From positions 1 to 64,000 of the forward strand of contig JAUJOT010000008.1 in the NCBI GenBank assembly GCA_030447505.1: a stretch of DNA of 64,000 nt, given 5' to 3'. Made by a program: the position numbers and the translations under genes. The notes beneath the pieces are model-generated. The model was not told the origin of the DNA. It was given only the letters and a program-made list of their open reading frames with translations, and searched no databases. Positions 1 through 64,000 of the stretch are shown here, piece by piece (within the stretch, counting starts at the first letter, position 1; every line of letters begins with the position of its first letter). Source of the DNA: Solirubrobacteraceae bacterium (lineage in GTDB: Bacteria > Actinomycetota > Thermoleophilia > Solirubrobacterales > Solirubrobacteraceae).

Positions 1-2
1 AG

Positions 3-492
3 GTCTACTGGAAGGCGATCGGCGGCTCGGTCGACGCCGTGAGCGCGAAGACCGTCGCCAACAACCGCATCTACGGGACGCCGATGGCGCCGATCGGGCA
101 GACCTACGACGCGCCGTCGGCCGCCGACCTGCGCTGCTTCCGCTCCGTCTGGGCGGGCTACGACGCGGGCGGGCTGTCGTAGTGGAGCTGGCAGGCGTCG
201 AGCGCCGCGTCATCGGACGTGCTCTCGGAGCCCGCGCCCCCGGCGATCGCCCTCCCCGATCCGGGCTGGCCGGCTCTGAGCAAGGGCTCGAGCGGCGACC
301 AGGTCATCTGGCTGCAGCAGCACCTCGCGTCGGCGGACCCGTCAGTCGCGCGGCAGGTTCTCACTTGCGACGCAGGAGGCGCTGAAGGACTTCCAGGGCG
401 CGCGCGGCCCGGCGCCGACGGGCGAGACCGACGCCGCGACCTGGCAGGCGCTGCTGACGGTGCCGCTGCGTCCGGTCGACTGGACGCGGTGA
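3..492 (+). pseudogene. Remnant of a secreted protein with C-terminal peptidoglycan-binding domain
   Basis: The 5' end lies outside the window. Reading from base 3, a Trp/Tyr-rich segment (VYWKAIGG..., AGYDAGGLS) ends at an in-frame TAG at 180-182, but similar protein continues directly after it (WSWQASSAAS) and runs into a peptidoglycan-binding-type repeat (LSKGSSGDQVIWLQQHL). Near 356-360 the frame shifts, and the rest of that domain (FSLATQEALKDFQG... up to WQALLTV) is read in another frame to a TGA at 490-492. The C-terminal half looks like a PG_binding_1 wall-anchoring domain. The N-terminal half is perhaps a glycoside-hydrolase-like domain, but I do not recognise it firmly. Two lesions make this a decayed gene, unless they are sequence errors. 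Confidence 0.6.
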
Positions 493-718
493 CCGCCGTC
501 GGCAACGACGCGGTTGCCGTTGGCCGTGGCGGCCGCGAACCGATCCTGTGGGCGACTCACCAAGATTTGTTGTGGCAATGCGCGCCAGCCGCGGGAACGT
601 CTCATCGCGACCGCCACAAAACCTCTACGAACGACGCAGTGAGCGGCTTGAGTCCCGTCCGGCGGTGCGTCACGATAGGGAGACCCGGGACAGTTTGATC
701 ACGGAGGGTTGAGCAGGC

Positions 719-1258
719 ATGTGGGTAACGCAGTCGCGCCGGATCACGACCCTGGCGCGCGGAATGCTGGCGGTCGCCCTTGCGGCTGGGCTGGGCTTTG
801 GCCTTGGGGCGGGGCTCGCGGGGCTCGTCGGCGGGGTCGGCGCCAGCGCGTCCGATGCAAAGTTGCTCGCGCCTGCAACGATCACGCACTCGTCGGAAGC
901 ATCGGACGACGCAGCTGTGGATCTCGCGCGCAGCGAGCGCGCGGCGGCCAGGCGCGCGGCGCAGGAGCAGGCCCGTGTCAGCCGCGCCCGGGCCGCCCGC
1001 GCGCGGCGCGCGCGAATCGAGCGCGACGCTCGCATACGTGCCCAGCGCGCTGCCGCGCAGCGGCAGGCGGCGGCGCGCCTGCGACAGCCGGTCGCGCCGC
1101 GCCGGCGGACGGTGGCGCCACCGCCGCCGCCACCACCAGCACCGCCGCCACCACCACCACCACCCGCGCTCACGCCGAAGCCCGCACCTCAAGTCAGCCC
1201 AAGGCCCGCGCCGCAGCCGACGCGCGATCCGAGCGCTGCGTTCGACGATTCGGGCTGA
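719..1258 (+). CDS. Membrane-anchored Ala/Arg-rich coiled-coil protein with polyproline tail
   Basis: A 179-aa protein of unknown function. An N-terminal Gly/Ala-rich hydrophobic segment (about residues 15-42) is a signal anchor or transmembrane helix. Residues 66-122 are almost only Ala, Arg, Glu and Gln and should form a long charged helix or coiled coil. Two polyproline runs (about 134-149) and a Pro/Lys/Arg tail follow. The start ATG has a strong ribosome-binding site, GGAGGG at 703-708, spaced 10 nt. The composition suggests a structural or envelope-spanning linker rather than an enzyme. It lies between a decayed wall-binding gene and an IS fragment, and nothing nearby fixes its role. 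No family is recognised. Confidence 0.6.
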   Translation: MWVTQSRRITTLARGMLAVALAAGLGFGLGAGLAGLVGGVGASASDAKLLAPATITHSSEASDDAAVDLARSERAAARRAAQEQARVSRARAARARRARIERDARIRAQRAAAQRQAAARLRQPVAPRRRTVAPPPPPPPAPPPPPPPPALTPKPAPQVSPRPAPQPTRDPSAAFDDSG

Positions 1259-1449
1259 TCAGGCTTGCGCGCCGCGCGCCTGCTTGAGCTGGCGCGCTGT
1301 CCCGCAGGCGGTCGAGCCGTTAGCAGAACGTCGCGGCGACGGACACCCGCTGCGACGTCCGCGTCACGCGCGGTGCGAGCGGGGCCCGGGTGACAGACCC
1401 AGAACCGCTGTAGGCGGAGGATTAAACCGGAACTTTTTGAGGGGTTGAG

Positions 1450-1488
1450 GCCCGATCGCCTGTGTTTGCGGGGGTCGGGCTTCTTTTC
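1450..1488 (+). terminator. Intrinsic-terminator-like hairpin
   Basis: GCCCGA (1450-1455) and TCGGGC (1475-1480) can pair around a 19-nt loop and are followed by a T-rich stretch (TTCTTTTC). It could end transcription of the gene at 719-1258, about 190 nt upstream; the bases between hold no supported gene. The loop is large, so the call is moderate. Confidence 0.4.
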
Positions 1489-1549
1489 AATGGTTGATGT
1501 AGCCAAAGTTATGGTTGCGTTCTGTCTGGTGGTTCGGCATCTTCTTCCG

Positions 1550-1818
1550 ATGCCTAGGCGCGGTGGGTCTGCTCACGTAGCCACAATCAAGACGAAGGGC
1601 AAGGGCGGCGTCGTCTACACGTCGCATCTGCTGGGCCGCTCCTGTCGCGAGGGCGGCCGGGTCCGCCACGAGAACCTCGGCAACCTCTCGCACCTTCCGA
1701 TCGAGGTGGTCGACGCGATCCGCGCGATGCTCGCCGGCCGGCGCCTGCTCGACCTCGACGAGGGCTTTGAGATCGTGCGGTCGCTGGGGCACGGGCATGT
1801 CGCGGCGGCAACAGCGAG
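1550..1818 (+). pseudogene. IS1634-family transposase, N-terminal fragment
   Basis: From an ATG at 1550 about 88 codons resemble the N-terminus of IS1634-type (IS4 superfamily) transposases: the pattern SHLL.RSCREGGRVRHENLGNLSHLP followed by a helix and DLDEGFEIVRSLGHGHVAA. Family members are usually over 500 aa. Here the frame is cut at 1818, exactly where the terminal repeat of the next IS begins, so the catalytic part is gone. The element's own left end probably lies near 1490, because the T-rich terminator tail precedes it, but I could not define its inverted repeat. Confidence 0.65.
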
Positions 1819-2666
1819 TAGATGATCGATTCCGAATGCTCGGAATCAGTGGTCGTAGGCGATGAGGCTGCGGTTCCAGGTGCCGGCGAGTTCGTTGTGA
1901 CGCATAGCGGCGGCCAGGGCCAGCAGTCGGCAGCAGATGCGGGCAGGAGTCCGGGCAGCGCCGTGGCGTTCGAGCGAGCGCTGTCCTTCAAGACCTTGTC
2001 GGCGATGATCGTGCGTCCCCCGGCGACCGGGAGGCGCTCGGGGATCTCCGCGGCGATCTTGCGTTCGGTGACCTTGGCGGCGGCCAGTTCAAAGCCGATC
2101 GGCATGCCGTCGGGTGCGCAGACGAGCATGAGTCGAAATCGCCAGTAGTGGCGGGAGTGCGAGCGACTGCAGCCGTAGGCGGCGTAGCCGGGCAGCTCGA
2201 TCGGCGCGCGGTCTCGCGCGACTGCCCGCACGGGATCGGTGTTGCATCCAACAGCGACACCCGGTCGCCGCACGACGCGCGACGAACACCGCATGTTGAG
2301 CAGCCTGACGATGATCGGAGCAGCGCCCCGACGCGCTTGTTGTAGCCGGGCTGCTTGGGCAGGTACGGAAACAGCTGCCCCAGGCGCCAGCCGCGCGAAC
2401 GCCAAGAAGCGCCGATCGCCGGGGCAGTCGAACAGCACCTGCGCGACGGCCGAGCAGACCAGCTCGGCGTCGGTGATCTGCGGCGGCCGACCGCGGCCGC
2501 GACGGGGCATGAAGAAGTCATCAGCCAGGACGTAACGTCCGATGAGAGGGTGTCGAGACAGGCGGGGACTGGGCCTCCAAGGTCGACGGTGCGAGAACAC
2601 GTCTGTCTTGGACACCTCCACCCGCCCGTCCCGCGGGCCATCACCGACTATGGAATCGATCATCTA
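1819..2666 (-). mobile_element. IS982-family element remnant with perfect terminal inverted repeats
   Basis: Bases 1819-1833 (TAGATGATCGATTCC) and 2652-2666 (GGAATCGATCATCTA) are perfect 15-bp inverted repeats bounding 848 bp that contain a decayed transposase on the minus strand. The element abuts an IS1634 fragment on the left and the 3' end of an O-antigen ligase gene on the right, so both neighbours were truncated. I see no convincing target-site duplication, which fits a deletion event next to the IS. The family assignment rests on the transposase motifs. Confidence 0.7.
1846..2644 (-). pseudogene. IS982-family transposase, multiply frameshifted
   Basis: Recognisable blocks are spread over several frames: PPQITDAELVCSAVAQVLF, LFPYLPKQPGYNKR, SLLDATPIPCGQSRET, PGYAAYG.SRSHSRHYW, FRLMLVCAPDGMPIGFELA and TIIADK. 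The C-terminal block (LERHG... RLLALAAAMRHNELAG, ending in IAYDH) comes in yet another frame to a stop at 1846. The order and wording match IS982-type transposases. Between TIIADK and the C-terminal block the middle of the catalytic domain is deleted. The element cannot encode an active enzyme. The original start is not identifiable; the 5' boundary given is approximate. Confidence 0.7.
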
Positions 2667-4459
2667 GATGGGGGGGGCTGTGGGCTCAGCGGGTTGAGCG
2701 ACGCCGCCGTGGCGAAATCGTCGTAGGTGCGCGGCAGGTCGCGGACGGCGGAGGCCGTCCGGCGTTCGAGGTGGCGCTGCGCGGCGTAGGGCAGCGCGAG
2801 CGACACGACGGCGGCGACGGCCACGAGGCCGGAGCAGACCGCAGCGGGGGCACCCAGGCGGCTGCGCTGAGGCTCGGCGGACCTGGAGACGGCGACCGCG
2901 ATGGCGACGAACGGCAGCGCGAGCGCGGGCGAGGCCAGCGCCGGGAACTCCTCGAGCCAGTCCACCGACGCATGAACCAAGAAGTACACGGGTATCGCCG
3001 CGCAGACCGCAACCAACTCCCTGTCGCTCGCGGCGCAACGGCGCCACGTGTTCCGAAGGCCCGTGGCCCCCGCGCCGAACACGACGAGCAGCAATGCGAG
3101 CGCTGCCAAGCCGCCCTCGGCGAGCAACCGCATCCAGATGCTGTGCGCGTACTTGAACGGCTTCTCGAACCGCCTCTGCGCGGAGTATCGATGCTCGAAG
3201 CTGGCCGCGCCCCCGCCCGTCACCGGGGCGTCGACGAAGGAACGCAGCGCGACGCGCCAGAAGTCATAGCGCTGGTCGGCGTAGTTGGCGGTCAGCCGCG
3301 CGCCCTTGGTCGCGGGCGTCTCCGTATGCGACTTGAAGGTCTGCCACCGGTCGCTCACGCCGTCGGAGATGCGCCCGGCGCTCGCAACGCCGGCGACGAG
3401 TCCCACCAGCGCGACCGCGGCGATGAAGATTGCAGCAGACTGGCGGGCGCGTTTCGCGGCGGTCGCCGAGAGCCGAAGCCCTGCGTCCGCAGCGACGACC
3501 AGGCAGCCCAGCGCGGCAGCGGCAGCGGCAGTTATGGCCATGACGCGCGCGGCGCCGTCGACGGCCGCCGCAACCGACAGGCCGCCGGACGGGACTCCTC
3601 TATCCGCCGCGTCGGCGACCTCGATGCCGATCGAATAGACGTCGTAGATCGGCCCGATCGCGACAGCCAGCGCGCCGGCGACGACCGCGAGCGGGGCGAT
3701 GAGGCGCATTCGGTTCGGCGCGAGCGCGACGAATACGACGAGCGAGACCAGCAGGCCGCCCACGGCGCCTCGGCTCTGGGGCAGCGCCGCGAGCTCTGCG
3801 AGGAACACCGACACGGCAAAGAAGAGAACGCGCAGTGGCGCAGGAGCGTTGCGCCGGGTGCAGAGCCAGAGTGCCGGAATGAGCGCCATCGCCGGCAGCG
3901 CGGCAGCGGCGTTCGCGTAGCCGATCGGCTCGAGGTACCTGCCCTTGATGAAGTTCGCGGAGACGTCGTCGGCGGCCGCAGCCGCGATGATGCTGCTAGC
4001 GCAGACGCCGGTCACACCCAAGACCCAGCCCCCGATCGCGATCTGGGCCGCGCGCAGGTTCCAGGGCAGCAACGAGATCGTCCACGCCACCGCCAGCAGT
4101 AGCAGCAGCTTGTTCGAGGCTTCCCAGCCGTCGGCCGGCGACGGCGCCCACTTGATGGACATGTAGCTGTAGGCGGTGAGGCTGGCGAGCCCGGCAATCG
4201 CCACGGCGCCCGCCCGAGCGGCCGGGAGGATGCGACCCGTGACACCGATGGTGACGGCGAGGAGTCCGACCGCGGCAATCGCGCTCGGATACCAGACGCC
4301 GACCGGAATGCCGCCTTCAAAGTGGCTCCAGCCAACCCAGGCGACGACCACCACCACCGCCGGAAGGAAGATGACGACTGGGCTGAGCCTCGGGCGCCGG
4401 GAGGACTCAGGAGCCGCGGCAGCGGGCCGCGCACACTGCCTGCTCGCGAGTCCCGTCAA
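2660..4459 (-). CDS. O-antigen ligase/polymerase (Wzy type), 3' end truncated by IS
   Basis: A 599-aa polytopic membrane protein from a TTG start. About a dozen hydrophobic segments run from residue 25 on. The long periplasmic loop carries SRGA and the region around YADQRYDFWRVALRSF, then FKYAHSIWMRLLAEGG, as in Wzy_C-domain polymerases that join undecaprenyl-linked repeat units. The C-terminus stops shortly after ASLNPLSPQPP. In related ligases that phrase begins a TPR-like cytoplasmic or periplasmic tail. Here a run of eight C residues leads into the inverted repeat of the IS982 remnant, whose sequence supplies the stop codon. The tail has therefore been lost; the membrane core may still work. 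It lies 6 bp from the upstream epimerase gene, in one leftward operon. Confidence 0.75.
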   Translation of the reverse strand: MTGLASRQCARPAAAAPESSRRPRLSPVVIFLPAVVVVVAWVGWSHFEGGIPVGVWYPSAIAAVGLLAVTIGVTGRILPAARAGAVAIAGLASLTAYSYMSIKWAPSPADGWEASNKLLLLLAVAWTISLLPWNLRAAQIAIGGWVLGVTGVCASSIIAAAAADDVSANFIKGRYLEPIGYANAAAALPAMALIPALWLCTRRNAPAPLRVLFFAVSVFLAELAALPQSRGAVGGLLVSLVVFVALAPNRMRLIAPLAVVAGALAVAIGPIYDVYSIGIEVADAADRGVPSGGLSVAAAVDGAARVMAITAAAAAALGCLVVAADAGLRLSATAAKRARQSAAIFIAAVALVGLVAGVASAGRISDGVSDRWQTFKSHTETPATKGARLTANYADQRYDFWRVALRSFVDAPVTGGGAASFEHRYSAQRRFEKPFKYAHSIWMRLLAEGGLAALALLLVVFGAGATGLRNTWRRCAASDRELVAVCAAIPVYFLVHASVDWLEEFPALASPALALPFVAIAVAVSRSAEPQRSRLGAPAAVCSGLVAVAAVVSLALPYAAQRHLERRTASAVRDLPRTYDDFATAASLNPLSPQPPPSR

Positions 4460-4465
4460 CCTGCG

Positions 4466-5653
4466 TCAGGGTCCCACGTCGCGACCACGCCGACGAGCGC
4501 GGCTGGCCGCGGCAGATGGCGGACTCTCCGGAAGCGGCGGCGTGTCATCGTCGCGGCGCTGACGGTACTCGCTGCGAGCCCGTCCCGGACGCGCGACGGG
4601 CCGCCGGCGCCGTCGACGCCTGCGCACGCGCTGTGGCACGCGGCCGTGCCAGCCGTCGGCGTCCGAGCTGCCGGGCTCGAAGGTGCGACGCAGCGCCTCG
4701 ACGATCGATACGGGCGGCTCCCATCCCAGCACGGTGGTCGGTCGCGACGGGTCGTAGCGAAACTGACGCAGGCTCGGCTCCATAACGTAGGAGTCGAGGA
4801 AGATCGGCGGCTGCGTCCGACCGCCGATCTTGCGATGGACCATCTCGAGCGCGCGGCCGATGGCCCGGTAGACGCTGAGTGGGAAGCGCACCACCTTGAT
4901 CGGCTCCGCCCGCTGCCAGGCGCGCAGGTACTCGCGCTGAGTGATCGGATGCGGGTCCACCGCATTGAACACCTCTCCTGCCGCCGCCGGGTTGTGGGCG
5001 CACTCCACGAGCAGCGACGCCGTATTCCCCACGTAGTTGAGCGGCATCCGGTTGCCGCCGCCGAGCAGCAGGACCACACGCTCGCCGAGCGGCCGGCCCA
5101 GTCGCCACTGGAACTCCCGGCCGCGACCGTAGATCGCCCCCGGCCTCACGATCGTCACCTCGACGCCTGCCTGCCCCTCCAGCCGGCGCACGACGCGCTC
5201 CTGCAGTAACTTCGTCCACGCGTAATCGTCACGACGCCCGGGCTCGGGCTCGAGGGGTGTCGCCTCGTCGATCACCGACTTCGGCTTGAGCTGGTTGAAC
5301 CCGTAGACGGCGAAGCTCGAGACGTGCACGAAATGCCCGGTCCAGCCTGTCTCGGACAGCGCCGAGATGAGGTTCTCCGTTGCCAGCACGTTCGTATCGA
5401 AAGTTGCTCGCCAGCTCGCTCCCACCCCGGCGGCGAGGTGCAGGATCGCTTCATATGACGCGATCCGTTTGCCGAGGTCCTCGTCGGGGCGGCGAAGATC
5501 GACGGGCACCACCTCCACGCCCCGCTCCTCGAGCGCGGCGCGAGCCGTGCTCGAGGGGCGTACCAGAGCGCCCACATCATCTCCCCGCCGCAGCAGCTCG
5601 TCGATGACATGGCCGCCGAGGAAGCCTCCAGCCCCTGTCACGAGAACTCTCAT
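4466..5653 (-). CDS. NAD-dependent epimerase/dehydratase (extended SDR)
   Basis: A 395-aa protein, probably acting on a nucleotide-activated sugar for the polysaccharide. The N-terminus has the Rossmann motif TGAGGFLGGH (residues 6-15), HVSS supplies the catalytic Ser region, and YAWTK gives the Tyr-x3-Lys pair. The last 60 or so residues are Arg-rich and low in complexity, beyond the normal fold. Its ATG overlaps the stop of the preceding dehydrogenase gene (ATGA), so the two are translationally coupled. The exact substrate (UDP-glucose/galactose, dTDP sugar or other) cannot be read from the sequence. Confidence 0.8.
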   Translation of the reverse strand: MRVLVTGAGGFLGGHVIDELLRRGDDVGALVRPSSTARAALEERGVEVVPVDLRRPDEDLGKRIASYEAILHLAAGVGASWRATFDTNVLATENLISALSETGWTGHFVHVSSFAVYGFNQLKPKSVIDEATPLEPEPGRRDDYAWTKLLQERVVRRLEGQAGVEVTIVRPGAIYGRGREFQWRLGRPLGERVVLLLGGGNRMPLNYVGNTASLLVECAHNPAAAGEVFNAVDPHPITQREYLRAWQRAEPIKVVRFPLSVYRAIGRALEMVHRKIGGRTQPPIFLDSYVMEPSLRQFRYDPSRPTTVLGWEPPVSIVEALRRTFEPGSSDADGWHGRVPQRVRRRRRRRRPVARPGRARSEYRQRRDDDTPPLPESPPSAAASRARRRGRDVGP

Positions 5654-6684
5654 ACGCGGTTCTCCTCGGCGAGCAGATCCTCCACCAGGCGGTTCGTGGC
5701 GTCCATGTCACGTACGGTGATCGGTGGCTCCCGGCGACCCGCGACCGCCGCGTAGAAGTCCTCGAGCAGGCTCTCGAAGCCCTGGAAATACCCCTCGCGC
5801 GTCGTGGTCGCCCGCCTCAGGGTGGCAGCCGACGATCGCAGATGCGAGACGCCGTGGCGGATCGCGTTGGTGATCCGGGCGAGCTCCGGCGAGCCCGCGT
5901 CGACGTGCAGCCGCTGCGCGAAGGCATCACACTCGAGCGAGGCGTCGGCGCCCTGGAGGCTGACGAACAGCCGCGTGGGCTTGGCGTGACTCGTGATCGT
6001 GATGGTCGCGCTCACCGGATCTCCGGCAACGAGCGCTCGCAACTCATCGCTGCCGGGGAAGCCAGGCTTGAGCGTGCGGCGGTGCACAGCAACCGCGTCC
6101 CAGTCCTCGAGGATCTGCGTGACGATCGATGCCGGATGGCTGGCGAAGTTGCGCATCGCGCCGCCAGGCAGCGAATGCGCGAAGTGTGGAATATCGGGAT
6201 CTGAATAGCTGGCGCCGCCTAGCGCGCCGCTGAGGGTCACGTCCAGATTGATCAGGCGGCCCAATCGTCCCGCCCTCGCGATCTCCAGCGCACCGACGAC
6301 CGCCGCCATGTAGCGGTAGTTGTAGTTCTCGACCAGCAGGAGCCCGCGCTGCACCGCAGCATCGCGCATCCGCTCGTAGCCGGCGAAGTTCGGCGCTATC
6401 GGCTTCTCCGCGAACACGTGCGCTTCGCACTCCAAGGCGCGCAGCACGAGCTCGACGCGCGTCTGGGGCGGGGTGAGCACGTGCACGACGTCCGCGCGCG
6501 CGCGGACGAGCATCTCACCGTAGTCGGTGAAGCCGGGCCCGACGCCGTAGCGCTCGCCGACCGCATCGACCAGGGTGCGGGAAAGGTCGCAGATGCCGGT
6601 GACCTCGACGCCGCGCAGCCGGTTGAGCTTCTCGAGATGCTGGGCGGCGATGCCTCCGAGCCCCACCACGGCGACTCGCGTCAC
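5650..6684 (-). CDS. Gfo/Idh/MocA-family oxidoreductase
   Basis: A 344-aa NAD(P)-dependent sugar dehydrogenase-like protein. The N-terminal Rossmann motif is VAVVGLGGIAAQH. The family signature EKP follows (HVFAEKPIAP), and a C-terminal alpha/beta domain contains HFAHSLPGGAM. I chose the GTG at 6684 because it forms a GTGA overlap with the stop of the upstream glycosyltransferase fragment; an ATG at 6702 is in frame. Such enzymes oxidise C3 of UDP-sugars or related substrates before amination. A DegT-type aminotransferase at 28.6 kb could act after it, but that link is inference. Confidence 0.8.
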   Translation of the reverse strand: MTRVAVVGLGGIAAQHLEKLNRLRGVEVTGICDLSRTLVDAVGERYGVGPGFTDYGEMLVRARADVVHVLTPPQTRVELVLRALECEAHVFAEKPIAPNFAGYERMRDAAVQRGLLLVENYNYRYMAAVVGALEIARAGRLGRLINLDVTLSGALGGASYSDPDIPHFAHSLPGGAMRNFASHPASIVTQILEDWDAVAVHRRTLKPGFPGSDELRALVAGDPVSATITITSHAKPTRLFVSLQGADASLECDAFAQRLHVDAGSPELARITNAIRHGVSHLRSSAATLRRATTTREGYFQGFESLLEDFYAAVAGRREPPITVRDMDATNRLVEDLLAEENRV

Positions 6685-7019
6685 GCGGCGATCCGATCGC
6701 AACTTGCCGTGACGCGGCGCAGCACGATGTCACTGTCGAACCGCTGGCGGATCGAGCGCGGCCCCTCATCCGCAGCGGGCAGCGTGACGGCGGCGGCCTC
6801 CTCGATCGCATCGGCGCTACCGCGCGAGTTTCGCGCCGAGACGACGATCCCGGTACAGGCGCGCATGAGCTCGAAGAAGGGGCACCGGTCGGCGCTAAGC
6901 GCCGGTACGCCCTTGTCAAGCGCCTCGAAGAGCGGGTAGTTCCATTCCTCGACCAGCCTGCTCCGCGCCGCGGCGAATACACCGCCATCGCCCCTCAAGG
7001 GCGGCGGCGGGCGGCCCAT
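6681..7019 (-). pseudogene. Glycosyltransferase (group 1) C-terminal fragment
   Basis: 112 codons resembling only the C-terminal nucleotide-sugar-binding half of GT4-type enzymes: VEEWNYPLFEALDKGVPALS corresponds to the E-x7-E region, followed by a helix (SADAIEEAAAV). A full enzyme has about 350-400 aa. A TAG lies in frame five codons before the ATG at 7019, and no upstream sequence encodes the acceptor domain. The gene therefore looks 5'-truncated. The intact GT at 19861-21051 has a similar phrase (VEEWGYSLFEALSLGVPVLA). Confidence 0.6.
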
Positions 7020-7058
7020 CGAACGGTCACGCTACGACGGTGCGGCCAAGAGAACACG

Positions 7059-8044
7059 ATGCGGCGAGTCTACCGCCGGCTCGGCGGCGCGCGCAGCATC
7101 CGGGCGAAGCCAACCTTCCCGGGACGGCGCTGGGGCTGGCAACGTGACAGGCGCGAGTGTCGCGATGTAGCCTCGACGCATGACGGTCGTCTCACGGCCC
7201 AGCAGCGGGCGTCGTCGGCCGCGCGTCGGCTGGCGCTTCGTTACCCGCAGCTCGAGCGACTGGCGATCGCGACGGCGTTACGGTTTATGCGCCACCCCGA
7301 GTTGAAGCGGCGGGCGCTGATCCTTGACCATCGCGAGGATGATCTCGGCGCGTACGCCACCCGCTATGGCATCAGGCGCTCGGCTCTCGAGCGGATGCTC
7401 CGGGAGGGGTTGGACGTGCCTGGCTACCGGTTTCAGCGCGACGGCGCGTTCTACGACTACTTCGCGACGCGTACGGACCTGCATCAAACGTCATGGCTTG
7501 ACGTTGGCACCGGCTCGGGCTGCGTCGACGCTTACCTCGCCGACATGCTCAGCCCCCACATGCTCGAGCTGTGCGACCTGCACGTCCCACCCGACACCGT
7601 CTACCCGGTTCGCCAGATCGACGGGGCGGGGCTCGATTACCCGAACAAGAGCTTTGATCTCGTGTTCGTCACGTACGTGCTGCACCATGCAGCAGACGAT
7701 GCGATCCCGCTGCTACGCGCGCATCGCATCGCACGCCGCCACGTGGTCGTTCATTTGGTTTGCATCTGACTCAACGCACAGATTCGGGGTTTGATCAGAC
7801 CGCATCTGGCAGGCTCTCCGGCTCGTCGAACAGGAGTCCGGAGTGACCGACCAAGGACCATCCAACGGGGGCCGTCGTCGCAAGCGGTTTCTGTCGCTGT
7901 CGCAGAAGTATGAGATCTCACGTTCTGCGGTCGACGCGAGTGGCGAGAGCTGTTCACGTTCTCGGGTTCGATGTCGCGTATGAGATGCCGCTGAGCGACG
8001 ACATCCACAGTCGGCACTTGTATGTCCTCACGCCGCGCAGTTAA
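7059..8044 (+). pseudogene. SAM-dependent methyltransferase, interrupted by an IS fragment
   Basis: The 5' part (7059-7769) encodes a class I methyltransferase with motif I LDVGTGSGCVDAYL, the acidic post-I strand, and the phrase SFDLVFVTYVLHHA. It loses homology after HVVV near 7750. A protein end consistent with the same enzyme (VLGFDVAYEMPL ... HLYVLTPRS) reappears in another frame at 7931-8044. The intervening about 170 bp carries an IS-like segment, so I read this as one gene split by an insertion plus deletion. The start codon is uncertain: 7059 has no good ribosome-binding site, and recognisable sequence begins about 40 codons in. Confidence 0.55.
7752..7920 (+). mobile_element. IS fragment (transposase 5' end, helix-turn-helix orfA type)
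   Basis: From a GTG at 7843 about 25 codons (VTDQGPSNGGRRRKRFLS then SQKYEI) resemble the start of two-ORF IS transposases of the IS3-like group, whose first ORF begins with a basic region and a helix-turn-helix. After KYEI the similarity stops and methyltransferase-like sequence resumes. No complete ends or target duplication could be defined; the boundaries are estimates from where the methyltransferase homology stops and restarts. Confidence 0.4.
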
Positions 8045-8131
8045 GCGGAGCACCCGTGCGGCAGTGAGCCCCTTGCGCCGAGCATGCACGTCCGCGCCCG
8101 ACAGCAGAGGCGAGCGCGGCGGGGGCGCGCG

Positions 8132-8868
8132 CTATCGGGATGCGCGCTGGAGCGGCCGCACCTTACTCGCGACCTTGTGCGCCAGGATCCTGATCTCGCC
8201 CTCCCGGATGAGGTCGGCGGCCTGCCTGCCCATCAGCAGGTATCGGCCCTGCCGGCTCTTGCGAGCGACGAATGGCTGGTCCATCCAGTTCTTCAGTCCG
8301 TCGACGGGCTGTCGCTTGACGAATGCCGCCGACCGCCCCCGAACGCTTCCACGAGATCCCATTCCGGCTCGGCGTCGAGGAACTGCTTCAGCACAGCTCC
8401 CGTCCAGAGCTGAAGGTCGTCGACGACCATGATCCCGCCGACCTTGAGCTTGAACGCCGTGTAGTACCAGTCGATGAACGGAGACGGGAAGGAGTGCAAC
8501 CCGTCGATGAAGACGAAGTCGAGGTTCTCGATGTCGAGCTTCGGTAGCGCGGACTCCGACTCCTCGGCGACGAAGCGGATGTCCACCGTCCTGATCGCGT
8601 GCGCGTCGCAGAACGCCCTGACGCGCTCGAACTCCTCCGGGTAGGGAGCGATCGCCGTGTGATGGGCGCCCACAGCGGCGAACAGCACCGTGCTTGCCCC
8701 GGCTCCCGTCTCGACCGTGTTCGAGCCCTCGCGCACGTGAGCGCTGATGAACCGGAGCATCTGCTTCGACGCGACGAACGACTTCGCGCTCCCGTCACGA
8801 CCTCGATGGAACTCCGGCGACTCGCCGGCAAGGATCTCGATGATTTGCGAGTTGGAGAGGCGAGCCAT
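8132..8868 (-). pseudogene. Class I SAM-dependent methyltransferase (Methyltransf_24-like), one frameshift
   Basis: Reads from ATG 8868 (GGAGG at 8875-8879, spacing 6, favours it over the ATG at 8874). Motif I is VETGAGASTVLFAA; acidic turns and FVFIDGLHSFP and GGIMVVDDLQLW follow, as in methyltransferases acting on small molecules or sugars. At a run of five G (minus strand, 8336-8340) the frame shifts. Adding one G restores a continuous C-terminus (SAAFVKRQPVDGLKNWMDQP ... RASR) to the stop at 8132. It is either a recent pseudogene or a homopolymer sequence error. It converges with the split methyltransferase at 7059-8044. Confidence 0.6.
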
Positions 8869-9399
8869 ATCCATCCTCCGCTTTCGGAACCTCTGGTTCC
8901 ACAGCCGGTCCGCTCTCCTTGAGCCGGGAGCCCCTGATCCGGAACGCGTCTGCTTCGTACCCGGCCTATCGCCGTGAGGCCTGCGAGCCTTGCAAGCGTG
9001 GGCGGAGGGAAGCGTGCGTTGCATCACACTGCGGACTCCGACACTATCGGACTTGGAGTACCCCGGAGAGCGTGGCGATTGGCTACGCGCCGGCACCGTT
9101 CAGCCGCACGTCGACAGAAGGACTCTGGATCAGCACCGAATCGGCCGACAAGTAGATCTCCTCGTGCACAGCCTCCCGCCGCAGCTGCGTGCGGCGAGCG
9201 CGGCGGTCGCCGTCCCCGCGCGGCTCGGACACTCGTCCAGGTCGTGCCGACTCGGCTGCTCGTCGATCCGTTCCGCACCGACCCAGTGAGCGACTCCCGT
9301 AACCGGGCCTGTCGCAGAGGAGGGACCCCCGGCGGTCGTCAAGTCGCCGGTCATTCCCATTTCCTCGCGGCGGGCCCGCCCCACGAAGGACGGACTCTG
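8869..9399. other. Intergenic region between divergent genes
   Basis: About 530 bp between the leftward methyltransferase and the rightward secreted protein. An open frame extends upstream of 9400, but its composition and lack of recognisable protein argue against coding. Promoters for both genes should lie here, yet I found no clear -35/-10 pair. Confidence 0.4.
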
Positions 9400-10962
9400 T
9401 TGTCTTGCCCAATCCGCCAGCGTACGTCGTCTCCGATCCCCGCCCAGCGCACCCGGCGCCGCGCCCTCGCCTTCTTGCTGGCCGTGATGACCGCGCTGGT
9501 CCCGGCGGCCACGGCCGAGGCGGCCCGCAGCATCCCCGTCGGACTCGCGAGCACCAACGATCAGAACCTGCGCACACACGAAAGCCTGCTTGCGATCCGC
9601 TTCGTGCTCGATCGTGATACGAGCATGTATCGATTCATGAGCGGCTTCAAGACGCAGGGCGCCTCGTGGGACCCGCATTCCGGCAGCAAGTGCGGCGGCC
9701 CCGGCAGTGGGTGCTACGGGGCGGGAGACGGCGGCATCGTCAACGCGCGCCTGGTGACCGTCAAGGCCGACGGCACGCCGAACCTCTCGAACGTGCTCGC
9801 CGAGGAGACGCGCAGCGCGAAGGATCGCTACTTCGACTCCAAGAACTCGTACGGCGTCGACGGCATCACGCAGATGATCTTCTCCAGCATGGGAGGCATA
9901 CAGCTGAAGCGGAACACGATGTACGCGATGGTCTACCGCAACACCCACCGTGACCCGGTTTCCAACTTCTTCTCGATCAATTCCCCGACGGTCAAGGAGT
10001 CTGCGGCGGGACCGAACGGCCGCAACAACCTCGATCCGGATGCAGCGGGGGCCATCGCCGGCCTCGATCCCCGCGAGGCCGTCGCCTCGTCGACCAACGG
10101 CGGCGGAAGCTGGAGCTGGGGCCGCCAGGTCGGTCCCTACTTCGGCAGCCCGTCCAGCGACGACGGCACCCGTCTTCCGTGGTATGGGTGGCAGACCTCG
10201 GCTTCCACCAAGCCGCAGGCCAACCAGCCCTACTACCAGTACTGGAACCAGTGCAGCGCCTGCACGCTGACCGCGCGCAACGTCCCCCGCAAGACCACGC
10301 TCACGGAGGCGGGCGGCTACGCGCCGGTCGGTTCCTCGGTCGGCGTGGTAACCGTCAGGAACACCCGAACGGGCCAGATCGGGCGCACCGGGTCGCTCGG
10401 GAGCGGGATCGTCAAGGGCGCGCTGAGCTCGCCGGTCGCGGTGGAGCCGGGGGATACATACGAGATCACGAACACCGGCACGGTCTACCGCTACGAGGCC
10501 GATGCCTTCCTGGTCAAGGTCTTCGGCCTCGGCGCGGGCGCCTTCCCGTTCACCACGGCCGGCAGCGCGGATGCGGCTCAGCTGTTCGCACTGCCCCATC
10601 CGTACTTCGCCGTACCGGAGCCTGTCGTCGCGAGATCACCGCGACGCGTGATTCTCAAGCGGGCAACGCTCATCCTCCGCCGCGCCGCCGCCAGCCGCCG
10701 TAACGCCAGCCGCGTAGGCCGGATGGTGCTCAAGGGCCAGGTCACCGGGCCGCGCGCGCGACCGGGCCTGCGCGTCGCCATCCAGATGCGGCGGCACGCC
10801 GGCGGGTGGCGCACGATCGGGCGTACCGAACTGCGCTCGCGAGGCCGCTTCGTGCTGGACCTGCGCGTGAACGTGCGGCGACCCGGAGATCGGCTGCGGG
10901 TGCGCGCGGCCGCTCCCGGGGCGGGCCGCTCGGTGTCGGTCCGCGTTGCGCTCAAGCGCTGA
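9400..10962 (+). CDS. Secreted protein of unknown function with C-terminal Ig-like domain
   Basis: A 520-aa protein from a TTG start with AAGGA (9386-9390) 9 nt upstream. A signal peptide (ALAFLLAVMTALVPAATAEA) is followed by a large exported domain (LASTNDQNLRTHESLLAIRF, with a Cys-containing loop SGSKCGGPGSGCYG and a CSAC pair) that looks like a beta-rich lectin or jelly-roll type fold. The last 110 residues, rich in Arg and Val, resemble a beta-sandwich linker like the one ending the oxidase at 17170-19755. It may bind the exopolysaccharide made by the neighbours; that is inference from location. No family is recognised. A longer in-frame start at 8974 is unlikely because the signal peptide would be buried. 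Confidence 0.6.
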   Translation: MSCPIRQRTSSPIPAQRTRRRALAFLLAVMTALVPAATAEAARSIPVGLASTNDQNLRTHESLLAIRFVLDRDTSMYRFMSGFKTQGASWDPHSGSKCGGPGSGCYGAGDGGIVNARLVTVKADGTPNLSNVLAEETRSAKDRYFDSKNSYGVDGITQMIFSSMGGIQLKRNTMYAMVYRNTHRDPVSNFFSINSPTVKESAAGPNGRNNLDPDAAGAIAGLDPREAVASSTNGGGSWSWGRQVGPYFGSPSSDDGTRLPWYGWQTSASTKPQANQPYYQYWNQCSACTLTARNVPRKTTLTEAGGYAPVGSSVGVVTVRNTRTGQIGRTGSLGSGIVKGALSSPVAVEPGDTYEITNTGTVYRYEADAFLVKVFGLGAGAFPFTTAGSADAAQLFALPHPYFAVPEPVVARSPRRVILKRATLILRRAAASRRNASRVGRMVLKGQVTGPRARPGLRVAIQMRRHAGGWRTIGRTELRSRGRFVLDLRVNVRRPGDRLRVRAAAPGAGRSVSVRVALKR

Positions 10963-10964
10963 CT

Positions 10965-12488
10965 TCAGCGGGCGAAGAAGCGGGCCGCGAGCAGGCGCGG
11001 CCAGCGCATCGGCGATGCGACGATCATCGCCAGGTAGAGGATGGCGAGTCCCGCCTGCACCGCGATCAGGAGCACGAGCGTGGCACCCGACCCCTGCACG
11101 ACCGGCCGCAGGGCGAGGCCGATCAGCACCGTGAGCAGCCCGATCGGCAGCGCGTACTGCAGCCCGTAGACGGACCAGCTGACGCCGAAGAAGCGGTGCA
11201 CGGTGGCAAAGGCGAGGGCACCCTGTACGGTCACGCCGGCAGCGAAAGCCCAAGCCACGCCGATCGCCGGCCGGACGAGCTCGAACGGGAGCGTCACCGC
11301 CGCCACCATCACGAAGACCCCGAGCGCGACGAGGTTGTTGCGTGAGTTGTAGGACTTCACCTCGACGGCATCGAGCGTGTTGCGCAGCATCAGATATAGC
11401 ACGAACATCCCGGCCGGGGAGACCACCACCCGCACCACCGAAGAAGCCTGCTCGAACTCCGGTCCGAGCCACACCCTCACGGCGATGTCGGCATACAGCA
11501 GCGCCTGGGCGCTGGCGAAGATCGCCACGGTGGTGGCGAACGCCGACAGCTGCGCGACGTACTCCGAGGCCCGCTCGCGGTCCGAGGTCCACAGCTTCGT
11601 GAGCGTCGGGAGCAGCACGAGCCCGAGCGGGACAACCGACAGCGACAGGATGCCGAGGACCTGCTGCCCGGCGCTCAGGTACGCGACGTCTGTCAGCGAG
11701 CCGACGTGCGCAGCCAGGATCGGCACCAGCACGAACAGTCCCACCTGGGCGAGCTCGCCAGGCACACGCCGGCGCCCGTAGACCCACAGCCGTCGGCGTC
11801 CCCGCGGCACGAGCGCGCGGTGGCGCGTGCGCAGCGCGACAGTCAGCGGGCGAACGATGGAAAGCAGCGACAGGATCGCCGTCCCCAATGCCATGTAGAT
11901 GATCAGCCGGTGCACCGGCTCGTCGGGATACAGGGCGACGAGCGCCGGGGGAAGCGCGGCCATCCCGAGGACCTGCAGCAGCCCCGCTTCTCGCAGCCTC
12001 AACAGCCCCCGGAAGTAGCCGTAGGCGAGGTAGAAGAGTGTCGTCGCCGAGAGCAGCAGCACGAAGGGCGGCACGTAAGGCGTCGCATTCGGATCGCCGA
12101 AGAAGAGCGCTGCGGTTGCCGAAGGGACCGCAAGGGTCGCTCCGGCGGCGACGACGACGGCCGCGCCGCAGATCAGAACTGCGCCGGCAACGTAGCCCTC
12201 CGCCGAGGGGTCCCCCTGCCCCCGGGGGAGCGCGAGGTAGCGCGGCAGCCCTCCGATGAGCCCGACCGTGACGATCGGGAACAGCACGGTCACCGCCTGC
12301 TTGACGAGCGAGTATGCGGCGAAGCCCTCGGCCCCCGCCTGCGTGGCAAGCAGGCGCGCGAGCAACAGCCCGCCCATCGCGACGCACGCCGAAGCCAAGA
12401 TCGTGACCGATACGTCGCGGAAGAACGGATGCACGCGCCGCCGCCGGGCGGGGGGAGACTCGCCCGCCTCGTGTCCTTCGGGCCACAT
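10965..12488 (-). CDS. Polysaccharide flippase (Wzx/MOP family)
   Basis: A 507-aa integral membrane protein with about 12-14 hydrophobic helices, starting RVHPFFRDVSVTILASACVA and containing EGFAAYSLVKQAVTVLFPIV, the usual pattern of RfbX/Wzx and MATE-like lipid-linked oligosaccharide flippases. It should move undecaprenyl-PP repeat units across the membrane for the Wzy enzymes. I chose ATG 12488 (AGGA 7 nt upstream); an in-frame extension to 12608 is Arg-rich and unlikely. The stop lies 3 bp from that of the convergent secreted-protein gene. Confidence 0.8.
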   Translation of the reverse strand: MWPEGHEAGESPPARRRRVHPFFRDVSVTILASACVAMGGLLLARLLATQAGAEGFAAYSLVKQAVTVLFPIVTVGLIGGLPRYLALPRGQGDPSAEGYVAGAVLICGAAVVVAAGATLAVPSATAALFFGDPNATPYVPPFVLLLSATTLFYLAYGYFRGLLRLREAGLLQVLGMAALPPALVALYPDEPVHRLIIYMALGTAILSLLSIVRPLTVALRTRHRALVPRGRRRLWVYGRRRVPGELAQVGLFVLVPILAAHVGSLTDVAYLSAGQQVLGILSLSVVPLGLVLLPTLTKLWTSDRERASEYVAQLSAFATTVAIFASAQALLYADIAVRVWLGPEFEQASSVVRVVVSPAGMFVLYLMLRNTLDAVEVKSYNSRNNLVALGVFVMVAAVTLPFELVRPAIGVAWAFAAGVTVQGALAFATVHRFFGVSWSVYGLQYALPIGLLTVLIGLALRPVVQGSGATLVLLIAVQAGLAILYLAMIVASPMRWPRLLAARFFAR

Positions 12489-12676
12489 CGTCACATCCTG
12501 CCCGGTCGCACGGTCGAGAGGCCGGCGCCGCACGCCGAAGAGCTTCGTCGCGCCTATCGCAGCGAATGACGCGCCTCGTGCACGCAGCCGGAGCGGGCCC
12601 CGCGTCACGGCTGGAGTTGAGTCGGCTCGGTGGCGCCGGGACCAGGCGGAGCTCGGGCCAGGCCAACCGAGGGTCG

Positions 12677-12705
12677 TTGACAGTCTCGATCAAGTCGCTT
12701 AGCGT
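12677..12705 (+). promoter_or_regulatory. Sigma-70-type promoter for the TolB-like gene
   Basis: TTGACA (12677-12682), a 17-bp spacer and TAGCGT (12700-12705) form a well-matched housekeeping promoter 54 bp before the GTG at 12759. TANNNT is a usual actinobacterial -10 form. Confidence 0.65.
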
Positions 12706-12758
12706 CAGGTGGACTCGGGGAGGCCGCGCCCCCTACATGCGGAAGGCAAGGAGGCTTT

Positions 12759-13760
12759 GTGAGCGTCTTCATCGGAACATCTCGGTCATCGCACCCACGT
12801 CCCAGCAGCCGGTGCAGGTCGGCGTCGCATCGGGTAGATGCCAGGCCCCGCTCGGCAGGAATCGTCGCTGCGCTCGGGCTTGCCGTCGCGCTGGTCGCGA
12901 CGGCGCCGCCCGCCGACGCGAGCTTCCCCGGAGGCAGCGGCCGGATCGTCTTCACGAGCGATCGCGCCGGCGCCGGCAGCGAGGTCTTCACGATGAGCAA
13001 GACGGGCCGCAAGGTGACCCGGCTCACCAAGAACCGCACCAGCGAGGGTGAAGCCGCGTTCTCACGCAGCGGCAGGACGATCGTCTTCGTCCGCGGCTCG
13101 CGCAGTCGCGCAGAGATCTGGACGATGAGCGCCAGCGGCAAGCGCAAGCGCCGGCTGACCCGCGACTCGATAGCTGATGCCAGCCCGTCGTGGTCGCCCA
13201 ACGGCAAGCTGATCGTCTTTCGCAGTTCGCGCGCGCGCCAGCTCGACGGCACGCCCAACCTCGACATCTGGGTGATGAACGCCAACGGCTCCGGGAAGAG
13301 GCGCCTGACGACCCATGACGCGAGCGACGACGATCCCGTCTTCTCCCCCGACGGCACCAAGATCGCCTATCGCTCGTTCGCGAACGGCCAGTCGCATATT
13401 GTCGTGATGAACGCGGACGGGACGGGCGAGACCCGTCTGATGAACGCTCCGGGAGCCAGCGATCCGGATTGGTCTCCCGACGGCCGCAGAATAGTGTTCC
13501 AGAGCCTGCGCGACGGGAACCCCGAGATATACGTGATGAACGCCGACGGCAGGAACCAGCGGCGCTTGACCCGCACGCGGTCGGCGGCGGAGCGCTTGCC
13601 TGTGTTCTCACCCAGCGGCCTCGAGATCGCCTTCGAGCGAAACTACCCGAGGCGCGGCTCCGACGTCTACGTCATGCGCTCAAACGGTAAGCGGGTCAGG
13701 CGGCTCACGCGGTTCCGCGGCTACGACGGACGCCCTGACTGGCAGCCGATACGTCGCTGA
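12759..13760 (+). CDS. Secreted TolB-like beta-propeller protein (PD40 repeats)
   Basis: A 333-aa protein from GTG with AAGGAGG at 12748-12754. A basic N-terminus and hydrophobic stretch (IVAALGLAVALVATAPPADA) form a signal peptide. Five or six WD40/PD40-like repeats follow, each with the sequence pattern GRIVFTSDR, xEVFTMSKTG, RRLT (for example IVFQSLRDGNPEIYVMNADG). Such propellers are found in TolB and in dipeptidyl-peptidase N-domains; here there is no peptidase domain, so a binding or scaffold role is likely. It sits between the flippase and the IS21 element. Confidence 0.75.
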   Translation: MSVFIGTSRSSHPRPSSRCRSASHRVDARPRSAGIVAALGLAVALVATAPPADASFPGGSGRIVFTSDRAGAGSEVFTMSKTGRKVTRLTKNRTSEGEAAFSRSGRTIVFVRGSRSRAEIWTMSASGKRKRRLTRDSIADASPSWSPNGKLIVFRSSRARQLDGTPNLDIWVMNANGSGKRRLTTHDASDDDPVFSPDGTKIAYRSFANGQSHIVVMNADGTGETRLMNAPGASDPDWSPDGRRIVFQSLRDGNPEIYVMNADGRNQRRLTRTRSAAERLPVFSPSGLEIAFERNYPRRGSDVYVMRSNGKRVRRLTRFRGYDGRPDWQPIRR

Positions 13761-14181
13761 CGGGCGAGGCGGGTTTGCTCTCGCGCGCGCTCTGGGCGTC
13801 GCCGCCGCACGCGCGCGGGCGGCGAGGCGCCCTGCGAGCAGCGTCGGCCTAGAGGCGTAGTAGTCGGCGGTGCGCAGCTCGCGATGGGGTCGAGCAGTCG
13901 CTCGTGCTGAACCCAGCGCGCGACCGCTCTCCGGTCGCGCGCTGGTGCCCGCGCGCAAGCCGACACCCTCAAGGGTCTGGCAGATGGTTCGCCAAGCAGC
14001 CTCGGTCCCTCGTCGACACGCGGCGAGCTCGAAGCCTGACGCAACCGCTGGATCTCCGAGCTCCTGCGGGTCAATACGGACACCTACCAGTCGGCCTCGG
14101 CGTTCGCGCACCTTCCAGTGCAGCGTCGCCGAGTGGATCGCGGGATCGGCGGTGCAGGCGCGATCGGGCGCTCGCTCCGCA
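13761..14181. other. Non-genic flank of IS21 with a strong hairpin
   Basis: No confident gene. CCAGCGCGCGACCG (13913-13926) and CGGTCGCGCGCTGG (13932-13945) form a perfect 14-bp stem with a 5-nt loop. A minus-strand frame is open through this stretch and, if the IS21 element and one target copy are removed, continues into 17006-17169; it resembles no family I know. Confidence 0.45.
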
Positions 14182-14277
14182 TGACGGCGGCCATGGGAAT
14201 CTCCCCGTAGGCGGCCATCGGATCTCCCCGCTGGCGGTCGCTGGATCTCCCCGCCCGTGGCCATCGGTTCTCCCCAC
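14182..14277. repeat. IS21 left-end repeat array
   Basis: Four imperfect copies of a 20-25-bp unit of the type GCGGCCATCGGATCTCCCCG lie in tandem. The last (14257-14276) is the perfect inverse of 16911-16930. They are probable binding sites for the IstA transposase. Confidence 0.75.
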
Positions 14278-14346
14278 GATTCTGTCCTGATCGGCCGGTA
14301 CTGACCGGCGCGTCCTGTCATCGACGCGCGTGCGGGAGGGTCCGGC

Positions 14347-15840
14347 TTGAAGAGCTCGGAGGAAGTGATGGAGATCCTGGAGGCGTTTGATTTGACCGGC
14401 ACGCTGCGTGGCGCTGCGGAGCTGGCGGGCTGTGATCACAAGACGGTCGCGCACTGGGTGCGCGCTCGTGACGAGGCCGGCGGCGGGCTGCCCGTGCCGA
14501 CGCGGCCGCGGCCGCGCATCGACGCGTTCGCGGAGAAGATCGAGGAGTGGGTGGACCGGTCGCGCGGGAAGATCCGCGCGGACGCGGCGCATCAGCGACT
14601 GGTCGCGATGGGCTACATGGGTTCGGAGCGCACGACGCGCCGCGCGGTCGCTGAGGCGAAGCGACGGTGGCGCGCCGAGCACGGGCGCCGCACGAGGCCG
14701 TGGGTCGTCGAGCCGGGCTTGTGGATGCAGTGGGACTACGGCGACGGGCCGGTCGTCGAGGGGCGCTCGACGGTGTTGTTCTGCGCCTGGCTTGCGTGGT
14801 CGCGCTACCGCGTCGTGCTGGCGTTGCGTGATCGCACGATGGCGTCGGTGGTGATGGCGCTTGACCGCTCGTTGCGGGCGTTCGGTGGCGCGCCGACGTA
14901 CGCGCTGACTGACAACGAGAAGACGGTGTCGGTTGATCATGTCTGCGGGATCGCGGTCCGCAACGCGACGATCGTGGCGGTTGGCCGCCACTACGGTCTG
15001 ACGATCGCGACGTGCGTGCCGGCGGACCCTGAGAGCAAGGGTGGCTCGGAGGCGACCGTTCGGATCGCCAAGGCCGACCTCGTCCCGACTGATCACAACC
15101 TGCGCGACGCCTACGCGTCCTTCGGCGAGCTTGAGCAGGCGTGCGCCGTGTTCTGTGAGCGCGTCAACACGCGCGAGCACCGGATCACGCGGCGCGCGCC
15201 GGCGGTGATGCTCGCCGAGGAACGCGACAGGTTGCACCGGCTGCCGACGATGGCGCACACGGTCTGCTTCGGTGAGACGCGCAGGGTGTCGTGGCAGTCG
15301 ACGATCAGTGTCGGCGGCGCGCTTTACTCCGTCCCGTCGACGCTCGTCGACGAGCGGGTGTGGGCGCGCGCTGAGGGTGGCAAGCTCGTCGTCGTTTATG
15401 CCGATGGCGAGGCGGGGTCGCGTGAGGTCGCGCGGCACGCGTTGACGACGCCGGGCCAGCCGAGCATCGACCAGCGCCACTACCCGCCCAGGCCTGCGGG
15501 CGCGATCGAGCGCAAGCCGCGCGCGCGCAGCGCCGACGAGGAGGCGTTTCTTGCGATCGGATCGGGCGCGGAGGCGTGGCTGATCGCCGCCGCCGCGGCC
15601 GGCGCGAGCCGGGTGCGGCGCAAGCTCGCCGAAGCCGTCGACCTCGCCAAGCTCCACGGCTCGGGCCAGGTCGACGAGGCGCTGCGGGCCGCGGCGGATG
15701 CCGGGCGCTTCGCTGACGGCGATCTCGCCGCGATCCTCGCCCACCACGACAGCGCGAAGGTGATCGCGTTTCCTGCCAAGGCCAGCGAGCAGCAGTCGCT
15801 GCAGCGCTCCACGGCGGCGTGGGAGGGCTACGGGCGATGA
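14347..15840 (+). CDS. istA: IS21 transposase IstA
   Basis: A 497-aa DDE transposase from TTG with GGGAGGG upstream. The N-terminal helix-turn-helix (about residues 15-45: FDLTGTLRGAAELAGCDHKT then WVR) binds the end repeats. The rve-type catalytic core has WDYGDG (D130), ALTDNEK (D189) and the KGGSE segment (E235) as probable metal ligands. The C-terminal region binds DNA. The stop overlaps the next ATG. It works with the IstB ATPase. The length is normal for the family and no lesion is seen. Confidence 0.92.
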   Translation: MKSSEEVMEILEAFDLTGTLRGAAELAGCDHKTVAHWVRARDEAGGGLPVPTRPRPRIDAFAEKIEEWVDRSRGKIRADAAHQRLVAMGYMGSERTTRRAVAEAKRRWRAEHGRRTRPWVVEPGLWMQWDYGDGPVVEGRSTVLFCAWLAWSRYRVVLALRDRTMASVVMALDRSLRAFGGAPTYALTDNEKTVSVDHVCGIAVRNATIVAVGRHYGLTIATCVPADPESKGGSEATVRIAKADLVPTDHNLRDAYASFGELEQACAVFCERVNTREHRITRRAPAVMLAEERDRLHRLPTMAHTVCFGETRRVSWQSTISVGGALYSVPSTLVDERVWARAEGGKLVVVYADGEAGSREVARHALTTPGQPSIDQRHYPPRPAGAIERKPRARSADEEAFLAIGSGAEAWLIAAAAAGASRVRRKLAEAVDLAKLHGSGQVDEALRAAADAGRFADGDLAAILAHHDSAKVIAFPAKASEQQSLQRSTAAWEGYGR

Positions 15841-16067
15841 CCGACTACTACTCCAGCATCCGTGTGCTGATCGATCCCGAGCAGTCTGACCCGTTGCCCG
15901 ACGGGGGCCGCCGCCAAGATGTCAGCGTGATCCTCACCGACGCTTCGCGCGGCGACCGGGCGTTGCGCCCGGCGGCGGTCGCGCTGTTGGTCTGCCAAGC
16001 CAGGGCACTGGCGTTCGAGTTGCTCGAGGTCGCCGAGCACGCCGACCGCATGAGGACACCGCGATGA
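15837..16067 (+). CDS. Small IS21 accessory ORF between istA and istB
   Basis: A 76-aa protein (MTDYYSSIRVLIDPEQSDPL...) overlapping istA by ATGA and istB by ATGA, so it is translated as part of the transposition operon. I do not recognise a domain. Its conserved position suggests it is coding and not a gap. Its function is unknown; it may link translation of istA to istB. Confidence 0.6.
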   Translation: MTDYYSSIRVLIDPEQSDPLPDGGRRQDVSVILTDASRGDRALRPAAVALLVCQARALAFELLEVAEHADRMRTPR

Positions 16068-16846
16068 GCGTCAAGACGCCGATCGCTCCGCCGCTGCCCG
16101 CCGAGATCGACCGGCTGCTGCGCCGGCTGCGGATGCCCTACGTTCGCCACGCGGCCCCCGAGGTCCTCGCGACAGCCAAGTCGCAGCGCTGGGATCCCGC
16201 CGAAGTCCTGCGCGTCCTTCTGGTCGAGGAGGCGGCCGGTCGTGACCGCGCGACGATCCGGATGCGTCGCCGAGCGAGCGGGTTGCCGGCCGGCAAGACG
16301 TTCGACGCGTGGAAGGAGAACGCCTCACCGATCCCACAAGCCACCCAGCAGGCGCTCAGGACGCTGGAGTGGGTCGCCCGGGCGGAGAACCTCTGCATCT
16401 GCGGACCGTCGGGGACCGGCAAGAGCCACCTCGCCGAAGCGCTCGGGCACGCCGCGATCGACGAGGGCAAGACCGTCGCGTGGCACACACTGGAGAGCCT
16501 CGCGACGCTGCTGCGACGCCACCGCGCCGACGACAGCGTGAACAAGGCGATCGGCCGGCTGATCCGCGCCGACCTGATCCTGATCGATGACGTCGGGATG
16601 CTTCCCGTCGCCGCCGACGCCGCTGAAGCGTTGTTCCGCGTCGTCGACGCCGCCTACGAGAAGCGCTCGATCGCCCTGACCAGCAACATCCACCCCGCCG
16701 GCTTCGACGAGCTGATGCCCAAGACCCTCGCCGCGGCGACCGTCGACCGGCTGCTGCACCACGCGCATGTGCTGCTGACCGACGGGACGGACTCCTACCG
16801 CTTGGCGCAAGCAACCGCCGGCAAGGGGGTGAGGCCCCTGACCTGA
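16064..16846 (+). CDS. istB: IS21 helper ATPase IstB
   Basis: A 260-aa AAA+ protein related to DnaC. Walker A is GPSGTGKSH (residues 114-122), Walker B LILIDDVG (171-178), and a sensor-like SNIHP segment follows. It assembles on target DNA and activates IstA, directing insertion. The length and motifs are complete. The start overlaps the stop of the middle ORF. Confidence 0.93.
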   Translation: MSVKTPIAPPLPAEIDRLLRRLRMPYVRHAAPEVLATAKSQRWDPAEVLRVLLVEEAAGRDRATIRMRRRASGLPAGKTFDAWKENASPIPQATQQALRTLEWVARAENLCICGPSGTGKSHLAEALGHAAIDEGKTVAWHTLESLATLLRRHRADDSVNKAIGRLIRADLILIDDVGMLPVAADAAEALFRVVDAAYEKRSIALTSNIHPAGFDELMPKTLAAATVDRLLHHAHVLLTDGTDSYRLAQATAGKGVRPLT

Positions 16847-16910
16847 CGCGCGCAGCGCGCTATCGCCGCTCGCCTCGCCCTACGGGCTCGGCTTCGCGAC
16901 GACAGCGCGC

Positions 16911-17005
16911 TGGGGAGAACCGATGGCCACCAGTGGGGAGACAACGTGTCCGCCAATGGGGGAACCGATGGCCGTAGCTGGGGAGAAACCGATGGCCGTT
17001 GACAC
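16911..17005. repeat. IS21 right-end repeat array
   Basis: Four inverted-orientation copies of the left-end motif: TGGGGAGAACCGATGGCCAC at 16911-16930, then variants ending in GGGGAGAAACCGATGGCC and TTGACA at the terminus. The flank 17006-17169 beyond it holds the second CCGCA and no confident gene. Confidence 0.75.
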
Positions 17006-17169
17006 CGCAGCGCCAGCCAGACGCGGCGCGATCAGCTCATCGGCGTACTTCTTGTCGTGCTCACAGGCCGGCGAATCTCCTTTGCCCAGGACCGGATCCT
17101 GATGTTCGAAGCCCGTCCCCAGCCCGGCTCTGGTCCGGCGTGAACCTAGACGTTTGGCGTGGGTGGTGA

Positions 17170-19755
17170 ATGAGGTGTCGGCTAGCCTGTTCGCTCGTGG
17201 CCGGTGCGGCCGGAAGGGGTAGTCGGATCGTGGCTGAGTGTCTTTGTCGTCGGGCTTGCCTTGTCGTGGCGTTCGCGCTGGTTGGGGCGTTGGTGCTCGC
17301 GGGTGGCGCGGCGGCTGGTCCGGTCGGTAGCGGCAGCCTTGGCGTGCGGGGGTTGAGCGAGCGTGAGCTGCGTCGCTTCGAGCAGCGGGTGTTGGGTCCG
17401 GGGCATGGGGCGCAGCATGCGCGGGCGCGGCGCGCGGCGCGAGAGCGGTTGCGGCATGGGGCTGCGGGGGCGCGTTCGTCGCGCACGCGCTCGGGCTCTG
17501 CTGGGTTTGCGAGGGCGGCTGTCGGTCCGCTTGATGGGGTTGGTCGGTGGGGCGCGCCGTTCTCGATTCCGGTGATGGCGATCCATGCGGCGACGTTGCC
17601 GACTGGCAAGGTGATGTGGTTTTCGTATCCGAAGAACCCGAGCCCGCGCCACGGCGGTGACGGGGCGCCGAACACCTCGCAGGCGTGGTTGTGGGATCCG
17701 GCGACGGGTCAGAGCAAGCGCGTCGATCCGCCGTTGTGGCGTGATCCCGCGGATGGGGTGACGAAGCGGGTGAACCTCTGGTGTGCGGGGCAGACGTTCA
17801 CCGCCGATGGGCGGCTGGTCGTGTTCGGCGGCAACCTGGCGTACTCGTCGGGGTCGACGGACTGGAAGGGCCTGAACAAGATCTACACGTTCAACCCGTT
17901 TGACGAGACGTGGACGGAGCAGCCCGATATGCGCCACGGGCGCTGGTATCCGACGGGCGTGCGGATGGCCGACGGGCGGATCGCGATCATCAGCGGGCTG
18001 GATGAGAGCGGGGGGCGTGGTGCCAAGAACCCCGACGTGGAGATCTTCACGCCGTCGGCGGGCATGAACGGTCGCGGCAGCGTGTCGCTGCTGACGACGC
18101 TCGGCGGCACTGGCAAGCCGCCGCTGGGCGGGTTGTATCCGCACATGTTCGCGATGCCCAGCGGACGCACGTTCGTCGCCGGGCCGTTTGCGGTCGACAC
18201 CTGGTTTATGCATGATCCCGGGGCCTCGAACCGTTGGGGCTGGACGGACGCGGCGAACACGGCGCGCAGCCGGCTGTATGGCGCCGCAGTCCTGATGCCG
18301 GGCGGGCCGGGCGGCTCGACACGGGTCATGCAGCTCGGCGGCTCGGCGCCGCCGACGGTGACCTCGACGACGACCGACTTGGCGGTCAGGAGCACCGAGG
18401 TCTTTGACGAGGCCAGTCCGGGTTGGCGGGCGGCGTCTGCGATGAACGTCGGGCGCGGCCATCACAACACCGTGCTGCTGCCGGACGCCTCGATGGTCAC
18501 CGTCGGCGGGGGCGTGGGCATCAGAAACGGTGATCCGTGGGAGGCCGACCCCGCGCAGCGCCAGGTCGAGCTGTGGAATCCCGCGACGGCGAGCTGGCGG
18601 CTGGGGGCCGCGCAGGCCGAAAGCCGCGCCTATCACTCCACCGCGCTGCTGCTGCCCGACGGTCGCGTGATCTCTGCCGGCGACGACGTCAACGGTGGCA
18701 CCGACCGTGACACCGCCGAGATCTACGAGCCGCCCTACCTGCACAAGGGCGCGCGGCCGGTCATCGACCGCGCGCCGGCATCGATGCCGATGGGCGCCGC
18801 CTTCGAGGTCGCCGCGTCCGGTGCCGCCGCAACGCGGGCCGCACTCGTGGCACCCGGCGCCACCACCCACGCCAACGACATGAACCAGCGCGTCGTGACC
18901 CTTCCGCCTCCGCAAGCGCGTCCGGGCGGGCGCCTGCTGCTGCAGCTGCCCGCAGACGCCGACGCCGCCACGCCCGGCTACTACATGCTGTTCCTGCTCA
19001 GCGACCAAGGCGTGCCATCGGTGGCGAAGTTCATCCGCATCGGAGCCGCCGCCTCGGGCGAGCTTGAGCCCTACCAGGCTGGGCCGCCGGCGGGCGGGCC
19101 ACAGCCGCCGCCGGCGGGCGGGTCGTCGTCGTCGCCCGCCGCTGGCCTGTTCACGGCGAAGCTCGCGTTGGCGCGGGCGACGATCCTGCGCCGTGAACGG
19201 ATGCTCGACGTGCTGGCGCCGATTACGAGCCTGGCGTCGGGCAGCGCCCGAGTGGAGCTGCACGCGGCGAATCGCCGCTACCGCTTCACGGCGCCGGTCA
19301 ACTCGCGCGACGGTCGCATCCGCTTCCGCAAGCGGATTCCCAAGGCGCAGGCCAATCTGGGCATGGGCATCATCACGATCGCCTACCGCGGTGATGCCGA
19401 CACGCGCCCGCAGACGGTACGCCTGCGCGCCGCCTCGCAGCAGGCGAGGCTGCAGCTCGAGCGCCCGACGATCACGGGCGGGCGCCTGCGGGCGTCGGGC
19501 ACGGTCACGAAGCGCGCGCGTGGCGTCGTGCGCGTGCAGATCGAGTACGTCGTCGACGGCAAGACGACGACGCTGCAGTACCTGGCACCGATCGACGACG
19601 GGCGCTGGTCGCTGAACCAGCAGCTGTCACAGAGCGCGCGCAACGCGATCGCGCGGCGGAAGGGCACGGTGCACTCCTACACGCTGTTCACCGGCTACTA
19701 CCCGCGTCGGATCCGCGGAGAGATGCGCTCCTTCCAGGTTCTCGGACCGCGCTGA
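17170..19755 (+). CDS. Secreted galactose-oxidase-like copper radical oxidase
   Basis: An 861-aa protein. A signal peptide (about residues 25-50) precedes a kelch-type seven-bladed propeller and a DUF1929-like C-terminal beta domain. Residues expected for a Cys-Tyr radical copper site are all present: Cys205 (LWCAGQ), Tyr260 (RWYPT), Tyr488-His489 (RAYHST) and His567 (THANDMNQR). The family oxidises primary alcohols of sugars or glycans to aldehydes with O2, giving H2O2; streptomycete GlxA is a relative acting on a cell-surface glycan. After a Gly/Pro-rich linker (about 635-655) there is an extra roughly 200-residue beta-rich domain. It sits among exopolysaccharide genes, so a surface glycan is a plausible substrate. 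The start codon is less certain; a Val further in would also keep the signal peptide. Confidence 0.85.
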   Translation: MRCRLACSLVAGAAGRGSRIVAECLCRRACLVVAFALVGALVLAGGAAAGPVGSGSLGVRGLSERELRRFEQRVLGPGHGAQHARARRAARERLRHGAAGARSSRTRSGSAGFARAAVGPLDGVGRWGAPFSIPVMAIHAATLPTGKVMWFSYPKNPSPRHGGDGAPNTSQAWLWDPATGQSKRVDPPLWRDPADGVTKRVNLWCAGQTFTADGRLVVFGGNLAYSSGSTDWKGLNKIYTFNPFDETWTEQPDMRHGRWYPTGVRMADGRIAIISGLDESGGRGAKNPDVEIFTPSAGMNGRGSVSLLTTLGGTGKPPLGGLYPHMFAMPSGRTFVAGPFAVDTWFMHDPGASNRWGWTDAANTARSRLYGAAVLMPGGPGGSTRVMQLGGSAPPTVTSTTTDLAVRSTEVFDEASPGWRAASAMNVGRGHHNTVLLPDASMVTVGGGVGIRNGDPWEADPAQRQVELWNPATASWRLGAAQAESRAYHSTALLLPDGRVISAGDDVNGGTDRDTAEIYEPPYLHKGARPVIDRAPASMPMGAAFEVAASGAAATRAALVAPGATTHANDMNQRVVTLPPPQARPGGRLLLQLPADADAATPGYYMLFLLSDQGVPSVAKFIRIGAAASGELEPYQAGPPAGGPQPPPAGGSSSSPAAGLFTAKLALARATILRRERMLDVLAPITSLASGSARVELHAANRRYRFTAPVNSRDGRIRFRKRIPKAQANLGMGIITIAYRGDADTRPQTVRLRAASQQARLQLERPTITGGRLRASGTVTKRARGVVRVQIEYVVDGKTTTLQYLAPIDDGRWSLNQQLSQSARNAIARRKGTVHSYTLFTGYYPRRIRGEMRSFQVLGPR

Positions 19756-19860
19756 GCACAATTCGCCGACGAGCGCTGAAGCCCGGCGCGACCGCCGCGG
19801 CTCAACAGCGCCCCTGTGCGCTGCGAGAGGTTGCGCGGTCGAGCTCAACCGCCGTGGAAA

Positions 19861-21051
19861 TCAACGTCCGTTCAGGAGACGCTCGTAGTGCTGGATGAGC
19901 TGGCGGCCGATCACCGTGGCTCCGAACCGGGCCGCGGTCGCGGCGTGCACCGCCTCCCGCGTCGGAAGCTGTCCACGAGCGGCTGCATCGATGGCGGCCG
20001 CTAGCGCGACGGGGTCGCGCGGTGTCACCAGCCGGCCAAACCGGGCGTCGAGCAGCTCGGAGTACGGGTAGAGGTCGAACGCAAGGACCGGCACGCCAAG
20101 GCTGAGCGCCTCGAACAGCGAGTAGCCCCACTCCTCGACGAGGTAGGGAGCTGCCAGGACGTCGACCTCCGCGGCCAAGTGGTCGAGATAGCGCGGGCGC
20201 GGCACCCGGCCAAGCAGCTCGACCTCGATGCCGGCCGCCCGCGCGCGCTCGACGCCCTGGGCGATCTGCCGGCTGGGGCTACCCACGAGGATTACCCGCA
20301 GTGGCCGGGCTTCGACAAAGGGGAGCGCGTCCAGCAGGTAGCGCAGCCCCTTCCACGGCCGGTCGAGCGGGTCGGCGCAGAACGCCACCCGGAGCGCCTC
20401 GCAGCGCGAGGGAATCGGTGGGCGCGGGAGAAGATGGAGAGCTGGAGGAACGCAGTCCGCGCGCAGACCGCGGGCGGCCAGCCAGCTGGCCGCCGTGGCG
20501 GTACTGGCGAGGATCAGTTCGGCACGGTTGTATCCGAGCCGATCGCTCGCGTGGACCTGAACCTGGTAGGTGACGCGCGCGCCGTAGGCGACCGGTGCGC
20601 GAAGTGGGAGCGGCAACGCGGCGCCCACACCGCCGGTACCGTAGGTGGCGCCACCGAGAAGACGGTCGCGCAGCGTCGCTCGCGCGGGGTGAAACCAGGC
20701 CTGCACGACGACCGGCACCGTGCGGGGCAACAACGCCGCCGAGCCGGGGCTGAACGAGTGGACGATGTCGACCGGTCGCCGCTCGAGCGCATCGGCCCAC
20801 CGCCGGCTCCACGCGAGCTTTGTGGCGAGAAATGCCGCGCTGCGCACACGCGGACGACGAAGCGGCCGCGACAGCGGCTGGAGCCGGGTCACGCTCTCGC
20901 GGAGGGCAGCCGCCCGCCGGGGAAGTTCGATCTCGGGCTCCGCGAACAGGGTGACCTCAACCCCGGCCGCCTGCAGGCCGATCGCCGTGTCGACCGTTCC
21001 GTGCTCGACGCCCGGCGACGAGTTCGAGAATATCCCGACGCCGATCCTCAA
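19861..21051 (-). CDS. Glycosyltransferase family 4 (group 1)
   Basis: A 396-aa GT-B enzyme. The N-terminal acceptor domain begins MRIGVGIFSNSSPGVEHGT. The donor domain has FCADPLDRPWKGLRYLLDAL, the strand RVILVGS, and the E-x7-E region VEEWGYSLFEALSLGVPVL. It should transfer a sugar from a nucleotide donor to the lipid-linked repeat unit on the cytoplasmic face. The donor is not predictable. It lies 56 bp after the Wzc-type kinase gene in the same direction. Confidence 0.82.
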   Translation of the reverse strand: MRIGVGIFSNSSPGVEHGTVDTAIGLQAAGVEVTLFAEPEIELPRRAAALRESVTRLQPLSRPLRRPRVRSAAFLATKLAWSRRWADALERRPVDIVHSFSPGSAALLPRTVPVVVQAWFHPARATLRDRLLGGATYGTGGVGAALPLPLRAPVAYGARVTYQVQVHASDRLGYNRAELILASTATAASWLAARGLRADCVPPALHLLPRPPIPSRCEALRVAFCADPLDRPWKGLRYLLDALPFVEARPLRVILVGSPSRQIAQGVERARAAGIEVELLGRVPRPRYLDHLAAEVDVLAAPYLVEEWGYSLFEALSLGVPVLAFDLYPYSELLDARFGRLVTPRDPVALAAAIDAAARGQLPTREAVHAATAARFGATVIGRQLIQHYERLLNGR

Positions 21052-21107
21052 GACGACCGCCGAAGGGGTGGCAGGTGGTCGTTCGTCATTGAGGCGGGCT
21101 GGGTCGT

Positions 21108-22685
21108 CTAGGGGCGGGCGTGTTTGTGGGGCAGGGGGCCGGTGCCGTTGGTGTCGTCGGTGGCGGTGAGCGCGGTGGGGCTTGTTGGGGCATTGGTTCC
21201 GGTCGGGTAGTAGCCCTTGTAGTCGTGGTCTTTGAGGAGCACGGGCGCGCGGTTGAGGACGACCCCGACGATGTTCGCGTGCGCGTTGCGTAGTTGCTCG
21301 ACGGCAGCGGTCAGGATCCGACGTTCGGTGTTCTGGGCGTCGACGACGACCAGCGTCGCGTCTGCCCTGGCGGCGATCGTTGACGCGTCGGCGGCGATCG
21401 TGACCGGCGAGGTGTCGATCAGGATGTAGTCGGCCTCTTCCTCGAGCTGTGAGATGAGTGCCGAAACACCGCTGCTGCCGGCGATGATCGATCCGGGCAG
21501 CGCGATCTGTCGGCCGGCGGCGAGCAACCGCACGCCGGGGTCCGCGGTCTGCTGGAGCAGGTCGACGGGATTTGTTGATCGGGCGATCGCGGTCGTGACA
21601 CCGTCGTCGCTTGGCAGCCCGAAGCGCTCGTGCAGCGCCGGACGGCGCAGGTCGAAGTCTACGACGATCACGTCGGAGTCGCCGAGCGCGAGCGCTTCGG
21701 CGAGATTGGCCGCGACGGTCGTCTTGCCGTTGCCGGCCAGCGCGCTGGTGATCGCGACGACGCGCAGCTGCTCGCCGGCGTCGCGATGCTGCAGGTTTGA
21801 GCGCAGAAACTGAAACGCCTCGAGGAACCGCTGCTGCTCCCAGTCGGCCTGCTGTTGCATCCTGAGCTTGTACGCCGCGCGCGGCCCGACCGGGATCCTC
21901 GCGATGATCGGCGCTCCGGCGATCTGCGCGATCTCCTCCTCGTTGGTGATCCGCCTGTCGAGGCGGTGCAGCAGCAGCGAGAGCAGGACGCCGAGGACCA
22001 ACCCCAGCCCGAACCCGATGCCCGCGTTGCGGACGGGCTTGGGGGCACTGCGATCACGCGGACGGGTGGCCGGCTGGACAAGCTCGACGTCGCCCTCCGC
22101 CAAGCGTTTTTCGACCTTCAGCCGCTCGGCGCGGGCGCCCAGCTCGCGCGCAACCTCGCTTTGCGGCGGCGTCACGAGCAGCTGGTCGCCGACGGCGTCG
22201 ATGACCCTCTGGATGCGCCGCTGGGCGTTCTCGCGCCGCAACGCGATCACCTCCAACGCGAACGTGTTGGCCAGCCGGACGGCTTCGGCGCGCGTCGGGC
22301 CCTGCGCGGTGACCGTGACGATGTCCGTCTGCCCCTCGGGCGCCACATCAACGCGCTTGCGCAGCGCCTCGGGCGTCGCGGAGCTGCCCAAGCGCTGCTT
22401 GACGCGCACCGCCACCGAGTCCAGCGAAGCCAGCGCCAGGTTCGTCGCGGCGACACGCTCCGGAGCCCTCGAGGGATCGGGCAACGGATCGTTGGGATCG
22501 ATTCGCGGAACCGGCTCCTCGGCGCGAAACAACAGCTTCGCGCGAGCCTCAAAACGCTCCTCCTGCTGCGTCGACCAGCCAAACGCAAGACCCGCCGCAG
22601 CCGCCGCAATCACGAGTATCAGCCCCGCCCTACGGGCGACAATCGACAAAACCGTCGGCAGATCCAACGACTGCGGAGAACTCAT
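21108..22685 (-). CDS. Wzc-type chain-length regulator and BY-kinase
   Basis: A 525-aa protein. The Wzz domain has an N-terminal TM helix (about 20-38) and a second TM (about 221-240). The cytoplasmic kinase has Walker A ALAGNGKTT (K321), Walker A' VIVVDFDLRRPA (339-350) and Walker B YILIDTSP (420-427), and a short Tyr cluster DYKGYY near the C-terminus as autophosphorylation sites. It controls polymer length and export by cycles of autophosphorylation. I chose ATG 22685; the in-frame extension to 22955 overlaps the upstream glycosyltransferase and lacks homology. No Wzb-type phosphatase gene is seen nearby. Confidence 0.87.
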   Translation of the reverse strand: MSSPQSLDLPTVLSIVARRAGLILVIAAAAAGLAFGWSTQQEERFEARAKLLFRAEEPVPRIDPNDPLPDPSRAPERVAATNLALASLDSVAVRVKQRLGSSATPEALRKRVDVAPEGQTDIVTVTAQGPTRAEAVRLANTFALEVIALRRENAQRRIQRVIDAVGDQLLVTPPQSEVARELGARAERLKVEKRLAEGDVELVQPATRPRDRSAPKPVRNAGIGFGLGLVLGVLLSLLLHRLDRRITNEEEIAQIAGAPIIARIPVGPRAAYKLRMQQQADWEQQRFLEAFQFLRSNLQHRDAGEQLRVVAITSALAGNGKTTVAANLAEALALGDSDVIVVDFDLRRPALHERFGLPSDDGVTTAIARSTNPVDLLQQTADPGVRLLAAGRQIALPGSIIAGSSGVSALISQLEEEADYILIDTSPVTIAADASTIAARADATLVVVDAQNTERRILTAAVEQLRNAHANIVGVVLNRAPVLLKDHDYKGYYPTGTNAPTSPTALTATDDTNGTGPLPHKHARP

Positions 22686-22779
22686 CGCCCACCGAGAATA
22701 GGCCCTGGAGGACAGCAGCAGAACCGCTCCTAACCAATCGACCGGGAATCCCGCCCGATGCCCCCGATCCAGAAGCTCG

Positions 22780-23757
22780 TCATCGAACGCGCCGCCCGGC
22801 GGCGCGACGCAGCACCCCTTTGAGGGTCCCGACGCCATAGCCCAGGTGCAGAGCGGCGAAGCACGCCGCGACGGAGGGGGTGAGCTCGGGCTCGACCGAG
22901 TGGGAGACCCGGCGCGCGGCGCAGCACGCGGCGGCACCGTACGTCGCCGCGACACCCCCGGTCGCCCATCGCACGCGCCGCGAGAACAGCGCCGCCCCCG
23001 TCAGCAGCCCGAGCCCACCGACGAAAGCTGCCGGGGCGAGGTGGTGGACTCGCAGGAAGTCCGGGTGGGCCTGGATGACGCGTACGCGGGCCTCGCCGTA
23101 ATTGCGGTACTGGCGGTAGGCGCTCCTCCACGAGGGACGCGTGACGTAGTGGAACCGCATGTCGGTGTCGAGCAGGATCCGGTGGCCCGCACGCCGCAAG
23201 CGCCAGTTGAGCTCTTCGTCCTCGCCGTAGTTCATCACGGGATCGAAGCGCCCCACGGCGTCGAGCTCGCGGCGCCGATAGATCCCGCACTGAACGGTGT
23301 CGACGAACGACCGCGCACTCGTGCCCGCGTACTCGCTGCCGCCAACACCGAAGCGGCTCGTCCGGGCGAGCGCCACGGCTCGGCCGAACTTCGTTTCGCC
23401 TTCCTGCACCGGACGGCCGCCGACGCACGCCACGTCATCGCCGCCGTTCTCGAACGCCGCCGCCGCGAGCCGCAGGAAGTCGTGCTCTGGGTAGCCGTGA
23501 GCGTCGATCTTCGCGACGAGATCCGCCTCGCAGATCTCGAGCCCCACGTTCAGGGCGGCCGGCAGATTGAGCCGGCGCCCATCCGATATCACGACCAGCC
23601 GCGGATCGCGCTCCGCGCGCGCGCGGCAGATCTCGACGGTCCGATCCGCCGACCCGCCGTCGATGACGATGACGCGCAAACGGTCCGGCGGATAATCCTG
23701 GCCGAGCGTATTGTCGAGGCAGCGTCCGATGTACTCCTCCTCGTTGAAGGTCGACAC
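22780..23757 (-). CDS. Glycosyltransferase family 2
   Basis: A 325-aa GT-A enzyme. VSTFNEEEYIGRCLDNTL begins the nucleotide-binding fold, VIDGGSADRT and KIDAHGYPE carry the DxD-like metal site, and NYGEDEELNWRLRRAG is the ED acceptor-site motif. One or two hydrophobic segments near the C-terminus (APAAFVGGLGLLTGAAL) may attach it to the membrane. The only usable start is GTG 23757, which cuts the first beta strand: in-frame codons upstream read LPSIDVL and then a TAG. The true initiation codon is therefore uncertain. Confidence 0.82.
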   Translation of the reverse strand: MSTFNEEEYIGRCLDNTLGQDYPPDRLRVIVIDGGSADRTVEICRARAERDPRLVVISDGRRLNLPAALNVGLEICEADLVAKIDAHGYPEHDFLRLAAAAFENGGDDVACVGGRPVQEGETKFGRAVALARTSRFGVGGSEYAGTSARSFVDTVQCGIYRRRELDAVGRFDPVMNYGEDEELNWRLRRAGHRILLDTDMRFHYVTRPSWRSAYRQYRNYGEARVRVIQAHPDFLRVHHLAPAAFVGGLGLLTGAALFSRRVRWATGGVAATYGAAACCAARRVSHSVEPELTPSVAACFAALHLGYGVGTLKGVLRRAAGRRVR

Positions 23758-23808
23758 GAGGACGTCGATCGAAGGCAGATGGTTGGAGGGGGCTGGCGGT
23801 GAGATGGG

Positions 23809-25176
23809 CTATGGGCTCCGAGGGTCGGGGGCCGCCTCGCGAGCCGGCACACCGTACTGAGCAAGCAGCCAGGCGACGCCGAAAGCGGCCCAGAACGCGC
23901 GGTTGTCGTTGATATCGCCCGAGAACTGCACCGCGAACAGGTTGAACAGAAACAGACCCGCGAAGATGTACAGCAAGCGCCTGTCGTGCGGGCCCGACGC
24001 GTTCCAGGCGCGCTTGAAGAGCATCAGTATCAGCATCAGCACGGATACGGCCAAGGCCAAGGGGGCGACGATCCCGTTCTCGCTCCAGAGCTCGAGGAAG
24101 ATGTTGTGCGGGTACTTCTCCTCCTGGTTGAGCAGGACGTAGCTGTACAGGAAGAAGCCCCCGCTGCCGAAGCCCGTGAGCGGGTCGCGGTCGATCAGCT
24201 CGAACGCCTGCCGGTAGAGAATCGCGCGGCCGTCCTCCTGGAGTGACTTCGTCGGGTTCTTGACCGCCTCCTCCAATCGCTCGCGCGACGTCTCCGGCAG
24301 GGACACGAAGGGAAAGACGGCGATCGCCGCGGCGACGAGCGCGATGACCGGGACGAGCTGCCGGGGGTTGCGCAGTGCGGACGCAGCGATGACGCAGGCC
24401 ACGGCGAAGCCGAAGCTGAGGATCGGGCCGCGCGAGCCGATGCTGGCGCTGACGGCCAAGATGGCGATCGAAGCCGCGACAGCGGTCACGGACAGATTCC
24501 GCCCGAGCCCCAGCAGCCGCGGCGCAAGCAGGAGGACCAGCGCGCCGCTGCACAAGAGCCGCGAGGTGAAGATCGTGTTCTTGTGGCCTCCGAACTCGAC
24601 GCGGCCGGTCTGCTCGACGGAACCTGGATTCAGCAGCGAGACGACCGCGCCGAAGCCGGCAAGTGCGACGATCGCGATCAGCAGCAGCTTCAGGTCGCGC
24701 CGATCCTCGATGATGAAGAAGGGGGCAAGCGCGGCCAGGGCCGTCAGGCTGAAGTACTTCGCGACCTTCTCGAGGCCATAGTCATAGACCTGGCCGGGCG
24801 TGTACGTGAGGCTGATCGCCATCAGAATCCCGATCACGACCATCGGGACGAGCATCAGCATCGGCGGGTGCCGCACGCGGCCGCTGATCAGTCGTATGAA
24901 GCAGACGAGCGCGAGCAGCACGCCGAGCACGGCCGTGATGTCGAAGGGCAGGGACCGCAGGAGCGCCTCTCCCTTGAAGATCCCCACATAGATGTATGCG
25001 ACGAAGAGGACCGCTGGATAGCGCGCCAGCAGAATCAGCGCGATGATCCCGACAGGCACGACGAACGCGAGCGGCCCCAGCGCGACCGCTGAGCACGCCG
25101 CCAGCACGGAGGTTGCGGCGGCCAGCGCCGTGACCTTCAGCGTGGCATCGGGCCACGGGGGATCTAGGTGCCTCAT
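23809..25176 (-). CDS. O-antigen ligase/polymerase (Wzy type), second copy
   Basis: A 455-aa membrane protein with about 12 TM helices. The Wzy_C signature region contains SIGSRGPILSF, then the large loop with ILYRQAFELIDRDPLTGFGS and EEKYPHNIFLELWSENG, the HN[ILM] pattern typical of the family. It probably polymerises or ligates lipid-linked repeat units. The start ATG 25176 is preferred over an extension to 25386 that lies upstream of the first TM helix and is Arg/Ser-rich. Unlike the copy at 2660-4459, it is intact. Confidence 0.82.
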   Translation of the reverse strand: MRHLDPPWPDATLKVTALAAATSVLAACSAVALGPLAFVVPVGIIALILLARYPAVLFVAYIYVGIFKGEALLRSLPFDITAVLGVLLALVCFIRLISGRVRHPPMLMLVPMVVIGILMAISLTYTPGQVYDYGLEKVAKYFSLTALAALAPFFIIEDRRDLKLLLIAIVALAGFGAVVSLLNPGSVEQTGRVEFGGHKNTIFTSRLLCSGALVLLLAPRLLGLGRNLSVTAVAASIAILAVSASIGSRGPILSFGFAVACVIAASALRNPRQLVPVIALVAAAIAVFPFVSLPETSRERLEEAVKNPTKSLQEDGRAILYRQAFELIDRDPLTGFGSGGFFLYSYVLLNQEEKYPHNIFLELWSENGIVAPLALAVSVLMLILMLFKRAWNASGPHDRRLLYIFAGLFLFNLFAVQFSGDINDNRAFWAAFGVAWLLAQYGVPAREAAPDPRSP

Positions 25177-25435
25177 TCGTTTCTTTCTACAGGAGTGGGC
25201 CCCTTTGAGGCGCGATATTCTCCACCTGCGGTCGGCGGGGCTTCCCGTCCCCGCGGCGCGATCAACCCCGCTCAGCTCAACGAGGAAGGCGTCAGTGGAC
25301 AAGAAGGCGATCTTGCTCGGCAACCGCGCGCAGCTCCAGAGGCTCGGATTTCTCCGCCCTGCCTGATCGCCCATCGACGCTGCCATCCACCCACCTTCGC
25401 GGCCTCCCCGGGTCGTCTTCGTCCAGAGCAGCCGG

Positions 25436-26536
25436 ATGGCGCACCATCCGCGCCAGCACTATCGGCTCGCCGCTGCCCTCGCCGACGCCGGCTACGACGT
25501 CACGACGCTGGCCGCGCCAGACCTGACATCGGGTCACGAGGACGCCGTGCCGGTCGCGTATCTGCCGATCAGGCGCAACCGGCTGACTCGGATGATCAGC
25601 GGTCCACTGACCATCGGGCGGGCACTCGCGCGCCGGCCGGACGTGCTGTATCTCGTCAGCCTGGATCTGCTGCCGTGGGGCGCGCTCGTGCGCAAGCTCC
25701 GTCGTTGCAGCGTGGTCTACGACAGCAACGACGAGTACGACACGTACATGCTCATCAAGGAGTGGCTCCCGGTGCGCGTGCGCCCGCTGCTTCAACGCCT
25801 CGTGCGGTGGCTCGAGCCATGGCTCGCGCGACAACTGGATGGCGCCACGACGGCTCTTCCGGCGACGCAGGAGAAGTTCGAGCGGGCTGGTGTGAAGTCG
25901 ACGCTCGTACGCAACTTCCCGCCCGCCTTCCTCATCGGGCAGACCCGGCGCGACGGGCACTACGAGTTCGACGTCCTCGTAGGCGGCAGCCTGCCGGAGG
26001 ACCAGATGCTGCTGCTGGCCGAGACGGCCGCCCGCGTCGAGGAGATCCTTGGGCGCCCGGTGCGGTGGCTTGTCGTGGCGCGCAACTACGACGACCACGA
26101 GAAGCGCCTACTCGAGGGCGCGCTCGTCGCCAGCGGGCTGCGCGATGACTTCACCCTGCGCTACAACCTGCCGTTCCCCGAGATGCAGCGGATGATGCAG
26201 AGCTCGAAGATCGGGTTTGTCCCTTATCCAGGCGCCGTCAACTATGCCGACCGAATCCCGATCCGGATCTTCGAGTACATGGCGGCCGGCCTGCCGTTCG
26301 TCGCGAGCGATCTCCCCACGACTGCTCAGTTCACGGCGGAACATGGTGTCGCCGTCCTCACGCCCGCCGGCGACGTCGAAGCCTTCGCGCGGGAGATCGC
26401 GTCGCTGCTGGACGATCCGCACCGGCTGCAAGAGATGAGCGCACGGGGACCCCAGGTGGTCCTCGAGCGCTACAACTGGGAGATCGAGTCGCGCAAGCTC
26501 GTCGACACGCTCGCACGGGTCGCCCCGCTCGACTGA
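25436..26536 (+). CDS. Glycosyltransferase family 4 (group 1), start uncertain
   Basis: A 366-aa GT-B enzyme. HHPRQHYRLAAALADAGYDV, SVVYDSNDEYDTY and the donor-domain phrase PIRIFEYMAAGLPFVASDLP identify it. In-frame codons before ATG 25436 read RVVFVQSSR, which is the usual first beta strand of such enzymes, but between the TGA at 25364-25366 and 25436 there is no ATG, GTG or TTG in frame. Either the start is non-standard (an ATC is available), the start was lost, or the protein lacks its first strand. It is divergent from the polymerase gene at 23809-25176. Confidence 0.78.
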   Translation: MAHHPRQHYRLAAALADAGYDVTTLAAPDLTSGHEDAVPVAYLPIRRNRLTRMISGPLTIGRALARRPDVLYLVSLDLLPWGALVRKLRRCSVVYDSNDEYDTYMLIKEWLPVRVRPLLQRLVRWLEPWLARQLDGATTALPATQEKFERAGVKSTLVRNFPPAFLIGQTRRDGHYEFDVLVGGSLPEDQMLLLAETAARVEEILGRPVRWLVVARNYDDHEKRLLEGALVASGLRDDFTLRYNLPFPEMQRMMQSSKIGFVPYPGAVNYADRIPIRIFEYMAAGLPFVASDLPTTAQFTAEHGVAVLTPAGDVEAFAREIASLLDDPHRLQEMSARGPQVVLERYNWEIESRKLVDTLARVAPLD

Positions 26537-26746
26537 GCTCAGCCGCTCGCGGCTCCGATCGTCGCCGCGTCCGCGCGCGCCCGCGACCCTGCGGGATTCC
26601 GCATCACGCCCTGCTAAGGCTGGCAGAGTTCTCGTGCCCTCGCGCAGACCGGATCCAAACGGCTCCCCTGTACGTGTCCTTGCGGTTACTGTCGCTCTCG
26701 ATTCCCGCGATACAACCTGAGATCGAAGGACGACTCGGGAGCACGA

Positions 26747-27586
26747 ATGGCTATCGAAACTACGGAAGAGCAACCCAGTGAAAGCCACGAGTCCATGTCC
26801 CTGTACGGCCACCGACTCGTGTTCGTCGACGACGCGGTCGAGCGCCCATCGCAGGCCGTGCGGCCGTGGTCGGCCGGGCAGCGGTTGAGTAGGGGGACGA
26901 AGCTCGCGCTTGACATCTCGATCGCTGTGGCGCTGCTGATAGTGATGGCGCCGCTGCTTCTGCTGGTCATCCTCCTGATCGAGTTCGAATCCCCCGGCTC
27001 GCCGTTCTACCGTGCACGGCGCGTCGGCTACCGGGGCCGGCCACTCGACGTTCTGAAGTTCCGCAAGATGCCGCCCGACGCCGAGGGCCTTCCGTTGACG
27101 CTCGCCGGCGACGAGCGCCTGACCCGTGTCGGGGCGTTCATGGCGCGCACGCGGGTCGACGAGCTGCCGCAGCTGTGGAACGTCATTCGCGGTCAGATGA
27201 GCCTCGTCGGCCCGCGCCCCGAGGATCCCCGCTTCGTCGCCCTCTACGCGGAAGAGTACGAGCACGTCCTCCAGGTCCGCCCCGGCATCACGGGCTGGTC
27301 ACAGCTCGCGTTCGCCGCCGAGAGCACCATCCTCGACCGGTCCGATCCGGTCAGGCACTACGTCGATTGCATCCTTCCCGCGAAGGTGCGCCTGGACTGC
27401 AAGTACGCCGAGCGCCCGCGGCTGCGCTCCGACATCGCAACGCTGGCCTGGACCGCGATCGCGATGTTGTTGAAGGTGCAGGTCGCGGTCGACCGCCAGA
27501 GCGGGCGCATGCGCCAGCGGCGCCGCAAGCCCGGCCCGGCAACTGCTTCGGTCGCCGCGGTGGGACAGACCCCAGCCGCCAGGTAG
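26747..27586 (+). CDS. Undecaprenyl-phosphate sugar-phosphate transferase (initiating enzyme)
   Basis: A 279-aa monotopic enzyme of the bacterial sugar transferase family (PF02397) that places the first sugar phosphate on undecaprenyl phosphate. One hydrophobic re-entrant segment (ALDISIAVALLIVMAPLLLL, about 53-72) precedes the catalytic core with LKFRKMPPDAEG, RVDELPQLWNVIRGQMSLVG, PRPE and RPGITGWSQ. It is short: the multi-TM N-terminal domain of WbaP/EpsL-like enzymes is absent. The C-terminal 40 residues are basic. It starts polysaccharide assembly for the locus. Confidence 0.88.
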   Translation: MAIETTEEQPSESHESMSLYGHRLVFVDDAVERPSQAVRPWSAGQRLSRGTKLALDISIAVALLIVMAPLLLLVILLIEFESPGSPFYRARRVGYRGRPLDVLKFRKMPPDAEGLPLTLAGDERLTRVGAFMARTRVDELPQLWNVIRGQMSLVGPRPEDPRFVALYAEEYEHVLQVRPGITGWSQLAFAAESTILDRSDPVRHYVDCILPAKVRLDCKYAERPRLRSDIATLAWTAIAMLLKVQVAVDRQSGRMRQRRRKPGPATASVAAVGQTPAAR

Positions 27587-27669
27587 GTCACGACAGCCCG
27601 GCGACGAAGTCGCACCGAGCGAGCTACTGTAATCCCGGTGCATCGGCATCGCGCTGGGACGATCGATCC

Positions 27670-28638
27670 GTGAGCGGTCGCACCGTGGTAACGGGTGGTG
27701 CCGGCTACATCGGCGCGATGGTCTGCGACGAGTTGCTCGATGCCGGCCGCGACGTCGTCGTCCTCGACGTCCTCATGCATGGCCAGGACGACGTCGCCGA
27801 CGACCTGGCAGCGCGCGGCGTAGAGATCGTGCGCGGTGACATCCGCGACGCTGCCGCGCGCGAGCAGGCCTTCGCGGGCGCGGACGCCGTTGTCCACCTC
27901 GCCGCCATCGTCGGCGATCCCGCCTGCGCCCGCGACCCCGAGCTCTCGCAGGAGGTCAACGTGGAGGGGGCTAAAGCGGTGATTGAGGCGGCGCGTGGCG
28001 CGGACGTGCAGCGCCTCGTGTTCGCGTCGACCTGCTCGAACTATGGCCGTATGTCTGATCCCACCGTGCCGATCGACGAGCAGGGCGTGCTTGCGCCGCT
28101 ATCACTGTACGCCGAGCAGAAGGTGCAGATCGAGCAGGCGCTGCTGGGCGGCGACTTCTCGCCGCTGAAGGTTTGCTGCCTACGCTTCGCCACCGTCTAT
28201 GGCGTCGCCCCGCGGATGCGCTTCGACTTGACCGTCAACGAGTTCACACGCGACCTGCACCTCGGCCGCCATCTCGAGGTTTTCGGCGAGCGTTTCTGGC
28301 GCCCGTACGTGCACGTGGGCGACGCCGCACGCGCCGTGCGCACGGTGCTCGAGGCGCGCATGGCGGGCCGCGTCTACAACGCTGGCAACTCCGGCGAGAA
28401 CTATCGCAAGATCGACCTCGTAGAGATCATCCAGGGCAGGACTACGAACGGTTCGGTGAGCTTCGTCGAGCGCCAGGAGGATCCGCGCGACTACAAGGTC
28501 TCCTTCGAGCGCATCAGCCAGGAACTCGGATTTCACACGACGATGACGGTGCCCGACGGCGTCAGCGAGATCATCGACGGGCTCGACGCCGGCCGCTTCG
28601 GCGACCCCTTGGATGGACGCTACCGGAACACTCCCTAG
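27670..28638 (+). CDS. NAD-dependent epimerase/dehydratase
   Basis: A 322-aa extended SDR from GTG 27670. The motifs are TGGAGYIGAM (NAD binding), VVHLAA, STCSNYGR (catalytic Ser/Thr region) and YAEQK (Tyr-x3-Lys). It resembles nucleotide-sugar epimerases of surface-polysaccharide pathways. The reading frame is open further upstream, but that part duplicates the 3' end of the sugar transferase in another frame. Its stop overlaps that of the convergent aminotransferase by 4 bp. Confidence 0.83.
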   Translation: MSGRTVVTGGAGYIGAMVCDELLDAGRDVVVLDVLMHGQDDVADDLAARGVEIVRGDIRDAAAREQAFAGADAVVHLAAIVGDPACARDPELSQEVNVEGAKAVIEAARGADVQRLVFASTCSNYGRMSDPTVPIDEQGVLAPLSLYAEQKVQIEQALLGGDFSPLKVCCLRFATVYGVAPRMRFDLTVNEFTRDLHLGRHLEVFGERFWRPYVHVGDAARAVRTVLEARMAGRVYNAGNSGENYRKIDLVEIIQGRTTNGSVSFVERQEDPRDYKVSFERISQELGFHTTMTVPDGVSEIIDGLDAGRFGDPLDGRYRNTP

Positions 28639-29762
28639 GCTTGGCTGGCCGTGACCGCCGCGATGACACGATCCTGCTGGGGCAGCGACATGTGTGCGAA
28701 CAGCGGCAGCGTGACCGTGGTCGCCGCGTAGGCGTCGGTCAGCGGCAGCTGCGGAGCGTCATCGCTGTGGATCGAGAAGCGGTGCGCAGGTGGATAGTGG
28801 ACACTCGTCTGCACACCCTCGTCGCGTAGCGCTTCGCGAAAGGCGGTACGGTCGACGCCGTCGGCGAGGACGATCGTGAAGATGTGGTGTGCGGGTTGAA
28901 CGCCGTCGGCCGGCGCCATCGCACAGGCGACAGTGTCCGCGAGTCGCTGGCGGTAGCGGGCGTCCAGCTCGGCGCGCTGCGCATTCTCGGCATCGAGCCG
29001 CTCGAGTCGGCGGCGCCCGAGGGCGGCTCGCGGTTCGTCCATGCGGTAGTTGAAGCCCAGCGCGACCACGTCATAGCCTGCGGCGTGGCCGCGGTGGCGG
29101 TCCCAGCTCAACGTCGTCATGCCGTGCGAGCGCAGCAGCCGCACGGCGGCGGCGAGCTGATCGTCGTCTGTCGTCACCATCCCTCCCTCGCCGATCGCGA
29201 GGTTCTTGTTGGAGAAGAAGCTGAACGCGGATGCGCGCCCGATGCTGCCCAGCTGATGGCCGTCCAGGCGCGTGCCGACGGCGTGCGCCGCGTCCTGCAG
29301 CAGCGTGATCCCGCGATCCTGCGCGAGATCGGCGACCGCGGCGAGCTGGCCGGCGTGTCCGCCGTAGGCCACGTAGAGGATCGCGCGCGTGCGCGGGCCG
29401 ATGACGGCCTCACAGGTCGGTGCCGACAGCCACGGCTCGAGAGGGCCCGCGATGTCGGCGAACACCGGTGTGGCGCCGGTGTAGCGGACGGCGTTGACGG
29501 TGGCCACGAACGTCATCGACGGCACGACGACCTCGTCACCGGGCCCGAGCCCCGAGGCGAGGCACATGAGATGCAGCGCCGCTGTCCCGCTGGAGACGGC
29601 GATCGCATGGCGCACCCCGAGATAGGCGGCGAAGCCCTGCTCGAACTCCTCGATCCGAGGACCCATGCTCAGCCATCCCGAGCGGTAGGTTGCGACGACG
29701 GCCTCGAGATCTCCCTCGTCGATGATCACATCGGCGAGGGGCACGCTCCAGTCCGCCATCAT
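28635..29762 (-). CDS. DegT/DnrJ/EryC1/StrS-family sugar aminotransferase
   Basis: A 375-aa PLP enzyme. VSSGTAALHLMCLA binds cofactor phosphate, LLQDAAHAVGTRLDG holds the aspartate contacting the PLP ring, SFFSNKNLAIGEGGM has the catalytic lysine, and NYRMDEPRAALG closes the active site. These enzymes convert 3- or 4-keto nucleotide sugars to amino sugars. With the Gfo/Idh enzyme and epimerases it implies an amino sugar in the polysaccharide. It is divergent from the nucleotidyltransferase gene. Confidence 0.87.
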   Translation of the reverse strand: MMADWSVPLADVIIDEGDLEAVVATYRSGWLSMGPRIEEFEQGFAAYLGVRHAIAVSSGTAALHLMCLASGLGPGDEVVVPSMTFVATVNAVRYTGATPVFADIAGPLEPWLSAPTCEAVIGPRTRAILYVAYGGHAGQLAAVADLAQDRGITLLQDAAHAVGTRLDGHQLGSIGRASAFSFFSNKNLAIGEGGMVTTDDDQLAAAVRLLRSHGMTTLSWDRHRGHAAGYDVVALGFNYRMDEPRAALGRRRLERLDAENAQRAELDARYRQRLADTVACAMAPADGVQPAHHIFTIVLADGVDRTAFREALRDEGVQTSVHYPPAHRFSIHSDDAPQLPLTDAYAATTVTLPLFAHMSLPQQDRVIAAVTASQA

Positions 29763-29830
29763 CGCGTTATTCTAGGCGTCGTGCCACGAAGCCGGCTTTC
29801 GGTCCACTTGCGCCGCGGCGAGCAGGTCGT

Positions 29831-30532
29831 GTGAGAGCAGTCATCCTCGCGGGCGGGCTCGGCACCCGTCTGCGCCCGTACACCACCGTCATCCCCAAGC
29901 CACTTGTGCCCGTCGGCGGCCGCCCTGTGCTCGAGCACATCATCTGGTCGCTGCACCGTCACGGCATTCGCCAGGTCGACCTGTGCGTCAGCCACCTCGG
30001 CAGCCTCATCCGGCTCTACCTCACGCAGGCAGGGCTGCCCGAGGATCTCGAGCTGGGCTTCCATTGGGAGGACGAGGCGCTGGGTACCGCCGGCGCGTTG
30101 CGAACCGTCCCGGATCTCGACGCCACCTTCATCGCGATGAACGGCGACATTCTGACGTCGCTGAACTACAGCGCTCTCGTCCGGCATCACGAGGAGGTCG
30201 GTGCAGCACTGACGATCGCGACGCACGGCAAGAAGGTCGACATCGACCTCGGCGTGATCGAGAGCAGCGACGGCCGCGTCACCGGCTACGTAGAGAAGCC
30301 GACGCTGAACTACGCCGTCAGCATGGGGATCTACGTCTACGACGCCCGCGCCCTCCAGTACCTGGCGCCCGGGCCAAGCCAGTTTCCCGAACTCGTGCTG
30401 CGCCTGATCGACGCGGGCGAGACCGTCGCGACCTTCGAGAGCGACGCTGACTGGTACGACATCGGCACACTCGAGGAGTACGAGCGTGCGTCGCAGGACT
30501 TCGAGAACGCGCCCGAGAGGTTCGAGGTCTAA
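29831..30532 (+). CDS. NDP-sugar pyrophosphorylase (nucleotidyltransferase)
   Basis: A 233-aa enzyme from GTG. ILAGGLGTRLRPYT is the NTP-binding signature and IPKPLVPVGG the substrate loop; MNGDIL and YVEKP complete the active site. It makes an NDP-sugar from sugar-1-phosphate. It is like RmlA/GlmU N-terminal domains but shorter; no acyltransferase domain follows. This is the last intact gene of the polysaccharide region before the translation cluster. Confidence 0.85.
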   Translation: MRAVILAGGLGTRLRPYTTVIPKPLVPVGGRPVLEHIIWSLHRHGIRQVDLCVSHLGSLIRLYLTQAGLPEDLELGFHWEDEALGTAGALRTVPDLDATFIAMNGDILTSLNYSALVRHHEEVGAALTIATHGKKVDIDLGVIESSDGRVTGYVEKPTLNYAVSMGIYVYDARALQYLAPGPSQFPELVLRLIDAGETVATFESDADWYDIGTLEEYERASQDFENAPERFEV

Positions 30533-30533
30533 G

Positions 30534-31132
30534 CTAAGAACCTCTTTCAGAACAGGAGTCGCCGGTTGGTTGGCGAGCACCGGTCGTGCTGACATACATG
30601 ACGTCTGGAGGTGCCTGCGACGCAGGTCTTCGAGGTCCGCGACGAGGTCTGGGCCGCCGTCGAGCCTCTGCTTGCCGTGGCGCAGACAGCGACGCCGCGC
30701 GCGGCAGCAGCAGCCCGCCCGCCGCCAGCAGCAGCACCGAGCCCGCGAGCTCCAGCCCGAAGCCGGCTCCTGCCCGCGCCTGCGCGTTCTCGTAGCTCAG
30801 CGACTCCGCCAGCCCGGCCGAGGCGCGCGTGGCGGGCAGATCGACGACGAGCGCGATCGACAGCGCCGCGAGGGCGAGCGCCACGAGCGCCAGCGCCGGC
30901 GGCCGCGCCCCGCGCAGCGCAGCCAGCGTCATCGCGGCTGCGACCACCGCGAACACCAGCAGGGCGTGGCCGTGGTTCTCCCCGCCCGTCACGCTGCGCG
31001 TGACGACGTCCAGCGACCCGACGGTGACCTCGAGAACGGGCGGACGGTGACCTCGAAAACGGGCGTGAACTCCGCGATCACGAGCGGCGCGACGGCGACG
31101 AGCGCAAGTGTTGCCGCGATCCCACCGCGCAA
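30534..31132 (-). pseudogene. Membrane protein frameshifted by a 23-bp tandem duplication
   Basis: From a TTG at 31132 the frame reads a signal-anchor-like segment (IAATLALVAVAPLVIAEF) then TPVFEVTV. After one 23-bp unit too many, the frame changes to another that repeats VLEVTV and continues with three further hydrophobic helices (ALLVFAVVAAAMTLAAL, ALALVALALAALSIALVV, LELAGSVLLLAAGGLLL). Removing one unit gives a continuous protein of about 190 aa. Function unknown. The lesion could be a real mutation or an assembly error. Confidence 0.6.
31021..31066. repeat. 23-bp tandem duplication
   Basis: 31021-31043 and 31044-31066 share 21 of 23 bases (both start ACGGTGACCTCGA). The unit length is not a multiple of three, and it breaks the membrane-protein gene on the minus strand. 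Confidence 0.85.
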
Positions 31133-31164
31133 TCACGAATTCGCCCTGATCCCACAAGGGCCTT

Positions 31165-31173
31165 TGCTATAGT
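31165..31173 (+). promoter_or_regulatory. Extended -10 promoter of the fusA-tuf-S10-spc cluster
   Basis: TGCTATAGT contains the extended -10 TGn plus TATAGT (31168-31173). No good -35 is seen 17 bp upstream, as usual for extended -10 promoters. A leader of about 170 nt to fusA follows. Confidence 0.55.
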
Positions 31174-31179
31174 GCACGA

Positions 31180-31317
31180 CCGTTCCCGGGGTCGCTGTGC
31201 TCATCCACGCCCGCCCCGGGACCGCAGTGCGCCCGACGATGGATTCCTCGACCAGATAGCGCGACGGGCCGGACTTACATCGGACGTGCGCGCGGGCCCG
31301 AGGGGCCCGCTTTTTTT
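31180..31317 (+). promoter_or_regulatory. fusA leader with hairpin and intrinsic terminator (possible attenuator)
   Basis: TCCCGGGG (31184-31191) pairs with CCCCGGGA (31214-31221). Further down GCGGGCCC (31292-31299) pairs perfectly with GGGCCCGC (31303-31310) around a GAG loop, followed by seven T (31311-31317). The terminator lies between the promoter and the fusA start, so transcription of the cluster must read through it. Confidence 0.5.
31292..31317 (+). terminator. Strong rho-independent terminator in the fusA leader
   Basis: A perfect 8-bp G+C stem, a 3-nt loop and a T7 tract, 33 nt before the fusA ATG. It could attenuate the operon, or end a short upstream transcript. Confidence 0.75.
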
Positions 31318-31349
31318 GGTCGTGACCGAAGAGAAGAGAACCAGCCGAG

Positions 31350-33452
<2,103 letters not shown>

Positions 33453-33511
33453 CCCCGCAGATTCGATAGTTTCAACCAGTTCATCGACAGACGCAGAGGA
33501 GCGAATCGAAA

Positions 33512-34699
<1,188 letters not shown>

Positions 34700-34734
34700 G
34701 GAGCGCGTTCGCCTTCCAGCACGCATCGAGGGGC

Positions 34735-34752
34735 GGGCCCGGAGGCGGGCCC
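34735..34752 (+). promoter_or_regulatory. Hairpin in the tuf-rpsJ intergenic region
   Basis: GGGCCCG (34735-34741) and CGGGCCC (34746-34752) pair around a GAGG loop, in a very G+C-rich gap with more self-complementary runs after it. There is no T tract, so pausing, processing or S10-leader control is as likely as termination. Confidence 0.35.
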
Positions 34753-34814
34753 CGCCATCCGCCCCCTGCCCGGGGCCCCGCCCTTCGTGTCGCTCGAAAC
34801 GCACGCACACAGCA

Positions 34815-35141
34815 ATGGCTACCACCACAGAGAACAAGATCCGCATCCGCCTCAAGGCGTACGACCACTCGGCCATCGAGACAGCGGCCAAGGAGATCGT
34901 CGAGACGGCGACGCGGACCGGTGCGACCGTCTCCGGACCGGTGCCGTTGCCGACCGAGAAGAACGTCTACTGCGTGATTCGCTCGCCGTTCAAGGACAAG
35001 GACTCGCGCGAGCACTTCGAGATCCGGACCCACAAGCGGCTGATCGACATCCATCAGCCCACGCCGAAGACCGTCGACTCGCTGCAGCGCCTCGACCATC
35101 TGCCGGCCGGCGTCGACATCGAGATCCGCCTCGCCACGTAG
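34815..35141 (+). CDS. rpsJ: 30S ribosomal protein S10
   Basis: A 108-aa S10. The conserved core [35 protein letters not shown] and [12 protein letters not shown] is complete. It is part of the 3' domain of the small subunit and of NusB-S10 antitermination. A short acidic/Thr start (MATTTENK) precedes the core. First gene of the S10 operon part. Confidence 0.96.
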
Positions 35142-35180
35142 AGATGTCCTCGACCCGACCCATGCTCGCGCCGATCTGAG

Positions 35181-35798
35181 ATGCCAGCGATCCTCGCCAA
35201 GAAGCTCGGCATGACCCAGCTGTTCCTCGAGGACGGCACCGTCGAGCGCGTCACCGTGCTGGAGGCGGGACCGTGTCCGGTCACCGGCGTGCGGACGTAC
35301 GACCGCGACGGCTACGAGGCGCTTCAGCTCGCGTTCGGCTCCGTGAAGGAGAAGTACCTGAGCAAGCCCGAGCTCGGTCATCTCAGGAAGGCCGACGCGC
35401 CGCCGATGCGGCTCGTCAAGGAGTTCCGCGACGAGGCCGGCGAGCACGTCGTCGGCGACTCCGTGACGGTTGAGGACTTCGAGGTCGGTCAGCGCATCAA
35501 GGTCTCCGGCACCTCGAAGGGCAAGGGCTTCCAGGGCACGATCAAGCGCCACAACTTCGCCAGCGGCCCGAAGGCGCACGGCTCGCACAACATCCGCGCG
35601 CCGGGCTCGATCGGGGCGTCCGCGTGGCCGGCGCGCGTCATGAAGGGCATCCGCGGTCCCGGGCAGATGGGCAACAAGCGCGTGACGCAGAAGGGCCTGA
35701 CGATCGTGCGCCTCGACCCCGAGGACAACCTGATGCTCGTGCGCGGGTCGGTGCCCGGTCCCCGCAACGGCTTCGTCGAGGTGCGCAGCGATGGCTGA
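35181..35798 (+). CDS. rplC: 50S ribosomal protein L3
   Basis: A 205-aa L3. It starts MPAILAKKLGMTQLF, and the extended loop near the peptidyl-transferase centre (GKGFQGTIKRHNF, GSHNIRAPGSIG, GQMGNKRVTQKGL) is present. Length is normal. It overlaps rplD by 8 bp. Confidence 0.96.
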   Translation: MPAILAKKLGMTQLFLEDGTVERVTVLEAGPCPVTGVRTYDRDGYEALQLAFGSVKEKYLSKPELGHLRKADAPPMRLVKEFRDEAGEHVVGDSVTVEDFEVGQRIKVSGTSKGKGFQGTIKRHNFASGPKAHGSHNIRAPGSIGASAWPARVMKGIRGPGQMGNKRVTQKGLTIVRLDPEDNLMLVRGSVPGPRNGFVEVRSDG

Positions 35799-36426
35799 TG
35801 CGAAGATCCTCGGTGGATCCGAGACGGCCAAGCTCGACGACAGCGCGTTCGGCGCATCGTTCAACGAGGCGCTCGTGCACGAGTCGGTGCGCGCGGAGCT
35901 CGCGGCCCGGCGGCAGGGCACGCACGCGACGAAGACGCGCGGCAACGTCCGCGGCGGCGGCGCCAAGCCGTGGCGACAGAAGGGCACCGGCCGCGCCCGC
36001 GCCGGCTCGTCGCGCTCGCCGATCTGGACGGGCGGCGGCACGATCTTCGGTCCCTCGCCGCGCCACTACACCTTCAAGGTCAACCGCAAGGAGCGCCGCG
36101 CTGCGCTGCGCAGCGCGCTCTCGGTGCACGCCGCCCGCGGCTCGATCGCCGTCTTCGACACGAACGCCTTCGAGACGCCGGCGACGAAGAAGGCCGCCGC
36201 GCTGCTCGAGGACGCGGGCCTGAAGCTGCCGATCCTCGTCGTCCTCTCCGACGACCAGGAGCAGGCCGCGCTGTCCTTTCGCAACATCTCGCGCGTCTCG
36301 GTGCTGTCGGTGTCGATGGTCGGCGTCGCGGACCTGATCGGCGCAGCGTCGGTCGTCTGCTCGCAGGCGGCGCTCGACGCGCTGACCGCGCGCGCCAACG
36401 GCGAGCGCTCCGAGGAGCCCTCCTGA
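35791..36426 (+). CDS. rplD: 50S ribosomal protein L4
   Basis: A 211-aa L4. The exit-tunnel loop is intact (RGNVRGGGAKPWRQKGTGRA, then GSSRSPIWTGGG). It starts with an acidic extension MADAKILGGSETAKL. In some bacteria L4 represses its own operon; no such leader site could be proved here. The stop overlaps the rplW ATG (TGATG). Confidence 0.95.
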   Translation: MADAKILGGSETAKLDDSAFGASFNEALVHESVRAELAARRQGTHATKTRGNVRGGGAKPWRQKGTGRARAGSSRSPIWTGGGTIFGPSPRHYTFKVNRKERRAALRSALSVHAARGSIAVFDTNAFETPATKKAAALLEDAGLKLPILVVLSDDQEQAALSFRNISRVSVLSVSMVGVADLIGAASVVCSQAALDALTARANGERSEEPS

Positions 36427-36728
36427 TGGATCCCAGCCAGGTCATCATCCGCCCGGTCGTCTCGGAGAAGTCCTACGTCCTCGCGACCGCGAACAAGTAC
36501 GTCTTCCGCGTGCACCCAGACGCCCACAAGACGCAGATCCGCCAGTCGATCGAGGCGCTGTTCGACGTCTCCGTCGTCTCGGTGCACACGCTCGCCGTGA
36601 AGTCCAAGCCCAAGCGGCGCGGCGCGATTCACGGCCGGACGCGGTCGTGGAAGAAGGCGATCGTCCAGGTCGCCCCCGGTGACTCGATTCCGATCTTCCA
36701 GGGACTCGAATCCCTGGACGAGGATTGA
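36426..36728 (+). CDS. rplW: 50S ribosomal protein L23
   Basis: A 100-aa L23 at the tunnel exit, docking site for trigger factor and SRP. Core: [47 protein letters not shown], then a basic tail. Start ATG overlaps the rplD stop. Confidence 0.95.
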
Positions 36729-36735
36729 TCGAGCA

Positions 36736-37575
36736 ATGGCGATTCGCAAGCCCAAGCCCACCAGCCCCGGCCGTCGCTTCGCGACGTATCCCGACTTCGC
36801 AGAGGTCACGAAGGACCGGCCCGAGAAGACGCTCGTCGAGGGCCTCACGAAGTCCGGCGGCCGCAACGCGCGGGGGCGAAAGACCGCTCGCCACCGCGGC
36901 GGCGGCGCCAAGCGGCTGTATCGCAAGATCGACTTCAAGCGCACGAAGGACGGCGTGCCGGCGAAGGTCGCGGCGATCGAGTACGACCCCAACCGGTCGG
37001 CCTACATCGCGCTGCTGCACTACGTCGACGGCGAGAAGGCCTACATCCTCGCGCCGCAGCGGCTGCGCGTCGGCATGACCGTCGCCTCGGGCGAGGACGC
37101 CGACATCACGCCGGGCAACTGCCTGCCGCTGAGCCGCATGCCGATCGGCACCGTCATCCACAACGTCGAGCTGCAGCCCGGCCGCGGCGGCCAGCTCGCG
37201 CGCTCGGCCGGCACCGGCGTCCAGCTGATGGCGCGCGACGCCGGCATGGCGACGCTGCGCCTGCCCTCCGGCGAGATGCGGCTCGTGCGCGACAGCTGTC
37301 GCGGCACCGTCGGCACGATCGGCAACTCCGATCACCAGAACGTCAAGATCGGCAAGGCCGGCCGCAAGCGTCACATGGGCGTGCGTCCGCAGACGCGCGG
37401 CACGGCGATGAACCCGGTCGACCATCCGCACGGCGGCGGCGAGGGCTCCACGACCGCCGGTCGCCATCCCGTCACGCCGTGGGGCGTGCCGACGCTCGGC
37501 TACCGCACGCGCAAGAAGAACAAGCCATCTGACCGCTACATCGTCCGCGGTCGCAAGAGAGGGAAGAAGCGTTGA
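36736..37575 (+). CDS. rplB: 50S ribosomal protein L2
   Basis: A 279-aa L2, needed for subunit association and peptidyl transfer. The basic N-terminus, the core [10 protein letters not shown]-like segment and C-terminal [13 protein letters not shown] with the conserved His are intact. The start ATG lies 7 bp after rplW. The stop overlaps the rpsS TTG. Confidence 0.97.
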
Positions 37576-37844
37576 GCCGTTCAAGCAAGAAGGGGCCGTG
37601 GGTCGAGGAGCGCCTGATGGCGCGCGTCGAGGCCCTCAACGCCTCCAACTCCAAGCAGATGCTCAAGACCTGGTCGCGGGCCTCGACGATCTTTCCCGAG
37701 ATGGTCGGTCACACGATCGCCGTCCACGACGGCCGCAAGCACGTCCCCGTGTTCGTGTCCGAGTCGATGGTCGGCCACAAGCTCGGCGAGTTCGCGCCGA
37801 CGCGGCTGTACCGCGGGCATGCCGGCAGCGGGAAGGTCCGATGA
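37572..37844 (+). CDS. rpsS: 30S ribosomal protein S19
   Basis: A 90-aa S19 of the subunit head. The TTG start overlaps the rpl[38 protein letters not shown] and [13 protein letters not shown] are the family blocks. Its stop overlaps ATG 37841 of the extended rplV frame. Confidence 0.96.
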
Positions 37845-38732
37845 GCCCGCGCCGACCAGCCACGCCGGACGAGGGCAAGGCCGGCGATCCTGACAAGGAT
37901 CGGGTCGACGCGAAGCAGGCCAAGGAGGCCGCCGCGGTCGAGGCCGCCTCCGAGGAGGTTCCCAGCAAGCCGAAGCGGCGGCGCAGGAAGGCGACGCCTG
38001 AGGCAGAGGGCACGGCCGCCGAGGCGACCGGCGTCGACAAGTCCGCCGCCGAGGCCGCGCTCGCGCAGCCGGTCGAGGACGACGAGCCGGCCGCCGCCCA
38101 CGAGCCCGCCGCCGACGCCGAGCCCGAGCCCGCCGCCGACGCCGAGCCCACCGCAGAGGCCGAGCCCGAGCCCGCCGCAGATCCCGAGCCCGAGCCCGGC
38201 GCAGAGGCCGAGGCCGAGCCGGCCGCAGACGAGAAGCCCAAGCCGCGCCGCACGCGCCGCAAGGCCGAGGACAGGCCCGCCGAGCCCGCCGCCGGCGCGC
38301 GCGCCGCCCCGCGCGACGACGGCGACACCCCGCCGATGGTGCGCGCCCACGCCAAGTACGTCCGCACGTCGGCGCGCAAGGCGCGCCTGGTCTGCGACCA
38401 CATCCGCGGCAAGCGTCCGCACGTCGGCGCGCAAGGCGCGCCTGGTCTGCGACCACATCCGCGGCAAGTCGGTGCCCGAGGCGCGCGCGATCCTCGCGCA
38501 CGCCAGCCGCGACGTCGCCCGTGACTGGTCAAAGCTGCTGGAGTCGGCGGTCGCCAACGCCGAGCACAACCACGAGCTGATCGGCGACGAGCTTCGGATC
38601 CATGCCGTCAAGGCCGACGAGGGCCCGACCCTCAAGCGCTTCCGGCCGCGCGCGATGGGTCGCGCGACGAAGATCCGCAAGCGCACGAGCCACCTCTCGA
38701 TAACCCTTGCACCGAAGGACGGGGATAGCTAG
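37841..38732 (+). pseudogene. rplV: 50S ribosomal protein L22, frame broken by 55-bp tandem duplication
   Basis: From ATG 37841 (overlapping rpsS stop) there is a roughly 165-residue Ala/Glu/Pro-rich extension, then the L22 start (MVRAHAKYVRTSARKARL). Bases 38360-38414 are repeated as 38415-38469. The 55-bp unit shifts the frame, and the upstream frame ends at 38524 after nonsense sequence. The C-terminal part of L22 (PEARAILAHASRDVARDWSK, EGPTLKRFRPRAMGRATKIR) follows in the shifted frame to TAG 38730-38732. Without one copy the gene is intact. L22 is essential and forms part of the exit tunnel, so either the assembly is wrong here or a functional copy or mechanism exists. Confidence 0.85.
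38360..38469. repeat. 55-bp tandem duplication within rplV
   Basis: Units 38360-38414 and 38415-38469 differ only in the last base (C or T). 55 is not divisible by three. Confidence 0.95.
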
Positions 38733-38756
38733 ATGAAGGACGGGAACAGCTAGATG
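38715..38756. repeat. 21-bp tandem duplication at the rplV-rpsC junction
   Basis: 38715-38735 and 38736-38756 share 19 of 21 bases and each ends in TAGATG. The copy carries the last rplV codons, its stop and a start. The result is an extra 6-codon ORF (MKDGNS, 38733-38753) between rplV and rpsC. Confidence 0.85.
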
Positions 38757-39611
38757 GGTCAGAAAGTCCACCCCGAGTCGATGCGCGTGGGGTACATCCA
38801 CGACTGGAAGTCCAACTGGTTCAACGAGAAGCAGTTCGCCGACTATCTGGCCGAGGACGTCGCGATCCGCAACCACATCACCGGCAAGCTGTCGCACGCC
38901 GGTCTGTCGGACATCACGATCCGCAAGGACGCCAACGAGGTCGAGGTGAACATCCACACCGCGCGGCCGGGGATCGTGATCGGCAAGTCCGGTTCCGAGG
39001 TCGACGCGCTGCGCAAGGACCTGCACCGGATCACGCGCAAGCAGATCAAGGTCAACATCCTCGAGATCAAGCGCCCGGAGCTCGACGCCAGGCTCGTCGC
39101 GCAGTCGGTCGCCGAGCAGCTGCAGAACCGCGTCGCCTTCCGGCGCGCGATGAAGCGCGCCCTGACGAGCGCGATGCGCTCCGGCGCGAAGGGCTGCAAG
39201 ATCCAGGTCGGCGGTCGCCTCGGCGGCGCCGAGATGGCGCGCACCGAGAGCTACTCCGACGGCCGCGTGCCGCTGCACACGCTGCGGGCGGACATCGACT
39301 ACGGCTTCTTCGAGGCCAAGACGACGTTCGGGCGCATCGGCGTGAAGTGCTGGATCAACAAGGGCGAGATCATGCCCGAGGGCTACTCCGGCACCGACCT
39401 GACCGACATGGAGGGCCCGTCCAACCAGCAGCAGGATCGCGACGGCGGCCGCGGGCGCGGGCGCGGTGACCGCGACGGTCGCGGTGGTGCCGGCGGCCGT
39501 GGTGGCGGCGGCCGTGGCGGCGGCGGCGGCCGCGGTGGCGGCGGCGGTGGCGGTGGCGGGACCTCGCGTCCCGGCTTCGGCCCGGGCGCCCGCGGAGGAG
39601 GTGGCCGATAG
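38754..39611 (+). CDS. rpsC: 30S ribosomal protein S3 with Gly/Arg-rich tail
   Basis: A 285-aa S3, at the mRNA entry site. The KH domain ([20 protein letters not shown]) and C-terminal S3 domain ([30 protein letters not shown]) are complete to about residue 218. A tail of about 65 residues follows, almost only Gly, Arg and Asp (RGG-like repeats). RGG tails bind RNA in other proteins; here the role is unknown. The start immediately follows a duplicated TAGATG. Confidence 0.95.
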
Positions 39612-40030
39612 TGCTGGCTCCGAAGCGCGTCAAGCACCGCAAGCAGCACCGCGGGCGCAGGGGCGGGCTGTCGCGCGGGCAGACGTCGATCCAGTTCGGC
39701 GAGTACGGCCTCAAGTCGCTCGACGCCGGCTGGCTGACGAACCGCCAGATCGAGGCGGCCCGTATCGCGATGACGCGCAAGATCAAGCGCGGCGGCAAGG
39801 TCTGGATCAACGTCTATCCCGACAAGTCCTTCACGAAGAAGCCCGCGGAGACCCGCATGGGCTCCGGCAAGGGCTCGCCCGAGGGCTGGGTCGCGGTGGT
39901 CAAGCCGGGCCGCGTGATGTTCGAGCTGGCCGGCGTTCCCGAGCCGCTCGCGCGTGAGGCGATGCGTCTGGCCGGACACAAGCTGCCCGTCAAGACGAAG
40001 TTCGTGATGCGTGAGGACACCCCGTCGTGA
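39611..40030 (+). CDS. rplP: 50S ribosomal protein L16
   Basis: A 139-aa L16 near the A-site tRNA elbow. GTG start overlaps the rpsC TAG. Blocks [39 protein letters not shown] and [20 protein letters not shown] are conserved; the segment around the last of these holds the Arg hydroxylated in some bacteria. The stop overlaps rpmC. Confidence 0.96.
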
Positions 40031-40233
40031 CGGCCAAGGACCTGCGCGACCTGTCCGAGAAGGAGCTTCTCGAGCACGTCGCGACGACCCGCAAGGACGT
40101 CTTCGGCCTGCGGTTCCAGCACGCCACCGGCGAGCTCGAGAACACGGCCGGGATCCGGACCGCCAAGCGCGAGCTTGCCCGTGCACTCACCGTCGCGCGC
40201 GAGCGCGGCGTCAAGATTCCGAACCGGAAGTAA
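40027..40233 (+). CDS. rpmC: 50S ribosomal protein L29
   Basis: A 68-aa L29, a helical hairpin near the tunnel exit. [20 protein letters not shown] and [15 protein letters not shown] are the family pattern. GTG start overlaps the rplP TGA; the stop is 3 bp before rpsQ. Confidence 0.94.
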
Positions 40234-40236
40234 GCG

Positions 40237-40791
40237 ATGGCTGACGACGAGACCCCTGAGACCGAAGAGACCGCGGACGAGACGGCGGCGACGGACGCCC
40301 CTGGGGCCGAGCCCGCCGAGCCCGCCGGCCCGCAGCCGAGCGCCAAGGAGGAGCGCGCGCGCGCGCAGCACGCCGCGAGCTCGCAGCGTCCTTCGCGCAC
40401 GCCCGAGCAGCGCGACGCCGAGCGCCGCGAGCTGCGCCGCAGCAAGGCGCTCGCCCGTGCCCGCCGCCGCCAGCAGGAGAAGGCCAAGCGCGCGGCAGAC
40501 GGTACGCCCGCCGGCACCGGCACGCCGCCGGCCGAGCCCAAGGTCTCGACCCCGCAGCTGCGGACGGGCACCGTCGTGTCGTCCAGGGCCGACAAGACGA
40601 TCGTCGTGCGGATCGACGTCGCCCGGCGGCACCGGCGCTACGAGAAGATCGTCCGCTCGACGTCGAAGCTGCACGCGCACGACGAGGACAACGACGCCAA
40701 CGAGGGCGATCGCGTCCGCGTCGTCGAGAGCCGGCCGCTGTCGCGCACGAAGCGCTGGAAGCTCGTCGACGTCCTGGAGCGCGCGAAGTGA
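40237..40791 (+). CDS. rpsQ: 30S ribosomal protein S17 with long N-terminal extension
   Basis: A 184-aa protein; ordinary S17 is about 85 aa. The S17 OB fold occupies the last roughly 80 residues ([60 protein letters not shown]). About 100 residues before it are acidic then basic, Ala/Arg-rich and probably disordered. The extension is in frame, starts right behind rpmC with good spacing and has no stop, so it is likely made. Confidence 0.93.
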
Positions 40792-41156
40792 TCCAGAACG
40801 AGACACGACTGAAGGTCGCCGACAACACCGGCGCCCGCGAGATCCTCTGCATCCGCGTCAAGGGCGGCTCGCGCCGCCGCTACGCGTTCGTCGGCGACGT
40901 CATCACCGCGACCGTCAAGCAGGCCAACCCGCAGGGGACGGTCAAGAAGGGCGAGGTCGTCACGGCGGTCGTCGTGCGCACGAAGAAGTCCTTCGGGCGC
41001 GACGACGGCACGTACATCGCCTTTGACGAGAACGCCGCGGTCATCATCGACGCCGCGAACAACCCGCGCGGCACGCGCATCTTCGGTCCGGTGGCGCGCG
41101 AGCTGCGCGACCGCAACTTCATGAAGATCGTGTCGCTCGCGCCGGAGGTCCTCTAA
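40788..41156 (+). CDS. rplN: 50S ribosomal protein L14
   Basis: A 122-aa L14 at the subunit interface. GTG start overlaps the rpsQ stop. [40 protein letters not shown] and [19 protein letters not shown] cover the whole family length. Confidence 0.97.
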
Positions 41157-41159
41157 GCC

Positions 41160-41474
41160 ATGCCCGCACGCATCGTCAAGGGCGACGAGGTCGTCGTCAT
41201 CAGCGGCAAGGACCGCGGCAAGCAGGGCAAGGTGCTGCGGATCGATCCGCGCAAGGAACGCGTCTACGTCGAGGGCCTGAACATCATCAAGCGCCACACG
41301 CGCCCGCGCCCCGGCTCCGCCGAGCCCGGCGGCGTGATCGAGCGGGAGGGCCCGATCCACCTCTCGAACGTCGCCCTGCGCGACCCGAAGGACAAGAAGC
41401 CCACGCGCGTCAAGACCGTCGTCGAGCACGGCAAGCGCATGCGCGCGTCGGCCCGCACAGGAGCGAAGCTCTAG
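41160..41474 (+). CDS. rplX: 50S ribosomal protein L24
   Basis: A 104-aa L24, an assembly initiator with KOW motif: [20 protein letters not shown] then [36 protein letters not shown] matches the C-terminal half. Start ATG 3 bp after rplN; the next gene starts directly after the stop. Confidence 0.96.
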
Positions 41475-42248
41475 ATGTCGACGCAGACCGCCGCACCACC
41501 CGCGCGCCTGAAGGGCCGCTACCTCGACGAGATCCGGCCGGCGCTCATGAAGCGCTTCGGCTACACGTCGGTCATGCAGGTCCCGAAGATCGAGAAGATC
41601 GTGCTGAACATGGGCGTCGGCGACGCCAAGCAGGACTCCAAGGCGCTCGAGGCAGCGCAGGAGCAGCTCGCGACGATCGCCGGCCAGAAGCCCAACGTGC
41701 GCCGCGCGCGCAAGTCGATCGCGAACTTCAAGCTGCGCGAGGGCATGCCCGTCGGCCTCGCGGTCACGCTGCGCAACGAGCGCGCGTACGAGTTCCTCGA
41801 CCGCCTGATGTCCGTCGCGATCCCGCGCATCCGCGACTTCCGCGGGCTGAAGGCCAACGCCTTTGACGGCCGCGGCAACTACACGCTCGGCATCCGTGAG
41901 CAGACGATCTTCCCGGAGATCGACTACGACGCGATCGACCAGGTGCGCGGACTCGACGTCGTGATCGTGACCTCCGCCCAATCCGACTCCGAGGCGTTCG
42001 CGCTGCTCGAGGCGTTCGGCATGCCGTTCGGCAAGCAGAACCGGCCCGGCGGGCCCCCACCGACGCCTGCCGATGCCGACCTCGCTGCGCGCGAAGCGGA
42101 GGCGGAGGACAAGCGCGAGTCCGAGGCGGCGGCGCGCGAACAGCTCAAGAGCGAGGACCCCGCGGCGTACGAGCGGGCGGCGGCCACGACCAAGGAGCCC
42201 GAGATCGAACCAGACATCGACGCGTCCAACCTGACCGAGGAACACTAA
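41475..42248 (+). CDS. rplE: 50S ribosomal protein L5 with acidic C-terminal extension
   Basis: A 257-aa protein; ordinary L5 is about 180 aa. The core binds 5S r[78 protein letters not shown]. After residue 190 comes a 65-residue Ala/Glu-rich charged tail ending in DASNLTEEH, not part of the family fold. Confidence 0.94.
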
Positions 42249-42249
42249 G

Positions 42250-42435
42250 ATGGCCAAGACGTCCCAGCGGGTCCGCCAAGCGCGGCCCGCGAAGTTCAAG
42301 ACCCGGGAGTACAGCCGTTGCCGCCGTTGCGGCCGGGCCCGCGCGGTGTACCGCAAGTTCGGCCTGTGCCGGATCTGCCTGCGCGAGATGGCCCACAACG
42401 GCTTTGTTCCGGGCATGACGAAGTCTTCGTGGTGA
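42250..42435 (+). CDS. rpsZ: 30S ribosomal protein S14, zinc-binding type Z
   Basis: A 61-aa S14 of the short C+ form. The two CxxC pairs (SRCRRCGRA-like and [11 protein letters not shown]) bind one zinc. It starts [20 protein letters not shown], 1 bp after rplE. S4 and L36 in this cluster also keep their cysteines, so the zinc paralogues are the main set here. Confidence 0.95.
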
Positions 42436-42460
42436 CGAGCCAGACCGAGAGAGCACGACC

Positions 42461-42871
42461 GTGAGCGCAAGCACAGACCCCATCGCAGATTTTCTGACGC
42501 GGATCCGCAACGCGATCCAGGCTGCCCACGAGACGGTCGAGATCCCGTCGTCGCGGCTGAAGTCCGAGTGCGCGCGGATCCTCGCCGAGCAGGGCTACAT
42601 CGATGGCTTCGAGACCGTCGCCCCGGATCGCGAGCATCCCGGCGAGACGATCCGCGTGCGGCTGAAGTACACCTCCGACCGCCGCTCGGCGATCTCCGGC
42701 CTGAAGCGCGTGTCGCGGCCCGGCCGCCGCACGTACGCGGGCTCCCAGGAGATCGCGAAGGTGCTCGGCGGCATGGGCACGGCAATCGTCTCGACGTCAC
42801 GCGGCGTGATGACCGGCCACGAGGCCCGCAGCGCGGGCGTCGGCGGCGAGGTCGTGGCGCACGTTTGGTAG
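42461..42871 (+). CDS. rpsH: 30S ribosomal protein S8
   Basis: A 136-aa S8 that binds central-domain 16S rRNA; in E. coli it represses the spc operon. GTG start. [38 protein letters not shown] and the C-terminal [14 protein letters not shown]-type block are intact. Confidence 0.96.
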
Positions 42872-42873
42872 CC

Positions 42874-43407
42874 ATGTCGCGAATCGGAAAGAAGCCGATC
42901 CCCCTCCCGACCGGCGTCAGCGTGTCGATCGGGCCCGAGGTCGTGCGCGTGAACGGCCCGCGCGGCGAGCTCTCGGAGCGCGTGCCGCGTGCGATCTCCG
43001 TCGAGCAGGAGGACGGCCAGCTGATCGTCAAGCGCCCGACCGACCGCGGCGAGCACCGCGCCCTGCACGGGCTGACGCGCTCGCTCGTGGCCAACATGGT
43101 CGAGGGCGTCACGAGCGGCTTTCAGAAGACGCTCGAGATCCAGGGCGTCGGCTACCGCGCGCTGCTGAAGGGCCGCGACCTCGAGCTCGCGCTCGGCTAC
43201 TCGCACCCGGTGCCGATCAAGGCGCCCGAGGGCATCGAGTTCGAGGTGCCCCAGCCGACGCGGATCATCGTGCGCGGCAACTCCAAGCAGCAGGTCGGCG
43301 AGATCGCCGCCAAGATCCGCAAGCAGCGCCCGCCGGAGCCCTACAAGGGCAAGGGCATCCGCTACGAGGGCGAGTACGTCGCCCGGAAGGTCGGCAAGCG
43401 CGCATGA
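42874..43407 (+). CDS. rplF: 50S ribosomal protein L6
   Basis: A 177-aa L6 near the GTPase centre. [40 protein letters not shown] and [20 protein letters not shown] are complete. The ATG follows rpsH by 2 bp; the stop overlaps ATG of a 28-codon mini-ORF at 43404. Confidence 0.97.
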
Positions 43408-43490
43408 GTGCAGCGAAGCGCAGCATTCACGACCGGCTGGATGGCGGCCGACCGTCTCGAGCGCGCCGACCGGATGGAGGCAAGAGGTGA
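43404..43490 (+). CDS. 28-codon mini-ORF linking rplF and rplR
   Basis: ATGA at the rplF stop opens a frame of 28 basic codons (start [15 protein letters not shown], end GGKR), whose TGA overlaps the GTG of rplR (GTGA at 43487-43490). It exactly fills the 79-bp gap with two 4-bp overlaps. It resembles no family. It may serve only to carry ribosomes across the gap, or may be chance. Confidence 0.4.
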
Positions 43491-43840
43491 CCGTTCGAAC
43501 CAGGCCCCAGACGCGTCTCAAGCGCCGGCGCCGCGTGCGCGCGAAGATCTCCGGCACGCCCGAGCGGCCGCGCATCTCGGTCTTTCGCTCCAACCGCGGG
43601 ATCGCGGCGCAGCTCGTCGACGACATCGCCGGCCACACGCTGGCCGCCGTGACGTGGACCGAGGAGCCGCTGCGCGGCAAGGCTCCGATGGAGCAGGCCG
43701 CCGAGGCCGGCAAGCTGCTGGCCGAGCGCGCGCAGGCCGCGGGCATCTCCAGCGCCGTGTTCGATCGCGGCGGATACCAGTACCACGGCCGCGTCAAGGC
43801 CTTCGCAGAGGGCGTCCGCGAAGGAGGACTGACCGTATGA
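43487..43840 (+). CDS. rplR: 50S ribosomal protein L18
   Basis: A 117-aa L18 that binds 5S r[15 protein letters not shown]-type N-terminus ([20 protein letters not shown]), then [16 protein letters not shown] and [23 protein letters not shown] start overlaps the mini-ORF stop; its own stop overlaps the ATG of another mini-ORF at 43837. Confidence 0.96.
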
Positions 43841-43899
43841 ACCTGCCTCATTGCTCGACCGTCGCAACCGCCGTCCCCGAACGGAGGTCCTCGCGATGA
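43837..43899 (+). CDS. 20-codon mini-ORF 1 in duplicated rpsE start region
   Basis: ATGA at the rplR stop starts a 20-codon frame ([15 protein letters not shown], end RRSSR) that ends with TGA overlapping the next ATG (43896). It contains CGGAGG, the ribosome-binding site of the next start. Probably a product of tandem duplication; whether the peptide is made is unknown. Confidence 0.35.
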
Positions 43900-43958
43900 C
43901 TGCGCGCCATTGCTCGACCGTCGCAACCGCCGTCCCCGATCGGAGGTCCTCGCGATGA
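43849..43958. repeat. Tandem duplication, 59-bp period, upstream of rpsE
   Basis: 43849-43899 and 43908-43958 match in 50 of 51 bases, offset by 59. Each copy holds CATTGCTCGACCGTCGC, the site CGGAGG and ATGA. The second ATG is the rpsE start. Confidence 0.92.
43896..43958 (+). CDS. 20-codon mini-ORF 2 in duplicated rpsE start region
   Basis: Begins at the ATG of the first duplicated start, reads [15 protein letters not shown] ... RRSSR and stops in TGA overlapping the rpsE ATG (43955). Its peptide is nearly the same as mini-ORF 1. With two 4-bp overlaps it could couple translation of rplR to rpsE. Confidence 0.35.
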
Positions 43959-44650
43959 GCGCCCCAGTCGTCGACCGCTCGGTCAACCAGGCGGGCCTGG
44001 ATCTGCAGGAGCGCGTGGTCGAGATCAACCGCGTTGCCAAGGTCGTCAAGGGCGGCCGTCGCTTCTCCTTTACCGCACTGGTCGTCGTCGGCGACGAGCG
44101 CGACGTCGTCGGTGTCGGCTACGGCAAGGCAAACGAGGTCCCGCTCGCGATCCAGAAGGGCGTCGAGCAGGCAAAGAAGAACCTCTTCCGGGTGCCCAAG
44201 CACGGTCAGACGATCACGCACACGACGACCGGCGTCTACGGTGCCGGCCGCGTCTTCATGAAGCCTGCCTCGCCCGGTACGGGCGTGATCGCCGGCGGCG
44301 GCGTGCGCGCGGTGCTCGAGCTCGCCGGAATCCACGACATCCTGTCGAAGTCGCTGGGCTCGCAGAACCCGATCAACCTCGTCAAGGCGACGGTCGCCGG
44401 CCTGCAGGGCCTGCGCCGGCCGGAGGAGGTCGCCGAGCTGCGCGGCCTGTCGATCAACCAGGTGCTCGGGCTCGGCGGCGGCGACGACCTCGCAGCCGAG
44501 ATGATCGCCGGAACAGACGCCGAGTCCGGCGTCGATCCCGCCGCCGTCGCGGTGGCAGCCGATCAGCGGACCGCCGCTGAGCCGGCCGCCGATGAGCCGG
44601 CCGCCGCTGAGCCGGCCGCCGCGACCGCCGCCGAGGAGCCTGCGTCCTGA
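43955..44650 (+). CDS. rpsE: 30S ribosomal protein S5 with Ala-rich C-terminal tail
   Basis: A 231-aa S5 involved in decoding fidelity. The double-stranded RNA-binding domain ([20 protein letters not shown]) and C-terminal domain ([34 protein letters not shown]) are complete to about residue 185. A tail of about 45 residues is nearly Ala/Glu/Pro with [11 protein letters not shown] repeats. The stop overlaps rpmD. Confidence 0.95.
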
Positions 44651-44826
44651 TGAAGATCACGCAGTACAAATCCAGGAACGGGTCCGATCAGCGCCAGATC
44701 GACACGCTGCGCTCGCTGGGCCTGCGCCGTATCGGGCACGTCGTCGAGATCGACGACACGCCGCAGTCGCGCGGGATGGTTCACCGCGTGCGCCATCTCG
44801 TTCGCGTCGTCGAGGAGAAGCGATGA
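44650..44826 (+). CDS. rpmD: 50S ribosomal protein L30
   Basis: A 58-aa L30: [56 protein letters not shown]. The ATG overlaps the rpsE TGA, and the TGA overlaps the rplO ATG (both ATGA). The length is normal for the family. Confidence 0.95.
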   Translation: MKITQYKSRNGSDQRQIDTLRSLGLRRIGHVVEIDDTPQSRGMVHRVRHLVRVVEEKR

Positions 44827-45332
44827 CCCCGCCTGAGCCCGACGAGATCGACCCCGAGGACATCGGGCTGCACTCGCTCAAGCCCGCCCCCGGCAGCCGC
44901 AAGCCGCGCAAGCGCGTCGGCCGCGGGCACGGCTCGGGGCACGGGAAGACGTCGGGTCGCGGCCACAAGGGCGCCGGCGCGCGCTCCGGTTCGAAGACGC
45001 GGCCGGGCTTCGAGGGCGGCCAGATGCCGCTGCACATGCGGATGCGCAAGCTGCGCGGTCCGCACATGAAGAAGTCGATGCCCTTCGAGCCGTTTCGAAC
45101 GCACACGCAGGCCGTCAACCTGCAGGACCTCGAGCGGCGCTTCGAGGAGGGCGACGAGGTCACGCTCGAGGCGCTGAAGGCCAAGGGCCTGGGCACGCGC
45201 AAGGACGTCGCGGTGAAGATCCTCGCCAAGGGCGCGATCTCCAAGCCGCTGACCGTCCACGCGCACGCGTTCAGCGCCGCCGCCCGCGAGGCGATCGAAG
45301 CGGCCGGCGGCACCTGTAGCACCCTCGACTAG
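44823..45332 (+). CDS. rplO: 50S ribosomal protein L15
   Basis: A 169-aa L15, an assembly protein. An acidic start (MTPPEPDEIDPEDIG) precedes LHSLKPAPGSRKPRKRVGRG, the Gly-rich segment HGKTSGRGHKGAGARSG and FEGGQMPLHMRMRKLRG. Start overlaps rpmD. Confidence 0.96.
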   Translation: MTPPEPDEIDPEDIGLHSLKPAPGSRKPRKRVGRGHGSGHGKTSGRGHKGAGARSGSKTRPGFEGGQMPLHMRMRKLRGPHMKKSMPFEPFRTHTQAVNLQDLERRFEEGDEVTLEALKAKGLGTRKDVAVKILAKGAISKPLTVHAHAFSAAAREAIEAAGGTCSTLD

Positions 45333-45422
45333 CACGCGACGACGATCCGGGAAGACCAGACAGAGCTTCGGGCCGGGCGTACCAGCAGCGTCGCCGCCGG
45401 CAGCCTCGCCGGCGCGGTGCTC

Positions 45423-45428
45423 TAACCT
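45423..45428 (+). promoter_or_regulatory. Putative -10 box for secY
   Basis: TAACCT ends 8 nt before the secY GTG, so a transcript starting about 7 nt downstream would be nearly leaderless. No convincing -35. Confidence 0.35.
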
Positions 45429-45436
45429 GATGCGTC

Positions 45437-46708
45437 GTGCTTTCGACGATCCTCAAGGCCTTCAAGGTCGCGGACATCCGCAAGAAGCTTGCGATCACGA
45501 TGTTCATCCTCGCGCTCTACCGGCTGGGGGCGCACATCCCCGTGCCGGGGATCAACGTCGAGGCCGTCAAGGCGGTGCAGGACTCGTTCAGCGGCTCGAG
45601 CATCCTCGGCTTCCTGAACCTCTTCAGCGGCGGCGGCCTGTCGCGGATCGCCCTGTTCGCGCTGGGGATCATGCCGTACATCACGGCCTCGATCATCCTT
45701 CAGCTTCTGACCGTCGTCGTGCCCTCGCTCGAGAAGCTGCAGAAGGAGGGCGAGGTCGGTCAGCAGCGGATCACGCAGTACACGCGCTACCTCACGGTCG
45801 GGCTGTCGTTCGGCCAGGCGATCGGCTACGTCTTCCTGTTTCGCTCGTTCACGGCCAGCGCCGGCCAGCCGATCATCGACAACTTCAACGCCGCGCGCGT
45901 CTTCATGATCGTCATCTCGCTGACCGCCGGCTCGATCCTCCTCATGTGGATGGGCGAGCTCATCACGCAGCGCGGCATCGGCAACGGGATCTCGCTGATG
46001 ATCTTCGCCTCGATCGTCTCCGGGCTGCCCAACGGCGTGCAGGCGTGGGCGACGAGCCCCGACCCCGTCTTCAAGGTCATGATGCCGTTCATCGCGCTGG
46101 GCGTGATCGCCGCGATCGTCTTCGTCCAGGAAGGCCAGCGGCGGATCCCGATCCAGTACGCCAAGCGCGTGATCGGCCGGCGCATGACGCAGGGCGGCCA
46201 GACCTACCTGCCGCTGCGCGTGAACATGGCGGGCGTCATCCCGGTGATCTTCGCGGCCTCGATCATGGCCTTCCCGCCGACCGTCGGACAGCTGCTCAAC
46301 AACGAGTTCGGCCGTGACTTCGCCGCGTTCTTCTCGCCCAACGGCTGGGCCTACATCGTCGGCGAGTCGATCTTCATCGTGCTGTTCACGTACTTCTACA
46401 CGGCCGTCACGTTCAATCCGGTCGACCAGTCCGAGAACCTCAAGAAGTACGGCGGCTTCATCCCCGGGGTGCGGCCGGGCAGGCCGACGGCGGAGTTCCT
46501 CGATCGCGTGCTCGCGCGGCTGACGTTCCCCGGCGCGCTGTACCTCGCCGCGGTCGCCGCGATGCCGACGATCCTGATCAACCAGACGAGCGCCAACTTC
46601 TTCTTCGGCGGCACCTCGATCCTGATCGTCGTGGGCGTCGCGCTGGACACGATGAAGCAACTCGAGGCGCAGCTGATGATGCGTGACTACGAGGGCTTCC
46701 TCAAGTAA
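45437..46708 (+). CDS. secY: Protein translocase subunit SecY
   Basis: A 423-aa channel protein with ten TM helices, from GTG. It starts ILKAFKVADIRKKLAITMFI; SASIILQLLTVVVPSLEKLQ-like (here ITASIILQLLTVVVPSLEKL), GNGISLMIFASIVSGLP and the cytoplasmic loops with basic residues for SecA and ribosome docking are present. Length is normal. Confidence 0.97.
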   Translation: MLSTILKAFKVADIRKKLAITMFILALYRLGAHIPVPGINVEAVKAVQDSFSGSSILGFLNLFSGGGLSRIALFALGIMPYITASIILQLLTVVVPSLEKLQKEGEVGQQRITQYTRYLTVGLSFGQAIGYVFLFRSFTASAGQPIIDNFNAARVFMIVISLTAGSILLMWMGELITQRGIGNGISLMIFASIVSGLPNGVQAWATSPDPVFKVMMPFIALGVIAAIVFVQEGQRRIPIQYAKRVIGRRMTQGGQTYLPLRVNMAGVIPVIFAASIMAFPPTVGQLLNNEFGRDFAAFFSPNGWAYIVGESIFIVLFTYFYTAVTFNPVDQSENLKKYGGFIPGVRPGRPTAEFLDRVLARLTFPGALYLAAVAAMPTILINQTSANFFFGGTSILIVVGVALDTMKQLEAQLMMRDYEGFLK

Positions 46709-46814
46709 CGTCGTTCGCAGGCCGAACAAACCTTCTCCGCGCGTCGCGGATGACCGTTTCGCCGTCCGCGAGCCGCGAGCGGCCGCCTGCTGCCTGCCGG
46801 CGACGTCACCTCAG

Positions 46815-46820
46815 TAGTCT
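46815..46820 (+). promoter_or_regulatory. Putative -10 box for adk
   Basis: TAGTCT followed by C, 12 nt between it and the adk ATG. Short-leader promoter candidate in the 124-bp secY-adk gap. Confidence 0.35.
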
Positions 46821-46832
46821 CTCGCCCCCCTC

Positions 46833-47510
46833 ATGTCGAGCGAGCTCAACCTCATCCTGCTCGGCCCTCCGGGCGCCGGCAAGGGCACCCAGGCCGAGCG
46901 GCTCACCGACGACTTCAATCTGCCGTACATCTCGACCGGGGAGATCCTGCGCGCCGCGGCGCGCGACCAGACCGAGCTCGGCACGCTGGCGAAGTCCTAC
47001 ATGGACAGGGGCGAGCTCGTACCCGACGCCGTCATCACCGCGGTGATCCTCGAGGCGCTCAACAGCGCCGACGCGCGCGACGGGTTCCTGCTCGACGGCT
47101 TTCCGCGCACGCTGCCGCAGGCCGACGCCCTCGCGCTGGGGCTCGAGGCCTCCGAGCGTCGCCTGACGGCCGTGATCCTCATCGAGGTGCCCGACGAGGA
47201 GGTCGAGCGCCGGCTGTCGGGGCGTCGCGTCAGCGTCAAGACCGGGCGCGTCTACCACGTCGACTTCGATCCGCCGAAGCACGAGGGCCGCTGCGACGTC
47301 GACGGCTCGCGGCTGATCCAGCGCGACGACGACAGGCCCGAGACGATCGCCAAGCGCCTGGCCGTCTATCACGCCGAGACGGAGCCGCTCGCGGACTACT
47401 ACGAGGAGCGCGGCCTGCTGCGGCGCTTCGACGGGACGCGGGCGCCGACCGAGGTGCACGACCACATCCGCGCGACGATTGCCACGCTGCGCCTCGAAGA
47501 CGAGTTGTAG
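46833..47510 (+). CDS. adk: Adenylate kinase
   Basis: A 225-aa enzyme converting ATP + AMP to 2 ADP. P-loop GPPGAGKGTQAERL (about 10-23), AMP-site LPYISTGEILRAAA, FLLDGFPRTLPQA. A long-form LID domain (GRRVSVKTGRVYHVDFDPPK) is present, without the four-Cys zinc set. Between secY and map, its usual place. Confidence 0.96.
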   Translation: MSSELNLILLGPPGAGKGTQAERLTDDFNLPYISTGEILRAAARDQTELGTLAKSYMDRGELVPDAVITAVILEALNSADARDGFLLDGFPRTLPQADALALGLEASERRLTAVILIEVPDEEVERRLSGRRVSVKTGRVYHVDFDPPKHEGRCDVDGSRLIQRDDDRPETIAKRLAVYHAETEPLADYYEERGLLRRFDGTRAPTEVHDHIRATIATLRLEDEL

Positions 47511-47519
47511 GGCCTGCAG

Positions 47520-48281
47520 GTGATCGTCAAGAAGACCCCGGAGCAGATCGACAAGATGGCGGCGGCGGGCGAGATCCTCGTCCGCGCGCTGGAGCTCGTC
47601 GAACGCAAGATCCGGCCCGGGATCACGACCAGCGAGCTCGACGCCGCGGCGGAGAAGTTCATCCGCTCCCAGGGCGCGACGCCCGCCTTCAAGGGCTACC
47701 GCGGCTTTCCGCGCTCGCTGTGCATCTCGCCCAACTCGATGGTCGTGCACGGGATCCCAGGCTCCTACACGCTGCGCAAGGGCGACATCCTCTCCGTCGA
47801 CTGCGGCGTCGTGCTCGACGGCTGGGTCGCGGATGCGGCCCGGACGTTCCCGGTCGGGCCGATCTCGCAGACCGCGCGCAAGCTGCTGGACACGACCGAG
47901 CGCTCGTTGTTCGCCGCCGCCGCGCAGTGCCGCCCGGGCAACCGGCTCGGCGACGTGTCGCACTCGGTGCAGGCGGTCGTCGAGGCGGAGGGGCTGTCGG
48001 TCGTGCGCTCGCTGGTCGGTCACGGCATCGGGCGCGACATGCACGAGGACCCGCAGATCCCCAACTACGGCGCGCCCGGCAAGGGCGTCAAGCTCGAGGA
48101 GGGGATGGTCTTCGCGGTCGAGCCGATGGTCACCGTCGGGCGCCACGCCGTCCGGATGGCGGAGGACCACTGGGCGATCTACTCGCAGGACGGCTCGCTG
48201 GCCGCACACTTCGAGTTTACGATCGCCGTCACGGCCGACGGTCCACGCGTGCTGACTCCGTGGCACGAATCGCCTGACTGA
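47520..48281 (+). CDS. map: Methionine aminopeptidase, type I
   Basis: A 253-aa dinuclear metal peptidase removing N-terminal Met from nascent proteins. Metal ligands lie in [16 protein letters not shown] (two Asp), [12 protein letters not shown] (His), and the two Glu of [12 protein letters not shown] and [11 protein letters not shown] start 9 bp after adk. No N-terminal SH3-like extension. Confidence 0.96.
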
Positions 48282-48291
48282 GGCGCTTTGC

Positions 48292-48297
48292 TACCCT
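48292..48297 (+). promoter_or_regulatory. Putative -10 box in the map-rpmJ gap
   Basis: TACCCT, 67 nt before rpmJ. The same 83-bp gap holds CAGGAC and GTCCTG able to form a small hairpin before rpmJ. infA, often found here, is absent. Confidence 0.3.
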
Positions 48298-48364
48298 CAT
48301 TGGTCGCGCCTGCGCCAGGACGCATGTCCTGCGCGCGTTTCCTCACGTCTGCAAGAAGGGGCTC

Positions 48365-48478
48365 ATGAAGGTACGACCGTCGGTGAAGCCGATGTGCGAA
48401 AAGTGCAAGATCATCCGTCGCCACGGCGCCGTCCTGGTGATCTGCTCCAATCCGCGTCACAAGCAGCGTCAGGGGTAG
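48365..48478 (+). CDS. rpmJ: 50S ribosomal protein L36
   Basis: A 37-aa L36: [37 protein letters not shown]. The zinc ligands C11, C14, C27 and H32 are present (C+ form). It is 2 bp before rpsM. Confidence 0.95.
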
Positions 48479-48480
48479 GG

Positions 48481-48861
48481 ATGGCTCGGATAGCCGGCAT
48501 CAACATCCCCTTGAACAAGCGCGCCGAGATCGGCCTGACGTACATCTACGGCGTCGGGCGGCCGACCGCCAACGAGATCCTGCGCAAGACGAGCATCGAG
48601 CCCGACCGCAAGGTCCGCGACCTCACCGAGGACGAGGTGTCCCGGCTGCGCGAGGCGATCGACGACCTCACCGTCGAGGGCGACCTGCGCCGCGAGCGCT
48701 CACAGAACATCAAGCGCCTGATGGAGATCGGGTGCTACCGCGGCCTGCGTCATCGCCGCAACCTGCCCGTTCGGGGGCAGAACACGAAGACGAACGCCCG
48801 CACGCGCAAAGGGCCGAAGCGCATGCAGGTTGCCGGCAAGAAGAAGGCCACGAAGAAATAG
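48481..48861 (+). CDS. rpsM: 30S ribosomal protein S13
   Basis: A 126-aa S13 of the head, contacting P-site tRNA and intersubunit bridges. [32 protein letters not shown], then [20 protein letters not shown] and a Lys-rich C-terminus reaching the decoding region. Start right after rpmJ. Confidence 0.97.
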
Positions 48862-48873
48862 AGGACATCCCCG

Positions 48874-49269
48874 TTGCCTGCACCCAAGCGACCCCAGCGT
48901 GGCCGACGCAAGCCGAAGAAGAACATCCCGATCGGCCAAGCCCACATCAAGACCTCCTTCAACAACACGATCGTCTCGCTGTCCGACAAGGACGGCAACG
49001 TGATCGCGTGGGAGTCCGCCGGCGGTGCCGGCTTCAAGGGTTCGCGCAAGTCGACGCCGTTCGCCGCTCAGGTCACCGCCGACGCCGCTGCACGCAAGGG
49101 CATCGACCAGGGCCTGCAGAAGGTCGAGGTCTTCGTCAAGGGCCCCGGCTCGGGCCGCGAGACCGCGATCCGCTCGCTGCAGGCCGCCGGGCTCGAGGTC
49201 ACCGGCGTCCGCGACGTCACTCCACAGGCACACAACGGCTGCCGCCCCCGCAAGCGGCGAAGGGTCTGA
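48874..49269 (+). CDS. rpsK: 30S ribosomal protein S11
   Basis: A 131-aa S11 of the platform. TTG start with GAGGA upstream. [56 protein letters not shown] and the C-terminal [12 protein letters not shown] are the family signature. Confidence 0.97.
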
Positions 49270-49276
49270 TCACCGC

Positions 49277-49897
49277 ATGGCACGCGATTCATCTCCCCAG
49301 TGCAAGCAGTGCCGCCGGGAGGGGCAGAAGCTCTTCCTCAAGGGCGAGCGCTGCCTGACCGACAAGTGCGGCGTCGAGCGCCGCGCGTACCCGCCCGGCG
49401 ATCACGGGCGCGGGCGCCAGAAGCAGTCGGAGTACCGCGTCCAGCTGCGCGAGAAGCAGAAGGCGCGTCGCTACTACGGCGTACTCGAAAAGCAGTTCCG
49501 CATCTACTACGACAAGGCCTCGCGGCAGGACGGCATCACAGGGGAGAACCTGCTGTCGATCCTCGAGTCGCGGCTGGACAACGTCCTCGTGCGCCTCGGA
49601 TTCGCCGGCTCGCGCCGCCAGGCGCGCCAGTTCATCCGCCACGGGCACTGGACGGTCAACGGTCGCCGCGTCGACATCCCGAGCTTTCAGGTGAGCGAGG
49701 GCGACGTCATCGCGGTCAAGGCCGGTACGCCCGTCGAGCCCCTCATTCGCGACGCCACCGAGATGACGGCCCAGGTTCCCGCGTGGCTGCAGGCCGACCA
49801 TGACTCCCTGACCGCAAAGGTGCTGCGCAAGCCCGAGCGCAGGGAGATCGCTGCTCCGGTGCAGGAGCAGCTCATCGTCGAGCTGTACTCGAAGTAA
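49277..49897 (+). CDS. rpsD: 30S ribosomal protein S4, zinc-binding form
   Basis: A 206-aa S4, an assembly initiator. N-terminal Cys set (CKQC ... CLTDKC, residues 9-12 and about 26-31) binds zinc. The S4 RNA-binding domain ESRLDNVLVRLGFAGSRRQA, ARQFIRHGHWTVNGRRVDIP is intact. Followed by an 87-bp gap to rpoA. Confidence 0.97.
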   Translation: MARDSSPQCKQCRREGQKLFLKGERCLTDKCGVERRAYPPGDHGRGRQKQSEYRVQLREKQKARRYYGVLEKQFRIYYDKASRQDGITGENLLSILESRLDNVLVRLGFAGSRRQARQFIRHGHWTVNGRRVDIPSFQVSEGDVIAVKAGTPVEPLIRDATEMTAQVPAWLQADHDSLTAKVLRKPERREIAAPVQEQLIVELYSK

Positions 49898-49984
49898 CCA
49901 TCCCTTTCCACAGCTTTGCGCTCGTGCGCGCAGGGATCGCAGCGCGCAGCCGCCCACAAGTGACACCCCGACGTTAGGACCCTG

Positions 49985-50968
49985 ATGCTCGACTTCCAAG
50001 TCCCCCGGATCACCAGTGAGACGGTCGAGGAGAACCGCGGCTCGTTCACGATCGAGCCGCTCGACCGTGGTTTCGGCTACACGTTCGGCAACTCGCTGCG
50101 GCGCGTGCTGCTGAGCTCGCTCGCCGGCGCCGCCGTCACGAGCGTGCGTATCGAGGGGGTCGCGCACGAGTTCTCGACGATCAAGGGCGTCAAGGAGGAC
50201 GTGACCGACATCGTCCTCAACCTGAAGGGCATCGTCTGCCGGATGCATTCCGACGCCACCGAGGTCGAGGCCCCGCTCGTCGTCAGCGGTCCCGGCGAGA
50301 TCACCGCGCGTGACATCGACCTGCCCTCGGGCGTCGAGGTGCTCAACCCCGACGTGCACATCGCCACGCTCGAGAAGAAGACCAAGCTGGAGCTGTACCT
50401 CACGGTCGGCCGTGGCCGTGGCTACCGCCAGTCGGAGGACAACAAGTCCCCCGACCAGCCGATCGGCGTCATCCCGATCGACTCGATCTTCTCGCCGGTG
50501 CGGCGCGTCGCCTACGGCGTCGAACCCGCCCGCGTCGGACAGCGCACCGACTACGACAAGCTCACGCTCGACATCGAGACCGATGGGTCGATCGACCCGC
50601 AGGCCGCGCTGCGCGAGGCGGCCGAGATCCTCATCGCCCAGCTGGCGATCTTCACCGACGCCGACCGCATCGAGGAGCTGCGCGCCGGTCCCGGCGGGCA
50701 GCTCGAGGGTTCCAACGGCCACGGAACGCTCGCGGGCGCCGTCGGCGGCGGCGCCTCGACCGGGCCGATGCACGACATCCTGATCGAGGAGCTCGAACTC
50801 GGCGTGCGGTCCTACAACTGCCTCAAGCGCGCCGGCATCCAGACCGTCGGCGACCTCATCTCGAAGTCCGAGGGCGAGCTCAACGCGATCCCGAACTTCG
50901 GCAAGAAGTCGATCGACGAGGTCATCGAGACCCTGCACAACCGGGGCCTCGATCTGCGGGCCGACTGA
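49985..50968 (+). CDS. rpoA: RNA polymerase alpha subunit
   Basis: A 327-aa alpha subunit. The N-terminal dimerisation domain (EPLDRGFGYTFGNSLRRVLL) scaffolds beta and beta'. A Gly/Ser-rich linker (about 235-255) leads to the C-terminal domain that binds UP DNA and activators (LELGVRSYNCLKRAGIQTVG, FGKKSIDEVIETLHNRGLDL). Length is normal. Confidence 0.97.
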   Translation: MLDFQVPRITSETVEENRGSFTIEPLDRGFGYTFGNSLRRVLLSSLAGAAVTSVRIEGVAHEFSTIKGVKEDVTDIVLNLKGIVCRMHSDATEVEAPLVVSGPGEITARDIDLPSGVEVLNPDVHIATLEKKTKLELYLTVGRGRGYRQSEDNKSPDQPIGVIPIDSIFSPVRRVAYGVEPARVGQRTDYDKLTLDIETDGSIDPQAALREAAEILIAQLAIFTDADRIEELRAGPGGQLEGSNGHGTLAGAVGGGASTGPMHDILIEELELGVRSYNCLKRAGIQTVGDLISKSEGELNAIPNFGKKSIDEVIETLHNRGLDLRAD

Positions 50969-50970
50969 AC

Positions 50971-50976
50971 TACACT
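50971..50976 (+). promoter_or_regulatory. Putative -10 box for rplQ
   Basis: TACACT right after the rpoA stop, 12 nt from the rplQ ATG; followed by C as at secY-type boxes in the window. Confidence 0.3.
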
Positions 50977-50988
50977 CCTGATCCGCTC

Positions 50989-51342
50989 ATGCGCCACCAG
51001 AGGACACGCAACAAGCTCAGCCGCGACTCGGCCCATCGCAAGGCGCTGCTCATGAACCTCTGCAAGGAGGTCATCGAGCATCAGCGGATCAAGACGTCGG
51101 CGGCCAAGGCGAAGGCCGTCAAGCCGGAGCTCGAGAAGCTGATCACGCTCGCCAAGCGCGGCGATCTGCATGCGCGGCGCCAGGCGCTCTCGACGCTCGG
51201 CCAGGACAAGTTCGTCGTGCACACGCTGTTCGCCGAGGTCGCTCCGCGGTACGCGGGGCGGTCTGGCGGCTACACCCGGATCCTGAAGCTGGGCCCTCGG
51301 CGGTCGGATTCGACCGAGATGGTCTACCTCGAGCTGGTCTGA
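50989..51342 (+). CDS. rplQ: 50S ribosomal protein L17
   Basis: A 117-aa L17. It starts MRHQRTRNKLSRDSAHRKAL and covers EVIEHQRIKTSAAKAKAVKP, GGYTRILKLGPRRSDSTEMV. It closes the alpha operon part of the cluster. Confidence 0.96.
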   Translation: MRHQRTRNKLSRDSAHRKALLMNLCKEVIEHQRIKTSAAKAKAVKPELEKLITLAKRGDLHARRQALSTLGQDKFVVHTLFAEVAPRYAGRSGGYTRILKLGPRRSDSTEMVYLELV

Positions 51343-51730
51343 GCGCTGGTCCGTCGCTTTCGGCGCTTGTGGCGGCGTCTTCCGGGTTGTCGGTATCGAC
51401 TCCCGGAAGAACACGTGTGACCGCCCGTAGGGCGTGCGCTGTTCAGTAGCCGCCAGACTCTTCCGGGAGCCGATCCCGCGCCCGGAAGACGCCGAGTGGC
51501 GTGTCTCGTGCGACGGATGCCGCCGGCAACCGGTGTGTCGAATGGTCGTCGCGGAACGACGGCGATTCGACAGACCCCCTCGGCCGCACCTTCGTGGCAC
51601 CCGTGCAGCGCTGAGCACTGCATAGCTGCCACGCACGTCGACGACACGAACCTCCTTCATCGCTGCCGTTCACGAGCGCGGGCGCCCGCGCTCGCGACCG
51701 GCTTCACCGCGACGCCATAGCCTCTCCCAC
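51343..51730. other. Structured intergenic region between rplQ and truA
   Basis: 388 bp without a supported gene but with several inverted repeats. TCTTCCGGG/CCCGGAAGA pairs occur twice (51378-51386 with 51402-51410; 51459-51467 with 51481-51489). The outermost arms extend to 13 bp (GGCGTCTTCCGGG 51374-51386 with 51481-51493). TGTCGAAT (51536-51543) and ATTCGACA (51565-51572) enclose GTCGT/ACGAC. A 22-bp perfect palindrome (51673-51694) lies near truA. There is no T tract for a classic terminator. Confidence 0.6.
51718..51723 (+). promoter_or_regulatory. Putative -10 box for truA
   Basis: TAGCCT followed by C; the GTG of truA begins 7 nt later, which would give a leaderless transcript. Confidence 0.35.
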
Positions 51731-52450
51731 GTGACAAGCCGCATGCTGCTCGAGTACGACGGGACGCAGTTCGCGGGCTGGGCTCGGCAGCCCGGGCAGC
51801 GGACCGTGCAGGAGGAGGTCGAGAAGGCTCTTTCGGCGATCCTGCGCGAGGAGGTGCCGTTGGTCGTGGCCGGGCGCACCGATCGCGGCGTACATGCGTG
51901 GGGGCAGGTGTGCTCCTATGAGCATGAGGCGGTCGACCCACAGCGGCTCAACGCACTGCTGCCGCGTGACGTCGCGGTGCTGGACTGCAATCCCGCGCCG
52001 GACGGCTTCAGCGCGCGCCACGACGCGATCTCGCGCACGTACTGCTATCGCGTCCTGCACCGGCGCACGCGCTCGGTGTGGCACGAGAACCGCGCGCTGT
52101 GGCATGGCTGGGACCTGGACCTCGTCGCGCTGCACGCCTGCGCGCAGGCGCTCGTCGGCAGCCACGACTTCACCGCGTTCACGCCCAGCGACACCTACCA
52201 CAGGCGCTTCGAGCGCGAGGTGCTCGCCGCCGAGTGGCGCACGGACGGCGACCTGCTCGAGTTCTGGATCACGGCCGACACGTTCATGCGGCTGATGAAC
52301 CGCATCCTCGTCGGGACGGTGCTCGAGGTCGCGGCGGGGCGCCGCACGCTCGAGGACTTCGTCGCGCTGCTGCAGGGCGCGCCGCGCAGCCAGGCGGGTC
52401 AGACGGCGCCGCCGCACGGGCTCGCGCTGGCCCGCGTCGGCTACGCCTGA
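51731..52450 (+). CDS. truA: tRNA pseudouridine(38-40) synthase TruA
   Basis: A 239-aa enzyme making pseudouridine in the anticodon arm. Catalytic Asp in AGRTDRGVHAWGQV. LLEYDGTQFAGWARQPGQRT at the N-terminus and SRTYCYRVLHRR, FMRLMNRILVGTVLEVAAGR further on match the family. GTG start at 51731; a GTG-proximal ATG eleven nt later is in frame too. Confidence 0.94.
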   Translation: MTSRMLLEYDGTQFAGWARQPGQRTVQEEVEKALSAILREEVPLVVAGRTDRGVHAWGQVCSYEHEAVDPQRLNALLPRDVAVLDCNPAPDGFSARHDAISRTYCYRVLHRRTRSVWHENRALWHGWDLDLVALHACAQALVGSHDFTAFTPSDTYHRRFEREVLAAEWRTDGDLLEFWITADTFMRLMNRILVGTVLEVAAGRRTLEDFVALLQGAPRSQAGQTAPPHGLALARVGYA

Positions 52451-52459
52451 ACCCCTGAC

Positions 52460-52465
52460 TATCCT
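52460..52465 (+). promoter_or_regulatory. Putative -10 box for surE
   Basis: TATCCT followed by C between the truA stop and surE, 11 nt from the ATG at 52477. Confidence 0.35.
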
Positions 52466-52476
52466 CGGTGACCGCC

Positions 52477-55346
<2,870 letters not shown>

Positions 55347-55361
55347 CGCAACCCCCAGGCC

Positions 55362-56618
55362 CTATCGGCCACGCACCCGCGGCACCGTTCCCCCGGCGTC
55401 GGGCGCGTCCGGCCCAGCGCTGCTGAGGCGCGCTATCGCGGCAGCGATGCGGTCCTCGCGCGACTTGGCCGCGTTCGTGTTCGCGCGGTTGAACATCAGC
55501 GCAAAGCCGAGGTCGCGGCCGCCGGCGGTGCGGCAGTAGCCCGCCAGTGCGCTGACGCCGCGCAGCGTGCCGGTCTTCACCTGGCATCTGCGCGCCGCCG
55601 CGCTGCGGCGCATGCGCGCCTTGACGGTGCCGGTCGCGCCCGTCACCGCCAGCGAGGCACGGAAGCTCGAGGCGATGTCCTGGTTGTGCATCCGCTCGAG
55701 CAGGCGGACGACCTGGCGTGGCGTCGCGCGGTTGGAGCGCGACAGTCCCGAGCCGTCGACGACGCGCGGGCGCACGCCGAAGTCGTCGAGTGTGTCGCGC
55801 ACGACGTCGGCGCCGGCGGCCGTGGTCCCGCTGTCGCGATAGCGGGCGCCGAGCTCCTTGAAGAGCATCTCGGCGGCGAAGTTGTTCGACGGTGCGTTGA
55901 TGAAGCGCGCAAGCTCGCGCAGCGGCATCGACGGGACCGAAGCGAACGTCTTCGCGCCCTCCGGCGCGGTCCCGGCACGACTCCTGCCCCTGACCGCGAC
56001 GCCGGCGGCTCGCAGTCGAGCGGCAAAGCGCGCGGCGGCGAAGCGTCCGGCGTCGAACCGCGCACGTCCGCGGAAGATCCCGCGGTCGTAGGCGAGCGCG
56101 CTCAGCACGCCGCCGAGGTCGAAGTCGTACCCGCTGCAGCAGCCGGCGCGGCGGGCGTCGTACGCGCTCTCGTCGCCGATGATCGCACCCTCGATGCGGC
56201 GGATTCCCGCGACGAGCACCGCTCGCGCGAGCAACGTGGCCGACGCTTCGCCGAAGAAGGGGTCGCCGCCGCCGACGAGCACGAGATCGCCGCGCAGGAC
56301 GCCGCCCGGCTCGACGATCGCGGCCGGCGCCGCGACGGCGTTCGTCTGCAGCGTCGCCAACGGGCCCATCCGCAGCAGCGCACTCGACGTCGTGAAGAGC
56401 TTCTCGACCGAGGCGGGGATGCGGACGACGTTCTCGCGCAGGGCGAAGAGCTCTTCGCCGCTGTCCATGTCGCGCACGTAGGCGCCCGAGCTCGAGGGCG
56501 CCAGGCGCATCTCGCGCGCGAGCTTCTTCTTGAGGTCGGACTCGTCGTAGCCGGCCGCAGGCGTGGCGCCTGCGAGCGTCGCGAGAAGCGCGAGCAGCGT
56601 TGCGAAGACGCGTTGCAT
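55362..56618 (-). CDS. dacB: D-alanyl-D-alanine carboxypeptidase/endopeptidase (PBP4 type)
   Basis: A 418-aa class C penicillin-binding protein trimming peptidoglycan stem peptides. Signal peptide MQRVFATLLALLATLAGATP, SxxK in IPASVEKLFT, SxN in APSNNFAAEM, KTG in CQVKTGTLRGVS. The long insert between SxxK and SxN matches the PBP4 family. I chose ATG 56618 at the signal peptide; an upstream in-frame ATG (56687) is less likely. It is convergent with ligA, 15 bp away. Confidence 0.92.
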   Translation of the reverse strand: MQRVFATLLALLATLAGATPAAGYDESDLKKKLAREMRLAPSSSGAYVRDMDSGEELFALRENVVRIPASVEKLFTTSSALLRMGPLATLQTNAVAAPAAIVEPGGVLRGDLVLVGGGDPFFGEASATLLARAVLVAGIRRIEGAIIGDESAYDARRAGCCSGYDFDLGGVLSALAYDRGIFRGRARFDAGRFAAARFAARLRAAGVAVRGRSRAGTAPEGAKTFASVPSMPLRELARFINAPSNNFAAEMLFKELGARYRDSGTTAAGADVVRDTLDDFGVRPRVVDGSGLSRSNRATPRQVVRLLERMHNQDIASSFRASLAVTGATGTVKARMRRSAAARRCQVKTGTLRGVSALAGYCRTAGGRDLGFALMFNRANTNAAKSREDRIAAAIARLSSAGPDAPDAGGTVPRVRGR

Positions 56619-56772
56619 CGTCGATAGACAACAACACCGGCCGCTCGAAGGTGCGCAGACAGACGAGCAACCCCGACCCGGGCGCACTCGAGATGGCCGG
56701 CTTCAGTCGGTCACGAGCGCAGCTGAGCTTCGGCTCCGGCGCTTGCGCGGCGCGGCCGCCCCCGCAACGTCG

Positions 56773-56796
56773 CGCGCCCGCGAGCTCGCGGGCGCG
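56773..56796. terminator. 24-bp perfect palindrome between dacB and the small HTH gene
   Basis: CGCGCCCGCGAG (56773-56784) and its inverse CTCGCGGGCGCG (56785-56796) form a full palindrome with no spacer. On the minus strand it lies 24 nt beyond the stop of the HTH gene and upstream of dacB, so it may terminate or regulate. No T tract follows. Confidence 0.4.
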
Positions 56797-56820
56797 GCGT
56801 GCATCGGTCCGTGACGAGGC

Positions 56821-56994
56821 TCAGAGCTTGACGGGCTCGGCGCGCTGCTCGGCGTCGAGGCTCGTGAGGAAGAGCGTCTTGTCAATCCTGCCCTGGAAGA
56901 TCGGTACCCCCAGTTCCATGCACTTGGAGATCACGTCGCGGCGGTCGAGACCTGCTTCGCGAGCGAGTTCCGTGGGGGTGAGGTGATTGGGCAT
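56821..56994 (-). CDS. Small helix-turn-helix protein
   Basis: A 57-aa protein: MPNHLTPTELAREAGLDRRD, VISKCMELGVPIFQGRIDKT, LFLTSLDAEQRAEPVKL. The ribosome-binding site AGGAGGG lies about 10 nt upstream. Residues 6-35 look like a helix-turn-helix of the MerR/excisionase or IF2-N type, with the strand FQGRIDKTLF as a wing. Such tiny proteins may bind DNA or RNA. Compact, well-initiated and free of low complexity, it is likely real. No named family is assigned. Confidence 0.65.
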   Translation of the reverse strand: MPNHLTPTELAREAGLDRRDVISKCMELGVPIFQGRIDKTLFLTSLDAEQRAEPVKL

Positions 56995-57071
56995 CGGCAG
57001 AGACCCTCCTGGTGTGGTTTAGAGCACACGTGTCTTGTACCACCCCGGGTGGACGGGCTCAACGCGAATCG

Positions 57072-57851
57072 TCAGATCGGATTGGGAACGTCAACGAATC
57101 GATGCCGAATATCGAAGCGTTCTGCCAGCAGGTCGCCGACTCTGCGGACGCCGAACGTCTCCGTCGCGTAGTGGCCGGCGGCGACGAAATGGATGCCGTC
57201 CTCCTGGGCCTGGGCCATGACTCGCTCGACGGGCTCGCCCGTCAGAAACGCGTCGTGGCCGGCTGAGACCGCGTCCGCGAGGTAGCCCGAGCCGCCGCCG
57301 GAGACGATCCCGATCATGCGAACCTGCGCGGGCCCGGCGAGAAACGCCAGCGGCTCGCGGCCGGTCAGCCGCCCGACGCGCTCGACGAGCTCGGCGGCCG
57401 TGATGCCGTCGCCGTCGAAGCGCGCGGCGACCCCGATCGGCGAACCGCGATGCAACGCGAAGGGCTCCTGCGAAGAGCAGCCCAAGCCGGCCGCGATCAG
57501 CGCGTTGTTGCCGACCGCGGGATGGGCGTCGAGCGGCAGGTGATAGGCGGCGAGCGCCATGTCGTGCTCGAAGAGCAGCTGCAGGCGCCGCTTGGACGAC
57601 GCCGTGAGCGCCAACGGCGCGGCGTTCCAGAACAGCCCGTGGTGGACGAGGACGAGGTCGCCGTCATGCTCGGCCGCGCGCTCGAACAGCTCGGCGCTGG
57701 CCGACACGCCGGTGACGACGGTTTGCACCCGCTCGGGGCCGGGCACCTGCAGTCCGTTGGGTCCGTAGTCCTGAAACGACGCGGGCGACAGGAGCTCCTC
57801 GAGGTAGGCGATGATGTTGTCGAGCACGCCCGCGAACGCTACAGTTGCCAC
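57072..57851 (-). CDS. Nif3-like dinuclear metal centre protein (GTP cyclohydrolase I type 2 family)
   Basis: A 259-aa protein. VHHGLFW and AYHLPLDAH give the first His/Asp ligands, and FVAAGHYATETFGV the C-terminal His and Glu, as in the hexameric Nif3/YbgI family; biochemical role uncertain. It starts with GTG 57851 (VATVAFAGVLDNIIAYLEEL); a GTG at 57827 would also fit. A long antisense frame upstream is a shadow of the sigma gene. It is divergent from the sigma-factor gene, 75 bp away. Confidence 0.87.
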   Translation of the reverse strand: MATVAFAGVLDNIIAYLEELLSPASFQDYGPNGLQVPGPERVQTVVTGVSASAELFERAAEHDGDLVLVHHGLFWNAAPLALTASSKRRLQLLFEHDMALAAYHLPLDAHPAVGNNALIAAGLGCSSQEPFALHRGSPIGVAARFDGDGITAAELVERVGRLTGREPLAFLAGPAQVRMIGIVSGGGSGYLADAVSAGHDAFLTGEPVERVMAQAQEDGIHFVAAGHYATETFGVRRVGDLLAERFDIRHRFVDVPNPI

Positions 57852-57926
57852 GGCTGTCGAAGAACCCGGGCGACGCAGGACGCGGACCCCGGCAGTCGTG
57901 GACCACGGAATGGAACAGGGGACTTC

Positions 57927-59540
57927 ATGTCGGCCTTGGCAGTCGTAACCAGGCCAACGGATGGCGACACGGACGATCGCGAGCTCGTCGCACGCGTGCG
58001 CGCCGGCGACGACCGGGGCTTCGAGCTGCTCTTCGGGCGCTACCAGCCGCGGATCGCCGCCTACGTGCGCGCAATGGTCCGCGACCACGGCCGTGCCGAG
58101 GACATCACGCAGGAGGTCTTCATCTCGGCCCTGCGGCGGATGCGCGCGGAGACCGAGCGCGAGATCGTCTTCAAGCCCTGGATCTTCGAGATCGCGAAGA
58201 ACAAGTGCATCGACGCGTTTCGCCGCACACGCAACGCGAGCGAGGTCTCCTTCGACGCGCGCGACGCGATCGGCGCCGACGAGCACGGGCGGCTCGCCGA
58301 GCCTGGTGCGACGCCGGACTCCGCGGTCGAGGGCAAGATCGCGATCGACAACCTGTGCGGCGCGTTCGTCGGCCTCTCGTCGGTGCACCACGACATCCTC
58401 GTGCTGCGCGAGCTCGAGGGGCTGTCCTACCGCGAGATCGGCGATCGCCTCGGCATGAGCAGGGCGGCCGTCGAGAGCACGCTGTTTCGCGCTCGCAAGC
58501 GGCTGACCGAGGAGTACGAGGAGATCGTCAGCGGCGAGCGCTGCCTGCGCGTGCAGCGGATCGTCGATGCCTCCGGCGGGCGCGCCGCGGGGCGGCGCGA
58601 CCAGCGCCGCATGGGTCGTCACCTCGCGTACTGCCAGCCCTGCCGGCGCTACGCGGGCCGGGCCGGCATCGCTCTGGAAACGGTTGCGCGGCCGGCCGCA
58701 GGGGCGGCGCGGATCGCCGCGTTCCTGCCGCTGCCGGCGTTCCTGCGCCGGCGCTGGGGCGGCGACGATGGGGCCCCGCTGCTCGGTCACGGCGGCTCGC
58801 TGAGCCAGTGGTCGGCGAACGTCGCCACCGTCGTCGATCCCGCGGTCGCGTCGAGCTGGGCGAAGGCCGTCGCGGCGGCGGCGACCGTGGCGGTCGCCGG
58901 GATGGGCGCGGGCGCGGCATTCACCGATCGCGCGCCGCTTGACCCGTTCGGCGCGTCGCAGGCCCAGCTGAAGCAGTCCGCCTCCCGGCCGCCGGGGGGC
59001 CAGGTCGATGCACTCGCGGCGAGCGGGGCGGCGAAGCGCGGCGCGCAGGGCACGCAGTCTGTGCGCGTCGGGCGGCCGGTGCAGCCTCGCGCCGCGCAGC
59101 CGGCGCCCGTCGGTCGTCGCCGGGGCCGGATGCCGGCCGCGCCCGGCGGCAGCCCGTCGCAGCCCGCCAGCCAGTCGGATCGCCCGTTCGGCTCGGACTC
59201 GGGGTTGCCGACGGTCTTCGGGGGCGCAGTTGCGAGCGGAGCCCAGCGTGCGCTCGAGCCGGAGCGCCCCGCGGAGCGCGTGCTCGACACGGTCGTCCGG
59301 GCGCCGGGCGAGCCCGACGCCGCCGGCAGCAGGCCGATCGGCACGACAACGCCCGACCCGTCGCAGCTGTCGCACGGCAGCGAGGCTCCCGCCACCGGCA
59401 CCGTCGTCGACGAGGCCATGACGGGGACGCCAGACCCGGCCGCCGCGGACGCGAGCGCAGCCACGATCCAGGCCGGCGTCTCGTCCGCGATGTCCGGCGT
59501 GGTCGCCGCCAAGACGACGACACTGAACAGCCTCGGTTGA
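57927..59540 (+). CDS. ECF sigma factor fused to zinc-finger, TM segment and extracytoplasmic tail
   Basis: A 537-aa protein. Sigma2 (about 20-100: GFELLFGRYQPRIAAYVRAM, DHGRAEDITQEVFISALRRM, WIFEIAKNKCIDAFRR) and sigma4 (about 140-195: LVLRELEGLSYREIGDRLGM, SRAAVESTLFRARKRL) are intact. After them comes HLAYCQPC (H232-x3-C236-x2-C239), as in zinc-binding anti-sigma domains, then a hydrophobic helix (about 312-332) and about 200 residues rich in Pro, Ala, Ser and Gly. ECF factors are normally about 180-220 aa with a separate anti-sigma. Here the regulator seems to be in cis, which would hold the sigma factor at the membrane. Its trigger is unknown; regulated proteolysis is one possibility. 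Confidence 0.85.
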   Translation: MSALAVVTRPTDGDTDDRELVARVRAGDDRGFELLFGRYQPRIAAYVRAMVRDHGRAEDITQEVFISALRRMRAETEREIVFKPWIFEIAKNKCIDAFRRTRNASEVSFDARDAIGADEHGRLAEPGATPDSAVEGKIAIDNLCGAFVGLSSVHHDILVLRELEGLSYREIGDRLGMSRAAVESTLFRARKRLTEEYEEIVSGERCLRVQRIVDASGGRAAGRRDQRRMGRHLAYCQPCRRYAGRAGIALETVARPAAGAARIAAFLPLPAFLRRRWGGDDGAPLLGHGGSLSQWSANVATVVDPAVASSWAKAVAAAATVAVAGMGAGAAFTDRAPLDPFGASQAQLKQSASRPPGGQVDALAASGAAKRGAQGTQSVRVGRPVQPRAAQPAPVGRRRGRMPAAPGGSPSQPASQSDRPFGSDSGLPTVFGGAVASGAQRALEPERPAERVLDTVVRAPGEPDAAGSRPIGTTTPDPSQLSHGSEAPATGTVVDEAMTGTPDPAAADASAATIQAGVSSAMSGVVAAKTTTLNSLG

Positions 59541-59672
59541 TGAGCGCGGCGACGGCGAGCTCGAGCCGTTCGCCGACATCGCCCTTTACGCGCTCGGCGC
59601 GGACTTCGCCGATCGCCAGCCGGAGTTGACGGACGAGCGGTCGCAGGGTCGTCGTGAGATAATGCCGAGCAT

Positions 59673-59746
59673 CGGGGCGTGGCGCAGCTTGGTAGCGCGC
59701 ACCGTTCGGGTCGGTGAGGTCCCCGGTTCAAATCCGGGCGCCCCGA
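59673..59746 (+). tRNA. tRNA-Pro (anticodon CGG)
   Basis: 74 nt. Acceptor CGGGGCG/CGCCCCG, D arm GCGC...GCGC with AGCTTGGTA, anticodon arm CACCG-TTCGGGT-CGGTG giving anticodon CGG, T arm CCCGG-TTCAAAT-CCGGG, discriminator A. CCA is not encoded. GATAAT (59658-59663) just upstream is a good -10 box. Confidence 0.96.
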
Positions 59747-59839
59747 TACAGGCTCGTCGAACCGCCACCACTGCTGCTTCGTGGCTCTGGGCGAACAGCG
59801 GGTACACGACATCGACCGAGCGAGCAACGAGGAGAGACG

Positions 59840-60526
59840 ATGAAGCCCAAGGATCGCGTCGAGACGGTCGCCAAGACGAAGGCCGGTGCGCAGCAGGAGA
59901 AGCTGTCCAGCGGCAAGGAGCCCGCGCCCGGCGCGAGGTACACGATCCCGGAGATCGAGGTCGAGGCGATCATCGAGAACTGGCCCGCGGCACCGAAGAA
60001 GGTCGTGCAGGAAGTGATGAAGCGCTATGGGTTGCCCAACGAGGCGACGCCGACGATGCTCGTCTGGCATGACAGCGGGCCCTGGAAGCGCACGATCGTC
60101 ACGAGCGACGAGACCGCGCACGACTTCCCGACGCCGCACACCGACTACATCTCGCAGACGCTCAACTACGACGTGCCACCCGAGAAGCTGCCCGAGCTCG
60201 CGCAGTTCGACGGCAGCCTGATCGTCTACCGCACCGCCGGCCAGGTGACCGCCTCGTGCGACAACGAGGGCGCGAACCTGCTGACCGTCAACCTCATGCA
60301 CGACATCGTCACCGGCAAGCGCACCGTCGACGAAGCGCGCGCGGAGTTCGGCGAGCAGCAGGCGGCCTGGCTGATGAACCGCGAGGCGCCCTACACCGAG
60401 GCGATCCAGTTCGCGCAGCCCTCCGAGGGCGAGACCGGCTACCGCGACGAGCCGGTGATGAAGGCGCCGACGGTCCGCCAGACGGTCGAGAAGGTCAAAG
60501 ATGTCCTGACCGGCCGAGACGGGTGA
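59840..60526 (+). CDS. Conserved-looking soluble protein of unknown function
   Basis: A 228-aa protein from ATG with GAGGAGAG upstream. After a Lys-rich start comes IEVEAIIENWPAAPKKVVQE, YGLPNEATPTMLVWHDSGPW, FPTPHTDYISQTLNYDVPPE, and a long helix-rich rest (VNLMHDIVTGKRTVDEARAE). There is no signal peptide or TM segment. The regular sequence and the Trp/His/Asp-rich central part argue for a folded enzyme or binding protein, but I recognise no family. It follows tRNA-Pro by 93 bp. Confidence 0.75.
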   Translation: MKPKDRVETVAKTKAGAQQEKLSSGKEPAPGARYTIPEIEVEAIIENWPAAPKKVVQEVMKRYGLPNEATPTMLVWHDSGPWKRTIVTSDETAHDFPTPHTDYISQTLNYDVPPEKLPELAQFDGSLIVYRTAGQVTASCDNEGANLLTVNLMHDIVTGKRTVDEARAEFGEQQAAWLMNREAPYTEAIQFAQPSEGETGYRDEPVMKAPTVRQTVEKVKDVLTGRDG

Positions 60527-60588
60527 GAGCGCTGCGCTGAACTGTGCGGCCCAGGAGGGCTTCGAGGCGTCGAACGCGTTCGAGCAGC

Positions 60589-61605
60589 TCAGTGGCATCG
60601 TCGCCGGCGCCGTCGGCGCGCCGCGAGCGCGTACGCAGCGGCGCCGGCGAGCAGGATCCGTCGACGCGCCGGACGCTGGTCGAGCTGCCGCGTGTAGACG
60701 CTGCTCGAGAGTGCGAAGCGCCCGTGGGACCCGGTCGGTCCGTTCGCCGTTCCGGGCTGGAAGAGGTTGCCGGCGGTGACCGATTCGGGGTGCTCGCTTC
60801 GCTGGCGGGCAAAGCCCTGTCCACCGAACAGCAACAGTCGGTCGGTGAACCTCGGAGCCAGGCGATGGGAAAGCGTCAGCGCCTTACCGGCGCCGCCGAC
60901 GACGATGTCGCGAACCCGATGCTCGGCGGCATACAGGATCGCGTCGGCGACCGCCTGAGGCTGGTACACCGGCGGCAACGGCGCCGGCCGGACGCCCAGC
61001 CGCGACGCGGCGTGATCGAAGAGGGGCGTGTTGATCGAGGACGGCAGGATCGTCGTCACGCCGATGCCGGCGTGCTCGTGCTCGAGCTCGAGCCGCAGCG
61101 CGTCCATGAGCCCGACGACGCCCGCCTTGGCGGCGCAGTACGGCGCCTGGAGCGGGACGGAGCGGGCCCCGAGGCCTGACGAGATCCCGATGATGGTGCC
61201 CTGCCCCTGGGCGCGCATGTGCGGCAACGCTGCCTTGATTCCGTGGACGTGACCGAGCAGGTCGACGTCGATCACCCGCCGAATCTCCTCGACGGGGAGG
61301 TCGGACATCAGCCCGTACGCCGAGACGGCCGCGCCGTTGACCCACGTGTCGATGCGTCCGAAGCTGTCAACAGCGCGTTGCGCCAGCGCCTCGACCGCGG
61401 GCCACTCCGCGACGTCCGTCGGAACGGCGACGGCGCGCCCGCCCGCCCGCTCGACCTCGGCAGCGGCACGCTCGAGCGCGGGGGCGCCGCGGGCGGCGAG
61501 TACCACGCTCGCCCCCCGCCGCCCCAGCTCGACGGCCGTCGCGAGGCCGATCCCCGACGAGCCGCCGGTGATCACCACGACCTGGTCTGCGATCGGCGTC
61601 GGCAT
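60589..61605 (-). CDS. Short-chain dehydrogenase/reductase with C-terminal membrane-like tail
   Basis: A 338-aa classical SDR. TGGSSGIGLA binds the cofactor, NGAAVSAYGLM is the NNAG-like motif, ISSGLGARSVPLQAPYCAAK carries Ser and Tyr-x3-Lys. The SDR core ends near residue 250. The remainder ends in an Ala-rich hydrophobic stretch and Arg-rich tip (RRRILLAGAAAYALAARRRR), suggestive of membrane attachment. Start ATG 61605 is 2 bp after the stop of the upstream membrane protein. Confidence 0.85.
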   Translation of the reverse strand: MPTPIADQVVVITGGSSGIGLATAVELGRRGASVVLAARGAPALERAAAEVERAGGRAVAVPTDVAEWPAVEALAQRAVDSFGRIDTWVNGAAVSAYGLMSDLPVEEIRRVIDVDLLGHVHGIKAALPHMRAQGQGTIIGISSGLGARSVPLQAPYCAAKAGVVGLMDALRLELEHEHAGIGVTTILPSSINTPLFDHAASRLGVRPAPLPPVYQPQAVADAILYAAEHRVRDIVVGGAGKALTLSHRLAPRFTDRLLLFGGQGFARQRSEHPESVTAGNLFQPGTANGPTGSHGRFALSSSVYTRQLDQRPARRRILLAGAAAYALAARRRRRRRCH

Positions 61606-61606
61606 G

Positions 61607-62098
61607 TCAGAACGCCAGGCTCGAGCCGCCCATGCTGTGCAGCAGGCCGTACAGCACACCCGTGGTGAGGCCGAACATCAGGTGCCCGACGAACGACGTC
61701 CCGACGTCGAGTGCGCCGTAGTTCTTGTAGGCGAAGCCCTGGCCGCCGACGGTGCCTGTCGCGGGATCCAGCGAGGGGATCTTGGCGACCACCGGTCCAG
61801 CGATCGTGTAGTGGATCAGCCCGCCGACGAGGCCCCACAGCCATAGGTTGTCGTCTGCGCCGATGATCTGGAAGAACAGCGCGTACAGGATCGCGGCGAA
61901 CACGGCGATGCCCTGATGGAAGATGAACCCCGCGAAGTAGCCGGCGCCGCCCTCGACGCGCAGCAGGTTCTGGCCCCACGTCCGGAAGATGTTCTGCTTG
62001 ACGGGCAGGCCCATCGCCTTCTGCATGTAGACGGGGCCCTCCATGATCGCGCCGGCGATCAGCCCGGCGAGAATCGCGGGTCCTATCTCGAAGTCCAT
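61607..62098 (-). CDS. Small polytopic membrane protein of unknown function
   Basis: A 163-aa protein with four probable TM helices (AILAGLIAGAIMEGPVYMQK, FIFHQGIAVFAAILYALFFQ, LWLWGLVGGLIHYTIAGPVV, FVGHLMFGLTTGVLYGLLHS). Conserved-looking His and Gly sit in the helices. It overlaps the hydrolase gene by 16 bp and precedes the SDR gene by 1 bp, so it is co-transcribed. No family recognised. Confidence 0.7.
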   Translation of the reverse strand: MDFEIGPAILAGLIAGAIMEGPVYMQKAMGLPVKQNIFRTWGQNLLRVEGGAGYFAGFIFHQGIAVFAAILYALFFQIIGADDNLWLWGLVGGLIHYTIAGPVVAKIPSLDPATGTVGGQGFAYKNYGALDVGTSFVGHLMFGLTTGVLYGLLHSMGGSSLAF

Positions 62099-63090
62099 GC
62101 CTCAGCTCCTCTTCTTGGTGATTGCTTGAACGGTTGGTGCGACAGGGGAGACGCCCGCTGCGGCGCGCGGCGCCGCGGTGTCCGTCGCTGGGGGGCGGGC
62201 GGCGGCTGTGCGTCGTCGGCGTCGTTCGCGTGGCGGGCGAGGAAGGGAACGACGACGCGCAGGAACTCGTCTGGACGTTCCACGTGGGGCATGTGACCGC
62301 AGTCCTGGATGACGGCGAGTTCGCCATCGGGCAGCTGGCTTGCGGCGGCATGAGCGTGCGCGACGGGGACGACGAGGTCGTTCGCGCCCCAGACGACGAG
62401 GACGGGCATCGTCAGGCGGTGCAACTGGTCGAGCAACACCTGCCGTTGTCCCCAGGGTCCGAGCACCGCGCGCCTGGCGGCGATCGCGGCATCCAGGAAC
62501 CCGGGGAGCTTGGCGAGCCGGGCCTGCTCGGCCAGCCAGCCGGCGGGCGCGCGGTCGTAGCGCCAGAACAGCTCCGAGACTCGCGACATCTGACGCCCGA
62601 CGCCGCCGAACGGGCTGCGCGCGACGGCGGCCGCATACTCGCCGACGAACGGCAGCGTCTCGATCGCGAGGCTGGGATTGACCTGCCAACCCAGACCGGA
62701 GCTGTCGAGCAGCACGACGGCGGGGAAGCGCTCCGGTTCGGCCAGCGACAGCCACAGGGACAGCTGCCCGCCGAGCGAGTTGCCGACGAGCACAGGACGC
62801 TCGAGCCCGAGTGCGTCGAGGGTCGCGCTGACGAAGTCCCTCATGTATTCGCGCGTGTAGTCGATCCGCGCCCTGTCGGTGTCCGCGTGGCCGGGCAGGC
62901 TGAGCGCGAAGACGTGGTGCTCCCGGGCCAGCGCGGGGATCACCCACTGCCAGACCGCCGCGTTGTCGCCATCGCCGTGCAGCAGTACGACGGGCCGCCC
63001 CTCGCCGGCGGTCAGGACCTGCGACGTCACGCCGTCGACGACGACGCGCCGCTCCTCGATGACGTCGGTGAACTGCTCTTCGATGACCAT
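62083..63090 (-). CDS. Alpha/beta hydrolase
   Basis: A 335-aa serine hydrolase. Oxyanion-hole HGDGDN, nucleophile elbow GNSLGG, acid WGANDLVVP, catalytic His in CGHMPHVE. The last 55 residues are Pro/Arg-rich and lie beyond the fold, overlapping the next gene. The substrate is unknown; an ester or acyl-CoA role fits the neighbouring FabG-type reductase. It follows fabG by 3 bp. Confidence 0.85.
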   Translation of the reverse strand: MVIEEQFTDVIEERRVVVDGVTSQVLTAGEGRPVVLLHGDGDNAAVWQWVIPALAREHHVFALSLPGHADTDRARIDYTREYMRDFVSATLDALGLERPVLVGNSLGGQLSLWLSLAEPERFPAVVLLDSSGLGWQVNPSLAIETLPFVGEYAAAVARSPFGGVGRQMSRVSELFWRYDRAPAGWLAEQARLAKLPGFLDAAIAARRAVLGPWGQRQVLLDQLHRLTMPVLVVWGANDLVVPVAHAHAAASQLPDGELAVIQDCGHMPHVERPDEFLRVVVPFLARHANDADDAQPPPAPQRRTPRRRAPQRASPLSHQPFKQSPRRGAEAWTSR

Positions 63091-63093
63091 GTC

Positions 63094-63921
63094 CTACATC
63101 TCCATCCCGCCGTTGACCGCCCACACCTGGCCGGTCACGTACGAGGAGGCGTCGTCGCAGAGGAAGGCGACGACACGCGCGACGTCCTCCGGGCGGCCCA
63201 GTCGCTTGAACGGGATCTGCTGCTTGATGCGGTCGAGCACGCGCTCGGGCACGGCGGCGAGCATCTCGGTCGCGATGAAGCCGGGCGCGACCGCATTGAC
63301 GGTCAGCCCCGGCCCACCGTCGTCCAGCCTGCCCGCCTTGCCGAGCGCGTGCGCGGCCTCGCGGGCGATCGTCATCGTCAGTCCGAACAGCCCGGACTTC
63401 GCGGCGGCATAGTTGGCCTGGCCGATGTTGCCGATCTGGCCGATGATCGAGGAGATGTTCACGATCCTCCCGCTGCCGCGGTCGATCATGTGCTCCAGCG
63501 CCGGCTTGGAGAGGTAGAACGTCCCGGAGAGGTTGACGCTGAGGACCTCGTTCCAGTCATCGCTGCCCATCCGCAGGACCGGCTTGTCGACGGTGATGCC
63601 TGCGTTGTTGACGAGGATGTCGAGACGCCCGTGGCGGTCCAACGCCTCGGCGATCACGCGCTCGCAGTCGTAGGCGGAGCCGACGTGCCCTTGGTGGACG
63701 CTGCAGACGGACCCACCGGCCTCGAGCTCGGCGGCGAGCTCCAACGCTCGCTCGCGGTCGCGGCGATAGCCGGCCGCGATCGTCGCCCCATCGGCGGCCA
63801 GTCGGCGGCTGATCGCGGCGCCGATGCCGCGCGCTCCACCCGTGACGAGTGCGACCTTTCCGGCCAGGGGACGAGCCGGCGAGCTCGCGCGCACATCAAG
63901 CCCCGGGGCGTGAACCGTCAT
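63094..63921 (-). CDS. fabG: 3-oxoacyl-ACP/acetoacetyl-CoA reductase (FabG/PhaB type)
   Basis: A 275-aa SDR. LVTGGARGIGAAISRRLA, LVNNAGITVDKPVL, NISSIIGQIGNIGQANYAAAK (Ser and Tyr-x3-Lys) and FIATEMLAAVPE, RLGRPEDVARVVAFLCDD are typical of FabG and PhaB. Reduces 3-oxoacyl groups with NADPH. Its ATG overlaps the stop of the partial gene upstream. Confidence 0.87.
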   Translation of the reverse strand: MTVHAPGLDVRASSPARPLAGKVALVTGGARGIGAAISRRLAADGATIAAGYRRDRERALELAAELEAGGSVCSVHQGHVGSAYDCERVIAEALDRHGRLDILVNNAGITVDKPVLRMGSDDWNEVLSVNLSGTFYLSKPALEHMIDRGSGRIVNISSIIGQIGNIGQANYAAAKSGLFGLTMTIAREAAHALGKAGRLDDGGPGLTVNAVAPGFIATEMLAAVPERVLDRIKQQIPFKRLGRPEDVARVVAFLCDDASSYVTGQVWAVNGGMEM

Positions 63922-64000
63922 GTTTTCTCCTTCGCGTCGGATCGGGCTCCAAGCCAGTCGGCGATCTGCGGCCAGATCTCGTCTCGCGCCTTGCCGCCGG
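63918..64000 (-). CDS. C-terminal end of a protein upstream of fabG (partial)
   Basis: Only about 27 codons are in the window (GGKARDEIWPQIADWLGARS then DAKEKT), ending in TGA that overlaps the fabG ATG. The WP..ADWL pattern is like the end of alpha/beta-hydrolase or polyhydroxyalkanoate-synthase proteins, which often sit next to PhaB-like reductases. Too short to be sure. Confidence 0.5.
   Translation of the reverse strand, partial: GGKARDEIWPQIADWLGARSDAKEKT

Follow-up and report, generated by a model that had tools for sequence, protein, structure and literature searches.

Among the described relatives of the enzyme considered here, GlxA of Streptomyces lividans acts with CslA in glucan synthesis (according to the accessible part of PMC11022532), and the galactose-oxidase-like fbfB, which serves fruiting in Stigmatella, adjoins a divergent glycosyltransferase gene (excerpted text of PMC3543389). 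A different kind of precedent is provided by the type IX system of Bacteroidetes, in which C-terminal domains carry unrelated cargo to the cell surface (as outlined in the available portions of PMC4804311 and PMC4560394). The DNA analyzed in this study, referred to as the window, is a stretch of 64,000 nucleotides from a Solirubrobacteraceae bacterium (contig JAUJOT010000008.1), in which a gene for a radical copper oxidase ends in a module that is apparently an undescribed end-piece of one family of soil bacteria. Members of the Solirubrobacteraceae occur commonly in soils and have seldom been cultured.

A sequence-only reading of the window had placed an open reading frame at positions 17170 to 19755 of the forward strand and had assigned it to the galactose-oxidase-like copper enzymes. 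The frame was recovered exactly as described (861 amino acids), and its identity as a radical copper oxidase was borne out by phmmer, Pfam, predicted-fold matches and conservation of the copper site in 17 of 17 sequences. Translation is more likely to start at a GTG at 17230 than at the ATG at 17170, since a ribosome-site-like AAGGGG lies upstream of the GTG and a signal peptide begins there, as judged by eye. The catalytic part of the gene and its flanks contain the following features:

17230..17313, + strand: likely signal peptide, VAECLCRRACLVVAFALVGALVLAGGAAA; hydrophobic stretch with AAGGGG about 10 nt upstream of the GTG; start and cleavage site both putative
17515..19041, + strand: radical copper oxidase, AA5-type kelch propeller and Early-set domain, residues 116 to 624 (phmmer, Pfam, model)
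17782..17784, + strand: C205, cysteine of the Cys-Tyr cofactor; pairs with C228 of galactose oxidase (GalOx); 17/17
17944..17949, + strand: W259-Y260, second-shell Trp beside the cofactor Tyr, compare W288 of GlxA; 17/17, and alignment of L109 with GlxA
18631..18636, + strand: Y488-H489, copper ligands; pair with GalOx Y495/H496; 17/17
18754..19041, + strand: GO-like Early-set domain (Pfam PF09118)
18868..18870, + strand: H567, copper ligand; pairs with GalOx H581; 17/17
19054..19134, + strand: Pro/Gly/Ser-rich linker, seen in the sequence; many other modules have similar linkers in front

The best matches in the PDB were galactose oxidases (8tx5, E = 2e-41, residues 116 to 624). The five site residues that had been proposed, C205, Y260, Y488, H489 and H567, were all correct, lying opposite copper and cofactor residues in the phmmer alignment, where C205, Y260, Y488-H489 and H567 paired with GalOx C228, Y272, Y495-H496 and H581 (GalOx numbers counted from that alignment). 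Pfam detected GO-like_E_set (1.3e-21) and Glyoxal_oxid_N (1.6e-10). The Cys, Tyr, Tyr, His and His of the site were invariant throughout an alignment of 17 oxidases, consisting of that of the window, two paralogues from its own genome and 14 relatives from the order, with L119 and the partial L122 omitted; a same-genus homologue outside this alignment, L183, seems by eye to be without the cofactor cysteine. Structure prediction, suggested earlier as a check, yielded an AlphaFold model of the catalytic part that matched AA5-type crystal structures at Z values of 36 to 41 (41.0 to 9g43, 39.9 to 1gof and 36.4 to 9n3u), and among the matches listed no structure of another type was above Z 25. This model was built from five sequences only and is of middling confidence (pLDDT 70.7, pTM 0.82), with a mean pLDDT of 68 to 79 in ten-residue blocks around the five site residues and W259. 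The protein, hence, has the kelch propeller and Early-set domain (Pfam; model against PDB) and the Cys, Tyr, Tyr, His and His of the copper/cofactor site (alignment to GalOx) by which AA5-like enzymes are recognized. Judged by its sequence, the frame encodes a secreted radical copper oxidase of a known type that is ordinary of its kind. Going by residues and fold, copper would be bound via Y260, Y488, H489 and H567, a C205-Y260 cofactor would form with W259 shielding it, and an aldehyde or alcohol would be oxidized outside the cell with production of H2O2. Two further PF09118 genes, C7 and C12, are present in the same genome and have different ends. The suggested search for a copper chaperone elsewhere in the genome returned three SCO1-SenC matches, one of them partial, but SCO1-SenC proteins also serve cytochrome oxidase.

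The subtype of the oxidase was examined through the residues around the cofactor. W259, directly before Y260, was invariant in the 17 aligned sequences, and the same position in four viral-contig relatives was occupied by Trp in three and Tyr in one. The motif RWYPT is common to the window protein and its relative L109 and, in the alignment of L109, to wild-type GlxA, while two entries titled W288A read RAYPT, which identifies W259 with W288 of GlxA. The Trp290 position of galactose oxidase paired with E279 of the window protein, beside a gap in what is solely a sequence alignment (phmmer), and the Trp290-type second-shell aromatic of galactose 6-oxidases (AA5_2) was absent. The active site is, on these residues, probably glyoxal-oxidase/GlxA-like rather than galactose-oxidase-like; this reading depends on the second shell, as the overall phmmer score favors galactose oxidases (2e-41) over GlxA (8.5e-35) and the glyoxal oxidase 9n3u (5e-17). 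The second-shell Trp is of the GlxA/aldehyde-oxidase type (PMC13094651), which makes galactose residues a less obvious first choice of substrate. The window protein shares with GlxA equivalogs the Trp directly before the cofactor Tyr, but scored 194.4 bits against a curated cut-off of 800 with the NCBIfam equivalog model NF052501 and has no coupled cslA glucan synthase gene at its locus. By these measures, the window oxidase is not a GlxA equivalog.

An extra C-terminal beta-rich domain had also been noted from the sequence, and this was confirmed as a high-confidence prediction of two beta-sandwiches spanning residues ~656 to 861:

19159..19443, + strand: module, beta-sandwich 1 (AlphaFold pLDDT 96); homologous to sandwich 2
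19444..19743, + strand: module, beta-sandwich 2, ending FTGYYPRRIRGEMRSFQVL three residues before the stop (AlphaFold; sequence)

The AlphaFold model of this module (pLDDT 96.1, pTM 0.89, from 38 sequences) has ~200 residues in two sandwiches, each ~100 residues long, and a short helix precedes the penultimate strand. The two sandwiches are homologous to each other (hhalign probability 93.5% and E 2e-7 for one comparison over 61 columns). The four modules searched (that of the window and three others) gave no hit with E below 0.05 in Pfam or NCBIfam, no PDB sequence matched the module profile better than E 0.46, and the tandem module reached query-normalized TM-scores of at most 0.36 among the best 50 Foldseek matches listed. 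For a single sandwich, with sandwich 1 as the query, the best match was an adhesin repeat (6xi3, Z 10.4). Single sandwiches resemble many Ig/FnIII domains and, hence, the name of the fold says nothing about the function of the module. Conservation was high, with 29 invariant columns in a set of 38 sequences (that of the window plus 37 of 42 matches, after omission of one duplicate, one sequence with a 19-residue tail and three fragments) and 15 in a broader set containing 47 of 48 modules. A TG...RGE motif was conserved at the module end. In module numbering, K9, R14, R98, T186-G187 and G195 were invariant, and R194 and E196 were nearly so. The protein finishes in a beta-strand just ahead of the stop, and its C terminus contains no LPXTG, membrane helix or charged tail of a sortase substrate.

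The sequence-only reading had treated this domain as a feature of the oxidase and its locus. That view was not upheld, as the same C-terminal module is present on many secreted proteins of one family. Modules were extracted from 48 proteins of relatives and of the window's own genome, and in every case the module was at the C-terminal end, with three or fewer residues after it in 41 of the 48 and no more than 19 in any. A strongly hydrophobic stretch (value of at least 1.8) was detected within 250 residues of the start of the open frame in 36 of these proteins, and many modules had Pro-rich linkers ahead of them. Pfam domains were found in 29 of the 30 host parts scanned (out of 47, mainly the longer ones). 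These included proteases and hydrolases (subtilases, trypsins, M36, reprolysin, amidase_2, GDSL and lactonase) as well as propellers and other types (FG-GAP, RCC1, PD40, DUF5122, SBBP/kelch, beta-helix, multicopper oxidase and one further radical copper oxidase). Two proteins, L073 and L094, were hardly more than a signal peptide, a linker and a module. The window's own genome has two copies, on the oxidase and on a subtilase (all 25 candidates scored), and also encodes two sortases. Conversely, the module was missing from 16 of the 18 oxidases whose tails were read, which had either no tail or other tails, indicating that it is not needed for catalysis. These 16 oxidases, together with the presence of the module on unrelated proteins, led to rejection of the view that the tail belongs to the enzyme itself.

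Charge was compared in those 43 of the 48 proteins whose host part is 150 residues or longer. In 39 of them, the module was more positive than its host (+8.3 versus −2.2 per 100 residues), and the oxidase of the window has a net charge of +27 in the module and 0 in the catalytic part. Acidic modules were present in four of the 43, all from genome G103, so charge alone is not the rule.

A profile search of 396 genomes of the phylum detected the module in at least four, all belonging to the family of the window, Solirubrobacteraceae. Within this family, at least 29 of 146 genomes had matches, eight of them weak and partial only (best E above 1e-20), and the three richest genomes had at least 21, 15 and 10 matches, of which at least 21, 10 and 9, respectively, were near full length. 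A single-sequence search matched at least 19 of 399 genomes of the class, the two outside the family only weakly. All of these counts are lower bounds, as the best candidates scored per genome numbered up to seven for the phylum and class and up to 21 for the family. Two conserved peptide patterns, modeled on well-conserved modules and bound to overlook divergent ones, were run against 84,980 species genomes and gave 37 module loci in records of Solirubrobacteraceae or Solirubrobacterales, Patulibacter, Candidatus Siliceabacter maunaloa and one 'Actinomycetota bacterium' assembly. No papers were found on 'Siliceabacter', and nothing on point for the module was present among the papers searched, a set that leaves out most subscription journals.

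The relationships among modules differed from those among oxidases. The window's module came out closest to that of an SBBP/kelch protein encoded in another genome of the genus (79% identity; support for the pairing of 96/78), followed by a module on an FG-GAP protein (78%; support for the set of three of 97/94). Among the oxidases examined (the best nine or fewer candidates per relative's genome being scored), L114 was the only other radical copper oxidase with the module, and its module was from a distant clade. In the oxidase tree, where some branches are long (L106) and the backbone is unsettled, the window oxidase paired with L108 (99/98), which has a different tail. The same-genus genome with the 79% identical module also contains a fragment of a related oxidase at a contig edge, 50% identical and with a different tail. 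Identical modules were observed on neighboring genes of one genome, encoding a PD40 propeller and a 306-residue protein (L070). The tree placements, the differing oxidase tails and the identical neighboring modules suggest that the module is passed from one host to another, and its two fusions to oxidases look to be separate events. Inheritance of the tail along with the oxidase was ruled out by the disagreement between the module and oxidase trees and by the other tail on the same-genus fragment.

These findings make it reasonably likely that the window gene specifies a secreted radical copper oxidase of the glyoxal-oxidase/GlxA type, followed by a flexible Pro/Gly linker and a lineage-specific double beta-sandwich for surface retention. 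The module would serve as a general, exchangeable end-piece for secreted Solirubrobacteraceae proteins and is probably a surface-retention or sorting module. Most likely, it would bind the wall or a capsular polymer non-covalently and so keep the enzyme on the cell surface, and its positive charge would suit an anionic polymer of either kind. Against this reading, its place at the C terminus may be no more than a by-product of the way in which the module is copied. More tentatively, the module may be the address tag of an undescribed Solirubrobacteraceae display system, in which unrelated secreted proteins, as many as tens in one genome, are marked for surface retention or sorting and newly acquired enzymes gain the mark through domain exchange. 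The literature searched contained nothing on how Solirubrobacteraceae keep enzymes at their surface. With one recognizable C-terminal module, candidate surface proteins can now be listed from these genomes, and the module offers a ready tag to test.

A related but rather unlikely explanation is that the module is a sorting signal for a dedicated export or anchoring machinery, comparable to the C-terminal domain of type IX cargo, and is perhaps cleaved on arrival. The C-terminal position, with at most three residues following the module in most proteins, the large sets of cargoes (at least 21 in one genome), the lack of relationship between these cargoes and the conserved end motif are all in keeping with such a signal. 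Against this explanation, no machinery was identified and no conserved neighbor was detected at the module loci examined: among the 30 largest clusters of neighboring genes from 35 module loci and two stretches of the own genome, none represented a conserved partner, the clusters that recurred across genomes being antisense shadows of modules or shared chromosomal neighborhoods. The genome has two sortases, yet the module is without an LPXTG-like tail. One of the shared neighborhoods was a recR/dnaX-like region present in three genomes (names assigned by eye).

The other explanation concerns the oxidase rather than the module, namely that the enzyme acts on the polymer of the neighboring Wzy-type locus and generates aldehydes that cross-link it. 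The exopolysaccharide surroundings on which this proposal was founded are real and include two Wzy_C proteins (2660-4459 and 23809-25386), Bac_transf, GT4 and GT2 genes, a Wzc-like P-loop NTPase, an epimerase and a DegT aminotransferase. Description of the locus as a Wzx/Wzy cluster was borne out for the Wzy_C genes; the 'Wzx' frame (10965-12608) matched no Pfam or NCBIfam model and is so labeled only for its multi-spanning look. The oxidase gene is flanked as follows:

~14188..16998, + strand: IS21-like element upstream of the oxidase gene, with inverted terminal repeats; istA 14347-15840, istB 16064-16846
19861..30532, no strand assigned: exopolysaccharide genes for GT4, Wzc-like, GT2, Wzy, GT4, sugar transferase, epimerase, aminotransferase and nucleotidyltransferase

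The IS21-like element ends ~170 to 230 bp upstream of the oxidase gene, the downstream neighbor (19861-21051) is a convergent gene for a GT4 glycosyltransferase and the nearest GT2 gene (22780-23757) is on the opposite strand. With this element on one side and an opposite-strand gene on the other, the oxidase gene appears to stand alone, outside any operon with the exopolysaccharide genes.

Neighbors of related oxidases were compared at 16 loci, including that of the own-genome paralogue C7 and leaving out L106 and L121, with one to six neighbors each and 40 genes in all. Pfam revealed a glycosyltransferase or Wzy-like neighbor at four of them (L111, L112, L114 and L115). In the sister sequences L111 and L112, a Wzy-like gene was located 31 to 41 bp away on the same strand, the match being below the Pfam cut-off at L111 and barely above it at L112, and the other two loci had a GT2 neighbor. 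No such gene was present among the neighbors scanned at the remaining 12 loci, including that of the closest full-length relative, L108, which is near Ku and MMPL genes. A link between such oxidases and exopolysaccharide genes is, on this 4/16 count, recurrent but not general. In a tblastn search, 12 window proteins matched only two of 18 oxidase loci; the Pfam count was preferred because tblastn missed Wzy-like genes that Pfam later found.

Cross-linking of the polymer can, therefore, draw on the position of the gene inside an exopolysaccharide locus, on the four loci with comparable neighbors and on the complex of GlxA with the glucan synthase CslA (PMC11022532, in the part available). The 12 loci without such neighbors, the isolation of the gene behind the IS21-like element, the GlxA-type Trp and the Glu opposite Trp290 argue against this role, which is weakly supported and which we consider improbable. 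Oxidation of a small aldehyde or alcohol with release of H2O2 would be likelier than polymer cross-linking. A role of the module as a mere stalk or Ig-like spacer that binds nothing, as its generic Ig/FnIII-like fold and the adhesin repeat as nearest single-domain match might imply, is very improbable given its 29 invariant columns, a C-terminal position unlike that of a spacer and the linker that already precedes it.

Comparison with known systems places the two halves of the protein differently. Fusarium galactose oxidase (1GOF, AA5_2) has the same fold and all five copper/cofactor residues, and galactose oxidases gave the best overall score among solved structures, but Trp290 of this enzyme pairs with E279 of the window protein and Arg330, a position with a known role, pairs with P318, both beside gaps in the phmmer alignment. 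GlxA (PDB 4UNM) resembles the window oxidase in fold (Z 40), copper site and the Trp before the cofactor Tyr (W288 and W259, respectively); the window oxidase differs in its score of 194 against the NCBIfam cut-off of 800, in having no coupled glucan-synthase gene and in its added C-terminal module. The Fusarium aldehyde/glyoxal oxidase FgrAldOx (9N3U, AA5_1) likewise has a consecutive Trp-Tyr, W509-Y510 (per the available text of PMC13094651), and the window protein has a Glyoxal_oxid_N match, but the sequence match is weaker (5e-17) and FgrAldOx has WSC domains where the window protein has the module (same portion of PMC13094651). In the oxidase half, a bacterial enzyme distinct from GlxA has a copper site that is probably of the glyoxal type, and its tails are exchangeable. 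For the module half, the large adhesion protein repeat 6xi3 is similar as a single beta-sandwich (Z 10.4, 2.3 Å over 90 residues) but only 9% identical, and by its description it recurs in tandem within an extending region, whereas the module is a terminal cap. The type IX C-terminal domains offer a comparison in how they work, and their fold may be remotely related: as in the accessible accounts of those domains (PMC4804311, PMC4560394), a C-terminal beta-sandwich is common to unrelated secreted proteins, while the module described here has no significant Pfam match, consists of two sandwiches in ~200 residues and is carried by Actinomycetota.

Two further features of the window concern the surroundings of the radical copper oxidase gene.

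Window 14188-16998, insertion of an IS21-like element immediately upstream of the oxidase gene
Window 31350-33452, gene for elongation factor G, directly past the exopolysaccharide locus

The insertion may have changed the promoter of the oxidase gene. An elongation factor G-like gene was also present near the oxidase of another locus, L122, and these two occurrences are probably a coincidence.

In genome G103, a pair of adjacent genes bears copies of the C-terminal module of the window oxidase that are identical to each other, which looks like the outcome of a recent duplication or conversion.

L070:8271-8888, first module copy
L070:10735-11352, second module copy

By eye, different, beta-rich-looking C-terminal tails replaced the module after the oxidase domain in the related oxidases L108, L110, L116, L120 and L123, frequently with a terminal pattern like R.RA.DA.GN.S....F. 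The tail of C7, an oxidase paralogue in the window's genome, looked similar and was detected in that genome at its own position and in one further place (52%).

One homologue retained the RWYPT (second-shell Trp and cofactor Tyr), YH and H motifs, with an apparent Gly (LFGSHQT) at the expected position of the cofactor cysteine, all by eye; it may be a naturally occurring form that lacks the Cys-Tyr cross-link.

L183:1640-4066, (+), GlxA-like homologue, genome G400

Galactose-oxidase-like genes were also located on contigs filed as viral.

L167/L169, IMGVR_UViG_3300016464_000180, galactose-oxidase-like genes
L170, 3300020161_000075, galactose-oxidase-like gene
L165/L166, IMG/VR contigs, galactose-oxidase-like protein of 919 aa

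The neighbours of the 919-aa protein were, from names assigned by eye, a type II topoisomerase subunit and a putative glucanase. In L167, the product of the gene adjacent to the oxidase-like one resembled, by eye, a phage structural protein. The L167/L169 and L170 products (∼683 to 690 aa) had the complete set of five copper-site residues (alignment A5). Carriage of a radical copper oxidase by a phage would, if true, be unusual.

What the first reader, a model, noticed from the sequence alone, without database searches (positions are those of the whole stretch)
57927..59540. ECF sigma factor carrying its own zinc-finger, membrane helix and long surface tail
Sigma2 and sigma4 are complete, yet the protein continues through an H-x3-C-x2-C motif, a TM helix and about 200 low-complexity residues. 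This is the layout of a sigma factor and a membrane anti-sigma in one chain. Such a protein must be released or act at the membrane, so its signalling may differ from the usual two-protein system. The gene lacks a separate anti-sigma neighbour.
Basis: partly seen in the sequence, partly recalled or inferred. Interest (0 to 1): 0.6.

Follow-up and report, generated by a model that had tools for sequence, protein, structure and literature searches.

The report
One-piece membrane sigma/anti-sigma factor
The gene makes one protein that joins a gene-switching sigma factor to a zinc inhibitor domain, a probable membrane anchor and a variable outer tail; this layout is already known from other actinobacteria, but here it belongs to a family that has multiplied to at least eight copies in one genome.

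Summary
Window 57927-59540 (+) encodes a 537-aa ECF sigma factor (sigma2 and sigma4 intact) that runs on through C-x25-H-x3-C-x2-C, a weakly hydrophobic Ala/Gly-rich segment and a ~200-residue low-complexity tail. The four zinc ligands are invariant in 32 of 32 Solirubrobacterales orthologs. A profile of the extension matches only four PDB sequences, all zinc anti-sigma factors (RsiW, RslA, ChrR). The hydrophobic segment and an invariant Lys before it are kept in 29 of 29 orthologs, although it is only a marginal membrane helix by hydrophobicity. So this is very probably a sigma factor fused to its own class I anti-sigma domain, tethered to the membrane and released by proteolysis (inferred). 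The design is known: ECF48/ECF52/ECF53 of Actinobacteria and IutY of Pseudomonas.

New here: one supported clade of such fusions in Thermoleophilia, at least eight in this genome; one pair keeps the sigma domain (189/190) while the tails have diverged (66/156). No separate zinc anti-sigma gene lies nearby. A conserved ~80-aa unknown protein (F3) usually follows the gene, but also occurs without it, and in the window it is a broken remnant.

The parts
57927..59540 (+). Gene for the fused ECF sigma / anti-sigma protein, 537 aa
   Evidence: orthologs
58029..58232 (+). sigma region 2 (aa 35-102)
   Evidence: Pfam Sigma70_r2 2.9e-15
58368..58505 (+). sigma region 4 (aa 148-193)
   Evidence: Pfam Sigma70_r4_2 3.3e-12 and Sigma70_r4 1.6e-8
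58533..58667 (+). Zinc anti-sigma-like domain (aa 203-247): C206, H232, C236, C239; three predicted helices 204-216, 223-233, 237-245
   Evidence: invariant in 32/32 orthologs; zf-HC2 in 26/29 orthologs; profile matches RsiW, RslA, ChrR only; low-confidence AF2 helices
58695..58757 (+). Conserved juxtamembrane stretch (aa 257-277, includes RIAAFLPLPAFLRRRW; P268 and P270 invariant); possible counterpart of anti-sigma helix 4
   Evidence: conservation; helix-4 assignment is inference
58866..58925 (+). Probable transmembrane helix (aa 314-333), preceded by invariant K313
   Evidence: predicted helix 310-332; marginal hydrophobicity
58926..59537 (+). Low-complexity tail (aa 334-537), probably extracytoplasmic
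   Evidence: composition; dN/dS 0.55-0.95 against 0.08-0.41 for sigma
57834..57847 (+). GAACGCTACAGTTG, a conserved dyad 93 bp before the start; contains TACAGT, a -10-like hexamer, 17 bp after TTGTCG
   Evidence: 0-1 mismatches in 11 orthologs including the window (0/100 shuffles each); one other 1-mismatch site in the genome; promoter role is inference (one search found no strict sigma-70 match)
59541..59657 (+). Remnant of F3, the small gene that normally follows the sigma gene: start codon lost, 124-bp internal deletion at 59636/59637
59672..59747 (+). tRNA-Pro(CGG), downstream neighbour conserved in most orthologous loci
57072..57842 (-). Nif3-family gene, divergent neighbour conserved in most loci

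Best explanation
A single-chain, membrane-tethered ECF sigma factor. SHOWN: intact sigma2/sigma4 is followed after about 10 residues by a conserved zinc anti-sigma (class I) domain, then a conserved Lys and an uncharged ~20-residue segment, then a fast-evolving tail. INFERRED: the zinc domain folds back on sigma2/sigma4 and keeps the sigma from core RNA polymerase (cis-inhibition); the hydrophobic segment spans the membrane and the tail lies outside as the input part; a signal triggers cutting of the tail and then intramembrane cutting by a site-2 protease, and final trimming of the anti-sigma part frees the sigma domain.
For: Domains. Zinc ligands invariant in 32/32 orthologs; zf-HC2 in 26/29; the extension profile hits only RsiW (0.0085), RslA (0.01) and ChrR (0.3) among 177,635 PDB sequences. 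Helices 204-216, 223-233 and 237-245 with Hx3Cx2C between helices 2 and 3, as described for class I domains in PMC7406223. Membrane segment position and K313 kept in 29/29. Purifying selection across sigma, zinc domain and TM, relaxed in the tail. No separate zinc anti-sigma gene near the sigma gene in the window or in 20 relatives' loci (one HxxxCxxC in an unrelated 885-aa protein in L104). Site-2 protease genes present in the genome. Published precedents with the same design and truncation or protease data: SCO4117 and IutY.
Against: The hydrophobic segment is weak (dG about +1 by an approximate scale, between soluble and true membrane controls). The AF2 model has low confidence (pLDDT 52, only 4 sequences) and does not show the domain packed on sigma. 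No site-1 protease was searched for. No ECF-type promoter precedes the gene, so the usual autoregulation signature is missing.
Confidence: 0.72

Rival explanations
1. A soluble redox or zinc sensor in cis: the zinc domain inhibits the attached sigma and lets go on oxidation (RsrA- or ChrR-like). The Ala/Gly-rich stretch is not a membrane helix and the tail stays in the cytoplasm.
For: Hydrophobicity is marginal and overlaps a soluble control. Zinc anti-sigma domains are over-represented among soluble anti-sigmas (PMC7406223).
Against: Uncharged segment with an invariant Lys at a fixed place in 29/29 orthologs, and hydrophobic segments in nearly all fused paralogs. The Pro/Ala/Ser-rich tail fits a wall-spanning region.
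Confidence: 0.15
2. A membrane-acting sigma that is never released: it recruits RNA polymerase to promoters while anchored, with the tail changing the zinc domain's grip by conformation only.
For: No cleavage motif or tail-recognition motif is conserved; tails vary freely.
Against: Fused relatives studied so far (IutY; by inference SCO4117) act through proteolysis. Site-2 protease genes are present.
Confidence: 0.08
3. The zinc domain has lost inhibition and serves only as a structural tether; activity is set by transcription level.
For: Upstream element with a -10-like hexamer rather than an ECF-type promoter.
Against: All zinc ligands, R205, R240 and A243 invariant, with dN/dS mostly 0.2-0.4 in that region.
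Confidence: 0.05

Closest known systems
ECF52 (SCO4117 of Streptomyces coelicolor), with ECF48 and ECF53
   Same: Sigma domain, zinc finger, 1-2 membrane helices and a long Pro-rich tail in one chain; Actinobacteria; proteolytic release proposed (PMC8999054, PMC5826349)
   Different: SCO4117 ends in a carbohydrate-binding domain; here the tail has no recognised domain. Group membership could not be scored because no reference sequences or group models were available
IutY of Pseudomonas putida (ECF243)
   Same: Sigma and anti-sigma in one membrane chain, shown to be cut by Prc and RseP (PMC5411451)
   Different: In IutY the anti-sigma domain is periplasmic and signals through an outer-membrane receptor; here the inhibitor is a zinc domain directly after sigma4, before the membrane segment
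RsiW/SigW and RslA/SigL two-protein systems
   Same: Zinc class I anti-sigma domain; best profile matches of the extension
   Different: Separate proteins there, one chain here

Membership tests
ECF sigma factor | sigma2 and sigma4, no sigma3 | tested here: met
   (TIGR02937 1.1e-25)
Class I zinc anti-sigma domain | Hx3Cx2C plus an upstream fourth ligand across three helices | tested here: met
Class I zinc anti-sigma domain | helix 4 binding sigma2 | tested here: inconclusive
   conserved stretch aa 257-267 is a candidate; model confidence too low
Fused ECF with membrane anti-sigma (ECF48/52/53 type) | zinc domain and 1-2 TM helices C-terminal to sigma4 in one chain | tested here: inconclusive
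   zinc domain met; TM conserved but marginal
ECF52 | C-terminal carbohydrate-binding domain | tested here: not met
   no Pfam domain in the tail
ECF48/ECF52/ECF53 group assignment | score against the ECF group models | not testable with these tools
   classification paper not held
Proteolytic release (RIP) | site-1 and site-2 cutting releases sigma | not testable with these tools
   only the presence of site-2 protease genes was shown

The most novel reading that the evidence does not exclude
Thermoleophilia use a single-origin, expanded family of one-piece membrane sigma factors (eight or more per genome) as a main route of envelope signalling, with constant sigma outputs and rapidly diversifying outer tails, so that several sensors can feed the same promoters (L063/L064).
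Probability: 0.35. Interest if true: 0.6.

Novelty: new member of a known kind. Interest (0 to 1): 0.36.

Why it matters
If right, many sigma factors of this common but poorly studied soil lineage are held at the membrane by their own inhibitor rather than by a partner protein. It gives a natural series of fused proteins with conserved sigma parts and changing tails in which to test how a tail controls sigma release.

Tried and rejected
(1) A conserved C-terminal 'LGG' end as a protease tag: seen in several orthologs, not general; in the case inspected (L095) the letters CTTGGCGGATGA also carry the start of the next gene, so overlap explains them. (2) The downstream ~80-aa protein F3 as a dedicated regulator: it follows most orthologs directly, often overlapping the stop, but also occurs without the sigma gene, next to Nif3, in other families, so it is not a dedicated partner. 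(3) ECF-type autoregulation: no AAC-N14-19-CGT[CA] site at a shared position upstream. (4) The upstream dyad as a regulon site: only one other copy (1 mismatch) in the genome. (5) Fold search with the AF2 model: no match at E 0.001 or better; the top matches are sigma domains, with low TM-scores. (6) P0001 alone against Pfam does not reach the zf-HC2 cut-off; only other family members do.

Full report
OBSERVATION. The frame 57927-59540 (+) encodes 537 aa. Sigma70_r2 and Sigma70_r4 are complete. Beyond aa 196 the chain carries C206 and H232LAYC236QPC239, a hydrophobic segment at 314-333 and a tail to 537. GC at third codon positions stays 0.86-0.96 through the whole gene including the tail. In several relatives the following gene starts 4-11 bases before the end of the sigma stop codon, which fits translation of the tail to its end.

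CONSERVATION. Orthologs were found in Solirubrobacteraceae (named records L014 and L015, 80% and 60% identical) and in 25 of 121 genomes sampled from the order at E 1e-40, the window's own included. In 32 aligned orthologs Y197, G203, R205, C206, H232, C236, C239, R240 and A243 never vary; P268, P270 and K313 are invariant in the 29 that reach so far. One further hit, L030, was left out because its reading frame breaks before the zinc domain. Pairwise dN/dS is 0.08-0.41 in sigma, 0.21-0.58 in the zinc domain, 0.12-0.65 in linker plus TM and 0.55-0.95 in the tail; several synonymous values are near saturation, so these are rough.

WHAT THE EXTENSION IS. zf-HC2 is recognised in 26 of 29 orthologs. 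A profile of aa 199-255 matches four PDB sequences at E up to 5, all ECF anti-sigma factors: RsiW, RslA and two ChrR entries. The first two E-values, about 0.01, are modest, but no other protein is listed. A 4-sequence AlphaFold run (pLDDT 52) places helices at 204-216, 223-233, 237-245 and 310-332; it is too weak to show how the domain packs. The stretch after the zinc domain (RIAAFLPLPAFLRRRW) may be the sigma2-binding helix 4 of class I domains (PMC7406223); this is inference.

MEMBRANE SEGMENT. All 29 orthologs have a 19-residue window of KD 1.40-2.09 at this place, at or directly after the invariant Lys. In the window protein a run of 20 residues without D, E, K, R, H, N, Q or P is reached by 90 of 5000 shuffles of its own extension. 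By an approximate biological scale the segment scores about +1, between the soluble proteins of the window (+1.3 to +1.9) and a signal peptide (0) or membrane protein (-1.5). A membrane helix is therefore likely but not shown.

FAMILY. The genome has 34 sigma70 region-2 hits. Eight sigma proteins, this one included, carry HxxxCxxC and a long extension, and a ninth has the motif with a short one. A tree of 69 sigma domains puts this ortholog group (99/99) with 22 other sequences from Thermoleophilia, almost all fused, in one clade (96/97); fusions from other Actinomycetota lie outside, with weak deep support. The sampling followed hits of our own profile, so wider sampling could change this. 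One plain sigma factor (L051) is nested among the fusions, suggesting loss of the extension. Two paralogs, L063 and L064, agree at 189/190 in sigma, 52/60 in the zinc domain, 72/89 in linker plus TM and 66/156 in the tail.

NEIGHBOURHOOD. The usual order is acyl-CoA synthetase, a small gene and Nif3 on one strand, then the sigma gene, F3 and tRNA-Pro(CGG) on the other. F3 is a ~80-aa family, predicted helical, without a Pfam match. It also stands next to Nif3, or in the same gene cluster, without the sigma gene in other families. In the window genome its only trace is a remnant with a lost start, changes at a nearly invariant Tyr and an invariant His, and a 124-bp deletion; the closest relative sampled keeps it intact. 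No separate zinc anti-sigma gene was found nearby.

EXPRESSION. A dyad GAACGSTACAGTTC lies 63-94 bp before the start in 11 orthologs (0-1 mismatch) and matches one other place in the genome with one mismatch. It contains TACAGT 17 bp after TTGTCG, which looks like a housekeeping promoter rather than an ECF one; the strict sigma-70 scan did not call it. This would fit steady supply of an inactive, tethered precursor; that step is inference.

MECHANISM AND PRECEDENT. A review describes ECF48, ECF52 and ECF53 as C-terminal fusions of a zinc domain, one or two TM helices and long extensions, expected to be activated by proteolysis (PMC8999054). For SCO4117 a truncated form retained some activity (PMC5826349), and for IutY cutting by Prc and RseP was shown (PMC5411451). 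Site-2 protease genes are present here. The most likely mechanism is the same: cis-inhibition by the zinc domain, a signal through the tail, stepwise proteolysis and release of sigma. The signal, the site-1 protease and the regulon are unknown.

VERDICT. A real, well-conserved and functionally interpretable protein of a known kind. The modest novelty is the Thermoleophilia expansion and the constant-sigma, variable-tail pair. Whether this clade already has an ECF group number could not be checked.

Noticed in passing
window 59541-59657; intact in L095:8369-8614, L096:8373-8615 and L123: F3, a conserved ~80-aa protein of unknown function (SLYSIGAYFxDRHPEL...QTLxTGLAVRYYxAVAG) downstream of Nif3 or the sigma gene in Solirubrobacterales; a pseudogene in the window genome with a 124-bp deletion.
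   Followed up: partly
window 57834-57847: Dyad GAACGCTACAGTTG between divergent Nif3 and sigma genes; reads as a -10-like hexamer on both strands (TACAGT / TAGCGT), so perhaps a shared bidirectional promoter.
   Followed up: partly
L071 (G000:C7:186183-186269): A 440-aa protein with what looks like a degenerate sigma2 region and no sigma4, an HLEGCWAC zinc motif, a strong TM helix and a Pro-rich tail.
   Followed up: no
L063 and L064 (G000:C3 about 88.0-89.5 kb; G000:C10 about 14.9-16.3 kb): Two fused sigma paralogs with nearly identical sigma domains (189/190) but diverged tails (66/156).
   Followed up: partly
L051 (G000:C3:158653-159174): A sigma factor without extension nested among the fused proteins in the tree; probable secondary loss of the anti-sigma and membrane part.
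   Followed up: partly
L050 and L068 (G000:C10:9279-10003): What looks like an ordinary two-gene sigma/zinc anti-sigma pair in the same genome, a natural comparison for the fused proteins.
   Followed up: no
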